A stretch of DNA of 64,000 bases, taken from NCBI RefSeq assembly GCF_021654775.1, contig NZ_AP025343.1:6383501-6447500 (forward strand), in the 5' to 3' direction. The stretch comes from Paenibacillus azoreducens (GTDB taxonomy: Bacteria > Bacillota > Bacilli > Paenibacillales > Paenibacillaceae). The translations under genes and the position numbers were made by a program. Shown here piece by piece: positions 1 through 64,000 of this stretch (its first letter is position 1; each line of letters begins with the position of its first letter). Under the pieces are notes generated by a model. The model saw nothing but the letters and a program-made list of their open reading frames with translations, was not told the DNA's origin and did not search any database.

Positions 1-367
1 ATACGTGAAGATTAATTGCTGTATCGGGACCTTGGAATAGACGGTGTTCAAACCAATCGGGTTCCCGTATGTGTAGCGTGTACCCCTCTTCCTCCAAGTC
101 AGGAACGTAGGCCGTTTCGTCCGCAGAATTCTCTACTACCAGCAGCATATCGATGATTGGCTTGGCACATAATCCTGGCACCGAAGTAGATCCAACATGC
201 TCCAATTGCAGAACCTTGTTTCCAAGTATTGAACGAATTCGTTCGGCCTCTTGCTCGAAAATTTTAGGCCAGTGCGGATCATAATCCTGGAGAATTATGG
301 ATGTGTTGTGAGGCTTCAGTTCACCAATCGTTGCTTTCTGAAGCCTTTCCTCACTGGTAGATGCCAT
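1..367 (-). CDS. GrpB-family (UPF0157) protein, 3' end outside window
   Basis: The first 122 codons are visible, starting at the ATG read from 367 on the minus strand. The product carries the family signature EHVGSTSVPGLCAKPIID around residues 56-73, after a segment (IILQDYDPHWPKIFEQEAERI) typical of the family N terminus. GrpB proteins have a nucleotidyltransferase-like fold and no well-established role. The gene runs out of the window, so C-terminal features are unknown. It is divergent from the operon that begins at 556, so it is probably an unrelated chromosomal neighbour marking the left edge of that block. Confidence 0.8.
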   Translation of the reverse strand, partial: MASTSEERLQKATIGELKPHNTSIILQDYDPHWPKIFEQEAERIRSILGNKVLQLEHVGSTSVPGLCAKPIIDMLLVVENSADETAYVPDLEEEGYTLHIREPDWFEHRLFQGPDTAINLHV

Positions 368-555
368 ATTTGAATGATTATGATTCGATGTCAAATACTC
401 CACCCGCTTTCTTTCATATTTGATATGAAAACGCTAAGCTCTTCAATATACCACAAATGTATATCGAAGCAAAGGCCTGTACCTTCCCCTTTCCTTACCC
501 TCTATCCCTTGTTCTTAATTCTTTTCAATCGGAAAAAGGAGGTTCCTACTTTACC

Positions 556-891
556 ATGGATCAAAATCAATCTCTATACATTCCCTTAGGCGTCAAGCCG
601 GAAGCCGAGTGGTTTCCCGGCTTCGGTAAACATCAGCTTGGTCAATCATCTATTGGCTCACTTGCTGCTGTTGTAGTCGCCCTATGTCTTTGGCTGATGG
701 GCAGAAGTGTTCCGCTCGCAGTGGTTACTTTCCTGATCGGCGTGTCCGCCTCTGTGATGATGACAACCAAGGACCGTCATAATTTGTCTGTACTGGATCA
801 GATCATGTTTATGATTCGTTATGCCAAGTCTCAGAAGTTCTACCCTTATCGCAGTTTAAACACTTGGACTACGACGGAATACAAGCTATGA
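556..891 (+). CDS. PrgI/VirB3-like small membrane protein
   Basis: A 111-residue protein with a hydrophobic hairpin at about residues 33-70 (SLAAVVVALCLWLMG then LAVVTFLIGVSASVMM), followed by a basic-aromatic tail (MIRYAKSQKFYPYRS) like that of PrgI/VirB3-type inner-membrane proteins of Firmicute conjugation systems. The ATG at 556 is chosen because AAAGGAGG lies about 14-20 bases upstream; the longer open frame from 457 has no ribosome site. The stop overlaps the next gene's start (ATGATG at 888), implying translational coupling. It is the first gene of the pilus/VirB4 operon. The PrgI assignment rests on size, topology and neighbours rather than on a firm motif. Confidence 0.55.
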   Translation: MDQNQSLYIPLGVKPEAEWFPGFGKHQLGQSSIGSLAAVVVALCLWLMGRSVPLAVVTFLIGVSASVMMTTKDRHNLSVLDQIMFMIRYAKSQKFYPYRSLNTWTTTEYKL

Positions 892-1334
892 TGCACACAG
901 AAACCGCCACCGCCTTACTGATACAGGGGATGTTATTTTCTACGCTTCTTCTTATTGCTAGTTTTCACGACATTCGCACACGCGAGGTCCCCAATTGGGT
1001 GCCGATCGCCTTAATCGGCTCAGGCTTGCTCCAGTTCCAGCTTGTTCCGGCTCTTATCGGCCTCGTATCTACCAGCTTGCCTTATCTGCTTGCCGCTGTT
1101 ACCACAAACGGAAAAATCGGCGGCGGCGATATTACGCTGATGGCAGCCTGTGGTTTTGTTTTGGGCCCAGTCGGCGGCCTTCTGCAAAGCATTATCGGGT
1201 TAACATTCGTTTTGCTCTTCGCGATAGGAATCGTTTATCGTCATGGGCTTAAAAAAACCAAGCAAACCGCCTTCCCGCTCGTTCCTTTTCTTACGGCAGG
1301 CGGTTTGCTCACGTTTACATTACTTTATTTGTGA
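888..1334 (+). CDS. Type IV prepilin peptidase (TadV/CpaA-like)
   Basis: A 148-residue polytopic protein. It has the two aspartates expected of aspartyl prepilin peptidases: one in FHDIRTREVPN near residue 27 and one in the GGGD motif near residue 76, each next to a membrane segment. Such enzymes cleave the basic leader of type IV or Flp pilins at the inner membrane. The length fits the short TadV/CpaA form, which lacks the N-terminal methylase domain. The start overlaps the stop of the preceding gene. Likely substrates are the pseudopilin-like proteins at 7105 and 7497; no classical Flp pilin gene was found nearby. Confidence 0.85.
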   Translation: MMHTETATALLIQGMLFSTLLLIASFHDIRTREVPNWVPIALIGSGLLQFQLVPALIGLVSTSLPYLLAAVTTNGKIGGGDITLMAACGFVLGPVGGLLQSIIGLTFVLLFAIGIVYRHGLKKTKQTAFPLVPFLTAGGLLTFTLLYL

Positions 1335-1359
1335 TTGACGAAGGAGGATATTCCAATTC

Positions 1360-2100
1360 ATGAATTGGCTAAAAAACCGTACCGTTCTGGGGATAAGTTG
1401 CATAATCTTATCCCTTATCCTTTGTCTCGGCATTGCGCCGCTGTTGAATCGAAGCGCCAGTGAAAAAGTCGCGATTGCCCGCATCGTTCAAGAGGTAGCC
1501 GAGGGCGAGGCCATCACTGCCGCTCATGTAGAGACCGTGTATGTAGGAGCCTACAATCTGCCCACTGACGTGCTAAAATCCGAAGACCAAGTTGTCGGAC
1601 AGTATGCCGCGGCGGATCTGAAAGTTGGAGATTATTTGCTCCCTTCCAAATTGTCAGCCTCTCCCCTCGATGCTTATTTAACCCGTCTGGACGGACAGAG
1701 ACAAGCCTTGTCGGTTACAATCAAAAGCCTCGCAGCGGGCCTTTCCGGCAAGCTTCAACCTGGTGATATTGTTAGCTTATTCGCCACCGACTACGGCGAC
1801 TTTCGCACAACCACGTTGCCCCCGGAACTGCAATACGTAGAAGTGCTGTCGGTTACGACCAGCAGTGGTCTGGATGCCCAAACCACAGCAAACGATCAAA
1901 ACGAAAGAGAACTGCCTTCCACACTTACCTTGCTCGTCCGGCCTGAGCAAGCCGTATTGCTGACCGACATTGAAAGCAAAGGAAAACTACATGCGGCATT
2001 GGTTTATCGGGGAGATGCGGCAACAACACAGTTATTCCTCGATAAACAAGAAGCGTATTTCTCGTCCAAATCACAACCGGAGGATGTTGCTCATGAGTAA
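1360..2100 (+). CDS. CpaB/RcpC-like SAF-domain pilus assembly protein
   Basis: A 246-residue protein with an N-terminal membrane anchor (residues 7-28) and an extracytoplasmic SAF-type segment: EVAEGEAITAAHVETVYVGA around residues 43-62, then VGQYAAADLKVGDYLLPSKL. This is the usual arrangement in CpaB/RcpC. In Gram-negative Tad systems CpaB works with the secretin; here, in a Gram-positive, it may be a cell-wall spacer or scaffold. An AAGGAGG site precedes the ATG. The 3' end overlaps the next gene's start at 2093. Confidence 0.75.
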   Translation: MNWLKNRTVLGISCIILSLILCLGIAPLLNRSASEKVAIARIVQEVAEGEAITAAHVETVYVGAYNLPTDVLKSEDQVVGQYAAADLKVGDYLLPSKLSASPLDAYLTRLDGQRQALSVTIKSLAAGLSGKLQPGDIVSLFATDYGDFRTTTLPPELQYVEVLSVTTSSGLDAQTTANDQNERELPSTLTLLVRPEQAVLLTDIESKGKLHAALVYRGDAATTQLFLDKQEAYFSSKSQPEDVAHE

Positions 2101-2941
2101 TAAACCGCTTATCGTCCTATGGGGCAGTCCGAATAGCGGTAAAACCATCGCTACCGTCAAATTAGCGCAAGCTCTGGCCGCTCACCGTAAAAATGTACTC
2201 GTCATATTCAGTGACGCCCTCTGCCCTTCCGTTGCCGCTATCGTACCTGGGCAAGCTAATGAGCAGAAATCGCTTGGTGAGCTGCTCAGTCTGCCTTCGC
2301 TTGCCCAGGAAGATCTGCTCCACTATTCGCTTGCGTTAAAAGGCTCGCCCCATCTCGCCTTTCTCGGTTATAAAAAAGGCGATCATGTCTTTTCTTATGC
2401 TGACTATAGCCGCGAGCGAGCCGTCGACTTGCTGACTCTGGCCAGACATACTGCCGATGTTGTGCTGGTAGACTGCGCCAGTTATGTGTCTTCTTATTTG
2501 CTTTCGACCGTGGCGCTGGAGTTAGCCGACGTAATATTCCGATTTCACAACTGCGATCTCAAAAGCCTGATGTTTTACGCCTCCTATTTGCCGTTATTGT
2601 CCGATGCCCGATTTCAGCATGCGGAGACGATTCCGATTTTGTCCAATGTCAAGCCGGGACAAGATAACCGGGCATATAGCCAAGTTGTCGGGGGAATCCA
2701 ATTCCTTCTGCCGCACGTCGCAGCGCTGGAACAACAATCCCTCGAAGCACGACTCATGGACCCGCTTCCGCCCGGCAAGGACGCGACTCTTTATCAGGAA
2801 GGCATCTCCCACATGATGAGGTTGATCATCCCCGAGGACGTACAGAAGTCACATAAGAGTACCGCGGCAGCTACGAGCAAAGCGTCTGTCGCTCCATGGT
2901 TCAGAAAGCAGCTTGAACTTTGGCGAGGTGATCGAAAATGA
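2093..2941 (+). CDS. MinD/CpaE-like P-loop ATPase
   Basis: A 282-residue protein starting at the ATG overlapping the upstream stop, with CCGGAGG about nine bases ahead. The P loop GSPNSGKT lies at residues 11-18, and VVLVDCASYVSS near residue 125 resembles a Walker B strand. Tad CpaE/TadZ ATPases of this fold place the pilus machine in the cell. The canonical deviant Walker A (KGGxGKT) is replaced by a simple GxxxxGKT. It overlaps tadA-like 2938 by a few bases. A second protein of this general class closes the operon at 14015. Confidence 0.65.
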   Translation: MSNKPLIVLWGSPNSGKTIATVKLAQALAAHRKNVLVIFSDALCPSVAAIVPGQANEQKSLGELLSLPSLAQEDLLHYSLALKGSPHLAFLGYKKGDHVFSYADYSRERAVDLLTLARHTADVVLVDCASYVSSYLLSTVALELADVIFRFHNCDLKSLMFYASYLPLLSDARFQHAETIPILSNVKPGQDNRAYSQVVGGIQFLLPHVAALEQQSLEARLMDPLPPGKDATLYQEGISHMMRLIIPEDVQKSHKSTAAATSKASVAPWFRKQLELWRGDRK

Positions 2942-4278
2942 ATCAATCCGCACTCTATTTCTCTAGCCAGTCCAAGCCTTTTAGTGAAGTGTTGATAGAG
3001 GTGCAAGCTTACCTCTCCAGCAAATACGCGACTTTGCTCAGTAGTCATCAGGTAGAACAGAAGCAGCAGATTATCGCCTATATCAGTCAATACTTGACCG
3101 ATCACCGGCTGCACGTGCCTGGCCTAGCTTTTGATGAGCTAATCGACCGTTTGTATGCGGAAATGGTCGAGTATTCGTTTTTGACACGCTATTTATTCGC
3201 GAGTGATGTGGAAGAGATCAACATTAACGGCTATAACGACGTGAAAATCAGTTACACGAATGGCGCTATCCTGCCTGCTGATGAACAATTTGCTTCCCCT
3301 GAACACGCGATCAATGTCATTAGGCGTTTGCTGCACCAATCCGGTATGATTCTCGACTACTCGCAGCCCATCGTTCGCGGACACTTGGCCAACAATATTC
3401 GCATTACCGTTTTCGGCATGCCGATCACGGATAAGGACAAGGGCATCGCCGCTTCCATTCGAATCGTCAACCCACAAAAACTGGCGCGGGAAGATTTTAT
3501 CCACAGCGGTACAGCCACCGGTGAAATGCTGGACTTTCTCAGCCTATGCCTGCGATACGGTCTTTCGATCTGCGTAACCGGAGCAACCGGCAGCGGCAAG
3601 ACGACCCTTATGAGCTGGCTATTGTCAACGATTCCTTATGACAAGCGAATCTTTACGATTGAAAACGGCACTCGCGAGTTTGACCTGGTGATGACGGACG
3701 GGGAAGGGCACGTCCTGAACAACGTGGTGCATACAGTGACACGATCCAGTGAAGACCCTCGTCAAAACATCGACCAAGAAAAATTGTTAGAGTATGCCTT
3801 GACTGCCAACCCCGATGTAATTTGTGTAGGTGAGATGAAATCTGCCGAAGCATTTGCTGCACAGGAAGCAGCCCGTACCGGACATACGGTCATTACGACA
3901 ACCCACGCCAATTCCTGTCTCGCCACCTATTACCGAATGGTGACACTTTGCACACAAAAATACGAAATGAACGATACAACACTGTACAATCTGGTTACTG
4001 AAGCATTTCCGATTGTTCTGTTTGTCAAAAAACTGGAGGATAATGTCCGTCGCATCATGGAAATCACCGAATGCCGCATTCATTCTGACGGTACGCGTGA
4101 GGTGGTTCCTTTATACCGATTCGCCGTCCACTCTACACGGGAAGTCTGCGGGCAAATTCGTATCGAAGGTGACTTCGAAAAAGTAAATGACATCTCACCC
4201 GGTTTGCAGAAACGTCTATTGGAAAATGGCTTGCCGCTATCCATGTTGCAACAATTAAGAGGGGGCGATAGCACATGA
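2938..4278 (+). CDS. CpaF/TadA-family secretion ATPase
   Basis: A 446-residue type II/IV secretion ATPase. The Walker A motif GATGSGKTT is near residue 215. The region VICVGEMKSAEAFAAQEAARTGH carries the Walker B/His-box signature, with E where many family members have R in 'GEMRS'. An N-terminal helical region of about 100 residues precedes the ATPase core, as in CpaF. In Tad systems this enzyme powers pilus extension and retraction together with TadB and TadC, which follow at 4275 and 6208. The start overlaps the preceding stop (ATGA). Confidence 0.9.
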   Translation: MNQSALYFSSQSKPFSEVLIEVQAYLSSKYATLLSSHQVEQKQQIIAYISQYLTDHRLHVPGLAFDELIDRLYAEMVEYSFLTRYLFASDVEEININGYNDVKISYTNGAILPADEQFASPEHAINVIRRLLHQSGMILDYSQPIVRGHLANNIRITVFGMPITDKDKGIAASIRIVNPQKLAREDFIHSGTATGEMLDFLSLCLRYGLSICVTGATGSGKTTLMSWLLSTIPYDKRIFTIENGTREFDLVMTDGEGHVLNNVVHTVTRSSEDPRQNIDQEKLLEYALTANPDVICVGEMKSAEAFAAQEAARTGHTVITTTHANSCLATYYRMVTLCTQKYEMNDTTLYNLVTEAFPIVLFVKKLEDNVRRIMEITECRIHSDGTREVVPLYRFAVHSTREVCGQIRIEGDFEKVNDISPGLQKRLLENGLPLSMLQQLRGGDST

Positions 4279-5213
4279 TGGTGTTGCTCCTGCTTTCCTT
4301 TGTTGGCTTATCCGCTGGAAGCCTGATATTACTGAGCCTGACTCCCCGTTCGTTAATGGAAGCTTTATCGGAGTTCTTGCAACGGAGGCAGATGCGCAGG
4401 CAGCCGATCGCCGAGCAAATTCGGCGTGTTCAGCGACCGAAGAAATTGAAGGGCTGGCGCGCCACCATTGTCGAGGCGACCACGATCTTACATCAAATCG
4501 GACACGAACAGCGTACAGGTTTCCTTTTCGCCCTTTCCTTGATGCTGGCGATAGGCGGCGCTCTACTCGCCCTGATACTGAACAACATTTGGCTTTTGCC
4601 CGTCCTTGCAGGCGGGTTTGCCATGTCGCCTTTTTGGATCGTGCTATTTCGTGCAACGTTCTACAAAAAGCGGCTGCATGACGAATTGGAAACCGCATTA
4701 TCCGTTATTACAACATCTTATCTGCGCAGCGAGAATATTCTAGCGGCGGTCGAGGAGAATTTGCCGTATCTGAATCCGCCCGTATCCGATGTGTTTCAAG
4801 CATTTTTAGCGGAGTCCAAACTGATTCATACGAATCTTCATCTGGCGCTCACAAGACTGCGTGGTCGCATTCATAATAGTGTCTTTCAGGAATGGTGCGA
4901 CGCATTGATGGCCTGTCAGGAGGATCGCGCGCTGAAAACGACACTCATGCCCATTGTCGCCAAGCTATCCGACATGCGCGTCGTTTCGGCTGAACTGGAC
5001 GCAGCCCTCTATGAACCACTCAAAGAGTTTATTACGATGGCTCTGCTGCTGATCGGCAACATTCCACTGCTCTATTTCTTAAATCGGGATTGGTATCGCG
5101 CTCTGACGCAAACGACGCCAGGGCATGCTGTGTTGGCATTGTGCGCGCTAGCAATCTTGGTATCTTTGGCTGCCGTCATTCGGCTGACGCGGCCACTCGA
5201 TTATCGAAGATAG
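4275..5213 (+). CDS. TadB-like platform protein (T2SS F family)
   Basis: A 312-residue membrane protein with an N-terminal anchor, a central hydrophobic pair (LSLMLAIGGALLALIL, then LPVLAGGFAMSPFWIVLF), a cytoplasmic helical domain of about 150 residues, and two C-terminal membrane segments. This topology matches TadB-type GspF/PilC homologues that couple the TadA ATPase to pilin polymerisation. The start ATG overlaps the tadA-like stop. It pairs with the TadC-like protein at 6208, although three other open frames lie between them. Confidence 0.75.
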   Translation: MMVLLLLSFVGLSAGSLILLSLTPRSLMEALSEFLQRRQMRRQPIAEQIRRVQRPKKLKGWRATIVEATTILHQIGHEQRTGFLFALSLMLAIGGALLALILNNIWLLPVLAGGFAMSPFWIVLFRATFYKKRLHDELETALSVITTSYLRSENILAAVEENLPYLNPPVSDVFQAFLAESKLIHTNLHLALTRLRGRIHNSVFQEWCDALMACQEDRALKTTLMPIVAKLSDMRVVSAELDAALYEPLKEFITMALLLIGNIPLLYFLNRDWYRALTQTTPGHAVLALCALAILVSLAAVIRLTRPLDYRR

Positions 5214-5224
5214 GAGGCCCCTAT

Positions 5225-5476
5225 ATGAACAACAAAGACGTCGCTTCCTTGCTGGGAGAGTTGATAGAGGCGGATAAGGATGAGTGGGTCAGTTTGGAAA
5301 GGCTGCTTAATCGGTACGGCGTGGTCGGCTTTTTCCAAAAGTTAGATGAGAGAATGCCCTTGTCAACGGAAAGCTTGGAAAAACTTCAAGCGCTTCAATC
5401 ATTGATAGACATCCTGTCAAAAAGGTATGTGGAACTTGGGGAGGGAAACGGATGTGAGCCAGCTCCACACCAATGA
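5225..5476 (+). CDS. Small acidic protein of unknown function
   Basis: An 83-residue soluble, helix-rich, acidic protein (start ATG 5225, preceded by ATAGGAGG). Nothing in it is recognisable. It sits between the TadB-like and RadC-like genes and overlaps the likely GTG start of the latter, so it appears to be translated as part of the operon. Confidence 0.55.
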   Translation: MNNKDVASLLGELIEADKDEWVSLERLLNRYGVVGFFQKLDERMPLSTESLEKLQALQSLIDILSKRYVELGEGNGCEPAPHQ

Positions 5477-6053
5477 GAAGTATGTGGCTGACTTTGTCCA
5501 TTCCATTCACAAATTAACCCGCATCCCATTGCACAAGCTGGAGGAATACGGCAAGGTAAACAACCTCATCAACGTACTGGAACATCCTCGCGTATTGGAG
5601 CCGACCACTGCACAATTTCAAAAAATTGAGCAACTCAATGCGTTCCTTCGGGCCTACCGCGTGGTCAAGTGGGAGGAGGAAAACGCCAGACAGTGTATTC
5701 GCTCACCACAACATGCTGGCGACTATTTTTCCACGCTTCTCGATGGCGTTCGGGACCGGGAACGGTTTATGGTTGCCTTCTTGAACAACAGCAATCGCAT
5801 CATCGAGACCCGCACGATTTCGGAAGGCGGCATCGACCAAGCGCCTGTCTACCCCCGTGATGTCCTAAAAGCCGCCTTGAATTGCGACTGCTCTGCTGTG
5901 ATTTTTGCGCATAATCATCCGGGCGGCACCCTCTCCCCTTCTCCCGAAGACATACAGTTAACGCGACGGATGGTCGATATTTTCGAGCCCTTAAACATCC
6001 AAGTACTCGATCATATCATCATCGCGGGCAATGGCTACCTGTCCATGGCTTAA
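5454..6053 (+). CDS. radC: RadC-family JAB/MPN protein
   Basis: About 199 residues from the GTG at 5454 (GGGGAGGG lies about ten bases upstream); an in-frame ATG at 5427 is possible but lacks a ribosome site. The C-terminal half has the JAB metal motif HNHPGGTLSPSPED, giving the H-x-H-x(n)-S-x(2)-D metal ligands. RadC homologues are common on conjugative and integrative elements, where the role is unproven. The frame ends at GYLSMA-stop, and the same frame continues open for another 44 codons, so the protein may be shortened by a nonsense change. Confidence 0.8.
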   Translation: MSQLHTNEKYVADFVHSIHKLTRIPLHKLEEYGKVNNLINVLEHPRVLEPTTAQFQKIEQLNAFLRAYRVVKWEEENARQCIRSPQHAGDYFSTLLDGVRDRERFMVAFLNNSNRIIETRTISEGGIDQAPVYPRDVLKAALNCDCSAVIFAHNHPGGTLSPSPEDIQLTRRMVDIFEPLNIQVLDHIIIAGNGYLSMA

Positions 6054-6188
6054 ATGGGCAAACTGCCGAGCGTTGCAGAAAGGGCCGCCAACTACGATTC
6101 CATCTCCCTTCCGGTGATGGAACAAATCGGCTTTCTATACGAAACATTGCATTCGCCAGATGAAGTTGAAGATGAATGGGAACGGTAA
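6054..6188 (+). CDS. 44-codon in-frame continuation of radC-like gene
   Basis: This frame begins with ATG directly after the TAA of the RadC-like gene, in the same frame, and encodes MGKLPSVAERAANYDS... ending in an acidic tail (DEVEDEWER). There is no ribosome site just ahead of the ATG. The simplest reading is that the TAA at 6051 is a point change (for example GAA to TAA) and that this is the original C terminus. A separate small protein made by stop-start coupling is the alternative. Confidence 0.4.
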   Translation: MGKLPSVAERAANYDSISLPVMEQIGFLYETLHSPDEVEDEWER

Positions 6189-6207
6189 AGGAGGTGTCAT
6201 CTGATTC

Positions 6208-7080
6208 ATGACTGAACTTCTTGTGGGCTTCAGTCTATTTTTTGCAGCCGGAGCCTATTTTTTATTAGCCGATCTATTGCAAGTCTCCACCCGTGCCAAC
6301 ACAAAAGCGATTCTGCAGGTCGCCAAAATTGGAAAAGGGAAATCATCCTCCCTGCATGTCCTGCTCTTTCGCCTCTCCGCTTGGCTAGCCGAACACTTGA
6401 AGCTCAGTGACTACTACAAACGAAAAACAGCGGCTACGCTTCGTTCAGCCGGCATCACCCTCACGCCCGAAGTGTTTCTGTCGCAAGCGATTGTGAAAGC
6501 AAGTCTAATCTTTGGTGCCGGAATGGCCCTTCTTCCCTTTCTACCGCTGCTATCCCCGCTCTTGATCTTTCTGGCTATCGCCTTCTTTTTTAAAGACTAC
6601 CGCTCCGCCGATGAAGCGGTACGAAAAAAGCGTGAGCAAATCGAATCCGAACTTCCCCGATTCGTCGCAACCGTATCGCAAGAATTGAAGGCCTCACGCG
6701 ATGTCCTGCGGATACTCGAGACGTATGCGAACCATGCTGGAGAGAGTTTACAGCATGAACTACAAATGACGATCGCTGATATGAAAAGCGGTAGTCTGGA
6801 AACCGCGCTACTCCGACTGGAGACCCGGATCGGCAGCACGATGCTGTCTGATATGGTACGTGGCTTGTTGGCCGTGTTGCGCGGTGATCAGGGTGTGGTC
6901 TATTTTGAAATGCTAGCGCATGATTTCAAGCTGGCCGAGATCCAACGACTCAAACGGATCGCGATGAAGCGCCCCGGCAAAATCCGCAAATATTCCTTCC
7001 TAATGTTAGCCTGCTTCATGCTTACCTACATGGTCATTATCGGCATGGAGATTATGAAGGCTGTTGGTGAGTTGTTTTAA
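6208..7080 (+). CDS. TadC-like platform protein (T2SS F family)
   Basis: A 290-residue protein with an N-terminal membrane segment, a hydrophobic hairpin around residues 97-130 (FGAGMALLPFLPLLSPLLIFLAIAFFF), a helical cytoplasmic domain containing ELPRFVATVSQELKASRDV, and a C-terminal membrane segment. This is the usual GspF/TadC layout. It is the second of two platform proteins expected for a Tad machine. AAAGGAGG stands before the ATG. It is followed closely by the pseudopilin-like gene at 7105. Confidence 0.75.
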   Translation: MTELLVGFSLFFAAGAYFLLADLLQVSTRANTKAILQVAKIGKGKSSSLHVLLFRLSAWLAEHLKLSDYYKRKTAATLRSAGITLTPEVFLSQAIVKASLIFGAGMALLPFLPLLSPLLIFLAIAFFFKDYRSADEAVRKKREQIESELPRFVATVSQELKASRDVLRILETYANHAGESLQHELQMTIADMKSGSLETALLRLETRIGSTMLSDMVRGLLAVLRGDQGVVYFEMLAHDFKLAEIQRLKRIAMKRPGKIRKYSFLMLACFMLTYMVIIGMEIMKAVGELF

Positions 7081-7104
7081 TCTGCTTATGAAAGGAGGCT
7101 TTCT

Positions 7105-7500
7105 ATGCTGTATCGAGCTCTCCGCTCCCGCCGCGGCGAAGGGTATATCGATGTTACCGTCATTGTGCTCGCAGCCATGCTTTGCATCGGACTTGCCGTT
7201 CAAGTTTTTCCGGTATTTATGGCCCAGCAAAAGCTGGATACGTTCGCGAGTGAATTGGCCCGGGAAGCAGAGATTTCTGGCAGAGTCGGCCCTGAAACCA
7301 CACAGCGAGCCAATGAGTTGCAACTGCAAACCGGGCTGTCTCCCAACATCGCATGGAGCAAAACCGGCCCAATTCAAATCAACCAAGAGGTAACAGTCAC
7401 ACTGCGCACGACAGCAGATATCGGTTTTGGAAGCTTTGGATCATTTCCCATCGAGCTTTCAGCTACTGCGAAAGGAAAGTCCGAGGTGTACTGGAAATGA
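7105..7500 (+). CDS. DUF4320/TadE-like pseudopilin-type protein
   Basis: A 131-residue protein with a short basic leader (LYRALRSRRGEG), one N-terminal membrane helix (YIDVTVIVLAAMLCIGLAVQVF) and an extracytoplasmic remainder. This is the layout of TadE-like minor pilins and resembles DUF4320 proteins seen near VirB4-type loci. The glycine before the acidic residue (RRG-EG) is a plausible prepilin cleavage point, although E at +5 is absent. A strong AAAGGAGG precedes the ATG. Its stop overlaps the next start (ATGA). Confidence 0.6.
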   Translation: MLYRALRSRRGEGYIDVTVIVLAAMLCIGLAVQVFPVFMAQQKLDTFASELAREAEISGRVGPETTQRANELQLQTGLSPNIAWSKTGPIQINQEVTVTLRTTADIGFGSFGSFPIELSATAKGKSEVYWK

Positions 7501-8033
7501 TGCGATTCTGGAAAAATTGTTCCGGCAGCGGGTATCCGCTTGCGATTACAATTGTGCTGGCAATTCTGCTGCTATCTTGCTGCATATTTGAATATTTCCG
7601 GCTATCCATCATCGCAGCAGAGGTAAGGATCGCCACACAAAGTGCCATTATATCCGTAGCAACAGAAAATTACAACCTGGTCTACAACGGCTTGCGGCAA
7701 AGCTATTCAGGCGGGTATACTCGAGCCGACAATCAATGGCAAGAATCTTGGACAACAGGTGACATTTACAACCGCATTAGCCGGGATTTAGGACTGGTTC
7801 AAGAAGGGAGCAGATATATGCGGAAATCCGCTGACTACACCGAGTACAGCATCTCTGAACTTGAAGTCGATATCATGAATACGCCGTTCGCTCCTGCGTC
7901 ACCCGATTCCATTCAACAATTTACCGCCGAGGCACAGCTACAGCTTTCCGTGCCGCTATCTTTCGGCTGGGGCCATCTGCCTCCCATGAAAGCGAGTTTG
8001 AAGGTTCAGGCTGTGTATCGACCACGATTTTGA
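7497..8033 (+). CDS. Second single-helix pseudopilin-like protein
   Basis: A 178-residue protein starting at the ATG that overlaps the previous stop. One membrane helix (PLAITIVLAILLLSCCIFEYF) sits at residues 12-34, followed by a helical stretch and a C-terminal beta-rich region. The ...EYFRLSIIAAEVR... pattern after the helix recalls TadE/TadG-type proteins. Position after the DUF4320-like gene suggests a partner minor pilin. Family assignment is tentative. Confidence 0.5.
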   Translation: MMRFWKNCSGSGYPLAITIVLAILLLSCCIFEYFRLSIIAAEVRIATQSAIISVATENYNLVYNGLRQSYSGGYTRADNQWQESWTTGDIYNRISRDLGLVQEGSRYMRKSADYTEYSISELEVDIMNTPFAPASPDSIQQFTAEAQLQLSVPLSFGWGHLPPMKASLKVQAVYRPRF

Positions 8034-8160
8034 AAGTGCAAGCAAGATTCTACTGTAATCAACAAGATCGCTGTTCAAGTTGGAATTTACAGATTTATAC
8101 ATTATAATGAGGATAACCTTTCCTTTTTCGATTCGTTCACTGAAAAGGAGTTGATTCGTC

Positions 8161-8763
8161 GTGAAACGTAAAATATGGGTATGGACGAGTTGCATTATTC
8201 TTTTAGGTGCCATTGGTTTGTGGGCGTTCAGCAACGATGGAGGCCAATCTTCCGAGGTTGAAACGATCGTGCCTCCCTCTCCCGATTCTGCTCTTGTGAC
8301 GATACCCGATATTGATCCCGAACCATCTTCTAAGACCGACACAAATTCGGAATCACCTGGGCAGAACCCCGAAAAAGACGGTTCTGCTTCAAGTCATATT
8401 CCCGAAGCTTCGCAAAATACAGAACTAAGTATTTCAGAACCACCTGGCCTGCAACCGGAGAAAGAAGTTACAGAAGTCGAAGTCCCCCTTACCGATCCGA
8501 CACCAACGCCAAAGCCGACAGAGCCGCCAAAGCCTAAGCCCAAAGAAACAGATAAACCACAGTCTCCTGACACTCCGCCTACTTATGAGGAGAAGGAAAC
8601 TCAGCCCAACAAGCCGCAGGATGAGCCGAAAGCTGGTAACAAAAACGAAAATGGAAAAGTCCTCGTGCCAGGGTTCGGTTGGGTTGAGCAAGGAGGCCCT
8701 AGTCAAGGTAGCAAAAGTGAATCAGATGGTGATTGGAATAAACAAATAGGTACAATGGATTAA
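8161..8763 (+). CDS. Membrane-anchored proline-rich wall-spanning protein (DUF6550-like)
   Basis: A 200-residue protein from a GTG start (AAAAGGAG upstream). It has an N-terminal helix (IWVWTSCIILLGAIGLWAF), a long acidic Pro/Thr/Lys-rich low-complexity stalk at about residues 90-160, and a conserved-looking end GKVLVPGFGWVEQGG ... GDWNKQIGTMD. The VPGFGWV and IGTMD end motifs resemble DUF6550 proteins found near Firmicute VirB4 loci. The stalk could span the cell wall. A gap of about 127 bases separates it from the previous gene, the largest in the operon so far. Confidence 0.55.
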   Translation: MKRKIWVWTSCIILLGAIGLWAFSNDGGQSSEVETIVPPSPDSALVTIPDIDPEPSSKTDTNSESPGQNPEKDGSASSHIPEASQNTELSISEPPGLQPEKEVTEVEVPLTDPTPTPKPTEPPKPKPKETDKPQSPDTPPTYEEKETQPNKPQDEPKAGNKNENGKVLVPGFGWVEQGGPSQGSKSESDGDWNKQIGTMD

Positions 8764-8826
8764 TCTATTAATGAAGCAGAGGTACAGGTAATCACCTGTA
8801 CCTCTTTGCTTTGGGAGGAGATTCGA

Positions 8827-10557
8827 TTGAAACGTATCCTCATATCGGTTCTAACTTTATTGGTCATGGTTTCTTCCCTCTGTTCCCCTATTTATGCAAA
8901 CGGCGACGGGAATATTGACAATGGCGGAGGGGACATGGGATCAGGAACATCTCAAAATAAATGGTCACCCGGTTATGACGGAGTACGGATTACCATAATT
9001 CGCTCTAGTGACAAAGCAGTGGTTTCCACCCCTATTGACTATACCAACAAGACATTGCCTAGAGACATCATACACTTTGGGAAGACTAGCAAGATTCAAT
9101 ATCTAAATCACAGCCCATTGAAGCCCTCTACCGATATCTACCGATATAAAATCCCTGCATCGCCAATGCCACGTATAATCAGCTCTGGCGAAACCGTTAC
9201 CGACATCGAGGTCATCAAAAAATATTTCACTTCTGAAGGCGCAGTAAAAATGGTAGCCAACGATACTGGCATCGACTTCGATTCGTTAACTAACGGAAAC
9301 TATAAGCTGTTGCTGGAGCCCATTGCGTATCTAACCTTTCAAGGCGTATTCATGTCGATGACTGCTCATGAAGCGGCTTTGTACGATCAAATCCTTAGTG
9401 GCGGTCTACGTTCCAAGATGGTGAGCCTCACCCATCAAAATCTGCCTTTGTCCATGTTTCTTGAAACGCCTGACCTCGATTTTCCCGCATGGAGCGGCTC
9501 ACGCAGAGGCAGAGTGAGCAACGACCAGATTATCTCATCCTTAGGACTTGGTATTGTCCGTTTTAACGGTGCGCCAACTACACCTCCACCACCGGTCCAG
9601 ACAAGCGTGCAGTACCGTACCAATACCGATGTCATCACCTCCGTAAGGCTCTCCACTTCCGCCGCGATTACTCCCGAATCCCCAGCCAGCGTATCGTTTC
9701 ATATTTTGGGTAGCCGTTATACGGTTAGCAATATTGTCATTCCAGAGGGGGACAGTCAACTGGTTTGGGTGAAATGGCGCACGCCAAGCCAGCCACAAAC
9801 ACTCTCCATTCAGGTAAGTTCCTCCAAGGGTTCATTAAGTGCATCTTCTATCACCGCCTCCATTGTTGATTTAAATCAGAATACTCCCCCTGATCCGAAG
9901 GCCACAGATCGAAATGACAGTTTTCGGCAACCGTCCATCCCTAGCTATGCAGATAAAACGTCCGCTTCATGGGGCATATGGTCTGCACACTGGCATGAAT
10001 ATTGGGTTTGGATTCCCAAGTGGCGTTGGATCAGCACGGGACCCGATTCCGGTTATTGGGTAGACAACGGACATTGGGAGGATCAGGGCTGGTGGGAATA
10101 TACTTGGACAGGTTATCGTGCCTCGCTTTCTGCCACACAATCTATTTCCCCTGATGCCAAGTCTCCCAGTACAGTTTCCGACCGTATCAAATCCGGATAC
10201 GGAATTGAAATGGACGTATCGGCTGACGTGCCTTCAAATGCGCCCAGCAGCCACTTAACCGGCGCGCAAAATGCCGTTTCCTATTTTCCTGAGTTTAACT
10301 ATCGAACATATTGGCGATTGCATGATTCGAAAACGAGTGGATTAAAGGCCGACTTTGGGCTAAAACCGAATGACTTCTCCACTTATCAAAGTCGGGTACA
10401 CTTTACGCCTATTTGGTATCCCGACGGTTTCTATACTCCAATTACTCGTGTGTTGGACGCCTGGACACCGGACGGGATGCTTACCTTGCAGCTTCAAAGT
10501 GCGATCACGATTTCCGGCAACTTGTTTTCCGATTGGCATATTTCACCACTAAAATAA
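8827..10557 (+). CDS. Large secreted surface protein of the Tad/VirB4 operon
   Basis: About 576 residues. The TTG at 8827 is preferred because GGGAGGAG lies 7 to 14 bases ahead and gives a clean signal peptide (KRILISVLTLLVMVSSLCSPIYA). The mature part starts with a Gly/Asn/Asp-rich linker. It then has a region around residues 30-250 with no recognised fold, an Ig-like stretch, and a tryptophan-rich patch around residues 395-440 (WGIWSAHWHEYWVWIPKWRW). No anchor or LPXTG is visible. Its place suggests an exported adhesin or a structural part of the machine. Confidence 0.55.
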   Translation: MKRILISVLTLLVMVSSLCSPIYANGDGNIDNGGGDMGSGTSQNKWSPGYDGVRITIIRSSDKAVVSTPIDYTNKTLPRDIIHFGKTSKIQYLNHSPLKPSTDIYRYKIPASPMPRIISSGETVTDIEVIKKYFTSEGAVKMVANDTGIDFDSLTNGNYKLLLEPIAYLTFQGVFMSMTAHEAALYDQILSGGLRSKMVSLTHQNLPLSMFLETPDLDFPAWSGSRRGRVSNDQIISSLGLGIVRFNGAPTTPPPPVQTSVQYRTNTDVITSVRLSTSAAITPESPASVSFHILGSRYTVSNIVIPEGDSQLVWVKWRTPSQPQTLSIQVSSSKGSLSASSITASIVDLNQNTPPDPKATDRNDSFRQPSIPSYADKTSASWGIWSAHWHEYWVWIPKWRWISTGPDSGYWVDNGHWEDQGWWEYTWTGYRASLSATQSISPDAKSPSTVSDRIKSGYGIEMDVSADVPSNAPSSHLTGAQNAVSYFPEFNYRTYWRLHDSKTSGLKADFGLKPNDFSTYQSRVHFTPIWYPDGFYTPITRVLDAWTPDGMLTLQLQSAITISGNLFSDWHISPLK

Positions 10558-10578
10558 CGAAAGGATGGTGCTGCTTTT

Positions 10579-11259
10579 ATGCTGATACCGATCCTCATCC
10601 TGCTCTTCTGCGTCATAGGCGGAGGAGCTGTTCTATTTTTTCTCCGAACCGGCAAACGACGGTCGCAATTGACCATCGACGCGGCCGCGCAAACAGCGCA
10701 ACAATTCGTCAACGTTCAAGATATTCAAGGCCATTTCTTGTATACGTTGGACGGCTGGGTACTATCTTATCTTCGCATCTTTCCGATCAGCCTTGACCTG
10801 TTAAGCCTATCAGAGAAACGAATGCTCATCCGCAAGCTAACCGCTGAGCTTTCTTCCATTCGATTCCCCTTTAAATTTCTGGCTGTAAGCCGCCCCGTCG
10901 ATATTTCTCCCCTAATCACAGATCTTTCCTCCCTGCTCCCCTCTGCCGATTCAGCACAAAAAGAATTGCTGCGTCAAGAATTGATGGAGATGAACTCATT
11001 AGCGCTATCCGGTGAAGTGGTAGAGCGACAATTTTATTTGTCACTCTGGCAACGGCAAGAGCAAGGCGGTGAACGCGAACTACTAGACAAGGCAAAGCGA
11101 CTTGTCCAGCACTTTGAGGATGCTGGGGTTCAGGCTCAACTCCTCAAGCAACAGGAGATTGTTCGGCTATGCAATCTGGTAAACAACCCAGCATACAGTC
11201 ATCTGGACCAAGCTGACCCAGAGGAAGCAATACCATTTTTATTTTACAGGGAGGGATAA
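10579..11259 (+). CDS. TraC/VirB4 N-domain-like membrane protein
   Basis: A 226-residue protein with an N-terminal membrane helix (residues 2-22) and a soluble domain starting QQFVNVQDIQGHFLYTLDGW. The pattern (FLYTLDGWVLSYLRIFPISLDLLSLSEKRMLIRKL...IRFPFKFLAVSRPVDI) resembles the N-terminal domain found in VirB4/TraC conjugation ATPases. In many systems that domain is fused to the motor; here it is a separate membrane-tethered protein, with the VirB4 motor two genes downstream. It probably docks the motor at the membrane. Confidence 0.55.
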   Translation: MLIPILILLFCVIGGGAVLFFLRTGKRRSQLTIDAAAQTAQQFVNVQDIQGHFLYTLDGWVLSYLRIFPISLDLLSLSEKRMLIRKLTAELSSIRFPFKFLAVSRPVDISPLITDLSSLLPSADSAQKELLRQELMEMNSLALSGEVVERQFYLSLWQRQEQGGERELLDKAKRLVQHFEDAGVQAQLLKQQEIVRLCNLVNNPAYSHLDQADPEEAIPFLFYREG

Positions 11260-11262
11260 CAC

Positions 11263-12090
11263 ATGGACCCAACTACTGCCAAGCTGTTAGCACAACTTGC
11301 CGTGAAAGTGGCAGCCGATGAAGAAGCACGTAAACGACTCCTCCTTCTCATCGCAATTCCTGCCGCCACGCTATTACTTTTGATTGCTATGATTTTGCAA
11401 CTGTTAACTTCACCAATCGAATCCCTCAAGATATTCCTCACTCCCAATGAAACGCCGATTGTAAAGGGATTGCGTTCTGATTACGGATACACACAGTTGT
11501 TACAGAAAGAAGATGACGGTTACTTGGAAAGTAACGGGCAGCAATATGAGGGTGTCGTATTTCAAGACGGTAGCCGTGAGGTCGTGTACTTCAATCAAAT
11601 GGATGCTCGATGGGCAGACAAGCCTTATGGCCCTATCGATACGATCGGTATTGCCGGTTGCGGCCCGACTTCTCTTTCCATCGTTGTCTCCACGCTTCTC
11701 ACTGATCAAACCGTTGATCCGGTCACCATGTCGAAGTGGGCCTACGACAATGGATATTTAGCGGAAGGCACCGGCAGCTACCATAGCCTGATTCCAGACG
11801 GGGCCAAACATTTTGGCTTACAGGTAACAGGCGCAACCGCTAAGGAAAAGCAGACCATCATCGATGCTTTAGCTGCCGGTAAGCTCGTTGTCGCCATTAT
11901 GGGCAAAGGCCATTTCACTTCAACCGGCCATTTTATTGTTCTGCGCGGCGTCACAGAAGATGGACACATTTTAGTCGCTGATCCTGCAAGTAAAAAAAGG
12001 AGCGAGCAAACTTGGGACTTCAATATCATCTTGGCTGAAGCCAGAAAAAATGCCGGTGCAGGCGGACCATTTTGGATTATTCATTCATGA
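11263..12090 (+). CDS. Membrane-anchored C39-type cysteine peptidase
   Basis: 275 residues with one membrane helix at about residues 26-48. An extracytoplasmic peptidase C39_2-like domain follows: the catalytic Cys is in GIAGCGPTS (residue about 133), the His in TGHFIVLRG (about 222) and the Asp in LVADPAS (about 237). Firmicute conjugation machines usually carry a lysozyme plus NlpC/P60 wall hydrolase at this point. A C39 fold in that role is unusual; alternatively it may process an exported substrate. The start at 11263 is three bases past the previous stop, with AGGGAGG upstream. Confidence 0.75.
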   Translation: MDPTTAKLLAQLAVKVAADEEARKRLLLLIAIPAATLLLLIAMILQLLTSPIESLKIFLTPNETPIVKGLRSDYGYTQLLQKEDDGYLESNGQQYEGVVFQDGSREVVYFNQMDARWADKPYGPIDTIGIAGCGPTSLSIVVSTLLTDQTVDPVTMSKWAYDNGYLAEGTGSYHSLIPDGAKHFGLQVTGATAKEKQTIIDALAAGKLVVAIMGKGHFTSTGHFIVLRGVTEDGHILVADPASKKRSEQTWDFNIILAEARKNAGAGGPFWIIHS

Positions 12091-12107
12091 AAGGAGTGGC
12101 AATTCAT

Positions 12108-13919
12108 ATGTCACGAGATACTTCCGTGTCCTCTAATCCCTCTTTGTTGAATGCGATCACACCAATGGGCCTTGAATTCTTACGCACAGGCCTCTCCGTC
12201 GGTGAAGAATCTGCAAAAATGTATGGCGTAATCCAATACCCTCAAAAAGTGGACATTGGTTGGCTCTCCCCTCTTACCAATCTGCCTGCTACTATGGCTG
12301 CCATCGGTTTTCAGCCGATTGACAACAGCGCGTTGATCAACGCCATCTCCAAGTCCATCACCCAAAACCGCAGTCTGGCCGACAGCGCAAAAGACCCGCT
12401 CACCCGACAGCGGGCAGAAAAGGCAGCGGCAGACGGCGAACAAATTATGTTGCAAATCGACCAGAACGGCGAGACAGTTGGTTTGATGAATATGGTTGTC
12501 ATGCCGTTTGCCCAGGAAGAAAAACATTTTACTCGTGCTTGCCGCCGCGTTGAAAATACATTCAGCATGATGCGCTGTAAAATTCGTACGCTCGCTCACC
12601 TACAAAAAGAAAGCTACACTCATTTATCTCCCTTATATCCAGCGCATGAGCAAATTGAACAGGTGCTGAACAAAATTATGCCGATGAGCACCTTCGTCGG
12701 CGGGTTTCCCTTTGCCAGTAGTGGTTTTAATGACGGGACTGGTTATTACTTAGCTAAAGACGCCAGCGGCGGGCTGATTATTGTTGATCTATGGCGGCGC
12801 GGCGGCGATCGAACGAATTCCAACATCGTTGTGATGGGTGTAGCCGGTGTGGGTAAATCGACGGCGGTCAAACATATCGCGCTTAGCGAATATATGAAAG
12901 GAACCAAAATCATTTTTGTGGACCCGGAATCTGAATATAAGGAACTGACTCAGAAGTTAAACGGCGATTGGATTAATGCCGGTGGCGGCATGGGCGGGAA
13001 AATCAATCCGCTGCAAATTCGCCCAGCTCCTCGTGACGAAGAAGACGAGGAGCATCCCCTATATAAGGATGAAGGAAACGGCATGTCGGATATGGCCTTG
13101 CATCTCAAAAATTTGGAGATATTTTTTAATCTTTACATCCCTGATCTTACAATGATGCAAAAAGCCGTTCTCAAGCAATGTTTAATCGAGCTATATCACC
13201 AGTTTCAAATCTCTTGGACAACGGACATCTCTAAACTGACGAGTACGGACTTCCCTACCTTTTCCAATCTCCATGACCTTCTTCAAGCTAAAGAACAGAA
13301 TACAAACGATGAAGTCTATAAAGAATTATCCCTGCTGTTGCACGACATTGCACACGGCGGGGATTCTTTTTTATGGAACGGTCACAGCACCATTCAAACC
13401 CGCAGCCGCTGCATTTGCCTGGACACGCATTCACTGCAAAATACGTCCGACAATATTAAGCGAACGCAATACTTTAATCTGCTGTCCTGGTGCTGGGAAC
13501 AAATGTCGCAAGATCGGAATGAACGGGTACTACTGATCTGTGATGAATCTTACCTTATGATTGACCCGAACGTCCCACAAAGCCTTGTCTTTTTGCGGAA
13601 CGTTGAGAAGAGAGCGCGGAAGTATGAGGCGAGTCTGGCGATCGTCTCTCATAGCGTGGTTGACTTTCTTGCCCCCGAGGTAAAAATGTACGGTCAAGCT
13701 CTGCTCGATATTCCAAGCATCAAAATCCTAATGGGAACCGATGGACAAAATCTCCAAGAAACACGAGAACTATACAATTTAACCGAAGCGGAAGAGGAAT
13801 TGCTTGCCAGTAAAAAACGCGAACACGCCTTACTTATGATCGGCTCCAAACGCATGCACGTCCACTTCGAGATTCCCGAATACAAGTTTGCTTATATGGG
13901 ATCTGCAGGAGGACGATGA
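12108..13919 (+). CDS. VirB4-like conjugation ATPase
   Basis: 603 residues from the ATG at 12108 (AAAGGAG upstream); the open frame extends 12 codons further up without a ribosome site. The Walker A motif GVAGVGKST lies near residue 244, followed by FVDPESEYKEL. The Walker B strand VLLICDESYLMIDPN is near residue 475, with the downstream AIVSHSVVDFL helicase-like motif. VirB4 motors energise type IV secretion and conjugative pilus assembly. The sequence resembles the clostridial VirB4 group on Tn1549-like elements. Co-occurrence with TadA, a different motor class, in one operon is the odd point. Confidence 0.9.
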   Translation: MSRDTSVSSNPSLLNAITPMGLEFLRTGLSVGEESAKMYGVIQYPQKVDIGWLSPLTNLPATMAAIGFQPIDNSALINAISKSITQNRSLADSAKDPLTRQRAEKAAADGEQIMLQIDQNGETVGLMNMVVMPFAQEEKHFTRACRRVENTFSMMRCKIRTLAHLQKESYTHLSPLYPAHEQIEQVLNKIMPMSTFVGGFPFASSGFNDGTGYYLAKDASGGLIIVDLWRRGGDRTNSNIVVMGVAGVGKSTAVKHIALSEYMKGTKIIFVDPESEYKELTQKLNGDWINAGGGMGGKINPLQIRPAPRDEEDEEHPLYKDEGNGMSDMALHLKNLEIFFNLYIPDLTMMQKAVLKQCLIELYHQFQISWTTDISKLTSTDFPTFSNLHDLLQAKEQNTNDEVYKELSLLLHDIAHGGDSFLWNGHSTIQTRSRCICLDTHSLQNTSDNIKRTQYFNLLSWCWEQMSQDRNERVLLICDESYLMIDPNVPQSLVFLRNVEKRARKYEASLAIVSHSVVDFLAPEVKMYGQALLDIPSIKILMGTDGQNLQETRELYNLTEAEEELLASKKREHALLMIGSKRMHVHFEIPEYKFAYMGSAGGR

Positions 13920-13922
13920 AGG

Positions 13923-14012
13923 ATGGATAAAAAGAAGCAACTCATCGAGCTCTTCATTTATATCATCATCGTGATTGTAGGAGCAATCCTATTGATTATG
14001 AAAGAAGGATGA
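13923..14012 (+). CDS. 29-residue single-helix membrane microprotein
   Basis: The ATG at 13923 follows the VirB4 stop by three bases, with AGGAGG about ten bases upstream inside the end of that gene. The product is a short charged head (MDKKKQ), one hydrophobic helix (LIELFIYIIIVIVGAILLIM) and a KEG tail. The stop overlaps the next gene's first in-frame ATG. The good ribosome site, the coupling at both ends and the clear amphitopic design suggest a real gene, perhaps a small membrane partner of the motor. There is no homology evidence. Confidence 0.55.
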   Translation: MDKKKQLIELFIYIIIVIVGAILLIMKEG

Positions 14013-14014
14013 CC

Positions 14015-15028
14015 ATGATTCTATATTTGACCAGCCATGCAAACGTGAATTTACTGGATCAATTCGAGATGGAGCAGGAAATGCCGGTAAAGAAACTGAT
14101 CGGACAATTTTCGCTCCTCTCCTTTGTGGTCAAGGACATGCGGCACTTTAACCATGTTCGATACATCGCGATTGATCGAAAGGCCATATTGGAATCCGAT
14201 GAAGAAATGATACAGGCCCTTTTATCGTTTCAAACGATGTACGAGATTCGTATCATTGTCATTGCCGAAGGACTGCCGGACAGCAGTCCCTTTCTACAGC
14301 AACTAATTCAAATTAGAATCACGAATGTGGTGACTTCAGAACATATCAAGACAATGCTGGAAGAAATACAGGATTGCTTTTCAGAGCAAGGGATGCAGCG
14401 ATATATTCCTGCTTTTCCCCCTGAACCGGTTAACGAAACAGTGGGTACTTTTCATCCTCATGAAGAAAAATATAGATTTGATTGTAAAAACATACAGATT
14501 GCCGTAGCTGGTAGCGATCGACGGGTAGGCGTTACGACAACAGCAATGAATTTGGTTTTTTGGATTCAAGCACATGGAGGGAATGCCTGTTATTTAGAAG
14601 CCAACACGAGCAAGCATTTGGCTCACATTATCCATCTGTTCGATCCGGAAAAAGTGGGTAACGCTTATGTAATGGAGGGGGCTGATTTTTACTTAACCCC
14701 AGAGTTTGATCGCGATTATAACTTTATTGTGACGGATTGTGGAGTTTTAGGTGAGCCCAGACTACAGGACTCCTTCACAAAAGCAGATGTTCGAGTACTC
14801 TGCGGCTCGGCTATGCCTTATGAACTGCCAGTGTTTTATCGGGCCTTGGAACGCTGTAAAGGCCTTTCTGTATGTGCAGTGGGATTATCCGTAACTGAAA
14901 ATTTAAAGCCTGTTTTGCTTCAAATGCTGAGTCATAACATCCTATTCGGCGATAGCTCCCATGACCTTTTTGATTCAAAGGCTAATCATCAACTCTATTA
15001 TCAGCTTCTTAAATGCTATGTATATTAA
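14015..15028 (+). CDS. CpaE/MinD-like protein with degenerate P loop
   Basis: About 337 residues. The ATG at 14015 is six bases after AAGAAGG; the ATG at 14009 is the alternative. Residues 1-125 look like a receiver-type or otherwise alpha/beta N domain, as in CpaE. The C domain begins IQIAVAGSDRRVGVTTTAMNL, a MinD-like nucleotide loop that lacks the conserved lysines (RRVGVTTT in place of KGGVGKTT). A FIVTDCGVLG strand follows as Walker B. It may bind nucleotide weakly or act as a localisation factor. It is the last gene of the operon. Confidence 0.6.
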   Translation: MILYLTSHANVNLLDQFEMEQEMPVKKLIGQFSLLSFVVKDMRHFNHVRYIAIDRKAILESDEEMIQALLSFQTMYEIRIIVIAEGLPDSSPFLQQLIQIRITNVVTSEHIKTMLEEIQDCFSEQGMQRYIPAFPPEPVNETVGTFHPHEEKYRFDCKNIQIAVAGSDRRVGVTTTAMNLVFWIQAHGGNACYLEANTSKHLAHIIHLFDPEKVGNAYVMEGADFYLTPEFDRDYNFIVTDCGVLGEPRLQDSFTKADVRVLCGSAMPYELPVFYRALERCKGLSVCAVGLSVTENLKPVLLQMLSHNILFGDSSHDLFDSKANHQLYYQLLKCYVY

Positions 15029-15430
15029 AATAGAATTACATGGTATAACAACCAGAGGTAGCGTCAAGAAGTTGGTGTATATTGTGCCTTTTGTGTATAC
15101 CATGGTAATTTACGGTAGGGGTATCCATCAGCACGATGAATACCAAAATCACATTGTTTTGAATTTTTAGAAAAGGATCATCGAATAGCGTTTTTATCGC
15201 GTGATGCTGGAGGGAATTTTCTTCAAAGGCTTTGCATGGGAAAGGCGGGCATAATAGGTTATTGCCTTGGCGATACGAGTTTACGAGGTATCGCCGCTCC
15301 ATGTCAAGCCGGCAGCAAAAGGACCTTTATGCAATCTGCTTTGAACGTTTCCACTCGGGTAGCAACCGTTATTCAAACATCTCTTTGAGCTTTTGTTTGA
15401 TCCCCTCATCGTCAAATCCGCGGATCACTC
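15029..15430 (+). other. Non-coding stretch after the Tad/VirB4 operon
   Basis: About 400 bases in which I recognise no gene, terminator or repeat. Short open frames on both strands lack ribosome sites and familiar motifs. It passes into the degraded IS256 transposase at about 15430. Confidence 0.4.
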
Positions 15431-16211
15431 AGTCTCATTGTAATCCATAATTCCCACGTAGACGAGGGCGAGTCCCGCGCATTTTTGTGGGTGATGCAAT
15501 GTTGGACATCCGCCTTCGGCTAAGTCTCTTTAAAGGTCTCCTCAAGTCATGGATGGCCATCGAACACACCAAGCAGTACTTCTTTGGCACCACGGCGATG
15601 CTGGTCTCTTAGTACATCTCTCCATTCATTTGTGCTTTCATGGCCGCCGATATAGAAACCTAAGATTTGTCGGCAACTTTGTTCATTGATACCCATGCCC
15701 AGGTTCACTTCACTGTCGACCGTTTGGCGTTTTAATTTGATATAGCGACCATCTAAGTAAATCACATAATAGCGAGTTTCGAGCGGTCTGTTTTGCCAAT
15801 TCTCAATGTCCTCCAGTACGGTAAGGGTAATTGTTAATGATCGTAGTCGGAGGCTATAGGAAGCCAAACATGCTCTCGATGAATTTTGTCACATCTCGGG
15901 TCTCCATGCCGGCCTTGTATATATAGATAACACCTCTTCAAGCCAACCGTCACGTCGTTGATACGGCTCAAACACCTGCGTTTGATATTGACCATTGTGA
16001 TCTCTAAAAACTTGCAGGTCGTCAACTTTACCATAACGGGTATACAGAGTTCATTCATAGTGCCATCGCGGCTGTTCCAGTGATTAGGTTGCTCAACGTG
16101 AAGGTAGTTGCTGAGTTCTTCTTTCATGAGGAGTTCAATCTTCACTTGAACAAAGTTCTTCACAAGATTATCAAGTAGATCTGGGAGGACTAATTCGTAT
16201 ACAGTAGTCAT
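15430..16211 (-). pseudogene. IS256-family transposase remnant
   Basis: Minus-strand pieces in several frames recall a Mutator/IS256-type transposase. The N-terminal part LVKNFVQVKIELLMKEELSNYL is read from 16211. The catalytic-core part DGRYIKLKRQTVDSE...LGFYIGGHESTNEWRDVL is read around 15690-15770. LEETFKETYPKADVQHC, followed by further family-like sequence, runs to about 15440. Frameshifts and missing segments make it non-functional. No clear terminal inverted repeats were found. Confidence 0.8.
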
Positions 16212-16249
16212 GAGTAAGGTTCCATCCTTTCAGGTCACTTGGCATCTCT

Positions 16250-16770
16250 GAGGATGCCCTACTTTTTGTCCCCAGTGAAGGATCCATATCATAGTACACA
16301 AACAATTGTACGTCATCTGAATACAACATTGATGCTTGATTAAGATTTAGCAATAAGTGAGATAGCGACTTAATATCTTTATTGGGATCGATTTCTCCCG
16401 TCTGCTGTCCTTCCCGGAGAAGCTCATAAAATGCCTGTTACAATTCCTCGAAAAAGTCTTGTATCATTGTACGAAGTTGTTCATCAGCGTATCCAAGCCA
16501 ATGGTTGCTTTCGTAATCAAGTAACTTCCGGACAAATTCTCATCAAATGCAGAAGCGATATGATAGTCAAAATAGTACCGTATGCCAGCTTTTGCGGAAG
16601 AAGAATTGACCAAGAGATTTATTCTATAATCGCGTGTTTTTTTGTAATGACACAGTGCCTCAGAATAAAGCGTCTCTTTGTCCTCAAACGTATTGTACAA
16701 ACTTGATCGTGTATAATGGTCCCAAAGCATCCTTATGGTACGGTTCATGAAACGAAAGCAATTGCCAAGT
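16250..16770 (-). pseudogene. TetR-family regulator remnant
   Basis: The helix-turn-helix part TRSSLYNTFEDKETLYSEAL is read from about 16700 on the minus strand, and a C-terminal part QAFYELLREGQQTGEIDPNKD from about 16435. A frameshift near 16460 and a TAA just ahead of QAFYELL interrupt the frame, and the N terminus is also out of frame. This is a typical decayed TetR repressor lying between transposase remnants; its original target is unknown. Confidence 0.7.
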
Positions 16771-17043
16771 CTGTTGAAGAAGACTGAATGAAACTAAAAA
16801 GTAATAATGGAGACAAAATTATTCCCAGAAATATTGAACAAACGGAGAACGAGGGTTCAAGTAACACTACAGCCGTCTAAGGCACAATCAAATAAATAAC
16901 TGATCAATTTAAGATAGTGGAGAGTTGGGAAGAAATGCGTGTCCGTTTTAGTCCATACTGTCTGGAAATGAACTCCTTTTCTGGTTAAAAAAAGCCACTC
17001 TTCGACTTTTGGATACACTTCCCCCTACCCCAATGGCTATTTC

Positions 17044-18246
17044 TTAGGTTGAAAAATCCAATTCCAATGCTTTTTTACATCGTTGAGGATGAAGTGTAAT
17101 AAACCATTTTCCAAGGGTGGAATCGCGATCCATCAGCTCTTCATAGGCGTCCATCGCTTTCTTGCTCAGTTTCTTGCCCGTTTCATACGCCTGTTCCACT
17201 ATCGATACACCCGGATGCTTTACCTTTCACGACATCGTTTGCGCGAACTCGTAGACCGTTTCTTCGTCCCGGAGCAAATTGCCATTCCAACGCTGCTCCA
17301 GCCGTCCCCACACCCGTTCAATCGGGTTATATTTGCTGTGATACGGCGGTTAGTAGGCCAGAATAACCTTCACCTCGTAACGCGCACAAAATTCCACGAT
17401 TCGCTTGATGAACTGCGTTCTGCGACTGCTGTTTTCTGGGCCATTATCGGCGTTCAGAATCAGCGTGTCTTTCTCTTTGCTCGCAGCATACCCGCTACTG
17501 ATCCAATACCGTTCCATCGCGTCTACCATAAAATCGGCCGTCACCTTCGTTTGGGTAAACGACAACGCGTTCTCGTCCGCCTTCACATCCAGGATGCCGA
17601 ACGGCGTTACGAACTTCTTGGAAAAATCGTGGTCCGCTGCCTTGACCACCACGCGGCTTGCGCCGCCTCTGGAAAATTCTCCGATCTTCACACGGTCCTT
17701 CGTATCAAACGAGAGTCGAACCACGTTGTCTTGATCCTTGGCCTTATCATGGATTTCCTTCAGTTTGCTGAAGATTCCGTCCGTTTCCTTGATCTTTTTT
17801 AACGGCTTGGTTTTTCTTACCTTTTTCAGGATGTAGCCCAACCCATTAACTTTCGTATGGAGCGTTTGAAGGGTGGGCAACTCCTCCTCCCTATAGCCTT
17901 TTTCCTGAATCAACTGCTTTCGGATCTCCCTTACCGTCAGCCGTGTGTACAGTTTTTCGGTCTGGCTCTGGCTATCTACCACGGCTTGGATGTCCTTCAG
18001 CAAATTCGGCAACTTCTCTTCAGCCCGGAGCCGTCCCCGCTTATGAAATTGGTCTGCCACCGCAACTCCGGATTCTACTTCCCGCATCCCCTTGGCAATC
18101 GTATTGCGACTGACTCGGAAGGTTCGTGCAACGCGGGTTACTTCGCCTCGGCCGACTTCCTTCGCCAGCTTGGCCAAGACGACCCGTTTCTGTCCTCCGT
18201 TCAGCAAATCCACCGTTTCTTTCAGAATTTCTTTGCATCTATTCAA
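17044..18246 (-). pseudogene. ISAzo13-family transposase with nonsense codons
   Basis: A long minus-strand frame (298 codons from 18246) carries family-like stretches: LHTKVNGLGYILKKVRKTKPLKKIKETDGIF, VKIGEFSRGG and LNADNGPENSSRRTQF. The expected continuation PPYHSKYNPIERVWGRLEQ follows in the same frame but after a TAA in place of a tyrosine codon (LAY-stop-PPYH), and another stop falls at the usual TMTWKG position. The rest of the C terminus is readable to a final stop at 17044. Two point stops in an otherwise intact gene suggest recent inactivation. Confidence 0.85.
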
Positions 18247-18481
18247 CCCTTGCGTTATATCCTTCGTTCATGTTTTGGTTTGTTCGGAAAACCAATCAAA
18301 ACATATTTCGAAGGATTTTTCAATTCCGCTTGTTACCACCATTTTGCTCAGTTATTTTATTGAACATGCCTAAGACTTTAATTCAATACTTAGTCCGCCG
18401 CTGATTCAATCAATCTAATATTCTTGCATGTTCAAAAAAAAAATTAAGAACCGTCCATTGTTAACGGTCCGTCAGATGAAA

Positions 18482-18688
18482 TCAATGAGAATTTCCGTGT
18501 AACTGGTCTACCTTATCGGGAGAGAAACCCGTAGCAGCAATGACCGAGACTTTCATTCCCAGGTCAATCATACGTTTAGAAACATCTGCTTTAGCTTTTT
18601 GTCCTCCTCTTCGATATATACTCCACAACCTTTTCCAACCCCATAACTTCAGATAATCCGTCTGTGATCTGTCAATTACAATGTCCAT
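18482..18688 (-). pseudogene. Short fragment resembling the C terminus of Rpn-type nucleases
   Basis: A 68-codon frame ends in KRMIDLGMKVSVIAATGFSPDKVDQL, which resembles the C-terminal helix pattern of Rpn/PD-(D/E)XK transposase-associated nucleases (LLxLGxxxxxIAxATGLSxExI). No catalytic core is present, so it is at best a remnant. It lies in the debris zone before the LacI gene. Confidence 0.3.
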
Positions 18689-18808
18689 TTCTGGTCTTGA
18701 TGCGGCTCATTTCATTAATAACTCCATAATTTGTCGGGACCCGCGCTCTGCGAGTCACTTTTTGATGACCGGAAAAATTCATTTGCGAACTAGTAGCAAA
18801 AAAAACGG

Positions 18809-19882
18809 TTATTCTGTTGAGCTCGCCATTCGCGGCCCTAACGCAATTGAATCACGAAATACGATCGATCCGGACATATAAAGCGTTTCTCTCGGGAAAT
18901 TAGCATGAGTCATATGATTAAATAAAACCTGTACAGCCCTTCTGCCCATCAGTTCTTTTTCCACGTTGACCGTCGTCAGCGGAGGTTCGGTAAAAAATGC
19001 GTCCTCAATATTATCAAACCCCGTAATTGACACTTCTTGGGGAATTCTAACATTCAACGACTTTAACGCATTAATCGCGCAAATCGCAATCGCATCATTA
19101 GCGCAAACAAGCGCAGTCGGAAAATCATTCCGGCCTTTCCAAGATTCAAGAATGGCCCGGATCTGTTCCGTATGCTCCACGCGGTTTTCTCCTGCAAGAC
19201 AACTCAGAGGATGCTGCTTGGATACCGAAAACTCCATCTCTTCCATCGCATCTTTGTAGCCGTTCCAACGACTAAGAAAGCTGAGAGAATAATCCGTATC
19301 CCCGACAAAATAAATATATCTATGTCCCAAGGACAGCAAGTGATTTGTCAAGTGATACACGCATTCCCGGTTATTCGCAAACAGTTCGCTGGATTTAACT
19401 AGAGGCTCCCGGTGATCGATCAATACGATAGGAACTTCAAGCTTCCCTGCCTCCTGAAGAACTTGGGTACTAACTTGTCCGACGCCGATAAATCCTTGAA
19501 TATTATCCTGATCAACAAGCGATAAAAAGCTATCCGCCGTCTGATCGGTAATCACAACTGCTCTAGCTCCGTTCATTTGAAGCTCTTGCGTTATTCCATC
19601 GACGATCCGGCCCCAATAAACAGAATCACGAAGCTGATAACGAATATTCGGTAACAGTACTACGACTGTCGACTTTCTTGTCTTTCCGATTGCCTCCACA
19701 GTACCCTGACTCACGTTCGTGGGACGCGCGTGAAAGCGGTAACCCAGCTTGGCGGCTACTTGAAGAACCCTTTCTCGTGTTGCTGGATTTACGCCTCCCT
19801 TACCCGAGAGCGATTTTGAAACGACATATTTCGATACCCCCGCCGCATCCGCCACATGCTGCATGGTGATTTTTTTGCCCAT
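18809..19882 (-). CDS. LacI-family transcription regulator A
   Basis: 357 residues. The N-terminal HTH is ITMQHVADAAGVSKYVVSKSLSGKGGV (residues 4-30), followed by the hinge and a periplasmic-binding-type sensor domain (VVLLPNIRYQLRDSVYWGRIVDGI). GGAGAGG stands before the ATG. It is strongly similar to the regulator at 42128 in the HTH and in the LPNxRxQxxDSxYWG segment, so the two are paralogues. It lies on the same strand just past the GH26 mannanase, separated by a terminator, and has a palindrome in its own leader (19908). A sugar, probably a mannooligosaccharide, is the expected ligand. Confidence 0.9.
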   Translation of the reverse strand: MGKKITMQHVADAAGVSKYVVSKSLSGKGGVNPATRERVLQVAAKLGYRFHARPTNVSQGTVEAIGKTRKSTVVVLLPNIRYQLRDSVYWGRIVDGITQELQMNGARAVVITDQTADSFLSLVDQDNIQGFIGVGQVSTQVLQEAGKLEVPIVLIDHREPLVKSSELFANNRECVYHLTNHLLSLGHRYIYFVGDTDYSLSFLSRWNGYKDAMEEMEFSVSKQHPLSCLAGENRVEHTEQIRAILESWKGRNDFPTALVCANDAIAICAINALKSLNVRIPQEVSITGFDNIEDAFFTEPPLTTVNVEKELMGRRAVQVLFNHMTHANFPRETLYMSGSIVFRDSIALGPRMASSTE

Positions 19883-19907
19883 GAAAATTCCTCTCCAAAC
19901 CTTCCGA

Positions 19908-19926
19908 TTGGTTCGAAATGAACCAA
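19908..19926. promoter_or_regulatory. Palindromic candidate operator ahead of LacI A
   Basis: TTGGTTC, five bases, GAACCAA: perfect 7-base arms 26 bases ahead of the LacI A start. The arrangement fits an autoregulatory LacI-family operator. Confidence 0.55.
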
Positions 19927-19961
19927 GATGCTTAATTCCTCACATTATAACATTGTTACTG

Positions 19962-20018
19962 CAAAAAAAAACAGGAGTAATCCTTCAACATGAACAATGA
20001 AGGAAATACCCCTGTTTT
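19962..20018 (-). terminator. Terminator of the GH26 mannanase gene
   Basis: Read on the minus strand, an imperfect long stem (AACAGGGGTA ... TACTCCTGTT, with the inner arms CCTTCA/TGAAGG) runs into a nine-base T tract, about 15 bases past the mannanase stop. Confidence 0.8.
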
Positions 20019-20031
20019 CTTCAAGAATTAT

Positions 20032-23000
20032 TCAGTTTTTATAGGCCTTAACTTCATCAATATAAACGGTTGCGTTTCCCACCGTGCCGGATGGAGTTAC
20101 GACTTGAATGCCCACCTCGTTCCCTTTCTTCAGATCATCCGGCGTGAATGGAGGTTCATTGGGATCGCCGATATAAGGATACATGTTGGAAAAGTCAATC
20201 CTCAAGGTCGCGAAACCCGCACCGTCCGCATTCAACGCGCCTGAATCAACCCAGATGGCGTAGTTACGCAGTTTGATAAATAGCTTTGCCTGAACGTTCG
20301 GAATGTCGGAAACGATCTTTACTTTTGCCTCGATGCCGTCAAACGCACTAAGATCCATGTCCCCCACTTTGCTAACAGCAATATATTCGCCATCGGTTTG
20401 CCAAGACAGGTCGTTCTTCAAAACAGTCCAGCTCTGCCCGTTTTCCGAATACACCCCTTGGGTAACGGTCACATTTCCGGCTTCCGTTCCCCAGCCTTCC
20501 ACATCCTGATCAAACGCGAAACGTAATTCGGATTCAGTGCCGTTCAAGATCACGTCCTTCAAAAGCAGCTTCGCGGATCCGCCGTCATTCCCGATTTCTT
20601 CGATTTTAACGCCGATCGCCTTGATATCCTTTAGATCGACGCCTGCCGATTTAGCCGCCTCCGTCAAGGAAATAGCCAGCGTCGTAAATCCGTTGGCGTC
20701 TACGGGAAGAGGCGATCCGCTGTCCGACCAAGCCCAGCCCGAACCGCTCTTCATGAATAGCCGGGCTTTCGCCGTACCGTTGCTCAATTTGATCCGTGCC
20801 GCGATGCTGTCCAAGCTTTTCAAATCCAGATTGGATGGGGAAGCTACGAGTTCAAAAGCTTCTTTTCCCGTATTCGTCAAAGGAAACTCGACGCTGAGCG
20901 CCCCTTCGCTCGAATCAAATTCCGGATTCATCGCTTGGGTCGTACTGTTTTCTAATCGCCATCCGGCAATATCCGCCGCGGATTCGAATTTGTACAATAC
21001 ACCGGGAGGCGTTCCAGGCTGCTCCCCACCGTTATCCGGAACTTCCGGAATGCCGGCATCCTTCACCGCCCGGATGTCGTCAAGGTATAAGACGCCACTA
21101 TGTTGTCCTTGATCCATAACATTCACGTAAAGATTAAAGCCGGTCACTTTTTTCAGGCTTTCCTTGGACACGGGTCCGCCTGAGCTCCAAGGCGCGACGA
21201 CGAATTCGCTGAACGGAATTGTCAAATCATAGGTTCGGGAAGCCTCCAACTGCGGATAAGCCTCATAGGCGGTCCCGTTCATGTTGATTTGGATCACCAG
21301 CTTAAGCGGCCGGCCATCCTTCGCATAAGCGCCGGTGTCGCCGGTTCCGATCCATACATGAAGCGCGTTCGTATCCGACCAGTCCACGGTGCCGAGACTT
21401 TTGCCTACTCCCGTGTATCCCGCCGTATCGATGGCGTATTGGAGCTTCATACCGTAATCGCCGGAGAATTTATGATCCTTGCTCAAACCAACGCTCACAT
21501 CGTCTCCTCCCGCCTTCGGATACTTAGCGGTTACCGCATCGTCCGAACCCCCGTAGGATTCGAAATCATCCACAAGGGAGGTATCTAGAACCGGCGCCGT
21601 ATAGGCACTGAACAATCCGAGATCGTCCACATAGATCGATTCGCTGCCGCCCTGCGAAAGATAGCTTCCCACCAGGGAAACCGCCAGACCCGTTGCGTCT
21701 GCAGCCGCCTGGACATCGTCCAGTTCAATAACGGCATCATATTTATAGTAGGTTTTGCCGTCCACGGTCACCTGTTCCAAATCGGTTAGCGTTTTTTTGG
21801 TGGCATCCATCCCGTATTTACGGTCCCAATCCTCTGGATACATGGCGATAGCTTGAATCGCCGCTCCTTGACCGGCGAGCGACGCCGGAATGAGCGCCGA
21901 CAGTTTCAAACGCCCGATCCGGGAAAGGTCGACGTCCGATAAAGCTTTGTCCGTCAATTGAAGCTTCAGCTCCTGCCAGGAATCCCCGGCGGAAAGGCCT
22001 TCGGAAACTTGAAGCTCAAGCTTCCCGTCTCCGTCCAGCACACCGTGCGTCAAATTCATTTTGATCGTATCGGGCCATGCTCCGTTATTTTGGACCAGCC
22101 CGAGGCTGTCCGCCGTGTCAAAAGTAATCTGCTTGACCGGCAGCTCCCTTACCTTAACAAACACGGAGATCGTTTGAACGAGCGCGGCTTTGCCCGTTTG
22201 ATGCGCACGGACCGTAATCTCCGCCGATTTCCCGTTCAGCGCCGCTTCGGGAAGCCAAGCCGCCGAATAATAACCGTCCGCATCCAGCTTCATTTCGATT
22301 TCTTCCCCTGTTTGACCGATGCTGTAGGTCACCTTGGAAGGCATCGTATTCAGCACTTTCGCCCGGATGATGAACGGTGCTTCGCTAACCGTGCCGATGT
22401 TCGTCGGCGTGACGATGTGCATGAACGGTTTGCCCGATGCCGTTGCGACAGTGCGGTTATACACGTTTTTCCCTTTGAGTTCGCCGGCAAATGAGGTATA
22501 GGGATCATTGTAATAATCAATAAAGTCCTCCAGAAGCTCATGGCTTCCCTTGCCCGGAACATCCTTGTAAGGAACGAATAAATTATTGCCTTCTCCGAAA
22601 TTGGCCCAGGTCAGCATGTACGCAATCCTGCGCGCGTCTGGATCGCTTTTGATCGCATTCAACACGTTGGTAAACCAGTTCAGGTCATTATTTCCGGTTG
22701 TTTTCATCCCTTGGGCGCTGTAACCGTATTCAGAGAAGGTCGCGACTTTGCCTTTGGCGTCAGCCAGCTTGGAGATCATCTTCAAATCTTTCACCAGCCC
22801 GCTCAGGAAAGAGGCGCTTCCCGCATTGTCCTTGTTGTCGTACTGGTCCATCCCGAGAATGTCCACAAATTCGTCGCCCGGGTAAGTCGCCAGGTACTCA
22901 TTTTCGTTTCCGTTAAACGGTCCGTTCGGCGAAAATACATACAAGAAGTTGCGAACCTGCTTCACGTCACGTAAGTATTCCACGGTGTAACGGTACAGTT

Positions 23001-24834
23001 CCACATATTCGCTCTTCGTCGTCGTGGCCGCACCCCACCAGAACCAGCTGCCGTTCTGCTCATGGAACGGACGGAACAAAACGGGGATCGGTTTGCCTTC
23101 GTCATCCTTCAATTGCGTGGCGAAAGCCGCGATGCGGTCCAGGTACTCCCGGAAATCGGCATTTTTGTCGCCGCCGGGCAAGATGCGGGTGACGACGGAT
23201 TGCGTCGCTCCCGGCGTGTTTCCGGTGTCGTTGAAGCTGCCGCCTGTGGCGAAATTGTAAGGATGCGTGCTCAGCGTCACGATACCGCCAAGCTCGTACG
23301 CCTCCTTCATGGCCGCCGACAATGCGATACGGCTGGCTTCATAATCCCCCGCTACTCCCGGCGGATTCTCCAGGCCGTCCAGACTGAGCGTGTCCCAACC
23401 GAACACGGCCGGGTAATCGCCGACCGAATTTTTCACATCGGAAACGACTTTGCCTTGATCGTCCTTGCCGGCAAAGGAAACCGTCGTGTCGTGTTGGTGC
23501 CCGAACAAAACTTCCTTGCCCCGCGTTTCGTTCAGGAACGCAAACAGCGATTTGGTTTCGGCGGTTGCCCGGGAATCCACCAGATAAGGAGCACGGGTTC
23601 CCGGAGTTTCCGGATTGGTGACTACGCCTCCGGAACCGCCCGAACCCGATCCGCCCGGTTCCCGTACCATAGCCGGAGGTGTAGTGTCCAATTGAGCTTC
23701 ATCCTGTAACTTGCCGTTTTTCAAGGTGAATTTTTTGTTCTTTTCTACAGCCATACCGTTAATAATGACGTTATCGGCCAAAACGTTGATCACGTCCACG
23801 CTGCCCTGGCCTTCCAGTGTCGTACCTTCCGCGCCGCTGCCAATCACCATGCCGGTAATGACGGACTCGTTCCCCAATTCCATGACGGCCGTCGTGCCTA
23901 CGGAAGCTTGAACTATTTTCGTTTTCCCCGAGAACACGATCCGAACCTTGCCGCCGGTTCGATTGACGATCAGTTTCGATAAGGTAGAATCGCCGATTTG
24001 TATCGAATGCTCCCCGCCTCCCGATACAAATGCGGTTCCTTTTACCGTGAGTCCTTGAAGCTCCGCGTTCCCGTCCCCGATGCCCGGAGCAAGATACAGA
24101 TTTCCGGCAATCGTACCGTTCTTCAGGGTGACGCCGCTTTGCTTAACGATCGCATTCCCCGAAATCTCCCCGTCCGAGAACGCTCCCGGATTCCGGTAAA
24201 ACTTGGCGACCAGATGATCGATAACCGTGATGAGCTCGGCTCGCGTCATGGTCCGTTCCGGACCAAAGCTCCCGTCCGGATAACCGGAAACCGCTCCGGC
24301 CAACGCCGCTACCGCTTCTCTCGCGTAACCGCTGATCTCGGCCGCATCCGTAAACGAAACAGGATTTGCAGCGCTTTCATTTTTTAATGAGAACGCTTTC
24401 GAAATCAGGGTGACAGCATCCTGCCGCGATATATAAGCGGTCGCTTTGGACAGATTCCCCGGAAACCCTTCATAATAGCCCGCCGCTTTGGCAAGCGACA
24501 AAGTCTCGCCGTACCAGGCTCCTTGGGGGATATCGGCAAAAGGAACCTCCGCTTTGTCGGTGTAACCGAACAAACGATTGATGATGGCCGCAAGCTCTGC
24601 CCGGGTCACTTTCTCGTTCGGATGAAAGGATCCGTCCGGATACCCTTGAACCACCCCCAAGCCCAGCCATCTGTCAATGCTCGCCTGCGCCCAATGCGCA
24701 CCGGTTTGAACCTGGGAGATATACCCTTTCCGCTCGGTATTGTCCACGGCATGGACATTGCCTGCCGGCATGGCGAGCTGCACGGACAAGAGCGCCGCCA
24801 GGGCGGTGATGCATCCTCTTTTAACTCTGCTCAA
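20032..24834 (-). CDS. S-layer-anchored GH26 beta-mannanase with binding modules
   Basis: About 1600 residues. The TTG at 24834 is preferred: AAGGAG lies eight bases ahead and a normal signal peptide follows (SRVKRGCITALAALLSVQLAMPAGNVHA); an in-frame ATG at 24861 is the alternative. Three SLH domains (GVVQGYPDGSFHPNEKVTRAE and repeats) at about residues 30-230 tether it to secondary wall polymer. The GH26 catalytic domain follows, with the acid/base Glu in FRPFHEQNGSW (about 592) and the nucleophile Glu in FSEYGYS (about 700). The C-terminal half has three or more carbohydrate-binding modules of CBM27/CBM11-like type (FDTADSLG..., DDFESYGGSDD..., FESAADIAGW). It degrades mannan at the cell surface. 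Confidence 0.9.
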   Translation of the reverse strand: MSRVKRGCITALAALLSVQLAMPAGNVHAVDNTERKGYISQVQTGAHWAQASIDRWLGLGVVQGYPDGSFHPNEKVTRAELAAIINRLFGYTDKAEVPFADIPQGAWYGETLSLAKAAGYYEGFPGNLSKATAYISRQDAVTLISKAFSLKNESAANPVSFTDAAEISGYAREAVAALAGAVSGYPDGSFGPERTMTRAELITVIDHLVAKFYRNPGAFSDGEISGNAIVKQSGVTLKNGTIAGNLYLAPGIGDGNAELQGLTVKGTAFVSGGGEHSIQIGDSTLSKLIVNRTGGKVRIVFSGKTKIVQASVGTTAVMELGNESVITGMVIGSGAEGTTLEGQGSVDVINVLADNVIINGMAVEKNKKFTLKNGKLQDEAQLDTTPPAMVREPGGSGSGGSGGVVTNPETPGTRAPYLVDSRATAETKSLFAFLNETRGKEVLFGHQHDTTVSFAGKDDQGKVVSDVKNSVGDYPAVFGWDTLSLDGLENPPGVAGDYEASRIALSAAMKEAYELGGIVTLSTHPYNFATGGSFNDTGNTPGATQSVVTRILPGGDKNADFREYLDRIAAFATQLKDDEGKPIPVLFRPFHEQNGSWFWWGAATTTKSEYVELYRYTVEYLRDVKQVRNFLYVFSPNGPFNGNENEYLATYPGDEFVDILGMDQYDNKDNAGSASFLSGLVKDLKMISKLADAKGKVATFSEYGYSAQGMKTTGNNDLNWFTNVLNAIKSDPDARRIAYMLTWANFGEGNNLFVPYKDVPGKGSHELLEDFIDYYNDPYTSFAGELKGKNVYNRTVATASGKPFMHIVTPTNIGTVSEAPFIIRAKVLNTMPSKVTYSIGQTGEEIEMKLDADGYYSAAWLPEAALNGKSAEITVRAHQTGKAALVQTISVFVKVRELPVKQITFDTADSLGLVQNNGAWPDTIKMNLTHGVLDGDGKLELQVSEGLSAGDSWQELKLQLTDKALSDVDLSRIGRLKLSALIPASLAGQGAAIQAIAMYPEDWDRKYGMDATKKTLTDLEQVTVDGKTYYKYDAVIELDDVQAAADATGLAVSLVGSYLSQGGSESIYVDDLGLFSAYTAPVLDTSLVDDFESYGGSDDAVTAKYPKAGGDDVSVGLSKDHKFSGDYGMKLQYAIDTAGYTGVGKSLGTVDWSDTNALHVWIGTGDTGAYAKDGRPLKLVIQINMNGTAYEAYPQLEASRTYDLTIPFSEFVVAPWSSGGPVSKESLKKVTGFNLYVNVMDQGQHSGVLYLDDIRAVKDAGIPEVPDNGGEQPGTPPGVLYKFESAADIAGWRLENSTTQAMNPEFDSSEGALSVEFPLTNTGKEAFELVASPSNLDLKSLDSIAARIKLSNGTAKARLFMKSGSGWAWSDSGSPLPVDANGFTTLAISLTEAAKSAGVDLKDIKAIGVKIEEIGNDGGSAKLLLKDVILNGTESELRFAFDQDVEGWGTEAGNVTVTQGVYSENGQSWTVLKNDLSWQTDGEYIAVSKVGDMDLSAFDGIEAKVKIVSDIPNVQAKLFIKLRNYAIWVDSGALNADGAGFATLRIDFSNMYPYIGDPNEPPFTPDDLKKGNEVGIQVVTPSGTVGNATVYIDEVKAYKN

Positions 24835-24962
24835 AAGTCTCACTCCTTGATTCGTATTCATAAAAGAATCTAAAAAAGAAAAGTAGCACTAACCTCCCTT
24901 CATCAACTAACTTTTGCTTTCGCATAAAATATTAGCATCATGAAGCAGAATAAACAATAATT

Positions 24963-25012
24963 TTAGTGCTAATTTAATGAATAAAATAAATTATACAATA
25001 ACTTTATGATAA
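24963..25012 (-). promoter_or_regulatory. Shared regulatory words ahead of the GH26 gene
   Basis: The plus strand shows TTAGTGCTAA (24963-24972) and TTTATGATAA (25003-25012). Nearly the same two words, TTAATGCTAA and TTTATGATAA, stand one base apart ahead of the GH5 mannanase (41825-41845). This suggests a common regulator for the two exported mannanases. Confidence 0.45.
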
Positions 25013-25021
25013 TTAAGAGAA

Positions 25022-27106
25022 CTATATCTTAAATAGCGCCAATTTCTGTTCCAATTTTGTAGAAGCCTGCTCCAAGTTATTGGATAGCTGAACAAGCATT
25101 TCACTGACATTCTGTTGCTCTCCGCTCAGTGAGGCCACTTCATCGGAAGTCGCGGAAGATTGCTGGGCCACGGCGCTGACGTTGCCCATCGATTCGGACA
25201 ACACGCCTTGCGAGACAACAAGCTGTTCGATTGAAGCCGTTACCGAGTCCAGCCGATCGATAAACGCCTGCATTTGCTCCTGAACGTCATAGAAAATAGC
25301 ATTCGTTTCTTTGACGGCCTCCCGTTGTTTGCCGAATAACGGCGTAACCTCGGACAAGGCAATGACCGTTTCGTTCATTTCGTTCATGATGCCGTCCGCA
25401 ATGCCCGCAACCATTTCGATCGATTGCCTGGATTGCTCGGCAAGTCCACGAATTTCGTCCGCCACGACCATAAAGCCCCTTCCTGCCGCTCCCGCTCTCG
25501 CTGCTTCAATGGTGGCGTTTAAAGACAGAATATTCGTTTGCTTCGTAATATTTTGTATGACGTCAAGGACATCAAGCACCGATGAGGCGGTTTCTTTCAA
25601 ACCGTTGACCCGCTCCGTGAGCGCCGCGGTTTTTTGCCCGGTCAAATCGGTCTGCACCTCCAGCTCTGCCAGCTGATCGATCCCCCGCTTGCTCGATTCC
25701 CCGACATTCAAAGCGGAATCTCCCATTTCCCGATTCACTGAAGCAAAATATTTCATTTGCCCTGTGATTTGCTCGGTCAACTCATTGCCTCGCTCCGCTT
25801 CCCGGGCAAGATTCGCAGCTCCCGTAGCGAACTGTTCGGTGGATGCCGCTATCTCTCTGGCGGAAATGGCCGTTTTGCGTGAGGCTTCTCCTAGTTCTTT
25901 TGCCGTTTCCAACACTTCCAACGCGGTCTTGCTAGTCTGGTCTACGAGCTCTGTGATCTGTTCCATCATTTCATTAAAAGATACGGTCAATTCGCCGATC
26001 TCATCCCGGCTTCGATTCTCCATACGCACCTTGAGATTGCCTTTCGCTGCTTCTTGCATCAATTTCTTCATTTTATTGAGTGGTCCCGCGATCGTTCTTG
26101 CCATCAAAAAACCGATGGCGATCGCGAGGATAGCTACGATGAATGCTGACAAATAAGTTGTCAACATGATTTTGTTAGCATCTAGGGTTAATTCACCAAC
26201 AGGAATGACACTTAGCAGTTTCCATCCGGAGGTGCCAAGGGTGCTGTACACCGTCAAGCTCTCCTTCCCCTCCGCATCTTTGCCCTGCAGGCTGTCCTGC
26301 TCCTGATCAGTTTTCGCCACGCTCCAGATCTGGTTGTATCCCCGGTCTCCTTGGGGAGCGGACGTGGCGATCAATCGTTGATCGGCCGTGACAAGCTGTA
26401 CGACGGATTTTTTTCCGAGGCTGATTTTTCCCAGCTCTTCCCCAAGGATCGAGCTTTTGATGTCGGCAACGACCACATATCCCGTTCCCAGCGAACCGGT
26501 TAGCGATTTTACCATGCGGAACAGGGAGGTCGGCCCGCCCGCTTCGGGAGCAACTTGGTCCGGCATCCACAGGGTTCGGCCGGAATCCAGCGATTCGCTA
26601 AACCATTCCGACTGCTTTGCCCCCTCCAGGAAATCATCATCCTTCATCCCTGTAGTCACGCTTTGCATCGAATCATTTTCGGGGATTAGGTACACCCCCA
26701 GTACCCCGGGGTTTGAAAAAGCCCAATTCCCCAAAGCAGAGACCAGCTTCTGCTTGATGATAATTTGCTGTCTGGCATCCGTTCCTGCAAGTGAGCCTTG
26801 ACGGACAAGCTCCTGAATTTCTTTGCCGAACAAGGATTGCTGCAGCGAATTTTCATAACGTTCCAGGACCAAATCCAACTTCTCGGCTGTCTGGTTGACG
26901 GTTTGTTGGTTCGACGACTTGGCGATAGTTTTGATGGTACTTTTCGACATCTGATAAGATACGCTTCCAAGACACAATACAAAAGCAAGGGTCGCAAAAA
27001 AGAAGATCATAAACAGCCGTGCCCCCACCGATTTGGAGGGGTGAACCTTGAGTTCGCGAAAGCCAGAAATGAGACGTCTCTTAACTATAAGTATTTTTTT
27101 TATCAC
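25022..27106 (-). CDS. Methyl-accepting chemotaxis protein
   Basis: About 694 residues. The GTG at 27106 follows AGAGGGGA by seven bases; the longer frame from 27145 has no ribosome site. There is one membrane helix near residues 32-53, a large extracellular sensor domain (dCache-like), a second helix (LSAFIVAILAIAIGFLMA), HAMP (GPLNKMKKLMQEAAKGNLKVRM) and the signalling tip (IEAARAGAAGRGFMVVADEIRGLAEQS). It lies between the GH26 mannanase and the oligosaccharide phosphorylase operon, suggesting it senses mannan breakdown products, although no ligand residues can be read. Confidence 0.9.
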   Translation of the reverse strand: MIKKILIVKRRLISGFRELKVHPSKSVGARLFMIFFFATLAFVLCLGSVSYQMSKSTIKTIAKSSNQQTVNQTAEKLDLVLERYENSLQQSLFGKEIQELVRQGSLAGTDARQQIIIKQKLVSALGNWAFSNPGVLGVYLIPENDSMQSVTTGMKDDDFLEGAKQSEWFSESLDSGRTLWMPDQVAPEAGGPTSLFRMVKSLTGSLGTGYVVVADIKSSILGEELGKISLGKKSVVQLVTADQRLIATSAPQGDRGYNQIWSVAKTDQEQDSLQGKDAEGKESLTVYSTLGTSGWKLLSVIPVGELTLDANKIMLTTYLSAFIVAILAIAIGFLMARTIAGPLNKMKKLMQEAAKGNLKVRMENRSRDEIGELTVSFNEMMEQITELVDQTSKTALEVLETAKELGEASRKTAISAREIAASTEQFATGAANLAREAERGNELTEQITGQMKYFASVNREMGDSALNVGESSKRGIDQLAELEVQTDLTGQKTAALTERVNGLKETASSVLDVLDVIQNITKQTNILSLNATIEAARAGAAGRGFMVVADEIRGLAEQSRQSIEMVAGIADGIMNEMNETVIALSEVTPLFGKQREAVKETNAIFYDVQEQMQAFIDRLDSVTASIEQLVVSQGVLSESMGNVSAVAQQSSATSDEVASLSGEQQNVSEMLVQLSNNLEQASTKLEQKLALFKI

Positions 27107-27231
27107 GCTGATTCCCCTCTTGTGACCGTCTCCAATACGCTTCAAAATCCTGGGGTTTCGGGCTACACCCCTGATATTTCAGCAATTCTTCAATTGGATC
27201 GTTCACCAATTTTATTTTCCCCCAGAAACTC

Positions 27232-27267
27232 AAAAACGGATAATTCTTCGTAGAGTTATCCGTTTTT
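27232..27267 (-). terminator. Terminator of the importer/GH130 operon
   Basis: Perfect 12-base arms (AAAAACGGATAA and TTATCCGTTTTT) 50 bases past the GH130 stop. The T-rich 3' arm lets it work in both directions, and it also separates the operon from the chemoreceptor gene. Confidence 0.8.
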
Positions 27268-27316
27268 CGAAATGTATGGTTAGCTAGATTTCAGAATATT
27301 AGTTAGTAGTCAAAAA

Positions 27317-28339
27317 TTACATGATGCCGATTTCGGCATCATCACCGACTTCTTCATGCGTTGCTTTCACGTAATCGACGATTTCTTGGACTGTCGTGTA
27401 CGCCACACCTACATACGTATCAGCTGCACCATAATAAATCGCAATTTTGCCGGAACCTGCATCCGTCAACGTTGCGCAAGGGAACACAACATTGGGCACG
27501 AAACCGCGTTCCTCGTACCACTCTTCCGGTGTTAGCACGTATGTGCTAGAGCGATATTTGACTTTGGACGGCTCGTCTTTATCGAGGATAACCGCACCCA
27601 TGCTGTACACAAGCCCGTTGCAAGTGCCCGTTACGCCATGGTAGAACATCAGCCAACCTTCCGTCGTTTCGATTGGAGCAGGGCCGCCGCCGATTTTGAC
27701 GGATTGCCACCAGCCTTGACCGCCCTTAGTCATGACATGGCGGTGTTTGCCCCAATAGACGAAATCCGGGCTTTCACTCAGGAACACGTCACCAAACGGC
27801 GTATGTCCGCTATCGCTTGGACGGGATAACATCACGAAATTACCGTTAATTCTTTTAGGAAACAGAACGCCGTTCCGGTTAAACGGCAGGAACGGATTTC
27901 CCAAACGCACGAACGTTTTGAAATCAGTCGTTTTCGCCACCCCGATGGACGCTCCATAAAAATCAGTGCACCAGATGATATAATAAGTATCTTCTACCTT
28001 CACCAAGCGCGGATCGTAAGCATAATTTGGCTGGAACGGCTTGCCTTGCTCGTCTACAAACGAAATGCGCTCTTCTTCAATATTCCAATTCAGTGCGTCA
28101 TCACTCCACCCCAAGTGCAAATGAGGGCGGCCATTGATCGTTTCGGCTCGAAATACGCCCACAAATTTGCCTTCATAAGGAACAACCGCACTGTTGAAAA
28201 TACGCGCGATGCCTTTGGCCGGATTTCTTTTGACGACCGGGTTGTCGCTATGTCTCCAAACGGGACCAACAGCTCCCTCAGGTTTGTTTTGCCACGGAAT
28301 ATTCGGTAGATTCTCTCCAATAATTTTGACAGTAGTCAT
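27317..28339 (-). CDS. GH130 mannooligosaccharide phosphorylase (GH130_2-like)
   Basis: 340 residues from the ATG at 28339, which follows GGAAGGGG; a slightly longer frame starts at 28357. The five-blade propeller pattern shows IFNSAVVPYEGKFVGVFRAE, the catalytic-acid region YAYDPRLVKVEDTYYIIW, GGGPAPIETTEGWLMFYHG and YYGAADTYVGVAYT. The short length and the RAETxNGRPHLHLGWSDD motif fit the GH130_2 branch, acting on beta-1,4-mannooligosaccharides with phosphate to give mannose-1-phosphate. It has no signal peptide and is cytoplasmic. It is the last gene of the importer operon. Confidence 0.85.
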   Translation of the reverse strand: MTTVKIIGENLPNIPWQNKPEGAVGPVWRHSDNPVVKRNPAKGIARIFNSAVVPYEGKFVGVFRAETINGRPHLHLGWSDDALNWNIEEERISFVDEQGKPFQPNYAYDPRLVKVEDTYYIIWCTDFYGASIGVAKTTDFKTFVRLGNPFLPFNRNGVLFPKRINGNFVMLSRPSDSGHTPFGDVFLSESPDFVYWGKHRHVMTKGGQGWWQSVKIGGGPAPIETTEGWLMFYHGVTGTCNGLVYSMGAVILDKDEPSKVKYRSSTYVLTPEEWYEERGFVPNVVFPCATLTDAGSGKIAIYYGAADTYVGVAYTTVQEIVDYVKATHEEVGDDAEIGIM

Positions 28340-28372
28340 GTAGTATTCCCCTTCCAAATCATATAATAAATT

Positions 28373-29206
28373 TTATTTCACTGAGCCTTGCGAAAAACCG
28401 TTGTATATATATTTTTGCAACGACAAGAACACGACTAGAATCGGAATAATCGTAATCATAATGCCCGCGCAAATCACTTCCCACTGTGAACCGTAAGGAC
28501 CTTTGAATTTGAAAAGAGCGGTGGATAATACTTGAAGGTCTTCGCTCGGCATGTATAAAAAGGGAGTATAAAAGTCGTTATAAATGTTTACACCTTTCAC
28601 AATGATGACCGTCACAATAGCCGGGGCGAGTAAAGGCAAAATGATTCGCCAATAAATCGTGAAGTAAGACGCTCCGTCCAACATCGCAGATTCGTCCAGC
28701 GATTCTGATATCGAATCCAGGAACTGCATGAAAATATATACTGCAATAATGTCCGTCCCTAGATAAAGAAGGATTGGTGCAAACCGTGTATCCACCAAGT
28801 GGAAGAAGTTGATGATCCTATATGTCGCAACTTGAGTCGTTACGCTGGGAATCAACGTGGCTAGAAGGAACGCACCCATCAACAGTTTATTTCCGCGGAA
28901 TTTAAAACGGTTTAATACGTAAGCGATCATAGAACCAATCAAAGTCGCCCCAATAATGGAGACAACTAGGATGATGATCGTGTTTCCAAAACCAAGCAGC
29001 ATTTTCCCGTTGACAAAGGCTTTCGTATAGTTGGAAAAATTAAGCCAGTTGTCTGGAGGAGTAAGCGGACTTGTTGCCCCGTATTCCTGATTCGTTTTGA
29101 AGGAGGCAAACAACACGACGATAATAGGAATCAGAGCAACAAACGCGCCAAATAGCAAGCTTGCGTATTTGACTACATTGGCTACACTGTATCTCAGTCT
29201 GTACAT
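28373..29206 (-). CDS. Sugar ABC importer permease (MalG type)
   Basis: 277 residues with six membrane helices and the EAA loop around residues 175-200 (DESAMLDGASYFTIYWRIILPLL), which docks the ATPase. AAGGAGG precedes the ATG. It is adjacent to the MalF-type partner (two bases) and clearly paralogous to the permease at 49631. No ATPase gene is present in either importer cluster, so a shared MsmX-type ATPase encoded elsewhere is expected. Confidence 0.9.
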   Translation of the reverse strand: MYRLRYSVANVVKYASLLFGAFVALIPIIVVLFASFKTNQEYGATSPLTPPDNWLNFSNYTKAFVNGKMLLGFGNTIIILVVSIIGATLIGSMIAYVLNRFKFRGNKLLMGAFLLATLIPSVTTQVATYRIINFFHLVDTRFAPILLYLGTDIIAVYIFMQFLDSISESLDESAMLDGASYFTIYWRIILPLLAPAIVTVIIVKGVNIYNDFYTPFLYMPSEDLQVLSTALFKFKGPYGSQWEVICAGIMITIIPILVVFLSLQKYIYNGFSQGSVK

Positions 29207-29207
29207 T

Positions 29208-30086
29208 CTATTTGTCCTCCTTGATCAGCAGCTTTTGAAGCAAGGTTACAATAATCACGATGAACAAGAGTACGACCGCCATCGCAGAAGCCAGGCCCAG
29301 CTTATTGAATTTAAACGCGGTGTTCACCGTCTGGATGACAAACGTGTTACTACCGTTGGAACCACCGGTCATAATATATGGAATGTCGAAGGCGCTGATA
29401 GCGCCACTGATTGCCAAGATCAGATTCAACTGAACAATACTTTTAATGCTTGGGAGAATAATGTGGCGGAACTGATGCCAGCGGTTGGCACCGTCAATAT
29501 CCGCAGCTTCATATACATCCTTGCCGATAGAGGAGATTGCGCCCAGAAAAATAATAAAGTTAAAACCCATATATCTCCATACAGACGCACCGGAGAGGGA
29601 GATATTAATGATGTTGGGATTCAGCAGCCAACCCTGCGTATATTCGCCCAAACCGAAAGATTGCATCAACGTGTCAAGTGTACCGTCCGGTCTGAAGAAG
29701 AACAGAAAAATAAAACCGATTGCTACACCGTTCAGTAAGTAAGGGAAGAATAATACCCCTTTAAAAAAATTTTTTAGACGCACCTTAAAACTGAGAATGG
29801 TAGCAAAATAAAGAGCAATCGCCATTTGCACAAAGGAACCTACAAAATAATACAAACTCACTTTAAATACGGTAAAATATTTGGAATCTGTAAAAATTGT
29901 TTTGTAATTATCAAACCCAACGTAATCGTAATGCTTACTATATCCGTTCCAGTCGGTGAAACTGTATTTGAACATATTGAATACGGGCAAGTACGAAAAC
30001 GTGAACAGTAAAGTGACGGGAATTAGCGAGAAAAGCACGATGATTAATTTTCGCTGCGTTTTGTAGCTTAAGTTTTTGAACACCAC
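29208..30086 (-). CDS. Sugar ABC importer permease (MalF type)
   Basis: 292 residues from a GTG start (GGAGG upstream). It has six membrane helices and the EAA loop YEAADIDGANRWHQFRHIILPSI. It resembles the permease at 48738 along its length (LSYKTQRKLIIVLFSLIPVTLL against LSYKTQKNIIIFSFLLIPVALL). Its expected upstream partner, the binding protein at 31667, is now separated by an insertion element, which may leave the two permeases poorly transcribed. Confidence 0.9.
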   Translation of the reverse strand: MVFKNLSYKTQRKLIIVLFSLIPVTLLFTFSYLPVFNMFKYSFTDWNGYSKHYDYVGFDNYKTIFTDSKYFTVFKVSLYYFVGSFVQMAIALYFATILSFKVRLKNFFKGVLFFPYLLNGVAIGFIFLFFFRPDGTLDTLMQSFGLGEYTQGWLLNPNIINISLSGASVWRYMGFNFIIFLGAISSIGKDVYEAADIDGANRWHQFRHIILPSIKSIVQLNLILAISGAISAFDIPYIMTGGSNGSNTFVIQTVNTAFKFNKLGLASAMAVVLLFIVIIVTLLQKLLIKEDK

Positions 30087-30141
30087 TCACACCTCCAATA
30101 GTCTTGCTGCGTATGGTTTCCTATCTTTATAAGCCAAATAT

Positions 30142-30153
30142 AAGGGAAACGCA
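30142..30153 (-). promoter_or_regulatory. 3' arm of an SBP-permease hairpin split by an IS
   Basis: AAGGGAAACGCA here pairs with TGCGTTCCCCTT at 31624-31635 on the far side of the IS (one G-U pair on the minus strand). Without the IS the two arms would be seven bases apart. The paralogous importer has an intact hairpin in the same place (48665-48702). Confidence 0.65.
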
Positions 30154-30248
30154 CCCATTTAAACTGTACCCTATCGAGTAGACACTTTAAAAAAGTCTCT
30201 CGATAGGGTACTTTTGTCTATAACAAGAAGATGGGAAAGAGGAATGGT

Positions 30249-30665
30249 ATGAGCAAGAAAATATTCACAGATAAAGAAATCAAGCTGTTATCTAACAATC
30301 CTTATGTGAAGTCCGTATCTTCAAAGGCAATTACGTATACGGATGCGTTTAAGCAATTGTTCATCTCAGAGAGCAACCAAGGCAAGCTGCCAAGAGAAAT
30401 ATTTGAAGAATGTGGTTTTGACGTAACCGTCATCGGGGTCCAAAGAGTCAAATCCTCAGGGAATAGATGGCGTGCGAGCTACCAGGAGAACGGAATCTTA
30501 GGTTTGCAGGATACAAGAAGCCAAGCATCAGGAAGACCTCTTAAACGGGAACTGACGCTGGAAGAGAAGTATGCCAGGTTGGAAGCTCAGAACAACTTGT
30601 TAAAAGCGGAGAACGAGTTGTTAAAAAAGATTCGTTTTGCAGAAAGGGGGCAGAGCGAGAAATAA
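30249..30665 (+). CDS. IS3-family transposase OrfA
   Basis: 139 residues from the ATG at 30249 (AAGAGG six bases ahead; 30231 is an upstream alternative). There is an N-terminal helix-turn-helix region and a C-terminal leucine-rich coiled coil (YARLEAQNNLLKAENELLKKI) typical of OrfA. The end GAAAGGGGGC is a plausible site for the -1 shift into the orfB frame, which stays open upstream of its own ATG. Confidence 0.85.
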   Translation: MSKKIFTDKEIKLLSNNPYVKSVSSKAITYTDAFKQLFISESNQGKLPREIFEECGFDVTVIGVQRVKSSGNRWRASYQENGILGLQDTRSQASGRPLKRELTLEEKYARLEAQNNLLKAENELLKKIRFAERGQSEK

Positions 30666-30730
30666 GGCTGTCACCTAGCCAGAAATATATCCTTATTCAT
30701 ACGATCATCGAGAAATATCAGCTCCACCGT

Positions 30731-31582
30731 ATGGTCAATTATTTATGTAAGGTGTCAGGTGTCTCCAGAAGTGGATATTACAGGTACTGGTCTTCTGAAG
30801 CAACGCAAAAGAGAAGCCAGAAGGAACAGCGAGATGAGCAGCTAAGAGAAGTAATCTTAAAAGCATTTCATTTCAAAAGACGAAAGAAAGGGGCCCGTTC
30901 CATCAAGATGACATTGGAGGGGCAGTTTAAGGTAATCTACAATTTGAAACGGATTAGGAGGATTATGAAGAAATACGACATTGTATGTCCCTTCAGAAAG
31001 GCCAATCCCTATAAACGGATGATGAAGGCTACCCAGGAGCACAGGGTCGTTCCTAATCTGCTGAACCGGGAGTTTAAGCAGAACATCCCAGGTAAGGTAT
31101 TGCTGACTGATATCACCTATTTATTTTACGGATCAGGTAAAAAAGCTTACTTATCAACAATCAAAGACAGCTCAACCAATGAAATCTTGGCATATCATGT
31201 GTCAGATCGGATCACCATGGATCTTGCGACAGATACTCTCCTGAAACTTAAGAAAAATCGAAGGTTTAAGAGAGCCGATGGTGCCTTCATTCATTCTGAT
31301 CAGGGATCTCATTATACACATCCGGATTTTCAAAAAATGGTTAAGAAAATGAAATTGAAACAATCCATGTCTAGGCGAGGAAACTGCTGGGATAACGCCC
31401 CTCAGGAATCCTTTTTTGGCCATTTTAAAGATCAGGCTTCCATTAAACCTTGTTTGACTTTGCACGAGTTAAAACAGGAGATTAAGGACTACATAACCTA
31501 TTACAACCACTACAGGTATCAATGGAATTTAAAAAAGATGACCCCTGTTCAATACAGAGATCATCTTCTTCAATCTGCCTAG
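30731..31582 (+). CDS. IS3-family transposase OrfB (DDE integrase core)
   Basis: 283 residues. The DDE residues lie in LLTDITYL (D), FIHSDQGSHYTH (D) and NAPQESFFGHFK (E), with the family's SRRGNCWDN motif. The frame is open upstream of the ATG as far as the end of orfA, so an OrfAB fusion made by -1 frameshifting is likely the active transposase. Confidence 0.9.
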   Translation: MVNYLCKVSGVSRSGYYRYWSSEATQKRSQKEQRDEQLREVILKAFHFKRRKKGARSIKMTLEGQFKVIYNLKRIRRIMKKYDIVCPFRKANPYKRMMKATQEHRVVPNLLNREFKQNIPGKVLLTDITYLFYGSGKKAYLSTIKDSSTNEILAYHVSDRITMDLATDTLLKLKKNRRFKRADGAFIHSDQGSHYTHPDFQKMVKKMKLKQSMSRRGNCWDNAPQESFFGHFKDQASIKPCLTLHELKQEIKDYITYYNHYRYQWNLKKMTPVQYRDHLLQSA

Positions 31583-31666
31583 ACTTTTTTTAAATGTCCT
31601 TTACATAGGGTACAGTTTAATTATGCGTTCCCCTTTTTTTCTGGCACTTGATCTGCTTCTTGCTGA

Positions 31667-33025
31667 CTATTCTTTCGTTACTTTCGCGCGAGAGTTCACC
31701 CATGCGTCATTCAAGTCTTTCATGATGTCGTCATAGGATTCGTTCAGATTACCGATTGCCGCTTCGATAATACGCTTTTTGAACCCTTCCTGCCAGAGAC
31801 CAATTTCGGCATCCTTGTCGATTTTATCGACCAGACCTTCTTGCCCTTCCTTGGCAGGTGCTTGCAATTCAAATTTTACATCAGTGCCTTCGAATGCTTT
31901 CAAGGATTCTGGGAGCGGAGCGCCTACTACCGGACTCATACCACCAGCCACTTCTGTTGGATACCCGGATTCTTTGACGAACCATTCGATCCACGCTCTG
32001 GCCGCTTCTTTGTTCTTACTGTGCTTGCTGATTCCGAGCAGATAATCGTCAGATAACGGCATAATTACTTCAGAAGCATTAGTCGGGAACGGCATGTAAG
32101 CAATATCATCAGGATTTGCCGCCAATTCCTTCACTTGAGCGATCGCCCAGGAACCGAGCACCATTGTACCAATTTTCCCATTCGCCATATCCCCTTTTGA
32201 AGCCTCCCAGTTTGTTGTCGTAGGGTCAGCTTCGATCAAGCCTTCTTTGGCTGCATCATACAATACCTTATAAAGTTCGTAGTGAGGTTTGCCAGGGACG
32301 AAGTTTTCATCTGTATTCGGCTGTTCCACATTGACGTAATCAACGCTCCCGGCTACCGTTGTCAAAACGGATTCCCATTGGTTCAACGGCCAGCTGTCCG
32401 CATAATTGGTATACAGAGGAACCGCATCGCCTTTTTCTTTAATCTTCTTCAATGCATCCAGAAATTCAGCGGGAGTTTTGGGAGGCGTCGCTATACCTGC
32501 ATCTGCAAACACCTTTTTGTTATACAAAATGCCCGAAAAGTTAACAGCAGTCGGAATTCCGTAAGCTTTGCCTTCTACCATTCGTTCTTCCAGACCGATA
32601 TATTCTTTGCTCAGCTCGCTATATTCGCCGAGCGGCTCGAAGAACTCAGGGAGATCCTTAATCGGAATACTAGTCGGCAACAACAATACATCGCCATAGT
32701 CGTCCGAATTCATGCGGACCAAAACTTGTCCTTCATAGTCAGACAAAGCTTGGAAGTTTACTTTTACCTTTGGATATTTTTCGTTGAATTTTGTTGCGTA
32801 ATCCTTGAAAACTGTATCTACAATATCCGTTCTTTGCGTAAGTACGGTAATTTCACCGGAGACTTCTCCCCCGGATTGTTCAGTCGCCGCGTTGTTTGCG
32901 CCAGAGGCATTCCCTTGCGCGTTGTTCTCCGCATTGTTATTCTTGGATCCGCATCCTGCCAGCATCGTCAACACCAGCACCAAAGCAATGAAACCGAGAA
33001 CTTTTTTGTTTTTCTTCACTTTCAC
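31667..33025 (-). CDS. Sugar ABC importer solute-binding lipoprotein
   Basis: 452 residues from a GTG start (AAAGGGG upstream). The lipoprotein signal is KVLGFIALVLVLTMLAGCGS, with lipidated Cys at residue 25, then an Asn/Ala-rich linker. The extracellular-sugar-binding fold (family 1) follows. About the same pattern of residues appears in the paralogue at 47308 (ITVLTQRTD... FNEKYPKVKV...). Context points to mannooligosaccharides. The GTG start and the LacI gene at 33263 are divergent, with a 17-base palindrome between. Confidence 0.9.
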   Translation of the reverse strand: MKVKKNKKVLGFIALVLVLTMLAGCGSKNNNAENNAQGNASGANNAATEQSGGEVSGEITVLTQRTDIVDTVFKDYATKFNEKYPKVKVNFQALSDYEGQVLVRMNSDDYGDVLLLPTSIPIKDLPEFFEPLGEYSELSKEYIGLEERMVEGKAYGIPTAVNFSGILYNKKVFADAGIATPPKTPAEFLDALKKIKEKGDAVPLYTNYADSWPLNQWESVLTTVAGSVDYVNVEQPNTDENFVPGKPHYELYKVLYDAAKEGLIEADPTTTNWEASKGDMANGKIGTMVLGSWAIAQVKELAANPDDIAYMPFPTNASEVIMPLSDDYLLGISKHSKNKEAARAWIEWFVKESGYPTEVAGGMSPVVGAPLPESLKAFEGTDVKFELQAPAKEGQEGLVDKIDKDAEIGLWQEGFKKRIIEAAIGNLNESYDDIMKDLNDAWVNSRAKVTKE

Positions 33026-33039
33026 TTACCCCTTTCGGT

Positions 33040-33056
33040 TAACTTAAATTAAGTTA
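33040..33056. promoter_or_regulatory. 17-base perfect palindrome (candidate operator)
   Basis: TAACTTAA-A-TTAAGTTA lies 15 bases ahead of the binding-protein start, in the gap between it and the divergent LacI gene at 33263. A likely operator for that regulator. Confidence 0.55.
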
Positions 33057-33262
33057 TCGATAAACTACGCTTTAATTCTATATTGAATACGCTTTCCCGT
33101 CAATCACTAATTTATTCTTAGCGAGGATTTTAACTAATACGTAAAGTGCAAATTAATTTTTTATTAACTGTCTCTTTATATTTACAGTGTGAATAATGTA
33201 TACTGATTCTAAATCATAAAGCTGATTCCGTATAAAGCTTGACAGGACGGTGAATAAAGTTA

Positions 33263-34288
33263 ATGAAAAGTAACATAACGATGAAGGATATCGCCAATAA
33301 ATTGGGGGTCAGCAGCGTAACGGTATCTAAAGCGCTTAATGATAAAGAAGGCGTAAGCGACAATTTGAAGCTCAAAATTAAAAAAGTCGCTGGTGAAATG
33401 GGTTATCGTTTTAATTCTGCAGCGAAGTCCATCAAAGATGGACTCTCCTATAATATCGGCGTTATGATCCCTCAGCGTTTCACGGGCTTGAACGATTCCT
33501 TCTATCTTCGTGTTTATCAAGAAATCGCCGTACAACTGGACCATTACGGATATTTCGGGATCTTGAATATTTTGAGTAGCGATGAAGAAGAGGAACTAAG
33601 TTTCCCAAGAGTGTATAGCGAGAATAAAGTGGATGGCATCATAATTTTGGGCCAAATCAGCAAAAAATATATCGAAACGGTGCAAAATATGGATTTACCC
33701 AAGCTGTTTCTTGATTTCTATGATGAGCATGCCATGATCGATTCGATAGTTACCGATAACTTTTACGGTGCTTACGAATTAACGAACTATTTGATTCAAA
33801 ACGGTCATCGGGACATCGCCTATGTTGGCAATGTACATTCTACAAGTAGCATTCAGGACCGTTTCCTCGGGTATTACAAATCCCTGTTGGAACACGGGCT
33901 GAAGTTTGAGGAACGCCTGCTGCTGAATGACCGGGACGAACGCGGCTATTATATCGATATCGAGCTTCCGGATCGCATGCCAACAGCCTTCGTTTGCAAC
34001 TGTGACCAGGTAGCCTATAATTTATGTGAGCGCTTAAGAGGGGCGGGTTATCGAATTCCTGATGATTGCTCCGTGGTCGGCTTCGATAACGACATTTATG
34101 CCACTTTAAATTCACCTCAACTAACAACGGTAGAAGTAGATATTGAGCAAATGGCACGAACTGCCGTTAAGTCAATCATGGATAAGGTGTCGAACCCAAA
34201 TCGCCGAAACGGGAGAGTCCTCGTGCATGGCAAAATTATCTATCGTCAATCCGTTCGAAATATATCGGATAGCCCAGTGGTCCTCTAA
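33263..34288 (+). CDS. LacI-family transcription regulator B
   Basis: 341 residues. The HTH is ITMKDIANKLGVSSVTVSKALNDKEGV (residues 5-31), and the sensor domain starts YNIGVMIPQRF. It belongs to a different branch from the regulators at 18809 and 42128. It is divergent from the importer and directly upstream of the GH113/epimerase/GH130 operon, from which a terminator (34310) separates it. The palindromes at 33040 and 34462 are candidate sites for it. Confidence 0.9.
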   Translation: MKSNITMKDIANKLGVSSVTVSKALNDKEGVSDNLKLKIKKVAGEMGYRFNSAAKSIKDGLSYNIGVMIPQRFTGLNDSFYLRVYQEIAVQLDHYGYFGILNILSSDEEEELSFPRVYSENKVDGIIILGQISKKYIETVQNMDLPKLFLDFYDEHAMIDSIVTDNFYGAYELTNYLIQNGHRDIAYVGNVHSTSSIQDRFLGYYKSLLEHGLKFEERLLLNDRDERGYYIDIELPDRMPTAFVCNCDQVAYNLCERLRGAGYRIPDDCSVVGFDNDIYATLNSPQLTTVEVDIEQMARTAVKSIMDKVSNPNRRNGRVLVHGKIIYRQSVRNISDSPVVL

Positions 34289-34309
34289 CAAATCTTGCTT
34301 AAAATGTAC

Positions 34310-34338
34310 AACCGTCGAGAAATCGGCGGTTTTTTTGT
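34310..34338 (+). terminator. Terminator of LacI B gene
   Basis: The stem ACCGTCGA-GAAA-TCGGCGGT (one wobble) is followed by seven T, 22 bases past the stop. Confidence 0.8.
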
Positions 34339-34429
34339 TGGAATATAAAAATGTGGATCACTAACAAGTACATAAATAAAACAGTTGAATTTTCAATACT
34401 CTTGGATTTATATTAGTATCTATACAGAT

Positions 34430-34482
34430 GATTTGTTATTATAAATAATCGAATATCATTATAACAAATCGTTAATTTGTTA
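34430..34482. promoter_or_regulatory. Clustered inverted repeats ahead of the GH113 operon
   Basis: GATTTGTTAT (34430-34439) is mirrored by ATAACAAATC (34461-34470). The second copy in turn forms a tighter palindrome, TAACAAAT-CGTTA-ATTTGTTA (34462-34482, five-base spacer). Three copies of one half site just before the GH113 start suggest a double operator for a LacI-type repressor, perhaps able to loop. Confidence 0.5.
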
Positions 34483-34487
34483 GTGAG

Positions 34488-35456
34488 GTGAATGAAATTC
34501 AAACCTTAAATCAATATGTTGCAGGCATGACCTGGGGGTTCATGGGTGTCCGAGGAACTTGGGCCACGGAGCAAGCGGAGACATCTATGGAGATGATGGC
34601 CGAAAGAACTGGAGTCAATTGGACAGCGATCGCTTTCACCGCGCATCAAGCGACAGCCTTTTCTACGAAAATCCCTTATTGGAAGGAACCGACAGTCACC
34701 GATGAAGAAGTTAGATGGGCAATTCGGAAAGCAAAGTCGCTCGGACTCCATGTTTGTTTAAAACCGATCGTCAACTGTGCAGATGGTACGTGGCGTGCGC
34801 ATATCAACTTTTTCGACAAGGATGTGCCGTGCGAGCCTAAATGGTCGGACTGGTTTGCATCCTACCGGGCCTATATCTTGCATTTCGCCAAAATCGCCGA
34901 AGAAACAGGAAGTGAAATGTTCTGCATCGGCTGTGAGATGGTTCAAACCGACAGACGCGAGATTGAATGGCGTGAATTGATCGTCGAGGTAAGAAAAGTC
35001 TACAGTGGACTCATTACTTATAACTGCGACAAATACCAGGAGGATAATGTCGGTTGGTGGGATGCCGTGGATATCATCAGTTCCAGTGGATACTATCCGA
35101 TCAACGATTGGGATTGTCAGCTTGACCGAATTGAAAGTGTTGTAAGGCAATATGACAAACCGTTCTTCTTCATGGAGGCGGGATGTCCAAGTCGCACTGG
35201 TTCCTCCCTGATTCCGAACGATTGGTCCCTTCCCGGAGAAGCCAATTCTTACGAACAGGCCCGATATTACCAGACGATGTTCGATAAGTGCGGAAAACGC
35301 GACTGGATGCGCGGATTTATGTTATGGGATTGGCCTGTGGAGCTATATGACCTCGAAAAAGCTTCGGATGACGACGGTTACTGCATCTTTGGAAAAGAGG
35401 CGGAGAGTGTAGTTGCGGAAGCCTATACGGCTCATCTTGGTTCTCTAATGCGTTAA
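34488..35456 (+). CDS. GH113 beta-mannanase, intracellular
   Basis: 322 residues without a signal peptide. The TIM-barrel sequence resembles GH113 (GMTWGFMGVRGTWATEQAE, HVCLKPIVNCADGTWRAHINF, FCIGCEMVQ with the likely acid/base Glu near 144, FFMEAGCPSRTGS with the likely nucleophile Glu near 229). The frame opens with GTG at 34488, but the nearby GTGAGGTG overlaps that codon, so the true start is uncertain; the next in-frame ATG is at codon 14. It is expected to trim imported mannooligosaccharides. First gene of a three-gene operon. Confidence 0.8.
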   Translation: MNEIQTLNQYVAGMTWGFMGVRGTWATEQAETSMEMMAERTGVNWTAIAFTAHQATAFSTKIPYWKEPTVTDEEVRWAIRKAKSLGLHVCLKPIVNCADGTWRAHINFFDKDVPCEPKWSDWFASYRAYILHFAKIAEETGSEMFCIGCEMVQTDRREIEWRELIVEVRKVYSGLITYNCDKYQEDNVGWWDAVDIISSSGYYPINDWDCQLDRIESVVRQYDKPFFFMEAGCPSRTGSSLIPNDWSLPGEANSYEQARYYQTMFDKCGKRDWMRGFMLWDWPVELYDLEKASDDDGYCIFGKEAESVVAEAYTAHLGSLMR

Positions 35457-35468
35457 GGAGGAAAAACT

Positions 35469-36665
35469 GTGGACAACCATGAATGGAAACAACAATTGCA
35501 GCATGAGCTTCAAGGCAATATTTTGAAGTTTTGGATTGACAATTCGATCGATACTGAAAACGGCGGATTTATCGGTGAGATCGACGGCCAGCTTCAAGTA
35601 AACGGAAAAGCAGACAAATCTCTCGTGTTGAATGCCCGTATATTATGGACCTTTTCTTCCGCCTATCGCTTCTACCCTGTCCCAGAATATTTGGAGATCG
35701 CTGAGCGTGCTTATGCCTACTTGCTGGAACACTTCGTGGACCCCGAACATGGCGGTTTATTCTGGATGGTCGATTATCAGGGACAGCCTTCTCAGGATAA
35801 AAAACAAGTTTACGGTCAAGCATTCGTGATTTATGCGCTAACGGAGTATTACAGAGCTGTTCAACATCAAGAAGCTCTGGATCTGGCGATCGAGATATAT
35901 CATCTGCTGGAGAAGTACAGCTACGACCCTGTTCATAAAGGTTATGTTGAAGCTTTAGCTCGTGATTGGAAAGATACCGGAAACCTCAGCCTGAGCGCCA
36001 AGGACCTGAACGAGAAAAAATCGATGAATACGCATCTGCATGCGCTGGAAGCATACACCAATCTTTATCGAGTGTGGAAATCGCCTGAACTTCAGCACAG
36101 CCTGAAGGAACTGATTGAAGTGACGCTCGATCATATCGTCGAACCGGAGCATGCACGCTTCCAGCTGTTTTTTAATGAGAAATGGGAGACCAGGGGCAAC
36201 CATATTTCTTACGGTCACGATATCGAAGGCAGTTGGCTGCTTGTGGAAGCGGCCGAAGTATTAGGCGATCCCGGTTTGTTGATCCGCGTGATCCGAACCG
36301 CTATTCGGATGGTAGAAGCCGTTTACAAGGACGGTGTTGATACGGACGGTGGTATCTGGAACGAAGCCGATGGGAGCAACGTAACGGATTCAAACAAAGA
36401 CTGGTGGCCACAGGCCGAGGCGATGGTCGGTTTTTATAATGCTTATCAATTAACTGGCGACACCAAATTCAAGGAAGCAGCCGCTCGATCGTGGAATTTC
36501 ATCCAAACCTATCTTATTGACCGAACCGGAGGAGAATGGTATTGGGGCGTTGGCCGCAATGGCAAGCCGTTGTTGCATGAGCCAAAAATCAGCGCTTGGA
36601 AATGTCCTTATCATAACGGACGCGCATGCCTGGAAATGATAGAACGTCTTGATCGGAAATCATAA
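35469..36665 (+). CDS. Cellobiose/mannobiose 2-epimerase (AGE family)
   Basis: 398 residues from GTG (AAGGAGG upstream). The alpha/alpha-barrel epimerase pattern carries the conserved histidine segments [30 protein letters not shown] and [14 protein letters not shown], plus [11 protein letters not shown]. It converts the reducing-end residue, for example mannobiose to mannosyl-glucose. Between the GH113 and GH130_1-like genes this defines the epimerase-phosphorylase route of mannan breakdown. Confidence 0.88.
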
Positions 36666-36693
36666 TAATTACATCATCTTTGGAGGGATAAAA

Positions 36694-37866
36694 ATGAGTG
36701 TTTTCGAAGAAAGAAAGAAGAAATTGACGGAGCGTTACGAGTCACTGGTTGCACGCCGCAATGAAGCAGTATCCTACGGAAATGGTATTTTTGAACGCTA
36801 CAAATACCCGGTATTGACGGCTGAACACGCTCCGCTAATCTGGAAATATGATTTTAATCCGGAAACGAATCCGTACTTTATGGAACGCCTGGGGGTCAAC
36901 TGTGTTTTTAACCCAGGGGCTATTCAACTGAACGGAAAATTTTATCTTGTAGCCCGTGTAGAAGGTGCTGACCGCAAATCGTTTTTTGCAGTCGCCGAAA
37001 GCGACAACGGTGTAGACGGATTCCGCTTCTGGGATCATCCTGTCATCCTCCCTGAAACGGATGTGCCTGACACCAATGTTTACGACATGAGACTTGTCAA
37101 GCATGAAGACGGATGGATCTACGGGTTGTTCTGCACGGAGCGCAAAGACCCCGACGCCCCTCGCGGCGACCTCTCTAGCGCCATCGCTCAATGTGGGATT
37201 GCGCGAACCAAGGATTTGGTAACCTGGGAGCGCCTAGCGGATTTGAAAACCGCTTCGGCGCAGCAGCGGAACGTCGTTCTACATCCGGAATTCATCGATG
37301 GTAAATATGCCTTCTATACACGTCCGCAGGACGGATTCATCGACACCGGCTCCGGCGGCGGCATCGGCTGGGGGTTGTCCGAATCGATCGAAAATGCCGC
37401 GATCGAGAAAGAAATCATCATCGATGAGCGTTATTATCATACGATAAAAGAAGTGAAAAATGGCCAAGGTCCTGCGCCGATCAAAACCGAACGCGGCTGG
37501 CTTCATATTGCGCACGGAGTCCGTAATACAGCGGCTGGCCTCAGATATGTATTGTATGCCTTTCTTTCCGATCTGGAGAAGCCGTACGAAGTAACCCATC
37601 GCCCCGGCGGCCACCTGATCGCTCCGGAAGGCGAGGAACGTATCGGGGACGTATCGAACGTTGTGTTCTGCAACGGGATCATCGCTACGGAGCAAGGCGA
37701 TGTATACATTTATTACGCTTCCTCCGATACCCGGATTCATGTTGCGACAACAACAGTGGATCGCTTGCTGGATTATGTGATCAACACGCCGGAAGATCCT
37801 CTTCGCTCTTTCGCTTGCGTAGAGCAAAGAATCGCCCTGATTGACCGCAATTTAGCCCTGAAATAA
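36694..37866 (+). CDS. GH130 4-O-beta-mannosyl-glucose phosphorylase (GH130_1-like)
   Basis: 390 residues from the ATG at 36694 (GGAGGG upstream; a longer frame from 36649 overlaps the epimerase gene). It shows [31 protein letters not shown], the catalytic-acid region [39 protein letters not shown] and [16 protein letters not shown]. The length and the [16 protein letters not shown] stretch fit the GH130_1 branch, which cleaves mannosyl-glucose with phosphate to mannose-1-phosphate and glucose. The product of the upstream epimerase is its substrate. Confidence 0.87.
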
Positions 37867-37879
37867 CCGTTCATTCCGT

Positions 37880-37919
37880 AAAAGTCCCGATATCCGCAAG
37901 CGCGGATTCGGGACTTTTT
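37880..37919. terminator. Bidirectional terminator between GH130 and GH5 genes
   Basis: The stem AAAGTCCCGA..TCCGC, loop, GCGGA..TCGGGACTTT is flanked by T or A tracts on either side, between convergent genes. Confidence 0.85.
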
Positions 37920-37948
37920 CATTAAGAACCAATTACGGTTATTACTTG

Positions 37949-40900
37949 TTAGAAATTAACCTGAAAATCCGTTATATTTAGAATCCCCTCCGTTATACTT
38001 GAACCGCTCTCAGCATAAACCTTGAATTCAATAGCCCGAACATCTTTAACGTTGGAAAGAGGTGCTTGATTTACCCAGTCCGTAGCTTTGGACTTCCAAA
38101 TCGGCGCTTTAAATTGATATTCCACTGCTATGGATCCTCCTGGATTAATGATCCGTTCTGGGGAGGGATCCGTGGCGATCTGACCTCCGGTTTCTTCCCA
38201 AGTCCAATCAGTCCCGGTTCGAAGCACTAATGAAACATGAATTGGGCTTGATCCCATATTAGTCAATGTGCAGGAAACGCTTTCATATGAAGACCAGTCA
38301 GCTCCCTGCCCCAACCCTGGCTTGGTTTCGGTAGCAACACCGGCTGAAATACTATCACTTATTCTAGATGAATAATTTACATAGATCGTTTCACCATTAA
38401 GACCACTCGATAGGTTTCCAGTAAATGCAGACTCGATAAAATTCCACGGGTAATAACTTGCGGTTTTGGGACGATTCATCTCCGCTATTTCCGAGGCATA
38501 TGCATCCGCAGGTAAATCAAAGCTTAGTGAATGAAGTTCAATGCTCCCCTCCAGGTTGCCTCCTCCGCCTTGTACTCTCAAAATTACCCGGTTTACTTCT
38601 TTATTCGTAAGTCCTGATAAGGGAACGGAGGCCATCAGAGTTGTTTTGGGAGGTATTTGTAAATATTTCCCCAGTTCCACCCACTTCCACTCTCCATCCT
38701 TAACGATTGGCTGCAATTGAACTTCAACGGAGTTTGGATTGGTCACAATCAAATTCATGACATCAAAAGAATTCCAACTTGCTGATGGGACGAGATCAAC
38801 TTGGAAACTAGGGTAATTTTCTTGTTGGAGGTTAAAGTTCATTTTCAGTCCTCCATTTTCTAATGAAGCAAGTTGTGCCACCGTTGGCGTCAACGGTTTA
38901 TCCGCTCCATTAATACCGACATACCAGTCCGTATATTCATCAATCACTCCAGGATCGATGGTTCCAATTTGGCCTGGATCCCCTGTAGTTACCGTTACTG
39001 CATTGCTAGGTTCAGAAAGGTTCCCCGCATCATCATACGCCTTTACTATAAAGGTATATGCAGTATTTCCCTCAAGCCCTGAGGCATTGTAACTTGTTGT
39101 TTTACTTGTGCCAATCAATATATTATCTATATAAATATTGTAACCGGCGACACCAACATCATCCGTTGAGGCTGTCCATGACAGGCTCGCTGTTTTAAGC
39201 GCTGGCACAGCAACCAAATTCCCTGGAGCAGTCGGCGCCGTTTTGTCATTGCTGTCAGCTGTTCTCACACTTGCCTCGTTACTGAAGTCCGATAAATTCC
39301 CCGCCTTATCCACTGCTCTAACACCAAAAGCATAGGTCGTATTTGCCTTTAAACCGGTGACAATATAACTGGTGGTCGGGCTGATGTCCACCAATACTCC
39401 GTCCTTATACACATTGTAACCAACTACACCGACGTTGTCGGTGGATTCATCCCACACAAGCGAAACGGAAGAGTAAGAGGTGGATGTTCCGCTCAGATTT
39501 GTCGGTTTCGAAGGTGGCTCTTTGTCGGTCGAACCTGGATCAGTAAAAACGGAACAAAGCTGAGATGTCGCTTTAATCCCATGCGGACCATTAATAATGA
39601 TATCGCCCTGCTCCGTGTAGCTGCTTCCAGTCCAGTCCTTAGCCATGTCTAAGTATTCTAACCCGGAACCGTTGCCTTTCCAAGACCAGCCTAGATAACC
39701 GACTCCCTTTTCCTGACTATAGCTCATGATGGTTGCCTCATCGACATCGCCGTTTGTATGCTTAATCCCGAATTCACCGATCACGAGGGCCAAGTTTTTA
39801 TTTAGCACCTGATCGATATTGCTTTTAATTGTTGCGGAGTCTCCCCCGGCATACTCGTACATATGGATCGAAAACATCGTATTTTTTAGCGAATCGGAAT
39901 TGAACACCTCTGTCCCATAGTCAATAATAGATTGCGGATATTGCCCCCATCCTGCACTATCCACCATAATCGTATTTTTGATTCCGGCATTACGGAGCTT
40001 GGGAATAACCGCAGTATACCCAGCAGCCCATTCTCTGCCATCCCATGTGCCGAACCATTCGTTGGCAATATTGAGGATAACGGTCTTTTCCTTACCAATT
40101 AATGCACTCTTCATTTCAATCCAGTAATTTGCAATATTGTCCAGTACGGCCTTACTATCGGATCCCGTTCCGTCATGAACTTCCAAAACGGCTATCAGCT
40201 TGTTCCGCTCGCATAATGTAATAATATCCTGGATCGAAGAAAGGCTATCCTTCGTCCATTGTTGTCCGTCGGAAAGCACAATTCTCACCGTATTTGCTCC
40301 AGTTGCAGCGATTGCTGGAATGGCAACGGATAATTGATCTTTATACCATGAATGCGCATGATTGATCCCTCTCATGACAAAGGGATTCCCGTTAGCATCA
40401 TACAGCGTCGTACCTTTAATGTAAAACCCATCCTGTGAGGATGCGGCCGGATTTGTTTTTACAGTCAATACATTGCTTTGTTCCGAAATATTCCCGGCAG
40501 TATCTTTAGCTTTGACTGTAAAGCTGTATGTCGTATCCGGTGTCAGAGCGGTTGCCGTATAGCTGTTAGTTGCACTGGAACCGATCAAAGCCGTTCCAAC
40601 GTAGACATCATACCCCGCCACCCCGATATTATCTGTAGATTCAGTCCAAACAAGACTAACTGTTGTATCTGTCTTCGAAATGCTGGCTAAATTTGTTGGC
40701 GCTGTAGGAGGTTCTTTATCCGAAATAGGGTCAGGGTCATCCGTGACAAGGGTAAGTTTCCACTGCTGCTGCTCGTTCCCGTTGTCCGTCCACAGTTGTA
40801 CATTTGTACCATCATGCGTGTAGCCTCCTGTCACATCCAATGCTTTACCGCTGGACTGAGAGATCAACTTATGATATCCGCTTCCGACATCGATGATTTT

Positions 40901-41665
40901 CCATTTTTGATTAGGTTGGCCGTTATCTGTCCATTGCTGCACATTGGCGCCATCATGCGTGTAGCCTCCTGCGACATCCAATGCTTTACCGCTGGATTGG
41001 GCGATCAACTTATAGTAGCCTTCTCCGACATCAATCACCTTCCAATATTGATTAGGTTTTCCATTATCGGTCCACTGCTGCACGTTTGCACCATCGGAAA
41101 CAGCCCCATCAGCGACTTCTAAGTTTTTCCCGCTATGTCTCGCAGTTAGTTTATAGACCTCCCCCGATACGATATCATTATCTGGAGTTTCATGCCCTCC
41201 TGCTGCGAGCACTTGAAAATCCCAAATTGAGTATCCCCATTCAGTCCCCCTCTGAGTACCGTACATTTTTACGTACCTCGCAGTCTTTGCATCAAAAGAT
41301 ATCCTATCAATTCCGCCGTTTCCGCTTGTAGTACCATAAACTGTATCCCAAGTTTTGTTGTCCAGAGATGTTTGAATTTCATAAGACTTCCCGTACGCTG
41401 CCTCCCAGCAGAGCACAACTTCATCGATCTCCATAACTGATCCTAAATCAACACTAATCCATTGCTGGTCAGTGTATTCTGAAGACCATCTCGTCGAAGA
41501 ATTTCCATCGAACGCCATTGCCGGACTCTTGTCTGAATCCTCGAACGAGCTTGCTTCTGCTGGTTTGTTCAAGGCTACATTTATTTTTGTAGCGCTTACA
41601 ATTTCGGTAGGCAAAATACTCAACATTAATCCTAAAGCAAGGATGCATGCCAAAATCTTCTTCAT
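37949..41665 (-). CDS. Secreted multi-domain GH5 beta-mannanase
   Basis: 1238 residues from the ATG at 41665 (ACAGGAGG upstream; the longer frame from 41716 lacks a site). Order: signal peptide (MKKILACILALGLMLSILPTEIVSA); F5/8-type or CBM32 domain (about 30-155); ricin-type beta-trefoil CBM13 with three Q-x-W repeats (about 160-310); FN3 (320-410); GH5 (subfamily 8-like) domain 415-710, with the acid/base Glu in NIANEWFG (about 535) and the nucleophile in VIGEFGIK (about 630); two FN3 domains; and a C-terminal mannan-binding-like module. It has no SLH or sortase signal, so it is probably released. It complements the wall-bound GH26 enzyme. Confidence 0.9.
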   Translation of the reverse strand: MKKILACILALGLMLSILPTEIVSATKINVALNKPAEASSFEDSDKSPAMAFDGNSSTRWSSEYTDQQWISVDLGSVMEIDEVVLCWEAAYGKSYEIQTSLDNKTWDTVYGTTSGNGGIDRISFDAKTARYVKMYGTQRGTEWGYSIWDFQVLAAGGHETPDNDIVSGEVYKLTARHSGKNLEVADGAVSDGANVQQWTDNGKPNQYWKVIDVGEGYYKLIAQSSGKALDVAGGYTHDGANVQQWTDNGQPNQKWKIIDVGSGYHKLISQSSGKALDVTGGYTHDGTNVQLWTDNGNEQQQWKLTLVTDDPDPISDKEPPTAPTNLASISKTDTTVSLVWTESTDNIGVAGYDVYVGTALIGSSATNSYTATALTPDTTYSFTVKAKDTAGNISEQSNVLTVKTNPAASSQDGFYIKGTTLYDANGNPFVMRGINHAHSWYKDQLSVAIPAIAATGANTVRIVLSDGQQWTKDSLSSIQDIITLCERNKLIAVLEVHDGTGSDSKAVLDNIANYWIEMKSALIGKEKTVILNIANEWFGTWDGREWAAGYTAVIPKLRNAGIKNTIMVDSAGWGQYPQSIIDYGTEVFNSDSLKNTMFSIHMYEYAGGDSATIKSNIDQVLNKNLALVIGEFGIKHTNGDVDEATIMSYSQEKGVGYLGWSWKGNGSGLEYLDMAKDWTGSSYTEQGDIIINGPHGIKATSQLCSVFTDPGSTDKEPPSKPTNLSGTSTSYSSVSLVWDESTDNVGVVGYNVYKDGVLVDISPTTSYIVTGLKANTTYAFGVRAVDKAGNLSDFSNEASVRTADSNDKTAPTAPGNLVAVPALKTASLSWTASTDDVGVAGYNIYIDNILIGTSKTTSYNASGLEGNTAYTFIVKAYDDAGNLSEPSNAVTVTTGDPGQIGTIDPGVIDEYTDWYVGINGADKPLTPTVAQLASLENGGLKMNFNLQQENYPSFQVDLVPSASWNSFDVMNLIVTNPNSVEVQLQPIVKDGEWKWVELGKYLQIPPKTTLMASVPLSGLTNKEVNRVILRVQGGGGNLEGSIELHSLSFDLPADAYASEIAEMNRPKTASYYPWNFIESAFTGNLSSGLNGETIYVNYSSRISDSISAGVATETKPGLGQGADWSSYESVSCTLTNMGSSPIHVSLVLRTGTDWTWEETGGQIATDPSPERIINPGGSIAVEYQFKAPIWKSKATDWVNQAPLSNVKDVRAIEFKVYAESGSSITEGILNITDFQVNF

Positions 41666-41824
41666 TATCAAACCTCCTGTACCTTTTTCAATACTCCGAT
41701 TCAACTTACATTCCACTTCGTAGTCACTTTCCGTAGAAGGTTCACATCATATTTTCGACCTCATTTCTATTTGTTATTTAAAATACAATCATAATTTACA
41801 TTTTGTTATCATGATTGTCAATTA

Positions 41825-41845
41825 TTAATGCTAAATTTATGATAA
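41825..41845 (-). promoter_or_regulatory. Shared regulatory words ahead of the GH5 gene
   Basis: TTAATGCTAA and TTTATGATAA (plus-strand reading) lie one base apart, about 160 bases ahead of the GH5 start. Near-identical words precede the GH26 gene (24963-25012). The rest of 41717-42003 is AT-rich and holds no gene; an ACAATCAT/ATGATTGT inverted pair also lies here. Confidence 0.45.
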
Positions 41846-42005
41846 TAACATTAAAGAAGATGGATTAAAGACTTTAAGCACCAATAATCCTTATTATGAA
41901 ATATGATGATTAACGATACTATTATGTAAGACAAAACATCATTTCGTCTAACTATCAGTTCTTTGGATTTGTATAACATTGAATCTACAACCATGAACGT
42001 TTTCC

Positions 42006-42054
42006 CAAAAAAACAGCGGTATCTCCCCCTGCGATACGGAGAAAGACCGCTGTT
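42006..42054 (-). terminator. Terminator of LacI C gene
   Basis: On the minus strand the arms AACAGCGGT.. and ..ACCGCTGTT (inner arms TCTCC/GGAGA) run into seven T, about 75 bases past the stop. Confidence 0.8.
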
Positions 42055-42127
42055 AAATTCCTCTTTATTAAATGTCCATTCAGCGAGGATAAGGCCAGCT
42101 CCATGTAAAGCTGCCCTCATTTTCTTT

Positions 42128-43189
42128 CTATATCCTCGAGATTGAGGCAGTTGAATCGCGATGTACAAGCTCTGCAGCCACCAGAATTTTCTCAAGCGCT
42201 TGATCTGGATATGATATCCGCTCGATCAGCTTTTGGACAGCTCTTCGGCCCATTGCTTCCTTCGAAACATGGACTGTTGTGAGCGTCGGTTCGCTTCGGG
42301 AAGCATCATCGATATTATCAAAGCCAGTTACCGAAATTTCATAGGGAACGTCGATTTCGTTATTTTTGAGCACCTCCAGCACCCGAAGTGCAATCGAATC
42401 GTTTGCGCATACAAGCGCAGTAGGCATTTGGTGCGCTTTCTTGTGAGCCAAAATCCAAGCTTCGAAATCCGGCACAAATTGCCCAGTATCCACGCCTCTA
42501 AGCATAAGCATCGGATCATTAAGGCTTGGCGTTTCAAGCCCGTTTTCCTCCAATACCGTCCGAAAACCGTACCATCTGTCACGAAAGCTGCGACTGAATT
42601 CAACATTCCCGAGAAATTGGATGCGTGTATGTCCGAGACCAATTAAATGGTTGCACAGACGAGCAACACTATCTCCATTGTTGGCAAATACCGTATCCGT
42701 AGGGATCAGACTGTCCTCATGATCCACAAGCACCATGGGGATTCCGAGACGATGGACTTCCAGCAGCAAAGAGCTATCAATTTGTCCCACTCCAATCATC
42801 CCTAGAATTCCTTCAGGATTCAGGACATTAATGAAATGATCCACCCTGGATTCAGAGACAATGACCATACCAAGCCCCTTGGCTTCTAATCTCTCAGAAA
42901 TTCCTTCCAAAATCTTTCCCCAATATAAGGAATCTTTTGTCTGAAAACGGGTATTTGGCATCAATATAATGACTGATTTTTCCCTGGGTGTAAAGGAGGA
43001 GTTTTTCGTGAGAGGCTGATTTTTCATATAGGTGTTCTTTTTGGAAAAATAACCTAACTGGGAGGCTGCCTGAATTACCCGGTTTCTTGTGGATTCACTG
43101 ACGCCTCCCTTTCCAGAAAGGGCCTTGGAGACGACAAATTTAGAGACGCCCAAATAGTCTGCGATTTGCTGCATCGTCACTTTTTTCAA
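42128..43189 (-). CDS. LacI-family transcription regulator C
   Basis: About 353 residues if the TTG at 43189 is used; this gives the usual N terminus KKVTMQQIADYLGVSKFVVSKALSGKGGV and has GGGGGG eight bases ahead. An ATG at 43216 is the other option. The sensor domain begins VIILMPNTRFQTKDSLYWGKILEGI. It is paralogous to the regulator at 18809, so the locus is bracketed by two related repressors, each beside an exported mannanase gene. Confidence 0.88.
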   Translation of the reverse strand: MKKVTMQQIADYLGVSKFVVSKALSGKGGVSESTRNRVIQAASQLGYFSKKNTYMKNQPLTKNSSFTPREKSVIILMPNTRFQTKDSLYWGKILEGISERLEAKGLGMVIVSESRVDHFINVLNPEGILGMIGVGQIDSSLLLEVHRLGIPMVLVDHEDSLIPTDTVFANNGDSVARLCNHLIGLGHTRIQFLGNVEFSRSFRDRWYGFRTVLEENGLETPSLNDPMLMLRGVDTGQFVPDFEAWILAHKKAHQMPTALVCANDSIALRVLEVLKNNEIDVPYEISVTGFDNIDDASRSEPTLTTVHVSKEAMGRRAVQKLIERISYPDQALEKILVAAELVHRDSTASISRI

Positions 43190-43216
43190 ATTGTTAATCC
43201 CCCCCAAAACCATCAC

Positions 43217-43676
43217 AGTTTAAACTATATGCTTGTCCATTATAACAAAAATGTCCTCGAGGCTGGAACAAAATTTACTGTATTCATGAAATTATTCGTT
43301 AGTCGGACCCAATAGGAAGTTATGCCTTTTCGGGATAACCGTTACGTTGTTTCGCTTACCGTAATCCTTCTTGGACTTGATCAAGTAGCTCCCGGCTACA
43401 AATCGCTCATACTCAAGTACTACTTCAAAATTCCCCCGATATTACAGTTGAGATACTTCGCATCACTTCCCCTTTGTTAGTTCATTCTTCACGTAGAGGA
43501 ACTGCTTCGATTTCTCGTTGTCCATACAACCTCGACAGTAAGACGCAAATCGATCAAACTAATAATCCTCAGCTCGAAAAAAAGATTCATTAAATTGCTC
43601 CAAGAAGATTCGATATGATAGATATAAACTTGGCATGCAGCTTTTATCCACAGCCATTTTGAAGGAAGTGTTTTGA
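43217..43676. other. Non-coding stretch with short palindrome
   Basis: A 10-base palindrome AGTTTAAACT (43217-43226) lies directly ahead of the LacI C gene and could be its operator. The remaining 450 bases hold no recognisable gene. A short minus-strand reading (EVLEYERFVAGSYLIK, about 43420-43360) may be a gene relic but is not identified. Confidence 0.4.
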
Positions 43677-45428
43677 ATGATGAAGCCAAAAAGGTTTGTC
43701 AGCATTCAGTCCAAAATGATCCCCTTCTCCATCTCTTTAATTTTTGTTGTGCTGCTTAGTTTCGGTACGATCATCTATCAAAAAACAAAGGATATCGTAA
43801 AAGATAAAGTAAGCATATCGAATATCAACACCATCACCCAAATCGGATCGAACTTCGACATCATTACGCAGGATATCCATGACTTCTCCCTATTCCTCAT
43901 CCAAAATGAAGACGTCTGTCGGTACTTGAAGCTTAGCGAGTCCGCAAATCCCAATGAGGTATACCGACTTCAATCGAATCTCCAAGATGCGTTGCTTAAT
44001 CTGATCAGTTCGAAAATATACATCGACAACATTTATATCCAAGGTTTCAACCAAATGTACATCAGCATGACGCCAAAAGGAACCCCGGTCAAGAATGAAC
44101 GGATTCCGATGCTAGTCGCATTGAAAGGGAAAGACGAGTGGTTCTTCATCAATTGTCCGGCAACAACCGGCTCACCCGGAAATACATTTCCATGGAGCAC
44201 TCCATCAACGATATCGACAACGCCTCCCATATGCTCGGCGTTCTCAAAATCGAAGTAGGCGAAAACATTCTTTCGTCGATTTTTCAGGAAAGATTGAGCA
44301 ACACCCAAGGCCACTACTACCTGATCGATAGAAATAATCAGATCATTTCAGCCTTGGACGGCTTCATCGGGATTCAGATGGACGCTGACTTCATTGACAA
44401 ATATCCGCTTAGGGAGCAACGAGGTTCTTTTACCGCGACATATAATGCAAGAAATTACCAGGGAACTTATTACAAACTGCCTCAGGAAGAATGGCTGCTG
44501 TTGGGATTGGAACCGTTGGATGTCATGTTGCAGGGAAATACCGCCATCCGCAACGTGTTGCTGATTGCCGTTATCGTAATCGTTCTCATTTTCTTGATCG
44601 CGATCACCCTTTTTTCCGCCCGGATATTGGGCCCTCTCGGCAAGCTACGTTCATTGATGCGAAAAATCGAGAACGAGGATTTTAACGTGCAATTTCCCGT
44701 GAAGGGGAACGATGAAATTGCTCTGCTGGGCCAAAGCTTAAACAATTGTCCGTCCGCTTAAGGGAACTGATCCATCAAGTCTACACGTTCTGGCTCAGGC
44801 AAAAGGAAGCCGAGCTAAAAGCGTTGCAGGCGCAAATCAATCCCCATTTTCTTTACAATACGCTTGATATGATTTACTGGACGGCACGGAGAGAAAAGGC
44901 GTTTGACACGAACAAGCTGGTTGAGGTAACCTCGAAGCTATTTCGGATCAGCCTGACCTCCGGCCAGGAAATCACCACGGTTTCCAATGAGATCGAGCAC
45001 CTCCGGAATTATATCGTCATTCAGCGAAAACGGTATGAAAACTTGATCGATTTCCGATTGGACATCGACGATTCCGTGCTCACCCAGCCAACCGTCAAGC
45101 TGATTCACACCCCCTGGTCGAAAACGCAATCTATCACGGGATAGAAATGGCGGGAGGGAAAGGCGACATACATATCCGCGTATATTCCGATGAGGCTCAT
45201 CTGATTTATGAGGTTCATGATAACGGAGCCGGATTGGATCCCAAAGAGATGCAGCGGTTGATGATCAATCCGGAGAAGGAAAACCGCGGTTCCGGGGTCA
45301 AAAACGTGAACGATCGTATCAAACTTTACTTTGGCAACGAATACGGCCTATTCTTCGAATGGAATCCGGAACAGGGGACAACCGTAACAGCAAACCAACC
45401 GAAGAACGAGAAGATGCAACATGATTAA
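43677..45428 (+). pseudogene. YesM-type sensor histidine kinase, frameshifted
   Basis: All parts of a YesM-like kinase are present in order but in three frames. The N-terminal helix and sensor (frame from 43677) shift near 44150 to the rest of the sensor, second helix and HAMP (to about 44740). That shifts to the H box LQAQINPHFLYNTLDMIYW (about 44830), and then near 45110 to the N box PLVENAIYHGIE and the G boxes. At least three frameshifts make the gene dead. It is followed by an equally broken response regulator, so the whole two-component system is decaying. Confidence 0.85.
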
Positions 45429-45749
45429 ATTGATGATTGTCGACGATGAACCCCTGATCCGCAATAGGATTATTTCGTCCATTGATTGGTCCGAGCATGG
45501 TATCGAGATCATCGGCGAAGCGATGAATGGCAAGATGCCATGGAGAAGACGGCCTCCTATCTCCGGCAGATAAACAGCGAGATCAAAATTGCGATTTTAA
45601 CCGGTTATGAAGATTTTGATTATGCACGAAGCTTTGAAATTGGGCGTGTCCAACAATTTACTGAAATCCGTTGGATCGAGGTCATAGTGGGGCTGCGCAG
45701 GCAGATCGAGCAGGAGATAGCCCCGGTTCAGCAAGCCAAAACCAGCTAA
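45421..45749 (+). pseudogene. YesN-type response regulator remnant
   Basis: The receiver start MIKLMIVDDEPLIRNRIISS is read from 45421 and runs to EAMNGK, where the phosphoacceptor region is missing. After a frame change, ASYLRQINSEIKIAILTGYEDFDYARS continues the receiver, then the sequence loses likeness before any AraC-type HTH. A deletion and a truncation have removed both the aspartate and the DNA-binding domain. Confidence 0.8.
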
Positions 45750-45857
45750 TGTTTGTCATCCCTTTGATGGTTTGTTTTTAACATAGTTACTGGTATACTA
45801 TTTTTAGCATAACAAAGAAGCCTCCGTTAGTGCGGAAACCCTTGGTTAAATATGTAG

Positions 45858-46825
45858 TTAAGCTTTGTAGGGCTCTCCCTTTACCAGGATAGCATAGACG
45901 TGATGTAAAAGCTTGTTGGCGCAAGCGATTACGACCACCTTGTAAGGCTTGCCCTCTTTCCTTTTTTTCTCGTAATACGACTTGAGTCGCTCGTTAACGC
46001 CCTTCCTAAGCCCACATTGCACGGCAAGGTACAGTGCTCTACGTAAGTCTACATAAGCGCTTAGAGCCTCTCTTGGAGATGCGGTTGCTACTAGCCGTAA
46101 ACTTCCCCGAGCTGTGGACACCCGGATCCAACCCCGCATACGCCACAAGTTTTTTCGGGTCCTCAAATTGAGTTGTATTACCAATTTCTTACACCATCGC
46201 CGTGGCCAGTTTGTCTCCCACACCAGGAATCGATTTCAACAGTTCTACTTCCGGCAGCGTCAACGCGGTCTCTTCAATGGCCATTTCAAGCTGTTTCTTG
46301 TTGGGTTAGCACGATTTCCACCATGCACAGCAATGCCGTCCGCTGAGCATTACTTGTTTTGCTATGAGACGATAATGCTTGGATTTGCTCTAGTTTTGTT
46401 CGAGTCCATGCTGCTCCGAGGGAAGATCCTGCTGTCTTCCGGACTATTTCCTCGGTGACGGTGTTGCCTCTTAGCATAGAGCGTAGAACATGCAAGGATG
46501 TCGTAGAAAACAGATTGTAGAATACTTTCTCATAGGTGGGACATACCTGCTCCAACAAGGCTCTTGCGTTCAACTTGGCCTGCACATGCAAGGACGTCAT
46601 AAATTCATGCTGGCGTGTCAGGTGTTGCAATTCGATCAGTTCCTCCGCCCATGTTCGATGTGGCTTCACATCCCCACGGTAAAACATTTCAGCCAAATGC
46701 CAGGCATCCACCGCATCTGTTCTTCACCTTCCGCAGTTGGACACCTTTAGCACGTTTTGATTGCAAAGGGTTCACAATGTAGTGGCGATACCCTTCGCGT
46801 TCCAAGTACGCAGGCTAGACTGTGA
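45858..46825 (-). pseudogene. IS110-family transposase remnant
   Basis: Minus-strand pieces: YLEREGYRHYIVNPLQSK (about 46810-46760), then after a frame change MDAWHLAEMFYRGDV... (from 46711), and a C-terminal part (from 46223) with ALYLAVQCGLRKG...YYEKKRKEGKPYKVVVIACANKLLHHVYAIL. The N-terminal DEDD start is absent, replaced at about 46830 by part of a different transposase. Confidence 0.8.
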
Positions 46826-46829
46826 TGGT

Positions 46830-47015
46830 AATGTCCCCCCTCTGCCTCAAAACACCTTCTCGACAGTGGCCATCGGCACCTCGGGGTGATGGACTTCTTA
46901 AATCCTTGGCATATGGTCGTAAATCTAAGAAGCTGAAAAAGATAGGTAGACGTTCTTTAGATTCAAGTTTTTGCAATTCCTCAAAGGAAAATAGACTTTC
47001 TTGGAGAATATACAA
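46830..47015 (-). pseudogene. N-terminal fragment of an IS1182/IS5-like transposase
   Basis: The frame begins MYILQESLFSFEELQKLESKERLPI and continues to GADGHCREGVLR, typical of the start of this transposase type, then breaks off where the IS110 remnant begins. Ribosome site and start look sound, so this is the genuine 5' end of an element whose left border is probably the repeat at 47090-47140. Confidence 0.65.
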
Positions 47016-47089
47016 GTGATTTCACTTCCTTGGTTGTTTTCGGGTTTGATAACTTGATTCTCTAAGTCAGGGTGAAGTTCCCTTTTTAT

Positions 47090-47140
47090 GCTTAAAAATC
47101 CTTATCTAGCAAGGGCTCAAATTAATGCAAAATGCTCATT
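47090..47140. repeat. Inverted repeat copy 1 (probable IS end)
   Basis: Contains AAAAATCCTTATCTAGCAAG and neighbouring bases. The reverse complement recurs at 54745-54797, with an exact core of about 26 bases and looser similarity over about 50. It stands some 75 bases ahead of the transposase start at 47015, as an IS terminus would. Confidence 0.6.
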
Positions 47141-47267
47141 TTATTCACAAAACAAAATCCCCCCCTTATTAAAAACTGATCATCTCATGCCAATAATAAG
47201 CCAATTCAAGACAATAAATAACAACTCAGTACATTTCAACCTAAATAACGAAGCGATACAATTTAAC

Positions 47268-47281
47268 TGTAAGCGCTATCA
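47268..47281 (+). promoter_or_regulatory. cre (CcpA) site
   Basis: TGTAAGCGCTATCA matches the catabolite-responsive consensus TGWAARCGYTWNCW at every position, 27 bases ahead of the binding-protein start at 47308. Glucose repression of this importer through CcpA is likely. Confidence 0.7.
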
Positions 47282-47307
47282 AATTACGAATAAGGGGCGA
47301 TAATGGG

Positions 47308-48630
47308 ATGAAAAAGAAAGGTTTATTAATCGCATTCATGATGGTATTCGCACTAACCGCGGCACTAACAGGCTGCAGCGGAGGCAAAAGTGGAAATGGC
47401 GGAAATGCCGCACCAAACAACGGTTCGACCAATAAGGCTGAATCAAATTCAGCCGGCAATTACACCTCCGCAAAGCTTAGCGGAAAGGTTACCTTCCTTA
47501 CCAACCGGACGGACATGATCGGCAAGGAATACGATGACTACGTCAAACGCTTTAATGAGAAATACCCTGACATCCAAATCGAGTTCGAGGCGAGCCAGAC
47601 GGATTACAACCAGCAAATCAAAGTACGTATGGCCAGCGGAGAGCTTCCTGATCTCATGTTCATCCCGGATATTCCGAACTCCGACCTGCCAAAATACTTT
47701 GCACCGCTCGATGATCTGGATTTAAGCGCTGAAGTAACCTTTAAGGACTTCAAATCTTTTGATGGCAAGCTATACGGAATCACGACAGGTAACTCGACTT
47801 CTGGAATCATTTATAACAAACAAGCTTTTGCCGATGCCGGGATCACTGAGATTCCAAAAACATGGGATGAATTCCTCGAGGCCTGCGAGAAACTGAAGCA
47901 AAACGGTGTTATTCCACTCTCTTCCAATTTTAAAGATAAATGGCCACTGGGCAGTTGGGTGTTCGATATGCCAAGAGTGATCGAGAACAATAAGGACTTC
48001 CCGAACGCCAGATTGAATATGGATGAGCCATTTACGATGGACAACGGATATGGCAAAGCGATGTCTCTGCTGAGAACTCTGGCTGAGAAGGGCTATCTGG
48101 AGAAGGATATCAATTCCACCAACTGGGAGCAATCCAAGAAAGACGTAGCAAACGGGAAAATGGGCATGTACTTCCTAGGCAACTGGGTCATCAATCAAGT
48201 CATTGGCGTTGGGGCCGAATCGGACGACATCGGATTCTTCCCTCTTCCCTTCGACAACTCCGGCGAAATCAGAGCAGCCTTTAATCCGGACTTTTTTTAT
48301 GCCGTAAGCAAAGATAGCAAAAATCTAGAAGCGACCAAAGCATTCTTGACCTGGATGCTGGAAGATTCAGGGTATGAAGATTTCGCCGGATTCATCTCTC
48401 CGCTGGAGGGCCGCGAATCCAAGCTGACACAGCTCGCAGAGTTCCAGGCCACCGGGGTAGAGCTTCAGGAAGGCACGCCGGATGATCCGAAGGTCATCGA
48501 AATTTCCAACAAAGCTCAAATCGATTTACCGGCAATCGCCCAGGAATTCGTATTGGCGAAAGACCCCCAAAGCGTGTTAGATAAATGGAATAAAGCGTGG
48601 GCCAAAGCAAAACAGGATCTCGGATATTAA
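47308..48630 (+). CDS. Sugar ABC importer solute-binding lipoprotein (second cluster)
   Basis: 440 residues. The lipoprotein signal is KKKGLLIAFMMVFALTAALTGCSG, with lipidated Cys at 23, then a Gly/Asn-rich linker and the family 1 binding fold (VTFLTNRTDMIGKEYDDYVKRFNEKYPDIQIEF). It is similar throughout to the protein at 31667, indicating duplication of an importer module. Its ligand is unknown; the neighbours are only permeases and a YesM/YesN pair, with no glycosidase. Confidence 0.9.
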   Translation: MKKKGLLIAFMMVFALTAALTGCSGGKSGNGGNAAPNNGSTNKAESNSAGNYTSAKLSGKVTFLTNRTDMIGKEYDDYVKRFNEKYPDIQIEFEASQTDYNQQIKVRMASGELPDLMFIPDIPNSDLPKYFAPLDDLDLSAEVTFKDFKSFDGKLYGITTGNSTSGIIYNKQAFADAGITEIPKTWDEFLEACEKLKQNGVIPLSSNFKDKWPLGSWVFDMPRVIENNKDFPNARLNMDEPFTMDNGYGKAMSLLRTLAEKGYLEKDINSTNWEQSKKDVANGKMGMYFLGNWVINQVIGVGAESDDIGFFPLPFDNSGEIRAAFNPDFFYAVSKDSKNLEATKAFLTWMLEDSGYEDFAGFISPLEGRESKLTQLAEFQATGVELQEGTPDDPKVIEISNKAQIDLPAIAQEFVLAKDPQSVLDKWNKAWAKAKQDLGY

Positions 48631-48664
48631 TTTATTAGTCAATTAGCAGAACCTTGTACATCTC

Positions 48665-48702
48665 GCAAAATGGGTTATCGGCTCGGCGATAATCCATTTT
48701 GC
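48665..48702 (+). promoter_or_regulatory. Intergenic hairpin between SBP and permease genes
   Basis: Near-perfect 16-base arms (GCAAAATGG.TTATCG and CGATAA.CCATTTTGC) around a short loop, with no following T tract. Such hairpins stabilise the binding-protein message relative to the permease part. The first importer cluster had a similar hairpin, now split by an IS. Confidence 0.7.
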
Positions 48703-48737
48703 TGTCAATTCAGCGGATAGAAAGAAGGGATTCGAGA

Positions 48738-49634
48738 ATGTTTGGAACCTTATCATATAAAACGCAGAAAAACATTATCATCTTTTCCTTTTTGCTAATA
48801 CCGGTCGCCCTCCTGCTGCTCTTCACCTATTATCCGGCGCTCAAGCTGGTTTGGTTCAGCTTCACCGATTGGGACGGCTATAGCCTGGAGAAGCCCTGGG
48901 TAGGGCTGGATAATTATAAAGAAGTGTTCTCCAATCCAGATATTTTCGGCGTGTTTACCCATAACTTCGCTTATTTTGTCATGGGAGTCGTCCAAAATAT
49001 CGTGGCCATTTATTTCGCCGTCCTCTTAAACGGGAGGCTGCGGGGAAGAAACGTATTTCGGCTGCTTCTGTTTCTTCCTTATATCATGAACGGTGTCGCG
49101 GTCGCCTTCATGTTCGGCTACGTGTTTGATACGACACAAGGCTCGCTCAACCTGCTGCTGCAGAGCATCGGACTAACAAAGCTGGGCGAAACGAGCTGGC
49201 TCGGCACGCCTGGCCTGGTCAACTACTCCCTGGCTTCAACTGGCTTGTGGCGGTTCATGGGCTATAACATGGTCATTTACATCGCATCCCTGCAAGCAAT
49301 CCCGCGAGATATTTATGAAGCAGCAAAAATTGACGGGGCCAATGCCTGGCAGACCTTCTGGCGAATTACACTGCCGAACATGAAGCCGGTTATCCAGCTC
49401 AATTTGTTCCTTACCGTCACCGGTGCGCTGGAAGTATTCGATCTGCCGTTTGTACTCACCAAGGGCGGCCCGGCCGGAGCTTCTCAAACCTACGTACAGC
49501 GTGTGGTAGAGACCGCATTTGCCTATAGCCATTATGGCCTAGCCTCGGCCATGAGCATCATTCTGTTGTTTTTTGTCATCCTTGTCGTAGGCCTGCAGCA
49601 ATTCGTTCTTAGCAGAGGAGGTAACAGCAAATGA
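48738..49634 (+). CDS. Sugar ABC importer permease (MalF type, second cluster)
   Basis: 298 residues from the ATG at 48738 (AGAAGGG upstream; an earlier in-frame start at 48699 lies in the hairpin). Six membrane helices and the EAA loop YEAAKIDGANAWQTFWRITLPNM. Paralogue of the gene at 29208. Its stop overlaps the start of the next permease. Confidence 0.9.
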   Translation: MFGTLSYKTQKNIIIFSFLLIPVALLLLFTYYPALKLVWFSFTDWDGYSLEKPWVGLDNYKEVFSNPDIFGVFTHNFAYFVMGVVQNIVAIYFAVLLNGRLRGRNVFRLLLFLPYIMNGVAVAFMFGYVFDTTQGSLNLLLQSIGLTKLGETSWLGTPGLVNYSLASTGLWRFMGYNMVIYIASLQAIPRDIYEAAKIDGANAWQTFWRITLPNMKPVIQLNLFLTVTGALEVFDLPFVLTKGGPAGASQTYVQRVVETAFAYSHYGLASAMSIILLFFVILVVGLQQFVLSRGGNSK

Positions 49635-50464
49635 ATACCAAAAAATTTAGCGGACTGGACATCATCAAATACCTCTCCCTGTTGATCGGAGTATTCGTTG
49701 TCCTGTTTCCTCCTTACGTCATTATCGTAAACTCATTTAAGTCCAGCGATGAATTCAATACAGCCAGTACGATGGCGCTGCCTAACAGCTTTTTTAACTT
49801 TGATAATTTCAAGGTCGTTTTCGAGCGGGGCGGACTTCTAAATGGCTTTAGCAACACGTTGATTATTATTTGCGTTGCACTCGTTTTTAACATCATATTC
49901 GGCACGATGGTTGCTTACGTACTGGGCAGATTTTCGTTTAAATTGAAAAAAGCCGTATTCGGAGCCTACCTTTTCGCTACAGTTATTCCGAGCATCACGA
50001 CCCAGGTTGCCACGTTCGGAATAATCAAGCAGCTTGGACTATACAATACGCTGGGGGCACCGATTATTCTCTATATTGGCGCCGACGTTATTCAAATTAT
50101 TCTATACTTGCAATTCATCCGCAACATTCCAGTCGATCTCGATGAGAACGCCATGGCAGAAGGAGCCACTTTATTCCGTATTTACCGCTCGATTATTTTT
50201 CCTTTGCTGACTCCAGCCACGGCTACGCTCGTCATTCTGAAGTCGATCAGCATCTACAATGATATGTACACCCCGTATCTCTATATGCCAAAGCAGAGTC
50301 TTGGCGTAGTCACCACGGTGCTCATGCGCTTCCAAGGGGTCAACATCGCAGATTGGAACCTGATCAGTGCAGCTATATTATTGATTTTGCTGCCAACCGT
50401 CATCTTATACTTTGTACTGCAGAAATACATTTTTGAAGGCGTAACGAGCGGCGCAGTTAAATAA
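49631..50464 (+). CDS. Sugar ABC importer permease (MalG type, second cluster)
   Basis: 277 residues with six membrane helices and the EAA loop DENAMAEGATLFRIYRSIIFPLL. The same length as its paralogue at 28373. Coupled to the preceding gene by an ATGA overlap, with AGAGGAGG ahead. No ATPase gene follows, as in the first cluster. Confidence 0.9.
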   Translation: MNTKKFSGLDIIKYLSLLIGVFVVLFPPYVIIVNSFKSSDEFNTASTMALPNSFFNFDNFKVVFERGGLLNGFSNTLIIICVALVFNIIFGTMVAYVLGRFSFKLKKAVFGAYLFATVIPSITTQVATFGIIKQLGLYNTLGAPIILYIGADVIQIILYLQFIRNIPVDLDENAMAEGATLFRIYRSIIFPLLTPATATLVILKSISIYNDMYTPYLYMPKQSLGVVTTVLMRFQGVNIADWNLISAAILLILLPTVILYFVLQKYIFEGVTSGAVK

Positions 50465-50495
50465 CCGGCAATCCACGCAGGAAGGACGATACCCC

Positions 50496-52293
50496 ATGTT
50501 CTCATTTATTCCACACTTATTCCGAAAAGCCTGGGTGTTCTTCGCTAACCTGTCCATGCAAAAAAAAGCTGGTTATCATCTTCGTATTTCTAGTATCTCT
50601 GCCCATCACCTATGTCAGCTACTCATCGTACCGAGCAAATTCCAATTCCATCCTAAATAATATGACCAACTCGGCAGGCCAAATGACTGACAACGCGATG
50701 GACAAAGTGGATCGCTATATCGCTGATCTAAAACGCTATACCATACTTCCACTCTATAACAAAGACGTAGAGAGGCATTTGGATCAACGCGGGACGGATT
50801 GGGATAAGAACACGAGTATTAATATGTTCCTCATGTATCTGGCAAATATGAAAGAGGAAATTGCCGCAGTCTATATGACCGATCGGTTTGGAACAGTTTT
50901 CTACAATAAAAAGCCCGGCATTAACGAGGTCTATCCTGAGGATCGATTTGCAGAATGGGAGATGCGGACGCAGGAGGCCGGCGTCTCCCCCGTCCTGCTG
51001 GGCACGCACTCGATCCGAATCAACGGTTCGGAACAGCGGCAGGTGTTCACAATAATGCGGGGCATTCAATCGGTCAGCACGCTGAAGAACATCGGAATCA
51101 TCGTCATTGACGTAGATATCCGTTTATTCGAAGAGATTATCCAGCCGTTAAACACAGTCACTCATGGCAATACCTTTATTGTCGACGAGCAAGGAAAAGT
51201 CGTATATAACCACGATCCTTCGATGCTAGGCCAAGATTTAAGCGGCAGTTCCCAGCTTCGACAGGCTACTGATCAGCGCGGGCACTTCGAGCTGGAGATC
51301 GAAGGCAAGCCGTACATTTCGGTATACAGCGTGTCTGAAAGCACGGGATGGACGACAATTACCTATATCCCGCTGACCGAGTTGCTCGCGCCGATGAAGC
51401 TAAGCCGAAACGCCCTTATGATAACGACGTTGATTATTATATTCTTTGCCCTGGCGGTAGCTATCTTTATTTCCTACGCGCTGACCAAGCCGCTCACCCG
51501 TACGGTGCGATTAATGAAGCAGGTGCAGCGTGGTAATCTGGACGTCCACGTTCAGGTAAAATATAACGATGAAATCGGCAGACTCAGCAGTCATTTCAAT
51601 CGCATGATTCTCCGGATTCAGGAGCTGCTGCAGGAAGTTTACGAAACTGAGAAAAGCAAACAAAAAGCGGATATACTCGCTTTGCAAAACCAAATTAATC
51701 CGCACTTCATATATAACACGCTGGAATCGATTCGCATGCTGGCCGAGCTCAATGATGATGATCGTGTGGCCGAGCTCACTTATTTACTTGGTTTGCTCCT
51801 AAGATACAGCATCACGCGCAGCGATGAGACGGTAACGATCGAACAGGAGCTAAGCCATGTCCAAAACTATTTGCACTTGCTGCAAATTCGTTTTCCGGAC
51901 AAATTAGAATTTCATATCTCCGTTCCGCAGAACTTCTATCATCTGTCGATCATTAAGCTGGTCTTTCAACCGATAGTAGAGAATGCGGTATTTCACGGAC
52001 TCGAGAAGCAGGAGAAACCCGGCACGATCACGATCACCGCTTGGAACGAAGGAATGGACGCCATATTTAAAATTCGCGACGACGGCATAGGTATGGATAA
52101 AGAAAGATTGGCCCAGTTGAACCGCAGCCTAACCGATGGAAAGGTAGATAAATTCGGTATCGGACTGCGTAATGTCAACGAAAGAATCCGCCTTCACTAT
52201 GGCGACAGCTCGAACTTAACCGTTGATAGCAAGCCAGGGGAAGGAACAACGGTTACATTAAAGATTGCGGGTCTCCTGAGGGACGAAGGATAG
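50496..52293 (+). pseudogene. YesM-type sensor histidine kinase with A8-tract frameshift
   Basis: The natural start (ATG 50496, GGAAGGA upstream) encodes MFSFIPHLFRKAWVFFANLSMQKK and then enters a run of eight A (50560-50567), after which the frame is lost. With seven A it would read straight on into LVIIFVFLVSLPITYVSYSS, the expected first helix, and the rest (from 50662) is fully open: sensor, second helix, HAMP, H box LQNQINPHFIYNTLESIRM, N box and G boxes. So this is either a real inactivating or phase-variable slip, or a sequencing error. It pairs with the regulator at 52321. Confidence 0.8.
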
Positions 52294-52320
52294 CATACGC
52301 TATAGAAGGGAGAATTTCTA

Positions 52321-53847
52321 ATGCTTCGAATCGTACTAGTCGATGACGAAACCTCAATTCGCGAAGGACTAGCCAAAATAATCAGTAAAGAGAACGCTGG
52401 ATTTATCGTAGCCGGTATTTGCTCTAACGGGCAGGAGGCATTGAAGTTTATTGAATCAACAGACGAGGATGTAGATGTAGTTATTACAGATATTCGCATG
52501 CCGCTTGTTGACGGATTGGAGCTCATCAAGCAGTTGAAATCCATTCAGCCGGATATCCGGTGCATTATTATGAGCGGATTCACTGATTTCGAGTACGCCC
52601 GTCAGGCGCTTCGTTATTCTGCGGTAGACTACCTGCTCAAGCCGATTAACAAGAAGCAGCTGTTCAAGCTGCTCTATGAGCTGGAAAGAGAGAAGGAAGC
52701 CTGTCTTGGCAAAGAGCAGCGCTACCTCACCGGGGTTCTGCTTTCTTATTTGAAGAGTTCCACCTCCCTTTGCAGCAAGCTGCCTGAGTTGAGCCTGCAG
52801 TTGCCCTACTTTACTGTACATGTCCTGCGCAGCTGCGATATAGACGCGCTTCATGCCCGACTGAATCTAGCGGTTTTAGACTGGGCTGGTTCTAGCGATA
52901 TCGTGGATACAGGAGACGGTACGCTCGCACTGATAAGCTACTTTTCACAGGAACCACGCGTGGAGCTTGTTAAGAAGCTATTGGCTCAACTGCGCCCAGC
53001 TCTCGTTTCCGTCGGGGTTGTCCGTGCTGGTTCCAGCCGCGTATATCAACAGGCAGCTCAATTAAGCGAAGCCTACAGCGAAGCGCTACGGGCTTGTGAC
53101 TACGGATTGTACGATTATTCTACTTGGAGCGGCTGGCACTACGACGACTTGCCGCATCCTGAGCCCGACATCACGGATTGGTTCATCCGCACAAGGGAAA
53201 TGCTAGGCGAGCATATGCAGATATTGAATACGTCCCAAATAAAAGCCGATCTGGAGAAATTGTTTGGCGAGCTCAAACAAGTCAAGGCCTCTCGGCAATC
53301 GATCATCTTATTATGCCGACTTATTTTCGATACAGCATTAGCCGAACTTCCAGAATGGAGATCTTTCTACGATACCGCGGTCGAAGAGCAGCTCAGGGAA
53401 CAGATGCTGACCTGTCTTGCTTTTGAAGAGCTAAAAGGTTTATTCTTCTCCTTTTTTCTTAAAGGACTCGAAGAAATCCGGGCAAATCGTCTCCAATTGG
53501 CGGACAGGTCGGTTGAAACGGTCAAGCGTTGGATTCGCGAGAACTACGATCAGCAAGCGGAGCTTAGCAGCCTGGCCAACATGGTATACCTGACCCCGAG
53601 CTATCTCAGCAAGCTCTTCAAACAAGAGACAGGCATGACGATTACCGATTACTTAATCGAAATGCGGATTAAGAAAGCAAAGCATTTACTCAAAACATGC
53701 CCTGACTTGAAAATCCACGAAATCGGCTGTGAGGTAGGCTACCCTGATCCGGCTTATTTTAACAAGCTGTTCAAACGTGTCGTCGGTGTGACGCCTAGTG
53801 AATATAAGAAGATAAATCCACTGAACTCCTCCCTATCGAAAGAATAA
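52321..53847 (+). CDS. YesN-type response regulator (receiver plus AraC HTH)
   Basis: 508 residues. The N-terminal receiver (LRIVLVDDETSIREGLAKII) has the phosphoacceptor Asp in VVITDIRMP near residue 60. A long middle region follows, then a C-terminal AraC double HTH (LSSLANMVYLTPSYLSKLFKQETGMTITDYL ... GYPDPAYFNKLFKRVVGVTPSEYK). GAAGGGAG precedes the ATG, 27 bases past the kinase stop. It probably controls the importer at 47308-50464. Confidence 0.92.
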   Translation: MLRIVLVDDETSIREGLAKIISKENAGFIVAGICSNGQEALKFIESTDEDVDVVITDIRMPLVDGLELIKQLKSIQPDIRCIIMSGFTDFEYARQALRYSAVDYLLKPINKKQLFKLLYELEREKEACLGKEQRYLTGVLLSYLKSSTSLCSKLPELSLQLPYFTVHVLRSCDIDALHARLNLAVLDWAGSSDIVDTGDGTLALISYFSQEPRVELVKKLLAQLRPALVSVGVVRAGSSRVYQQAAQLSEAYSEALRACDYGLYDYSTWSGWHYDDLPHPEPDITDWFIRTREMLGEHMQILNTSQIKADLEKLFGELKQVKASRQSIILLCRLIFDTALAELPEWRSFYDTAVEEQLREQMLTCLAFEELKGLFFSFFLKGLEEIRANRLQLADRSVETVKRWIRENYDQQAELSSLANMVYLTPSYLSKLFKQETGMTITDYLIEMRIKKAKHLLKTCPDLKIHEIGCEVGYPDPAYFNKLFKRVVGVTPSEYKKINPLNSSLSKE

Positions 53848-53850
53848 AAA

Positions 53851-53886
53851 AAACTTGATGCTTCAACAACCAGAGCATCAAGTTTT
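53851..53886. terminator. Terminator after the response regulator
   Basis: AACTTGATGCT, loop, AGCATCAAGTT followed by T6, preceded by an A tract, so it can serve the converging AraC remnant as well. Confidence 0.85.
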
Positions 53887-53921
53887 TTCCTTGGTTAGCA
53901 TTTTATCCGGTGCGCATGATT

Positions 53922-54750
53922 TTACAGGTTATTTATTCTTGTAAAGCGCGCTTTACGATAATGCACCGGGGTAAAGCCAGTATGCTTCTTAAAGAGAGCA
54001 TGGAAATACTGCCGGCTGCCAATCCCCACATAATCTGCAATATCGGCAACCGGAATATCCGTGTGCAGCAGCATAGATGCCTTGTCCATCCGCAGCCGCG
54101 TTAGATATTGCATCAACGTCTCGCCCGTATGATTCTTAAAAATACGCTGTAAATAGCCCGGATGCAGATTGACAATCCCTGCTACATCCTGCACATGGAT
54201 TTCCTGGTCATAGTTCTCATGCAGATAATTGAGGCACTGCTTTACATAATGATCGTATTCCTGCTGTCCGCTTGTGCTATACTCCTGTCTTAGCCGTCCA
54301 AGCGAGATGAGCAGCTGGGCAAACAATAGTCGCACCATGGCCTGACCCTGGACAAGCCTGTCATGCTGCTGCATCCCTGCTGCCGGGCCCCCAAGGGCTT
54401 GGCTTGTTCCAGTCTCTCCCCTGCCATTTCTGGCAGTTGGGACTTCATGTCCGATGCGATCCAACTCCAACACCAAGCTTTTTAACGTATAATAAATACC
54501 CTCTGGATCCCGCATCACGATGTAGTCAAATGGGGAAGCAGCATCATGGTTACGCTATCCCCGCTATCATCAAGATATTGCCGTGCTATTCCGCCTTTGT
54601 TCGAACCCAGAAATACACGCTCCCCGTTTTCCAACGTAACCTCGCGTATCCGTTCTCTCCCTCGAATATCCGACAACGGCTATGTTCAATCTCCAATTCG
54701 TCCATGACCCGGTTGATATAGTGGGCAACTTGGTCATTACCGAATTTATA
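53922..54750 (-). pseudogene. AraC-family regulator, frameshifted and truncated
   Basis: The C-terminal two HTHs are intact in the frame from 54518 (VQDVAGIVNLHPGYLQRIFKNHTGETLMQYL ... YVGIGSRQYFHALFKKHTGFTPVHYRK). Upstream, the ligand-binding domain continues in other frames (REVTLENGERVFLGSNKGGIARQY, then MMLLPH before the shift near 54525), and the start is lost in the repeat and intron junction near 54750. At least two frameshifts. Confidence 0.75.
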
Positions 54751-54797
54751 TGAGGATTTTGCAGAAATCTGAGCCCTTGCTAGATAAGGATTTTTCT
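54745..54797. repeat. Inverted repeat copy 2 (probable IS end)
   Basis: Reverse complement of the sequence at 47090-47140. It stops sharply at 54797, where group II intron sequence ending ...TTTACTCTA (minus strand) begins. It may therefore be the exon that the intron entered. Confidence 0.6.
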
Positions 54798-55861
54798 AGA
54801 GTAAAGGGCTGAATATTTCAGCTCCTCCTCATCAAACCGTACATGAGTAGAGTAGGCGACCAGCGAGTTACTAAACACCACTTTTCCAATCGCCCCTCTC
54901 AGAACGGAGCATGCAAGTTTCCTGTGCGCTCCGCTCGCCAGTGGTTAATTGTCAGCTAACTTCGATGTTAGCGATTTTCTTACCGTCATATTTACCCGAA
55001 TGGATGCTGGCATGACATTCATGGCATACGGCGAGCGTCTTTTTTCTCATCGCGATCATGCGTTTCATCCACTCGGTTTTTTCTTTTCTACCGTTGTTTT
55101 CAAGGTCTCTCAGTTTGTTGATGTGGTCATTTCGATGTTTCCTTTAGCCCCGCACAACTCACATGTGTCATTCAACAAACGATCAATCAGCTGACTCTTA
55201 ATACTAAACACTTTTCTGTTGGCATCGCATCTACAATGACGGCATCCTTTTTGTATCCGAGCTTAAACCCACCGAAGTAAGCGACCAACGGCTTTTTACC
55301 TTAGCGCTTCACTTCCGTTTGAAGCACCTTGTAGCTTTGCCCATCCGTTTCGCGCGTCATTTTGTATTTCTTAAATATTTTGTTCGGCGTTGATTTAAAC
55401 TTGTTCGCAAGGGTTCGTGCTAGAGACCATTCCATCGTTTGCTTGAGGCTGTGCAATTGATGCGCATTATAAGCAAGCAGGTAGTATTGTGCGAATCCCC
55501 GGAATTCGGACTGGTATTGCGCAATGATGTCGAAATCGGAATTCATCGTCCGTTCTTTGCGGTGAGTTGGTTTTCCGCCTTTTTTATACTGTCTTGCCTT
55601 GTCCTTCATCTTCCCGTCCGGAATGCGAAGTCCGATGCTCCCATTAATACTGCGCTGCCCGCGCTGGTCACGTTTCGTGTCCTGTTGCAGAACATGAATG
55701 TCATAACCGAGAAATCGCGCTTTTTCCGTCTTCGCATGCGTAATCAAGGTTTTCTCTTCACTGAGCGTTAGCTTTAATTCAGTCGCAAGGAAGCTTTTAA
55801 CTTCTTCTTTGATCTTGATCGTTTCGTGCTTCGGACCGGAAAAACCAAGCAGCCGGTGAGT
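54798..55861 (-). mobile_element. Group II intron B, 3' part
   Basis: The minus-strand sequence holds the C-terminal half of a reverse transcriptase-maturase, an HNH region, a domain V-like 35-base hairpin (54902-54936, GAGCGGAGC...GCTCCGTTC) and a 3' end ...CTTTACTCTA at 54798. The 5' half of the intron is not found; intron A occupies its place. Confidence 0.6.
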
Positions 55862-55879
55862 AGCCCGAGGGAATTGCAC
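54950..55879 (-). pseudogene. Intron B reverse transcriptase-maturase-HNH, C-terminal part
   Basis: The frame resumes at LLGFSGPKHETIKIKEEVKSFL, the segment that normally follows the YADDF catalytic motif, then FLGYDIHVLQQDTKRD (thumb), the maturase domain, and after several stops an HNH region with CELCGAKG, HINKLRDLENNGRKEK, CHECHASIHSG. Everything before the catalytic motif is missing. Multiple frameshifts and stops show it is dead. Confidence 0.75.
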
Positions 55880-55894
55880 CCTCAGGGCCTCTCA

Positions 55895-55928
55895 GAACCG
55901 GACGTGAACCTCTCGGCTCATCCGGCTC
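55895..55928 (-). ncRNA. Group II intron domain V (intron A)
   Basis: A 34-base hairpin GAGCCGGATGAGC...GTCCGGTTC, read on the minus strand just after the maturase frame: the right length, loop (GAGA-type) and GAGC...GTTC ends for domain V. Confidence 0.75.
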
Positions 55929-55931
55929 CCA

Positions 55932-57182
55932 TTATCCAGCCGCAGGCAGTATTCCTAACTGCCAATGTGCAAACAGTTCGGGAATGTTCTTCGCTAGTCG
56001 CCCTAGCCACCGAATAGCCCACGTCTTGTGACTCTCCAACTTCTTGTATTTCCGCCGAGCCCACTTGACGAGCGCATCATTCATATGACGCAGAACAGGA
56101 TATAATTGTGACTTGTAAAAGTGCCCATAGTAGTTAATCCAACCCCTGACGGAAGCATTGAACATTCTTGACAGGTAATCAATTTCCAAATCCGGGTTCA
56201 AATGCATCCGCCATCCTCTTATCGTCTGCCTCATCGCTTTGCACGCCTTGTTGCTTACTGCTGATGTGAAGTTGATGAAGTATTTTCCCCATCTGTTCTT
56301 TGACCGCCTTGGCCGAAAGGTGTACCCCAGAAAGTCAAACTTGTTTTCGAGATGATCCCCTCTGCGGTCATCATCTTTGCAATAGACAATCCGGGTTTTC
56401 TCCGGATGAAGTTCGAGTTTACATTGTTTGAACCGTTCTTTGAGGCACTCCAGCAGTTGTTCAGCCTCTTCTTTCGTTCGGCAGTGGATGACTCTGCATC
56501 ATCCGCATATCTTGCCCACGGATTTTGGGGTTGTTCCCTTGCCATCCACTTGTCGAACGTGTAGTGCATGAACAAATTTGCAAGTACCGGACTGATGACA
56601 CCGCCTTACGGCGTGCCGGAGGTCCTCTCTTTTTTTGCTCCCGTCCTTCATTTGGAAGGGGCCGTCAACCATCTTTGGATGTAGAGAATGACCCACGGGC
56701 AGTCCGTATGTTTTCTAACTGCTTTTATGAGCAGCTCATGGTCGATGTTGTCGAACAGACCTTTAATGTCAAACTCCAACACCCAGTCATATCGCCAGCA
56801 TCTGGTTCTGGTCACTCGAACCGCATCATTTGCGGATTTTCCCGGTCTGTACCCGTAGGAGTCAGGATGAAAGATTGGTTCCACTAACGGCTCGAAGTAC
56901 AGCTTGGCTGTCATTTGCGCAATACGGTCGGCTACAGTCGGGACGCCCAGTATTCTCACCCCGCCGTTCTTCTTCGGTATTTCTACCGCTTTGACTGGCG
57001 GTGGAAAGTAACTTCCCGAGGACATCCGGTTCCAGATTTTGTAGAGGTTGTCTTTCAGGTTGGCTTCAAACTCCTGAATCGATTCGTCGTCGACTCCGGC
57101 CGCTCCTCTTGTTCACTTTGACCAGCTTGTACGCTTCCCAAACCATGTGCCTTGAAATTTCATACGGCTTTGTTTTGTCCAT
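55932..57182 (-). pseudogene. Intron A reverse transcriptase-maturase, frameshifted
   Basis: Starts MDKTKPYEISRHMVWEAYKLVK at 57182, shifts near 57100, and continues through IPKKNGGVRILGVPTVADRIAQM and FEPLVEPIFHPDSYGYRPGKSA...DIKGLFDNIDHELL. It shifts again to RYADDAESS (catalytic YADD, about 56515), and once more to RQTIRGWRMHLNPDLEIDYLSRM...INYYGHFYKSQL...KWARRKYKKL near the maturase end. No HNH domain. At least three frameshifts. Confidence 0.8.
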
Positions 57183-57559
57183 TTGTTCCTCCCACTTTCG
57201 CGGTTGACGCATTTTCAAACCGGGATAACACAGCCCCTTGGCTCCGCCACCTTTTCAGTGGGTTCATCACTACTACGGGCTATTCCACCCCTATAACTCC
57301 GCATCTGTACTTTCATCCTTGCGGGATTTCCGCTTGGATTTTCCCATTGCCATCGGAGTCGTAGGTTCCCACGTTCCGAAGATTCTGCTATCTCATTTTC
57401 AAAAACGGAATTATGCAAAATCTCATTTACAAACCTGCTTAACATCATAACTTAAAATATGGATTATCATTATCCCGATTTCTCAATTGGCGAGGTAACT
57501 CAATTTTTAGTATAAGGCTGACTACCATCTACCGGGCTAAGTTATTATCTTCTTAGCTT

Positions 57560-58480
57560 CAGGCGTCTTCTAAAATAAAGCCACGCACTTTCGAGAAGCA
57601 AAATAATTAAAATTAAGTAGATGAATGAATACGATGGACTGGATTGACTTATCCTTCGTACACAAGTCCTTAATGGCAGAGAGATACAACCATGTATCTC
57701 CAACAGCATATTGCGTGATGTCAGTCACCCATTTTTGGTCAGGTGCTTCTGCTGTAAAATCACGCTGCAGTAGATTTTTAGCTCCCCGAGGAACTAAGCC
57801 ATCTCCCTGAGGATTCGACTTACGTTTACGGCGTATAATCGATCTAAATCCCATCACTTGCATCAAACGCAAAACTTTTTTATGCTTGACCTTCCAACCT
57901 TCACGCTCAAGCTCTCCCTGGATACGTCGGTAACCGTACTTCATTTGTCGCTTCACATAAATATCGTCTGGATAGGCTCCTTCAGTTCTTTATCAGGGTC
58001 CTCACTTTGTCTCTTTAAATATTGATAGTATCCGCTCCGTGAAAGCTGTAACTACTCACACAACTGCTGGACCGTAAATTGCTCGCTTAAAGCTTTGACC
58101 ACCTGCCGTTTTCTTGCACACCTCCTAATTCAAGATTGCTAACCACTTTTTTAAAACAGCATTCTCCATCTCCAAACGCCTAATATATCGATATTCTTCG
58201 GTTGTTTCCCGAAATGGATTTCCCCTGTGATCCTCGAATACAAGCTCACCTTCCTCACGATACTTTCTCATCCATCTTTTCTCTCGATCTTTATCATGAA
58301 TCCCCAGGTGTTCTGTGATCTCTCGATATGTCCACTTCTCCTCCAAATGCAGCCGAATGGCTTCACGTTTTACGGATTCTGGATAATGCTGAAACTTCAG
58401 ACCTTTTTTCGCCATGAAAATTGCACCCCTTAGATTTCATCGGATTAACCAAGGGGGTTTTCCAATGTCTATTCTACGGG
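57560..58480 (-). mobile_element. IS3-family element remnant
   Basis: OrfA is whole in the frame from 58415 (96 residues, ...YPESVKREAIRLHLEEKWTYREITEHLGI). OrfB is split by stop codons near 58050 and 57970; a part from 57956 (MKYGYRRIQGELEREGWKVKHKKVLRLMQ...KWVTDITQY) ends after the first catalytic Asp. The end GTGCACCCCGTAGAAT near 58470-58485 looks like a terminal repeat; the left end is missing. Confidence 0.75.
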
Positions 58481-58488
58481 GTGCACTT

Positions 58489-58776
58489 TTAACTTTCCTT
58501 AAGAAGTTTTTTAACTTCCGCAAATAATTTAATGCCACATTTCGAGTAGTGAGCTTTGCAATGATTTATATCCTCCGTATAAGGCTTTTTCTTCAGGGAT
58601 TTTAGAAAAGACTCCTGAATGACATCTTGTGCAAGATCATAGTCCTGAATAATATATAGCACCATATTATAGTTCAATGAATGAAATGAACGATAAACCT
58701 CACGTTGTGTAATCTCATCCAACAAAGAAAAGCTGGGTGAAATGAGTTGAAGCAAATCATCATCAGAGTATTCCAT
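58489..58776 (-). pseudogene. Sigma-70-type factor, region 2 only
   Basis: 95 codons from ATG 58776: MEYSDDDLLQLISPSF..., then region 2 (YNMVLYIIQDYDLAQDVIQESFLKSLKKKPY). The frame then stops beside the IS3 remnant, before any region 4. It is probably the 5' part of a small sigma factor whose 3' part was lost by the insertion. Confidence 0.6.
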
Positions 58777-59272
58777 CTATTGTATCATTCCCTTGGATTT
58801 ATGAAAGAGATTTTTATAGTTACTTTGATTAAATAAAAAATTTGCACTTACCTTTATGGCGCACTTCAAAACATAGTGTCAAAAAATAGAAAACATCTGA
58901 ACATTCCGCAAGCTGGGTTGGGCTACCAATCCAGCTTTGAGGAATAACAGATACACAACAAGTATACCGATATTTCGCTATCTTTTCCAGATGTAGCAAC
59001 TTAACAAGTCAGCCACCAAGCAAGACGACATTTAAGAGCTACGCTTTGACTTCTCCGTTCGCTCACCTCCCTTCGCGACCGTAAAGACGAATATCATCTC
59101 CCTTTTCATAGCCTTCAACAATCCAATTTGTGTAGCCGATAGAAACGTTCCAAAACTGTGGAATGTTTCTATCGGCAATTTTTCTTTCATAAACACTTTC
59201 GAGACATTGGTTGCATTTTCCATATCCAGTTCCTATTTAGTTGATAAGAACTAGAATAGGGAGTGATATCGA
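58777..59272. other. Gene-free stretch with long perfect-stem hairpin
   Basis: About 500 bases with no convincing gene. At 59135-59176 there is a 42-base near-perfect hairpin: GCCGATAGAAAC.TTCC, 8-base loop, GGAA.GTTTCTATCGGC. No T tract follows on either strand. It could be an operator, an attenuator or a relic of a small mobile element. Confidence 0.5.
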
Positions 59273-59656
59273 ATGAATGTCAACGAAGAAATGAAAGAAC
59301 TTGTCGGACAAGCCTTCATTAGTTACGCCAAAAAGTGCCTTAAACATGCTAGAAGGGATTATTACATGAAAGAAAACCGTGAATTATATCGGATAACCTT
59401 TCTGAGTGACCTTCCCTTTGATATTGGCATCCTTGACGTGCCTTCTCATCTTTATCCTAGTGAGGATTATATTCTGTTACTCCAAGCGGGCAGCAAGCTG
59501 AAATTAAGCGCTAGTGAAAAAAAGATTCTATTTATGAAGTTCTTTGAAGACATGACAGATAAGGATATCTCAGAGGTTCTTGGCATCACCAGACAAGCCG
59601 TAAGCAAGTCAAAGGCACAACTTTTAATAAAATTGCGAAAATATATGATGGATTAA
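59273..59656 (+). CDS. Sigma factor region 4-like regulator
   Basis: 127 residues. The C-terminal helix-turn-helix LSASEKKILFMKFFEDMTDKDISEVLGITRQAVSKSKAQLLIKL is a sigma-70 region 4 pattern. The ATG follows AGGGAGTGA. Such short sigma-like proteins are regularly found with a small HTH protein, excisionase and integrase on Tn916-like elements, the arrangement seen here. Confidence 0.75.
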   Translation: MNVNEEMKELVGQAFISYAKKCLKHARRDYYMKENRELYRITFLSDLPFDIGILDVPSHLYPSEDYILLLQAGSKLKLSASEKKILFMKFFEDMTDKDISEVLGITRQAVSKSKAQLLIKLRKYMMD

Positions 59657-59728
59657 CTTACATAGGAAAGGAACAAGAAACTTCAACAGCTTAGCATTTT
59701 TCTATGTTAGTTGTGGGGAGGTATAATC

Positions 59729-59938
59729 ATGCAGCAAATTTTCTTCCTTCTTATAGAAGCACAGAGAGGCAATCCAGATGCAGAAGCTCAACTGTTATCC
59801 ATGTTTGAACCGCTTATTTATAAGCTTTCACAACAGCATGGCTTATTTGACGAGGACTGTAAGCAACACTTGACCATAGAATTTATCTTGGCTGTTCGTC
59901 GTTTCGATCTCAGTCGTTATTTAGAAATACAAGCTTAA
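59729..59938 (+). CDS. Small helix-turn-helix protein of an integrative element
   Basis: 69 residues from the ATG at 59729 (GGGGAGG upstream). The pattern FLLIEAQRGNPDAEAQLLSMFEPLIYKLSQ resembles the sigma region 2-like HTH proteins encoded next to sigma-like regulators on Tn916-type elements. It probably controls transfer or excision genes together with the product at 59273. Confidence 0.65.
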   Translation: MQQIFFLLIEAQRGNPDAEAQLLSMFEPLIYKLSQQHGLFDEDCKQHLTIEFILAVRRFDLSRYLEIQA

Positions 59939-60396
59939 ATGAGAAATAAATTTAAAATGGGAAAGCCGAGGTTGCCTTTTTACTTCTGCTCTCCCATTTC
60001 TTATATAGAGACAACGTTAGCTATATGTCTCTATCATAAATATAGCCGTTCATTGAAAACTGAATATTTGCCGTTCCAAGTACGTTCCTCTTGTGCCTGT
60101 AACAGGGAAGCGACGATAGCGGATGCGCCAAGACGGTCTATGATACTTATTAGCATGGACAAGAGCGATAACGTTTCGCTTTCAATCAGCCTATGGTGGG
60201 CTGATCGCCAAGACCCGCAAGAGGGTATCATGATACTTCTGCCTGGCCAGCGTCACTGCATTGGGGGCAGCCCGCTCGGATGAGGGGGAGTTTCGCAAGA
60301 AGCTATGTGCGCGGACTAACCACCTGCGGCTTGGATCGCATTCTTTTATTATACATACCCCTAATCCTTGTATTTGAAAGGAGGTGTGTCACGATT
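59939..60396 (+). other. Gene-free, probably structured leader of the excisionase gene
   Basis: About 460 bases without a plausible gene but with several stems: AAATGGGA/TCCCATTT (59955-60000), ATAGAGACA/TGTCTCTAT (60005-60034, perfect), and ATCAGCC/GGCTGAT near 60185-60207, followed by a GC-rich region to 60340. This may be a regulatory RNA leader or a control region for excision. Confidence 0.45.
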
Positions 60397-60666
60397 ATGC
60401 AAATCGACTATGGTATTCCATCGGATACATTAAAGGCTTATTCGCTCATGTTTCAGGATTACCCGGACGTCGTCAATGTCGTTCAAATGTGTGAAATGCT
60501 CGGAGGAATTAGCACCAAGACAGGATATAAGCTTTTACAGGCTAATAAAATCAACCACTTCAAAATAGGCAGAGCGTATAAAATCCCCAAAGCAGCTATT
60601 ATTGCTTATCTCCACAGCATCATGACTCATCAACCGAATTCCCACTGTGACGCTTTAGTGCATTGA
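60397..60666 (+). CDS. xis: Excisionase-like HTH protein
   Basis: 89 residues from the ATG at 60397 (GGAGGT upstream). The winged-HTH pattern of the MerR/excisionase class is VNVVQMCEMLGGISTKTGYKLLQANKINHFKIGRAYKIPKAAIIAYL. It directly precedes the integrase gene, the normal order of xis and int in Tn916-like and ICEBs1-like elements. Confidence 0.8.
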   Translation: MQIDYGIPSDTLKAYSLMFQDYPDVVNVVQMCEMLGGISTKTGYKLLQANKINHFKIGRAYKIPKAAIIAYLHSIMTHQPNSHCDALVH

Positions 60667-60741
60667 ATCATCTATTTTACTATGGTATATTTAAAGTGTC
60701 AATGGTGGGATCGGTGCTGCTAACCAAGGAGGTATTAAAAC

Positions 60742-61941
60742 ATGGTTGCAGGCCACCTACAGGAGAAAAAAGGTCTTTTTTACATTGTTCTAAATTATAA
60801 GGACGAGGAGGGAAAGCGAAAAAGTAAATGGCTCGCTACGGGCTTGCCCGTCAAAGGCAACAAGAAAAAAGCGGAATCTCTGCTCATGGATGCCCGCAGA
60901 AATTTTGAATTAAAGCCAAATGAAGAAGCCGAAAAAGTACAGGAAAAACAAATCACCGAAGAAAACACAGATGTTGACCAAGTCTTATTTGCAGACTACA
61001 TGCTGGATTGGCTGGAAACGGTGAAGCATAGGATCGAACTCATCACATATATCTCGTATGTTAACGCAGTAAAAGGACGTATCGTTCCTTACTTTCGAGA
61101 AAAAGGCACTACACTCCAGGAATTAAAACCACATCACATTCAGGATTTTTATAGTCATGCCTTAAATGAATGGAAAGTTAGTGCTAACACAGTCATTCAT
61201 TATCATGCCAATATCCGTTCAGCACTTCAGCAGGCGTTCATTACGGATCGAATTTCTTCCAATCCTGCCGACAAGATCATTCGTCCGAAGAAGGAACCAT
61301 TTGTAGGCAGCTCATACAGCGCTTCAGAAGTCAATCAACTTTTGGAAATTGTAAAAGGCACCAAGATTGAACTGGCTGTGATTCTGGGAGCCTTTTATGG
61401 ATTAAGGCGAAGTGAAGTGGTGGGACTAAAATGGTCTGCCATTGATCTGGTCAATAAGACCATCACGATCAAGCATACCGTCACGTCTGGTTCTCTGGAT
61501 GGGAAGCTGATCACGATTGAGAAGGATCGAACAAAGAACAAGGCAAGTCTTCGTACGCTGCCCCTTGTAGATGCTTTCTATGACCTTCTGGTGCAAATGA
61601 AGGAGCAACAGGAAATCAATCAACAACTCTTCAAGGGTTCTTACTGCAAGGATTATATCGGTTATATTTATGTGGATGCCATGGGAGATCGAATCAAACC
61701 TAACTACATCACCCAACATTTTGCGCTTGTACTAAAGAAGAATGGCATGCGTCATATCCGCTTTCATGATCTTCGCCATAGCTGTGCAAGCCTTTTGTTG
61801 GCGAATGGCGTCAGCATGAAGGAAGTTCAAGAGTGGTTAGGTCATAGTGATTATTCCACCACAGCAAATATTTATTCGCACTTAGAGTACAGCTCCAAAG
61901 TTTCTTCAGCCAACACCATGAATGAGGTCATAAAAATATAA
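60742..61941 (+). CDS. int: Tyrosine recombinase (integrase)
   Basis: 399 residues. The N-terminal arm-binding domain (LQEKKGLFYIVLNYKDEEGKRKSKWLATGL) is followed by a SAM-like core-binding domain (about 80-175) and the catalytic domain with the Arg in GLRRSEVVGL, HDLRHSCASLLL (H-x-x-R), the second His in EWLGHSDYSTTANIY, and the terminal Tyr in that motif. It ends 47 bases from the 3' end of tRNA-Leu, the standard position for an integrase at its attachment site, so the element extends to the left. Confidence 0.92.
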   Translation: MVAGHLQEKKGLFYIVLNYKDEEGKRKSKWLATGLPVKGNKKKAESLLMDARRNFELKPNEEAEKVQEKQITEENTDVDQVLFADYMLDWLETVKHRIELITYISYVNAVKGRIVPYFREKGTTLQELKPHHIQDFYSHALNEWKVSANTVIHYHANIRSALQQAFITDRISSNPADKIIRPKKEPFVGSSYSASEVNQLLEIVKGTKIELAVILGAFYGLRRSEVVGLKWSAIDLVNKTITIKHTVTSGSLDGKLITIEKDRTKNKASLRTLPLVDAFYDLLVQMKEQQEINQQLFKGSYCKDYIGYIYVDAMGDRIKPNYITQHFALVLKKNGMRHIRFHDLRHSCASLLLANGVSMKEVQEWLGHSDYSTTANIYSHLEYSSKVSSANTMNEVIKI

Positions 61942-61972
61942 AAAAAGCTCATTAGAAATGACTTCTAATGAA
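61941..61972 (-). terminator. Terminator of the tRNA array
   Basis: On the minus strand the hairpin CATTAGAA/TTCTAATG leads into seven T just past tRNA-Leu. It can also end the integrase message. Confidence 0.75.
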
Positions 61973-61988
61973 CCATTGCTTTTTATGA

Positions 61989-62072
61989 TGGTACCGGTGA
62001 GAGGACTCGAACCTCCACGGATCTCTCCAAACGATTTTGAGTCGTTCGCGTCTGCCATTCCGCCACACCGGC
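61989..62072 (-). tRNA. tRNA-Leu (CAA)
   Basis: An 84-base tRNA with encoded CCA, extra arm, and loop CTCAAAA giving anticodon CAA. Intact; it is the last gene of the array and the probable integration target of the neighbouring element. Confidence 0.9.
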
Positions 62073-62196
62073 ACATTTTATAGTCTCCATCGCTCCTCTG
62101 GATAAAGGAGAGAACTACAGGAGAGAACTTTTGAAACACCTTTTGAAGAATCAAGTAATACCAAGGCTTTAGCGGTTATTTCTTCGACTTACGCTC

Positions 62197-62238
62197 ACGA
62201 TTTTGAGTCCGCCGCGTCTGCCATTCCGCCACACCAGC
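62197..62238 (-). pseudogene. Truncated tRNA-Leu, 5' half only
   Basis: GCTGGTGTGGCGGAATGGCAG... gives the acceptor strand, D arm and anticodon loop of a leucine tRNA. The sequence departs from tRNA just after the anticodon loop. It shares 13 bases (GACTCAAAATCGT) with the intact tRNA-Leu at the point where it breaks, suggesting recombination there. Confidence 0.8.
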
Positions 62239-62254
62239 AAGTAATGAGATGAAA

Positions 62255-62328
62255 CGCGCCCTAAGAGATTCGAACTCCTGACCTTTTGATTCGTAGTCAA
62301 ACGCTCTATCCAGCTGAGCTAAGGGCGC
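62255..62328 (-). tRNA. tRNA-Arg (ACG)
   Basis: A 74-base cloverleaf, loop CTACGAA, anticodon ACG. CCA is not encoded, unlike most of the array. Confidence 0.9.
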
Positions 62329-62342
62329 ATGTTTGGTTGTAA

Positions 62343-62416
62343 TGGAGGCGCCACCCAGATTCGAACTGGGGATAAAGCTTTTGCAGAGCTGTGCCTTACC
62401 ACTTGGCTATGGCGCC
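62343..62416 (-). tRNA. tRNA-Cys (GCA)
   Basis: Cloverleaf with encoded CCA; loop CTGCAAA, anticodon GCA. Confidence 0.9.
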
Positions 62417-62421
62417 ATATA

Positions 62422-62496
62422 TGGAGCGGACGACGGGAATCGAACCCGCGACCCTCGCCTTGGCAAGGCGATGCTCTACCGCTGAGCCACGTCCGC
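62422..62496 (-). tRNA. tRNA-Gly (GCC)
   Basis: Cloverleaf with encoded CCA; loop TTGCCAA, anticodon GCC. Confidence 0.92.
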
Positions 62497-62502
62497 ATAA
62501 AC

Positions 62503-62577
62503 TGGCTGGGGATATAGGATTCGAACCTATGCATGACGGAGTCAAAGTCCGTTGCCTTACCGCTTGGCTAATCCCCA
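62503..62577 (-). tRNA. tRNA-Gln (TTG)
   Basis: Cloverleaf with encoded CCA; loop CTTTGAC, anticodon TTG. Confidence 0.92.
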
Positions 62578-62591
62578 ACAAGCAAGTTAAA

Positions 62592-62668
62592 TGGGGCGAT
62601 CGATGGGACTTGAACCCACGAATGCCGGAGCCACAATCCGGTGCGTTAACCCCTTCGCCACGACCGCC
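62592..62668 (-). tRNA. tRNA-His (GTG)
   Basis: Cloverleaf with encoded CCA; loop TTGTGGC, anticodon GTG; includes the extra 5' G opposite C73 typical of histidine tRNA. Confidence 0.92.
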
Positions 62669-62681
62669 ATATTAAATTCAT

Positions 62682-62755
62682 TGGCAGGGGCAGCAGGAAT
62701 TGAACCCACACTAACGGTTTTGGAGACCGCTGTTCTACCTTTAAACTATGCCCCT
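62682..62755 (-). tRNA. tRNA-Trp (CCA)
   Basis: Cloverleaf with encoded CCA end; loop CTCCAAA, anticodon CCA. Confidence 0.92.
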
Positions 62756-62761
62756 ATATAC

Positions 62762-62847
62762 TGGTGGAGGCTGATGGATTCGAACCACCGAACTCGTACG
62801 AGAACAGATTTACAGTCTGCTGCGTTTGGCCACTTCGCTAAGCCTCC
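62762..62847 (-). tRNA. tRNA-Tyr (GTA)
   Basis: An 86-base tRNA with long variable arm and encoded CCA; loop CTGTAAA, anticodon GTA. Confidence 0.92.
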
Positions 62848-62851
62848 ACAA

Positions 62852-62927
<76 letters not shown>

Positions 62928-62948
62928 TTTTATGCTTTTATCATTTCA

Positions 62949-63024
<76 letters not shown>

Positions 63025-63084
63025 TTACTATATCATTTAAAGATGATCAGTGCAACCTCAATTCCTTAAAATCAAGGAAAAGGT

Positions 63085-63105
63085 AAATGGCGGAACCGAC
63101 GGGAT
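63085..63105 (-). repeat. Duplicate of the tRNA-Asp 3' end
   Basis: Twenty-one bases identical to 63197-63217, that is the last bases of tRNA-Asp including CCA plus four flanking bases. The 91 bases between the two copies are not tRNA-like. The pattern resembles an attachment-site scar. Confidence 0.7.
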
Positions 63106-63199
63106 ACTCTCACTTCGTTCGAGACTGCGAAGGCAGTGCTATCGAAGTTGATGCTCCGACGAACCCTTAACGGATTCTCATCCCTGGAGCTAAAATAAA

Positions 63200-63276
63200 T
63201 GGCGGAACCGACGGGATTCGAACCCGCGATCTCCTGCGTGACAGGCAGGCATGTTAGGCCTCTACACCACGGTTCC
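63200..63276 (-). tRNA. tRNA-Asp (GTC)
   Basis: Cloverleaf with encoded CCA; loop CTGTCAC, anticodon GTC. Confidence 0.93.
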
Positions 63277-63310
63277 ACAGAGGCACTTTCCTATACAAGG
63301 AAGTTGTAAT

Positions 63311-63383
<73 letters not shown>

Positions 63384-63414
63384 TCAGTAAGTTATCCCAC
63401 CTATTTAGGATAAA

Positions 63415-63490
63415 TGGTGGAGGCTGAGGGGATCGAACCCCCGACCCTCTGCTTGTAAGGCAGATGCTCTCCCAGCTGAGCTAAGCCTCC
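63415..63490 (-). tRNA. tRNA-Val (TAC)
   Basis: Cloverleaf with encoded CCA; loop CTTACAA, anticodon TAC. Confidence 0.93.
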
Positions 63491-63501
63491 ATGATAACTA
63501 A

Positions 63502-63573
63502 TGACCCGTAGGGGATTCGAACCCCTGTTACCTCCGTGAAAGGGAGGTGTCTTAACCCCTTGACCAACGGGCC
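63502..63573 (-). tRNA. tRNA-Glu (TTC)
   Basis: A 72-base cloverleaf; loop CTTTCAC, anticodon TTC. CCA not encoded. Confidence 0.92.
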
Positions 63574-63583
63574 ATGCATATAA

Positions 63584-63675
63584 TGGCGGAGAGAGAGGGA
63601 TTCGAACCCTCGAGACGCTTTTGGCGCCTACACGATTTCCAATCGTGCTCCTTCGGCCAACTCGGACACCTCTCC
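63584..63675 (-). tRNA. tRNA-Ser (GGA)
   Basis: A 92-base tRNA with long variable arm and encoded CCA; loop TTGGAAA, anticodon GGA. Confidence 0.92.
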
Positions 63676-63679
63676 ATAA

Positions 63680-63755
63680 TGGCTCCCCGAACAGGACTCG
63701 AACCTGTGACAACTCGATTAACAGTCGAGTGCTCTACCAACTGAGCTATCAGGGA
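63680..63755 (-). tRNA. tRNA-Asn (GTT)
   Basis: Cloverleaf with encoded CCA; loop CTGTTAA, anticodon GTT. First tRNA after the rRNA gene. Confidence 0.93.
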
Positions 63756-63910
63756 ACAATAATCAATTCAGGTTTGATCACCTGAAAACTAGATACGAAA
63801 CGTTTTGCGTTTTAATTCTCCGTAGCATTTCCCGGTTTTTAATCCCGGGGCCCCCGAAAAGTAATCGGAATCATCCGCGAAGCATATGCTTCACTTTTTG
63901 GGGTGTTTTT

Positions 63911-64000
63911 AGGATAAGCCCTCGACCGATTAGTATTGGTCAGCTCCATGCATTGCTGCACTTCCACCTCCAACCTATCTACCTCGTCGTCTTCAAGGGG
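63911..64000 (-). rRNA. 23S ribosomal RNA, 3' end
   Basis: On the minus strand the sequence reads through GGAGCTGACCAATACTAATC and GGTCGAGGGCTTATCC, the universal 23S 3' end region of Firmicutes. The rest of the gene lies outside the window. The 155 bases between it and tRNA-Asn (63756-63910) contain no 5S rRNA gene. Confidence 0.92.

Follow-up and report, generated by a model that had tools for sequence, protein, structure and literature searches.

Why are the genes of a Tad pilus and those of a conjugation-type VirB4 motor found in one gene run? The question was raised by a stretch of 64,000 nucleotides from Paenibacillus azoreducens (contig NZ_AP025343.1, positions 6,383,501 to 6,447,500; below, the window), for which an earlier note had proposed one hybrid envelope machine. 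The left part of the window carries the following genes (positions are those of the window).

2..403, minus strand: GrpB-like gene, extending left past the window start (PF04229, 107.8 bits)
556..891, plus strand: PrgI/VirB3-like membrane protein (PF12666 below cut-off, E 0.0036; related loci have PrgI at this position)
888..1334, plus strand: prepilin peptidase A24, a GxGD protease (PF01478, 49.9 bits; GGGD motif; start codon by eye)
1360..2100, plus strand: CpaB/RcpC with SAF domain (PF16976, 61.2 bits; PF08666, 29.2 bits; TIGR03177, 75.8)
2087..2941, plus strand: CpaE/TadZ-like P-loop ATPase, start uncertain (weak CbiA/AAA_31 match below cut-off; conserved order)
2938..4278, plus strand: TadA/CpaF motor ATPase (PF00437, 99.9 bits; CpaF structures best with the family profile; Walker A/B)
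4275..5213, plus strand: TadB-like platform protein (by position and four membrane segments; no relevant Pfam match)
5225..5476, plus strand: small ORF (present in 4 of 83 loci searched)
5427..6053, plus strand: RadC-like JAB protein (PF04002, 137.6 bits; in 16 of 48 ordered loci)
6208..7080, plus strand: TadC-like platform protein
7105..7500, plus strand: DUF4320, TadE-like prepilin with an RRGEGYID site (PF14208, 110.2 bits; motif)
7497..8033, plus strand: second TadE/TadF-like pseudopilin (one N-terminal membrane segment; conserved order)
8161..8763, plus strand: DUF6550 protein with N-terminal membrane segment (PF20187, 71.5 bits)
8806..10557, plus strand: 583-aa protein rich in beta structure, belonging to the Tad module; hydrophobic helix at the N-terminus (model pLDDT 82.5)
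10579..11259, plus strand: N-terminal half of VirB4, a split gene (NF045975 positions 98-283)
11263..12090, plus strand: membrane-anchored C39-type peptidase (PF13529, 73.2 bits; membrane prediction)
12108..13919, plus strand: C-terminal ATPase half of VirB4 (NF045975 positions 295-885, 345 bits)
14009..15028, plus strand: another CpaE-like protein, with which the conserved part of the unit ends (matched in 63 of 83 loci searched)

As judged from sequence, the gene identities are clear overall, those of TadB and PrgI weakly so. The VirB4 assignment was corroborated by a family profile of the C-terminal half, which scored 450 bits against VirB4 of PDB 4ag5; the two halves were separate genes in all 80 loci that had both. 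The C39 peptidase possibly has a wall-opening, VirB1-like role. The platform proteins matched known families poorly: T2SSF of Pfam matched 2 of 26 TadB/TadC members, Foldseek gave no match under E 0.001 for TadC, and neither a TadC profile against PDB sequences nor hhalign of TadB/TadC with a Sulfobacillus protein returned anything useful. The 583-aa protein is probably secreted. It had weak Ig/FN3-like matches only, and no confident fold match was found (TM to query at most 0.14 among the matches listed).

What does this apparatus transport? Profile searches bore out that relaxase, VirD4 and VirB6 genes are lacking within the window, from which the earlier note had derived two options: a cargo of protein or pilus, or transfer genes outside. 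The latter was correct. Directly upstream, to the left of the window, we found a MobP3 relaxase (NF041499, 228 bits, cut-off 150; histidine motif present), the coupling protein VirD4 (NF045973, 331 bits, cut-off 250; PF02534, 188.9), a VirB2-like protein, a putative Flp-type pilin and VirB6/TrbL (TrbL_4 profile match, E 6e-115). The VirB3/VirB4/VirB6-type channel genes were all identified, PrgI by a weak match. The GrpB-like gene, whose complete ORF is L005:14804-15403, is inserted on the opposite strand between the TrbL side and PrgI. The window boundary splits the transfer system in two; the proposed run of Tad and VirB4 genes was real, yet the window holds only a part of the system. A hybrid machine which exports protein or a pilus instead of DNA would fit the absence of relaxase, VirD4 and VirB6 inside the window; because these genes and the VirB2-like gene are directly upstream and 42 of 50 related loci have a linked relaxase, it is now highly improbable, and protein-only export was rejected.

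The borders of the element were examined next. Comparison with the empty site of one relative revealed that about 86 kb are inserted at a tRNA-Leu, among them the window up to position 61,988. The empty site was seen in G127, i.e. in one of five relatives compared, and the tRNA-Leu of that piece was assigned by similarity. The genes at the right end are:

59273..59656, plus strand: sigma-70 region 4 protein, near the right insertion end (PF04545, 29.2 bits)
60280..60666, plus strand: HTH_17 protein, excisionase-like by position only (PF12728, 32.4 bits)
60742..61941, plus strand: tyrosine integrase adjoining the attachment site (PF00589, 93 bits)
61989..62072, minus strand: tRNA-Leu(CAA), right insertion end (ARAGORN; empty site in G127)

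The repeats at the insertion ends are imperfect, with a longest exact match of 12 bases. Because the integrase is 45 kb away from the T4SS genes the insertion could be composite; among the genes common to the right flanks, read by eye, no integrase-like gene was seen. Taken together, the upstream relaxase, VirD4, VirB2-like and VirB6 genes and the insertion at tRNA-Leu with an adjoining integrase make an integrative conjugative element (ICE) with DNA as cargo very probable.

Is the combination of Tad and T4SS genes a peculiarity of P. azoreducens? The best 80 of 164 confirmed relatives were surveyed. From these 80 loci 49 were taken on, after short contigs and any second locus in a genome had been set aside; without L006 and with the second loci L041 and L042 this yielded 50 loci in 48 genomes. 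On the contig and strand of VirB4 we found TadA in 45, TrbL in 46, VirD4 in 42 and a relaxase in 42 of the 50 loci. These numbers are from a recount by hand on one contig and include 11 loci with PF03432 relaxases; before, with some genes on other contigs, the counts were 47 for TrbL, 33 for MobP3, 43 for VirD4 and 46 for TadA. MobP2 was absent from all 11 MobP3-less relatives searched, PF03432 relaxases were present in 10 of 10 examined, and two linked MobP3 genes (G010, G037) contained a stop. In all 45 loci with TadA this gene preceded VirB4; the remaining five of the 50 were at contig ends (L019, L021), in a contig-limited view (L071, L076) or had a divergent Tad set (L085). The Tad module is located between VirB3 (PrgI) and VirB4 with its pilin before VirB6, and this is conserved in Paenibacillaceae and Clostridia. 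Of 61 loci whose flank was complete, 48 had the same gene order, and tree distances of TadA and VirB4 were correlated (r = 0.87, 39 loci; rows with stops were dropped, i.e. VirB4C of L045, L046 and L082 and VirB4N of L055 and L084, and the VirB4 tree was rooted with one plasmid row). In 100 genomes of the same genus both motors were present in the same eight and neither in 92. This upheld the earlier claim that TadA and VirB4 belong to one operon-like, co-inherited unit. The survey also places the unit in conjugative elements as a regular component, with a linked relaxase, which is the outcome that the earlier note had named as refuting its proposal.

The position between VirB3 and VirB4 turned out to be a slot. 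In sister elements it is occupied by a divergent Tad set, by sortase and SpaA proteins, or by nothing. A divergent Tad set fills it in G048 and G148. In a sister clade SpaA proteins of 13-15 domains were present in 7 of 7 loci, with a sortase-SLH protein; sortase was found in three of these seven and also in L107. The slot of L069 is empty, i.e. this is a related element without Tad module. A supposedly Tad-less Ruminiclostridium was rejected as a further case: a two-sequence alignment by hhalign uncovered a divergent TadA (probability 97.4%, E 1.5e-11) that had been missed at E <= 1e-40, by BLASTP and by Pfam (T2SSE, E 0.067). In the SpaA clade BLASTP detected no TadA, nor did the search at E <= 1e-40 in the one genome that it covered (G045); this absence is to be read with caution because similar searches missed the Ruminiclostridium TadA.

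DUF6133 scored above cut-off in 26 of 27 genomes. Of 33 strong TrbL copies across the 27 genomes, 30 were preceded by it at a distance of 0-2 kb (the weak copies G015 C42 and G046 C21 were left out); the three exceptions are G036, at a contig start, G048 and G015. Because of its length, a cleavage-like site and a membrane helix we read DUF6133 as a putative Flp pilin. The Flp motif has E at +5, where DUF6133 carries D. In the P. azoreducens genome a group II intron splits this pilin gene, and motif scans did not pick the pilin up. Since GrpB in addition breaks the gene run, the P. azoreducens copy may be impaired.

The presence of Tad together with VirB4 is already known from Sulfobacillus and Cutibacterium plasmids; the unusual part is the interleaving of Tad genes with T4SS genes. 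The passages of PMC6803676 describe for Sulfobacillus thermotolerans pL15/pY0017 a Gram-positive conjugative backbone which, like ours, combines Tad-type genes (CpaF/TadA-like ATPase, TadB/TadC-like) with relaxase, TraG and VirB4. On pY0017 TrbL is encoded as well, and VirB4 is directly preceded by a gene of about 230 aa. However, TadA and VirB4 are only 24% and 30.6% identical, fewer Tad genes are annotated, and the TadA-TadB/C block is found outside the VirB3-VirB4 interval, about 12 kb ahead of VirD4. In the Cutibacterium acnes linear plasmids p15.1.R1 and p09-9 a tad locus is beside conjugation genes including VirB4, and a tad pilin was among the surface-fraction proteins identified by mass spectrometry, according to the passages of PMC5696575. 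By that description these plasmids differ in being linear and actinobacterial, in having an FtsK-type protein and TcpC, and in that conjugation genes are upstream of the tad locus, not around it. The Clostridioides difficile/Terrisporobacter plasmids pCd5_2 and pTPHSE1 share the run A24-CpaB-CpaE-TadA-TadB-TadC-DUF4320 and a 583-aa-like protein, yet have another T4SS (pLS20_p028-type protein; VirB4 22-23% identical), and their Tad module precedes the T4SS genes. In all, 6 of 6 plasmids with TadA of at least 41% identity had CpaB, CpaE, TadA, TadB, TadC and a homologue of the 583-aa protein, next to a VirB4 that was only 21-26% like that of P. azoreducens. The VirB2-like and VirB4 proteins of P. 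azoreducens match the NCBIfam families Mbov_0395 and Mbov_0397 of Mycoplasma ICE proteins; the Mycoplasma VirB4 is a single protein of 894 positions, whereas it is split here. The type IV pili encoded with the conjugation systems of IncI R64 and PAPI-1 help in mating or are required for it (passages of PMC12857230). They are of another type and operate in a Gram-negative envelope, that of R64 from a separate cluster, whereas our Tad genes are in single-membrane bacteria. In a limited literature search the VirB3-Tad-VirB4 arrangement was not described in passages of PMC12857230, PMC6803676, PMC5696575, PMC5337907, PMC12102498, PMC13381706, PMC8370563 and PMC6668835.

Which role does the Tad module have? 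The whole is probably best explained as the transfer region of an ICE, interleaved with a nearly complete complement of Tad (type IVc) genes for a pilus that catches recipients. Alternatively, TadA and the pseudopilins could be core to the DNA channel, with TadA as a third motor in the manner of VirB11 and the thick wall bridged by a short pseudopilus. The location of Tad genes between VirB3 and VirB4 and of the pilin before VirB6 would agree with this, as would the co-divergence of TadA and VirB4 and a Ruminiclostridium slot filled by a divergent Tad set instead of being empty. TadA falls in the VirB11 superfamily; searched singly, its sequence scored best, albeit below cut-off, with VirB11 of NCBIfam (139.9 bits, cut-off 249.95), ahead of the TadA model (122.9 bits, 373 needed). 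With a family profile the order was reversed, CpaF at 206 bits against 105 for VirB11, and the identification as VirB11 was rejected. In addition, sister slots contain SpaA/sortase genes or nothing, which counts if those elements are functional, and similar Tad modules pair with unrelated VirB4s. Sister elements with another or no module and Tad beside unrelated VirB4s indicate that the Tad module is an exchangeable partner and not part of a fused machine, and we regard a structural role in the channel as unlikely.

Still less probable is that the Tad pilus is a passenger for host surface colonisation or DNA uptake without any part in transfer. In many bacteria Tad pili do mediate adhesion, and in Micrococcus luteus they are used for taking up DNA (passages of PMC5696575, PMC8370563). 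The module is, however, inside the transfer gene run, in conserved order and not in a variable cargo region, and the pilin is interleaved with T4SS genes. We favor the recipient-catching pilus and infer that a pilus is formed, that it acts in mating and that the element is transferred.

The process may be envisaged as follows. MobP3 would nick the element and VirD4 would pass the strand to a minimal Gram-positive channel of VirB6/TrbL, VirB3/PrgI and the split VirB4, while the C39 peptidase would open the wall. The A24 peptidase would mature the Flp-type pilin and the two pseudopilins. TadA would power TadB/TadC such that a fibre extends and retracts through CpaB; the 583-aa protein might be an adhesin at the tip or the surface. 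The Tad pilus would then catch recipients and pull them in. Recipients are caught by conjugative pili in Gram-negatives and by sortase-anchored adhesins in other Gram-positive elements; in the elements studied here the Tad module may be an exchangeable module for this task. We tentatively extend this to a large Gram-positive conjugative lineage in which a retractile Tad pilus, with its genes inside the secretion run and possibly docked with CpaF as a third motor, would be a true conjugative pilus, and in which the VirB3-VirB4 slot would be a swappable recipient-catching site for Tad, divergent Tad or sortase-built SpaA.

To our knowledge, transfer systems of Gram-positives are usually described as lacking pili. 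A Tad pilus inside the transfer run of a lineage across Paenibacillaceae and Clostridia would change this view, and since sortase/SpaA can take the place of Tad in one fixed slot, it can be tested directly how Gram-positive donors hold their recipients.

The 12 kb adjoining the window upstream (contained in locus L005, from the window's own genome) encode the transfer functions that the window lacks. The earlier note, which had seen no relaxase, coupling protein or VirB6-like protein, had offered as one option that such genes lie outside the window, and this proved correct:

12 kb upstream (L005): Toprim protein, RHH-like protein, MobP3 relaxase, VirD4 (CD1115 family), VirB2-like protein and TrbL/VirB6
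Between TrbL and PrgI, opposite strand: GrpB gene
Farther left than these transfer genes: ParA, ParB and an SNF2-helicase protein of 2197 aa
L005:10797-13626 (window about -4203 to -1374): DUF6133 gene with a group II intron inside it
L005:11510-13393: reverse transcriptase of this intron

The VirB2-like gene and TrbL flank the gene for the DUF6133 protein, which we read as a Flp-type pilin. In the window's genome the intron splits this pilin gene into two pieces (L005:10797-10913 and 13513-13626); the copies in relatives are whole. Splicing could still permit pilin expression. Of 33 strong TrbL copies, 30 have the pilin gene upstream at a distance of 0-2 kb.

A search of species genomes with the VirB4 family, whose profile scores 450 bits against the closest solved structure, 4ag5, returned 164 relatives; the best 80 of these, which were retained, came from Paenibacillaceae and many Clostridia. 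The one-strand order TadB, TadC, DUF4320, TadE2 (the second pseudopilin), the beta-rich 583-aa protein, VirB4N and VirB4C was present in 48 of the 61 loci whose left flank was complete, and TadA was also within the flank in 44/61. The earlier note had proposed a survey of relaxase co-occurrence. A same-contig recount of 50 loci in 48 genomes gave a linked relaxase in 42, VirD4 in 42, TrbL in 46 and TadA in 45; contig ends account for most of the missing members. One genome (G005, locus L011) yielded neither VirD4 nor MobP3 anywhere. Among 100 genomes of the window's genus this VirB4 occurred in eight and this TadA in the same eight, as ten pairs 7.8-10.6 kb apart; the other 92 had neither this VirB4 nor this TadA at the limits used. 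Such patchiness, with the two genes always paired, is consistent with a mobile element. Tree distances of TadA and VirB4 were correlated (r = 0.87, permutation maximum 0.25, n = 39). The trees share 13 of 22 supported splits; four to five conflict, therefore some exchange has happened.

The gene space between PrgI and VirB4, the slot, was seen in four states, with the Tad module as the majority. In Ruminiclostridium (G048, G148) it holds a SAF protein (23.0 against a cut-off of 21), CpaE-like proteins, a divergent TadA (hhalign 97.4%) and, assigned by position, TadB/TadC-like and pseudopilin-like proteins. In both loci of G151, from a Clostridia MAG clade, it holds a CpaE-like protein, giant proteins that contain 13 or 15 SpaA stretches, and an SLH protein, which in locus L107 has a sortase domain; BLASTP found no TadA in these loci. 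A SpaA protein is encoded upstream of VirB4 in all seven flanked loci of this clade. In locus L069 VirB4N directly follows PrgI. Because L069 branches first in the VirB4 tree and the SpaA clade stands beside Tad-bearing Lachnospiraceae, Tad was probably replaced in the SpaA clade. The CpaE-like protein is retained in L107 and L108, where SpaA genes stand in place of Tad genes, and thus may be part of the T4SS, not of the pilus.

The Tad module also occurs elsewhere. All six plasmids with a TadA of at least 41% identity carry CpaB, CpaE, TadA, TadB, TadC and the 583-aa protein, VirD4 is within the part seen of five, and the VirB4 beside the module is only 21-26% identical. Together with the slot exchange this means that both sides change partners. 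A second TadA set (55-57% identity) in G014, G015 and G036, on contigs also with a long MobP3 relaxase frame, is another lineage with a Tad module.

The locus is almost certainly the transfer region of an integrated conjugative element. In one of five relatives compared (G127) the gene left of ParA is directly followed by the tRNA array that stands at the right end of the window; in the remaining four only the left gene was matched. At the left junction of the window's genome an apparent decayed 3' piece of tRNA-Leu was seen by eye; the tRNA-Leu(CAA) of the right end is intact and adjoins a tyrosine integrase (60742-61941). The insertion at tRNA-Leu is about 86 kb, with the window up to 61,988 inside. 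It may be one element or two, since its end repeats agree only imperfectly, with no exact match longer than 12 bases, and 45 kb separate the integrase from the T4SS. Window positions 18800-54000 are probable cargo:

Within 18800-54000: LacI-type regulator (by eye)
47308-48630: solute-binding protein
50662-53847: two-component system

Transposase pieces directly follow the transfer region (15500-18400; an ISAZ013-type match at 17350-18246, the rest by eye). Rfam matched group II intron domains twice on the minus strand (54847-55930) and gave, beside the integrase, a marginal pemK RNA match (60227-60308; 36.0 against 34.8 bits). By eye, ATPase/helicase gene pairs between the Toprim and RHH genes of two other loci (L088 in G001, L091 in G002) resemble defence cargo, and a minus-strand cluster left of the element in another (L086:2443-17016) resembles a secretion or toxin island.

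Tad together with T4SS genes has already been reported on Sulfobacillus plasmids (PMC6803676) and, with the pilin detected by mass spectrometry, on Cutibacterium acnes linear plasmids (PMC5696575); a table in PMC5337907 has CpaB/CpaE/CpaF on contig 24 of C. difficile strain 133. The literature searched held no description of the embedded arrangement, its spread or the slot exchange. Because the slot accommodates a pilus in some elements and SpaA/sortase surface proteins in others, it most simply serves recipient attachment, a role that type IV pili have in R64 and PAPI-1 (2025 review PMC12857230). We consider it likely that the Tad pilus is a mating device. Docking of the pilus onto the channel, where CpaF would be a third motor, is possible though less probable. 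According to the same review, sortase-anchored adhesins often replace pili in Gram-positive systems; here, pilus and sortase-type adhesins are seen as alternatives in one slot.
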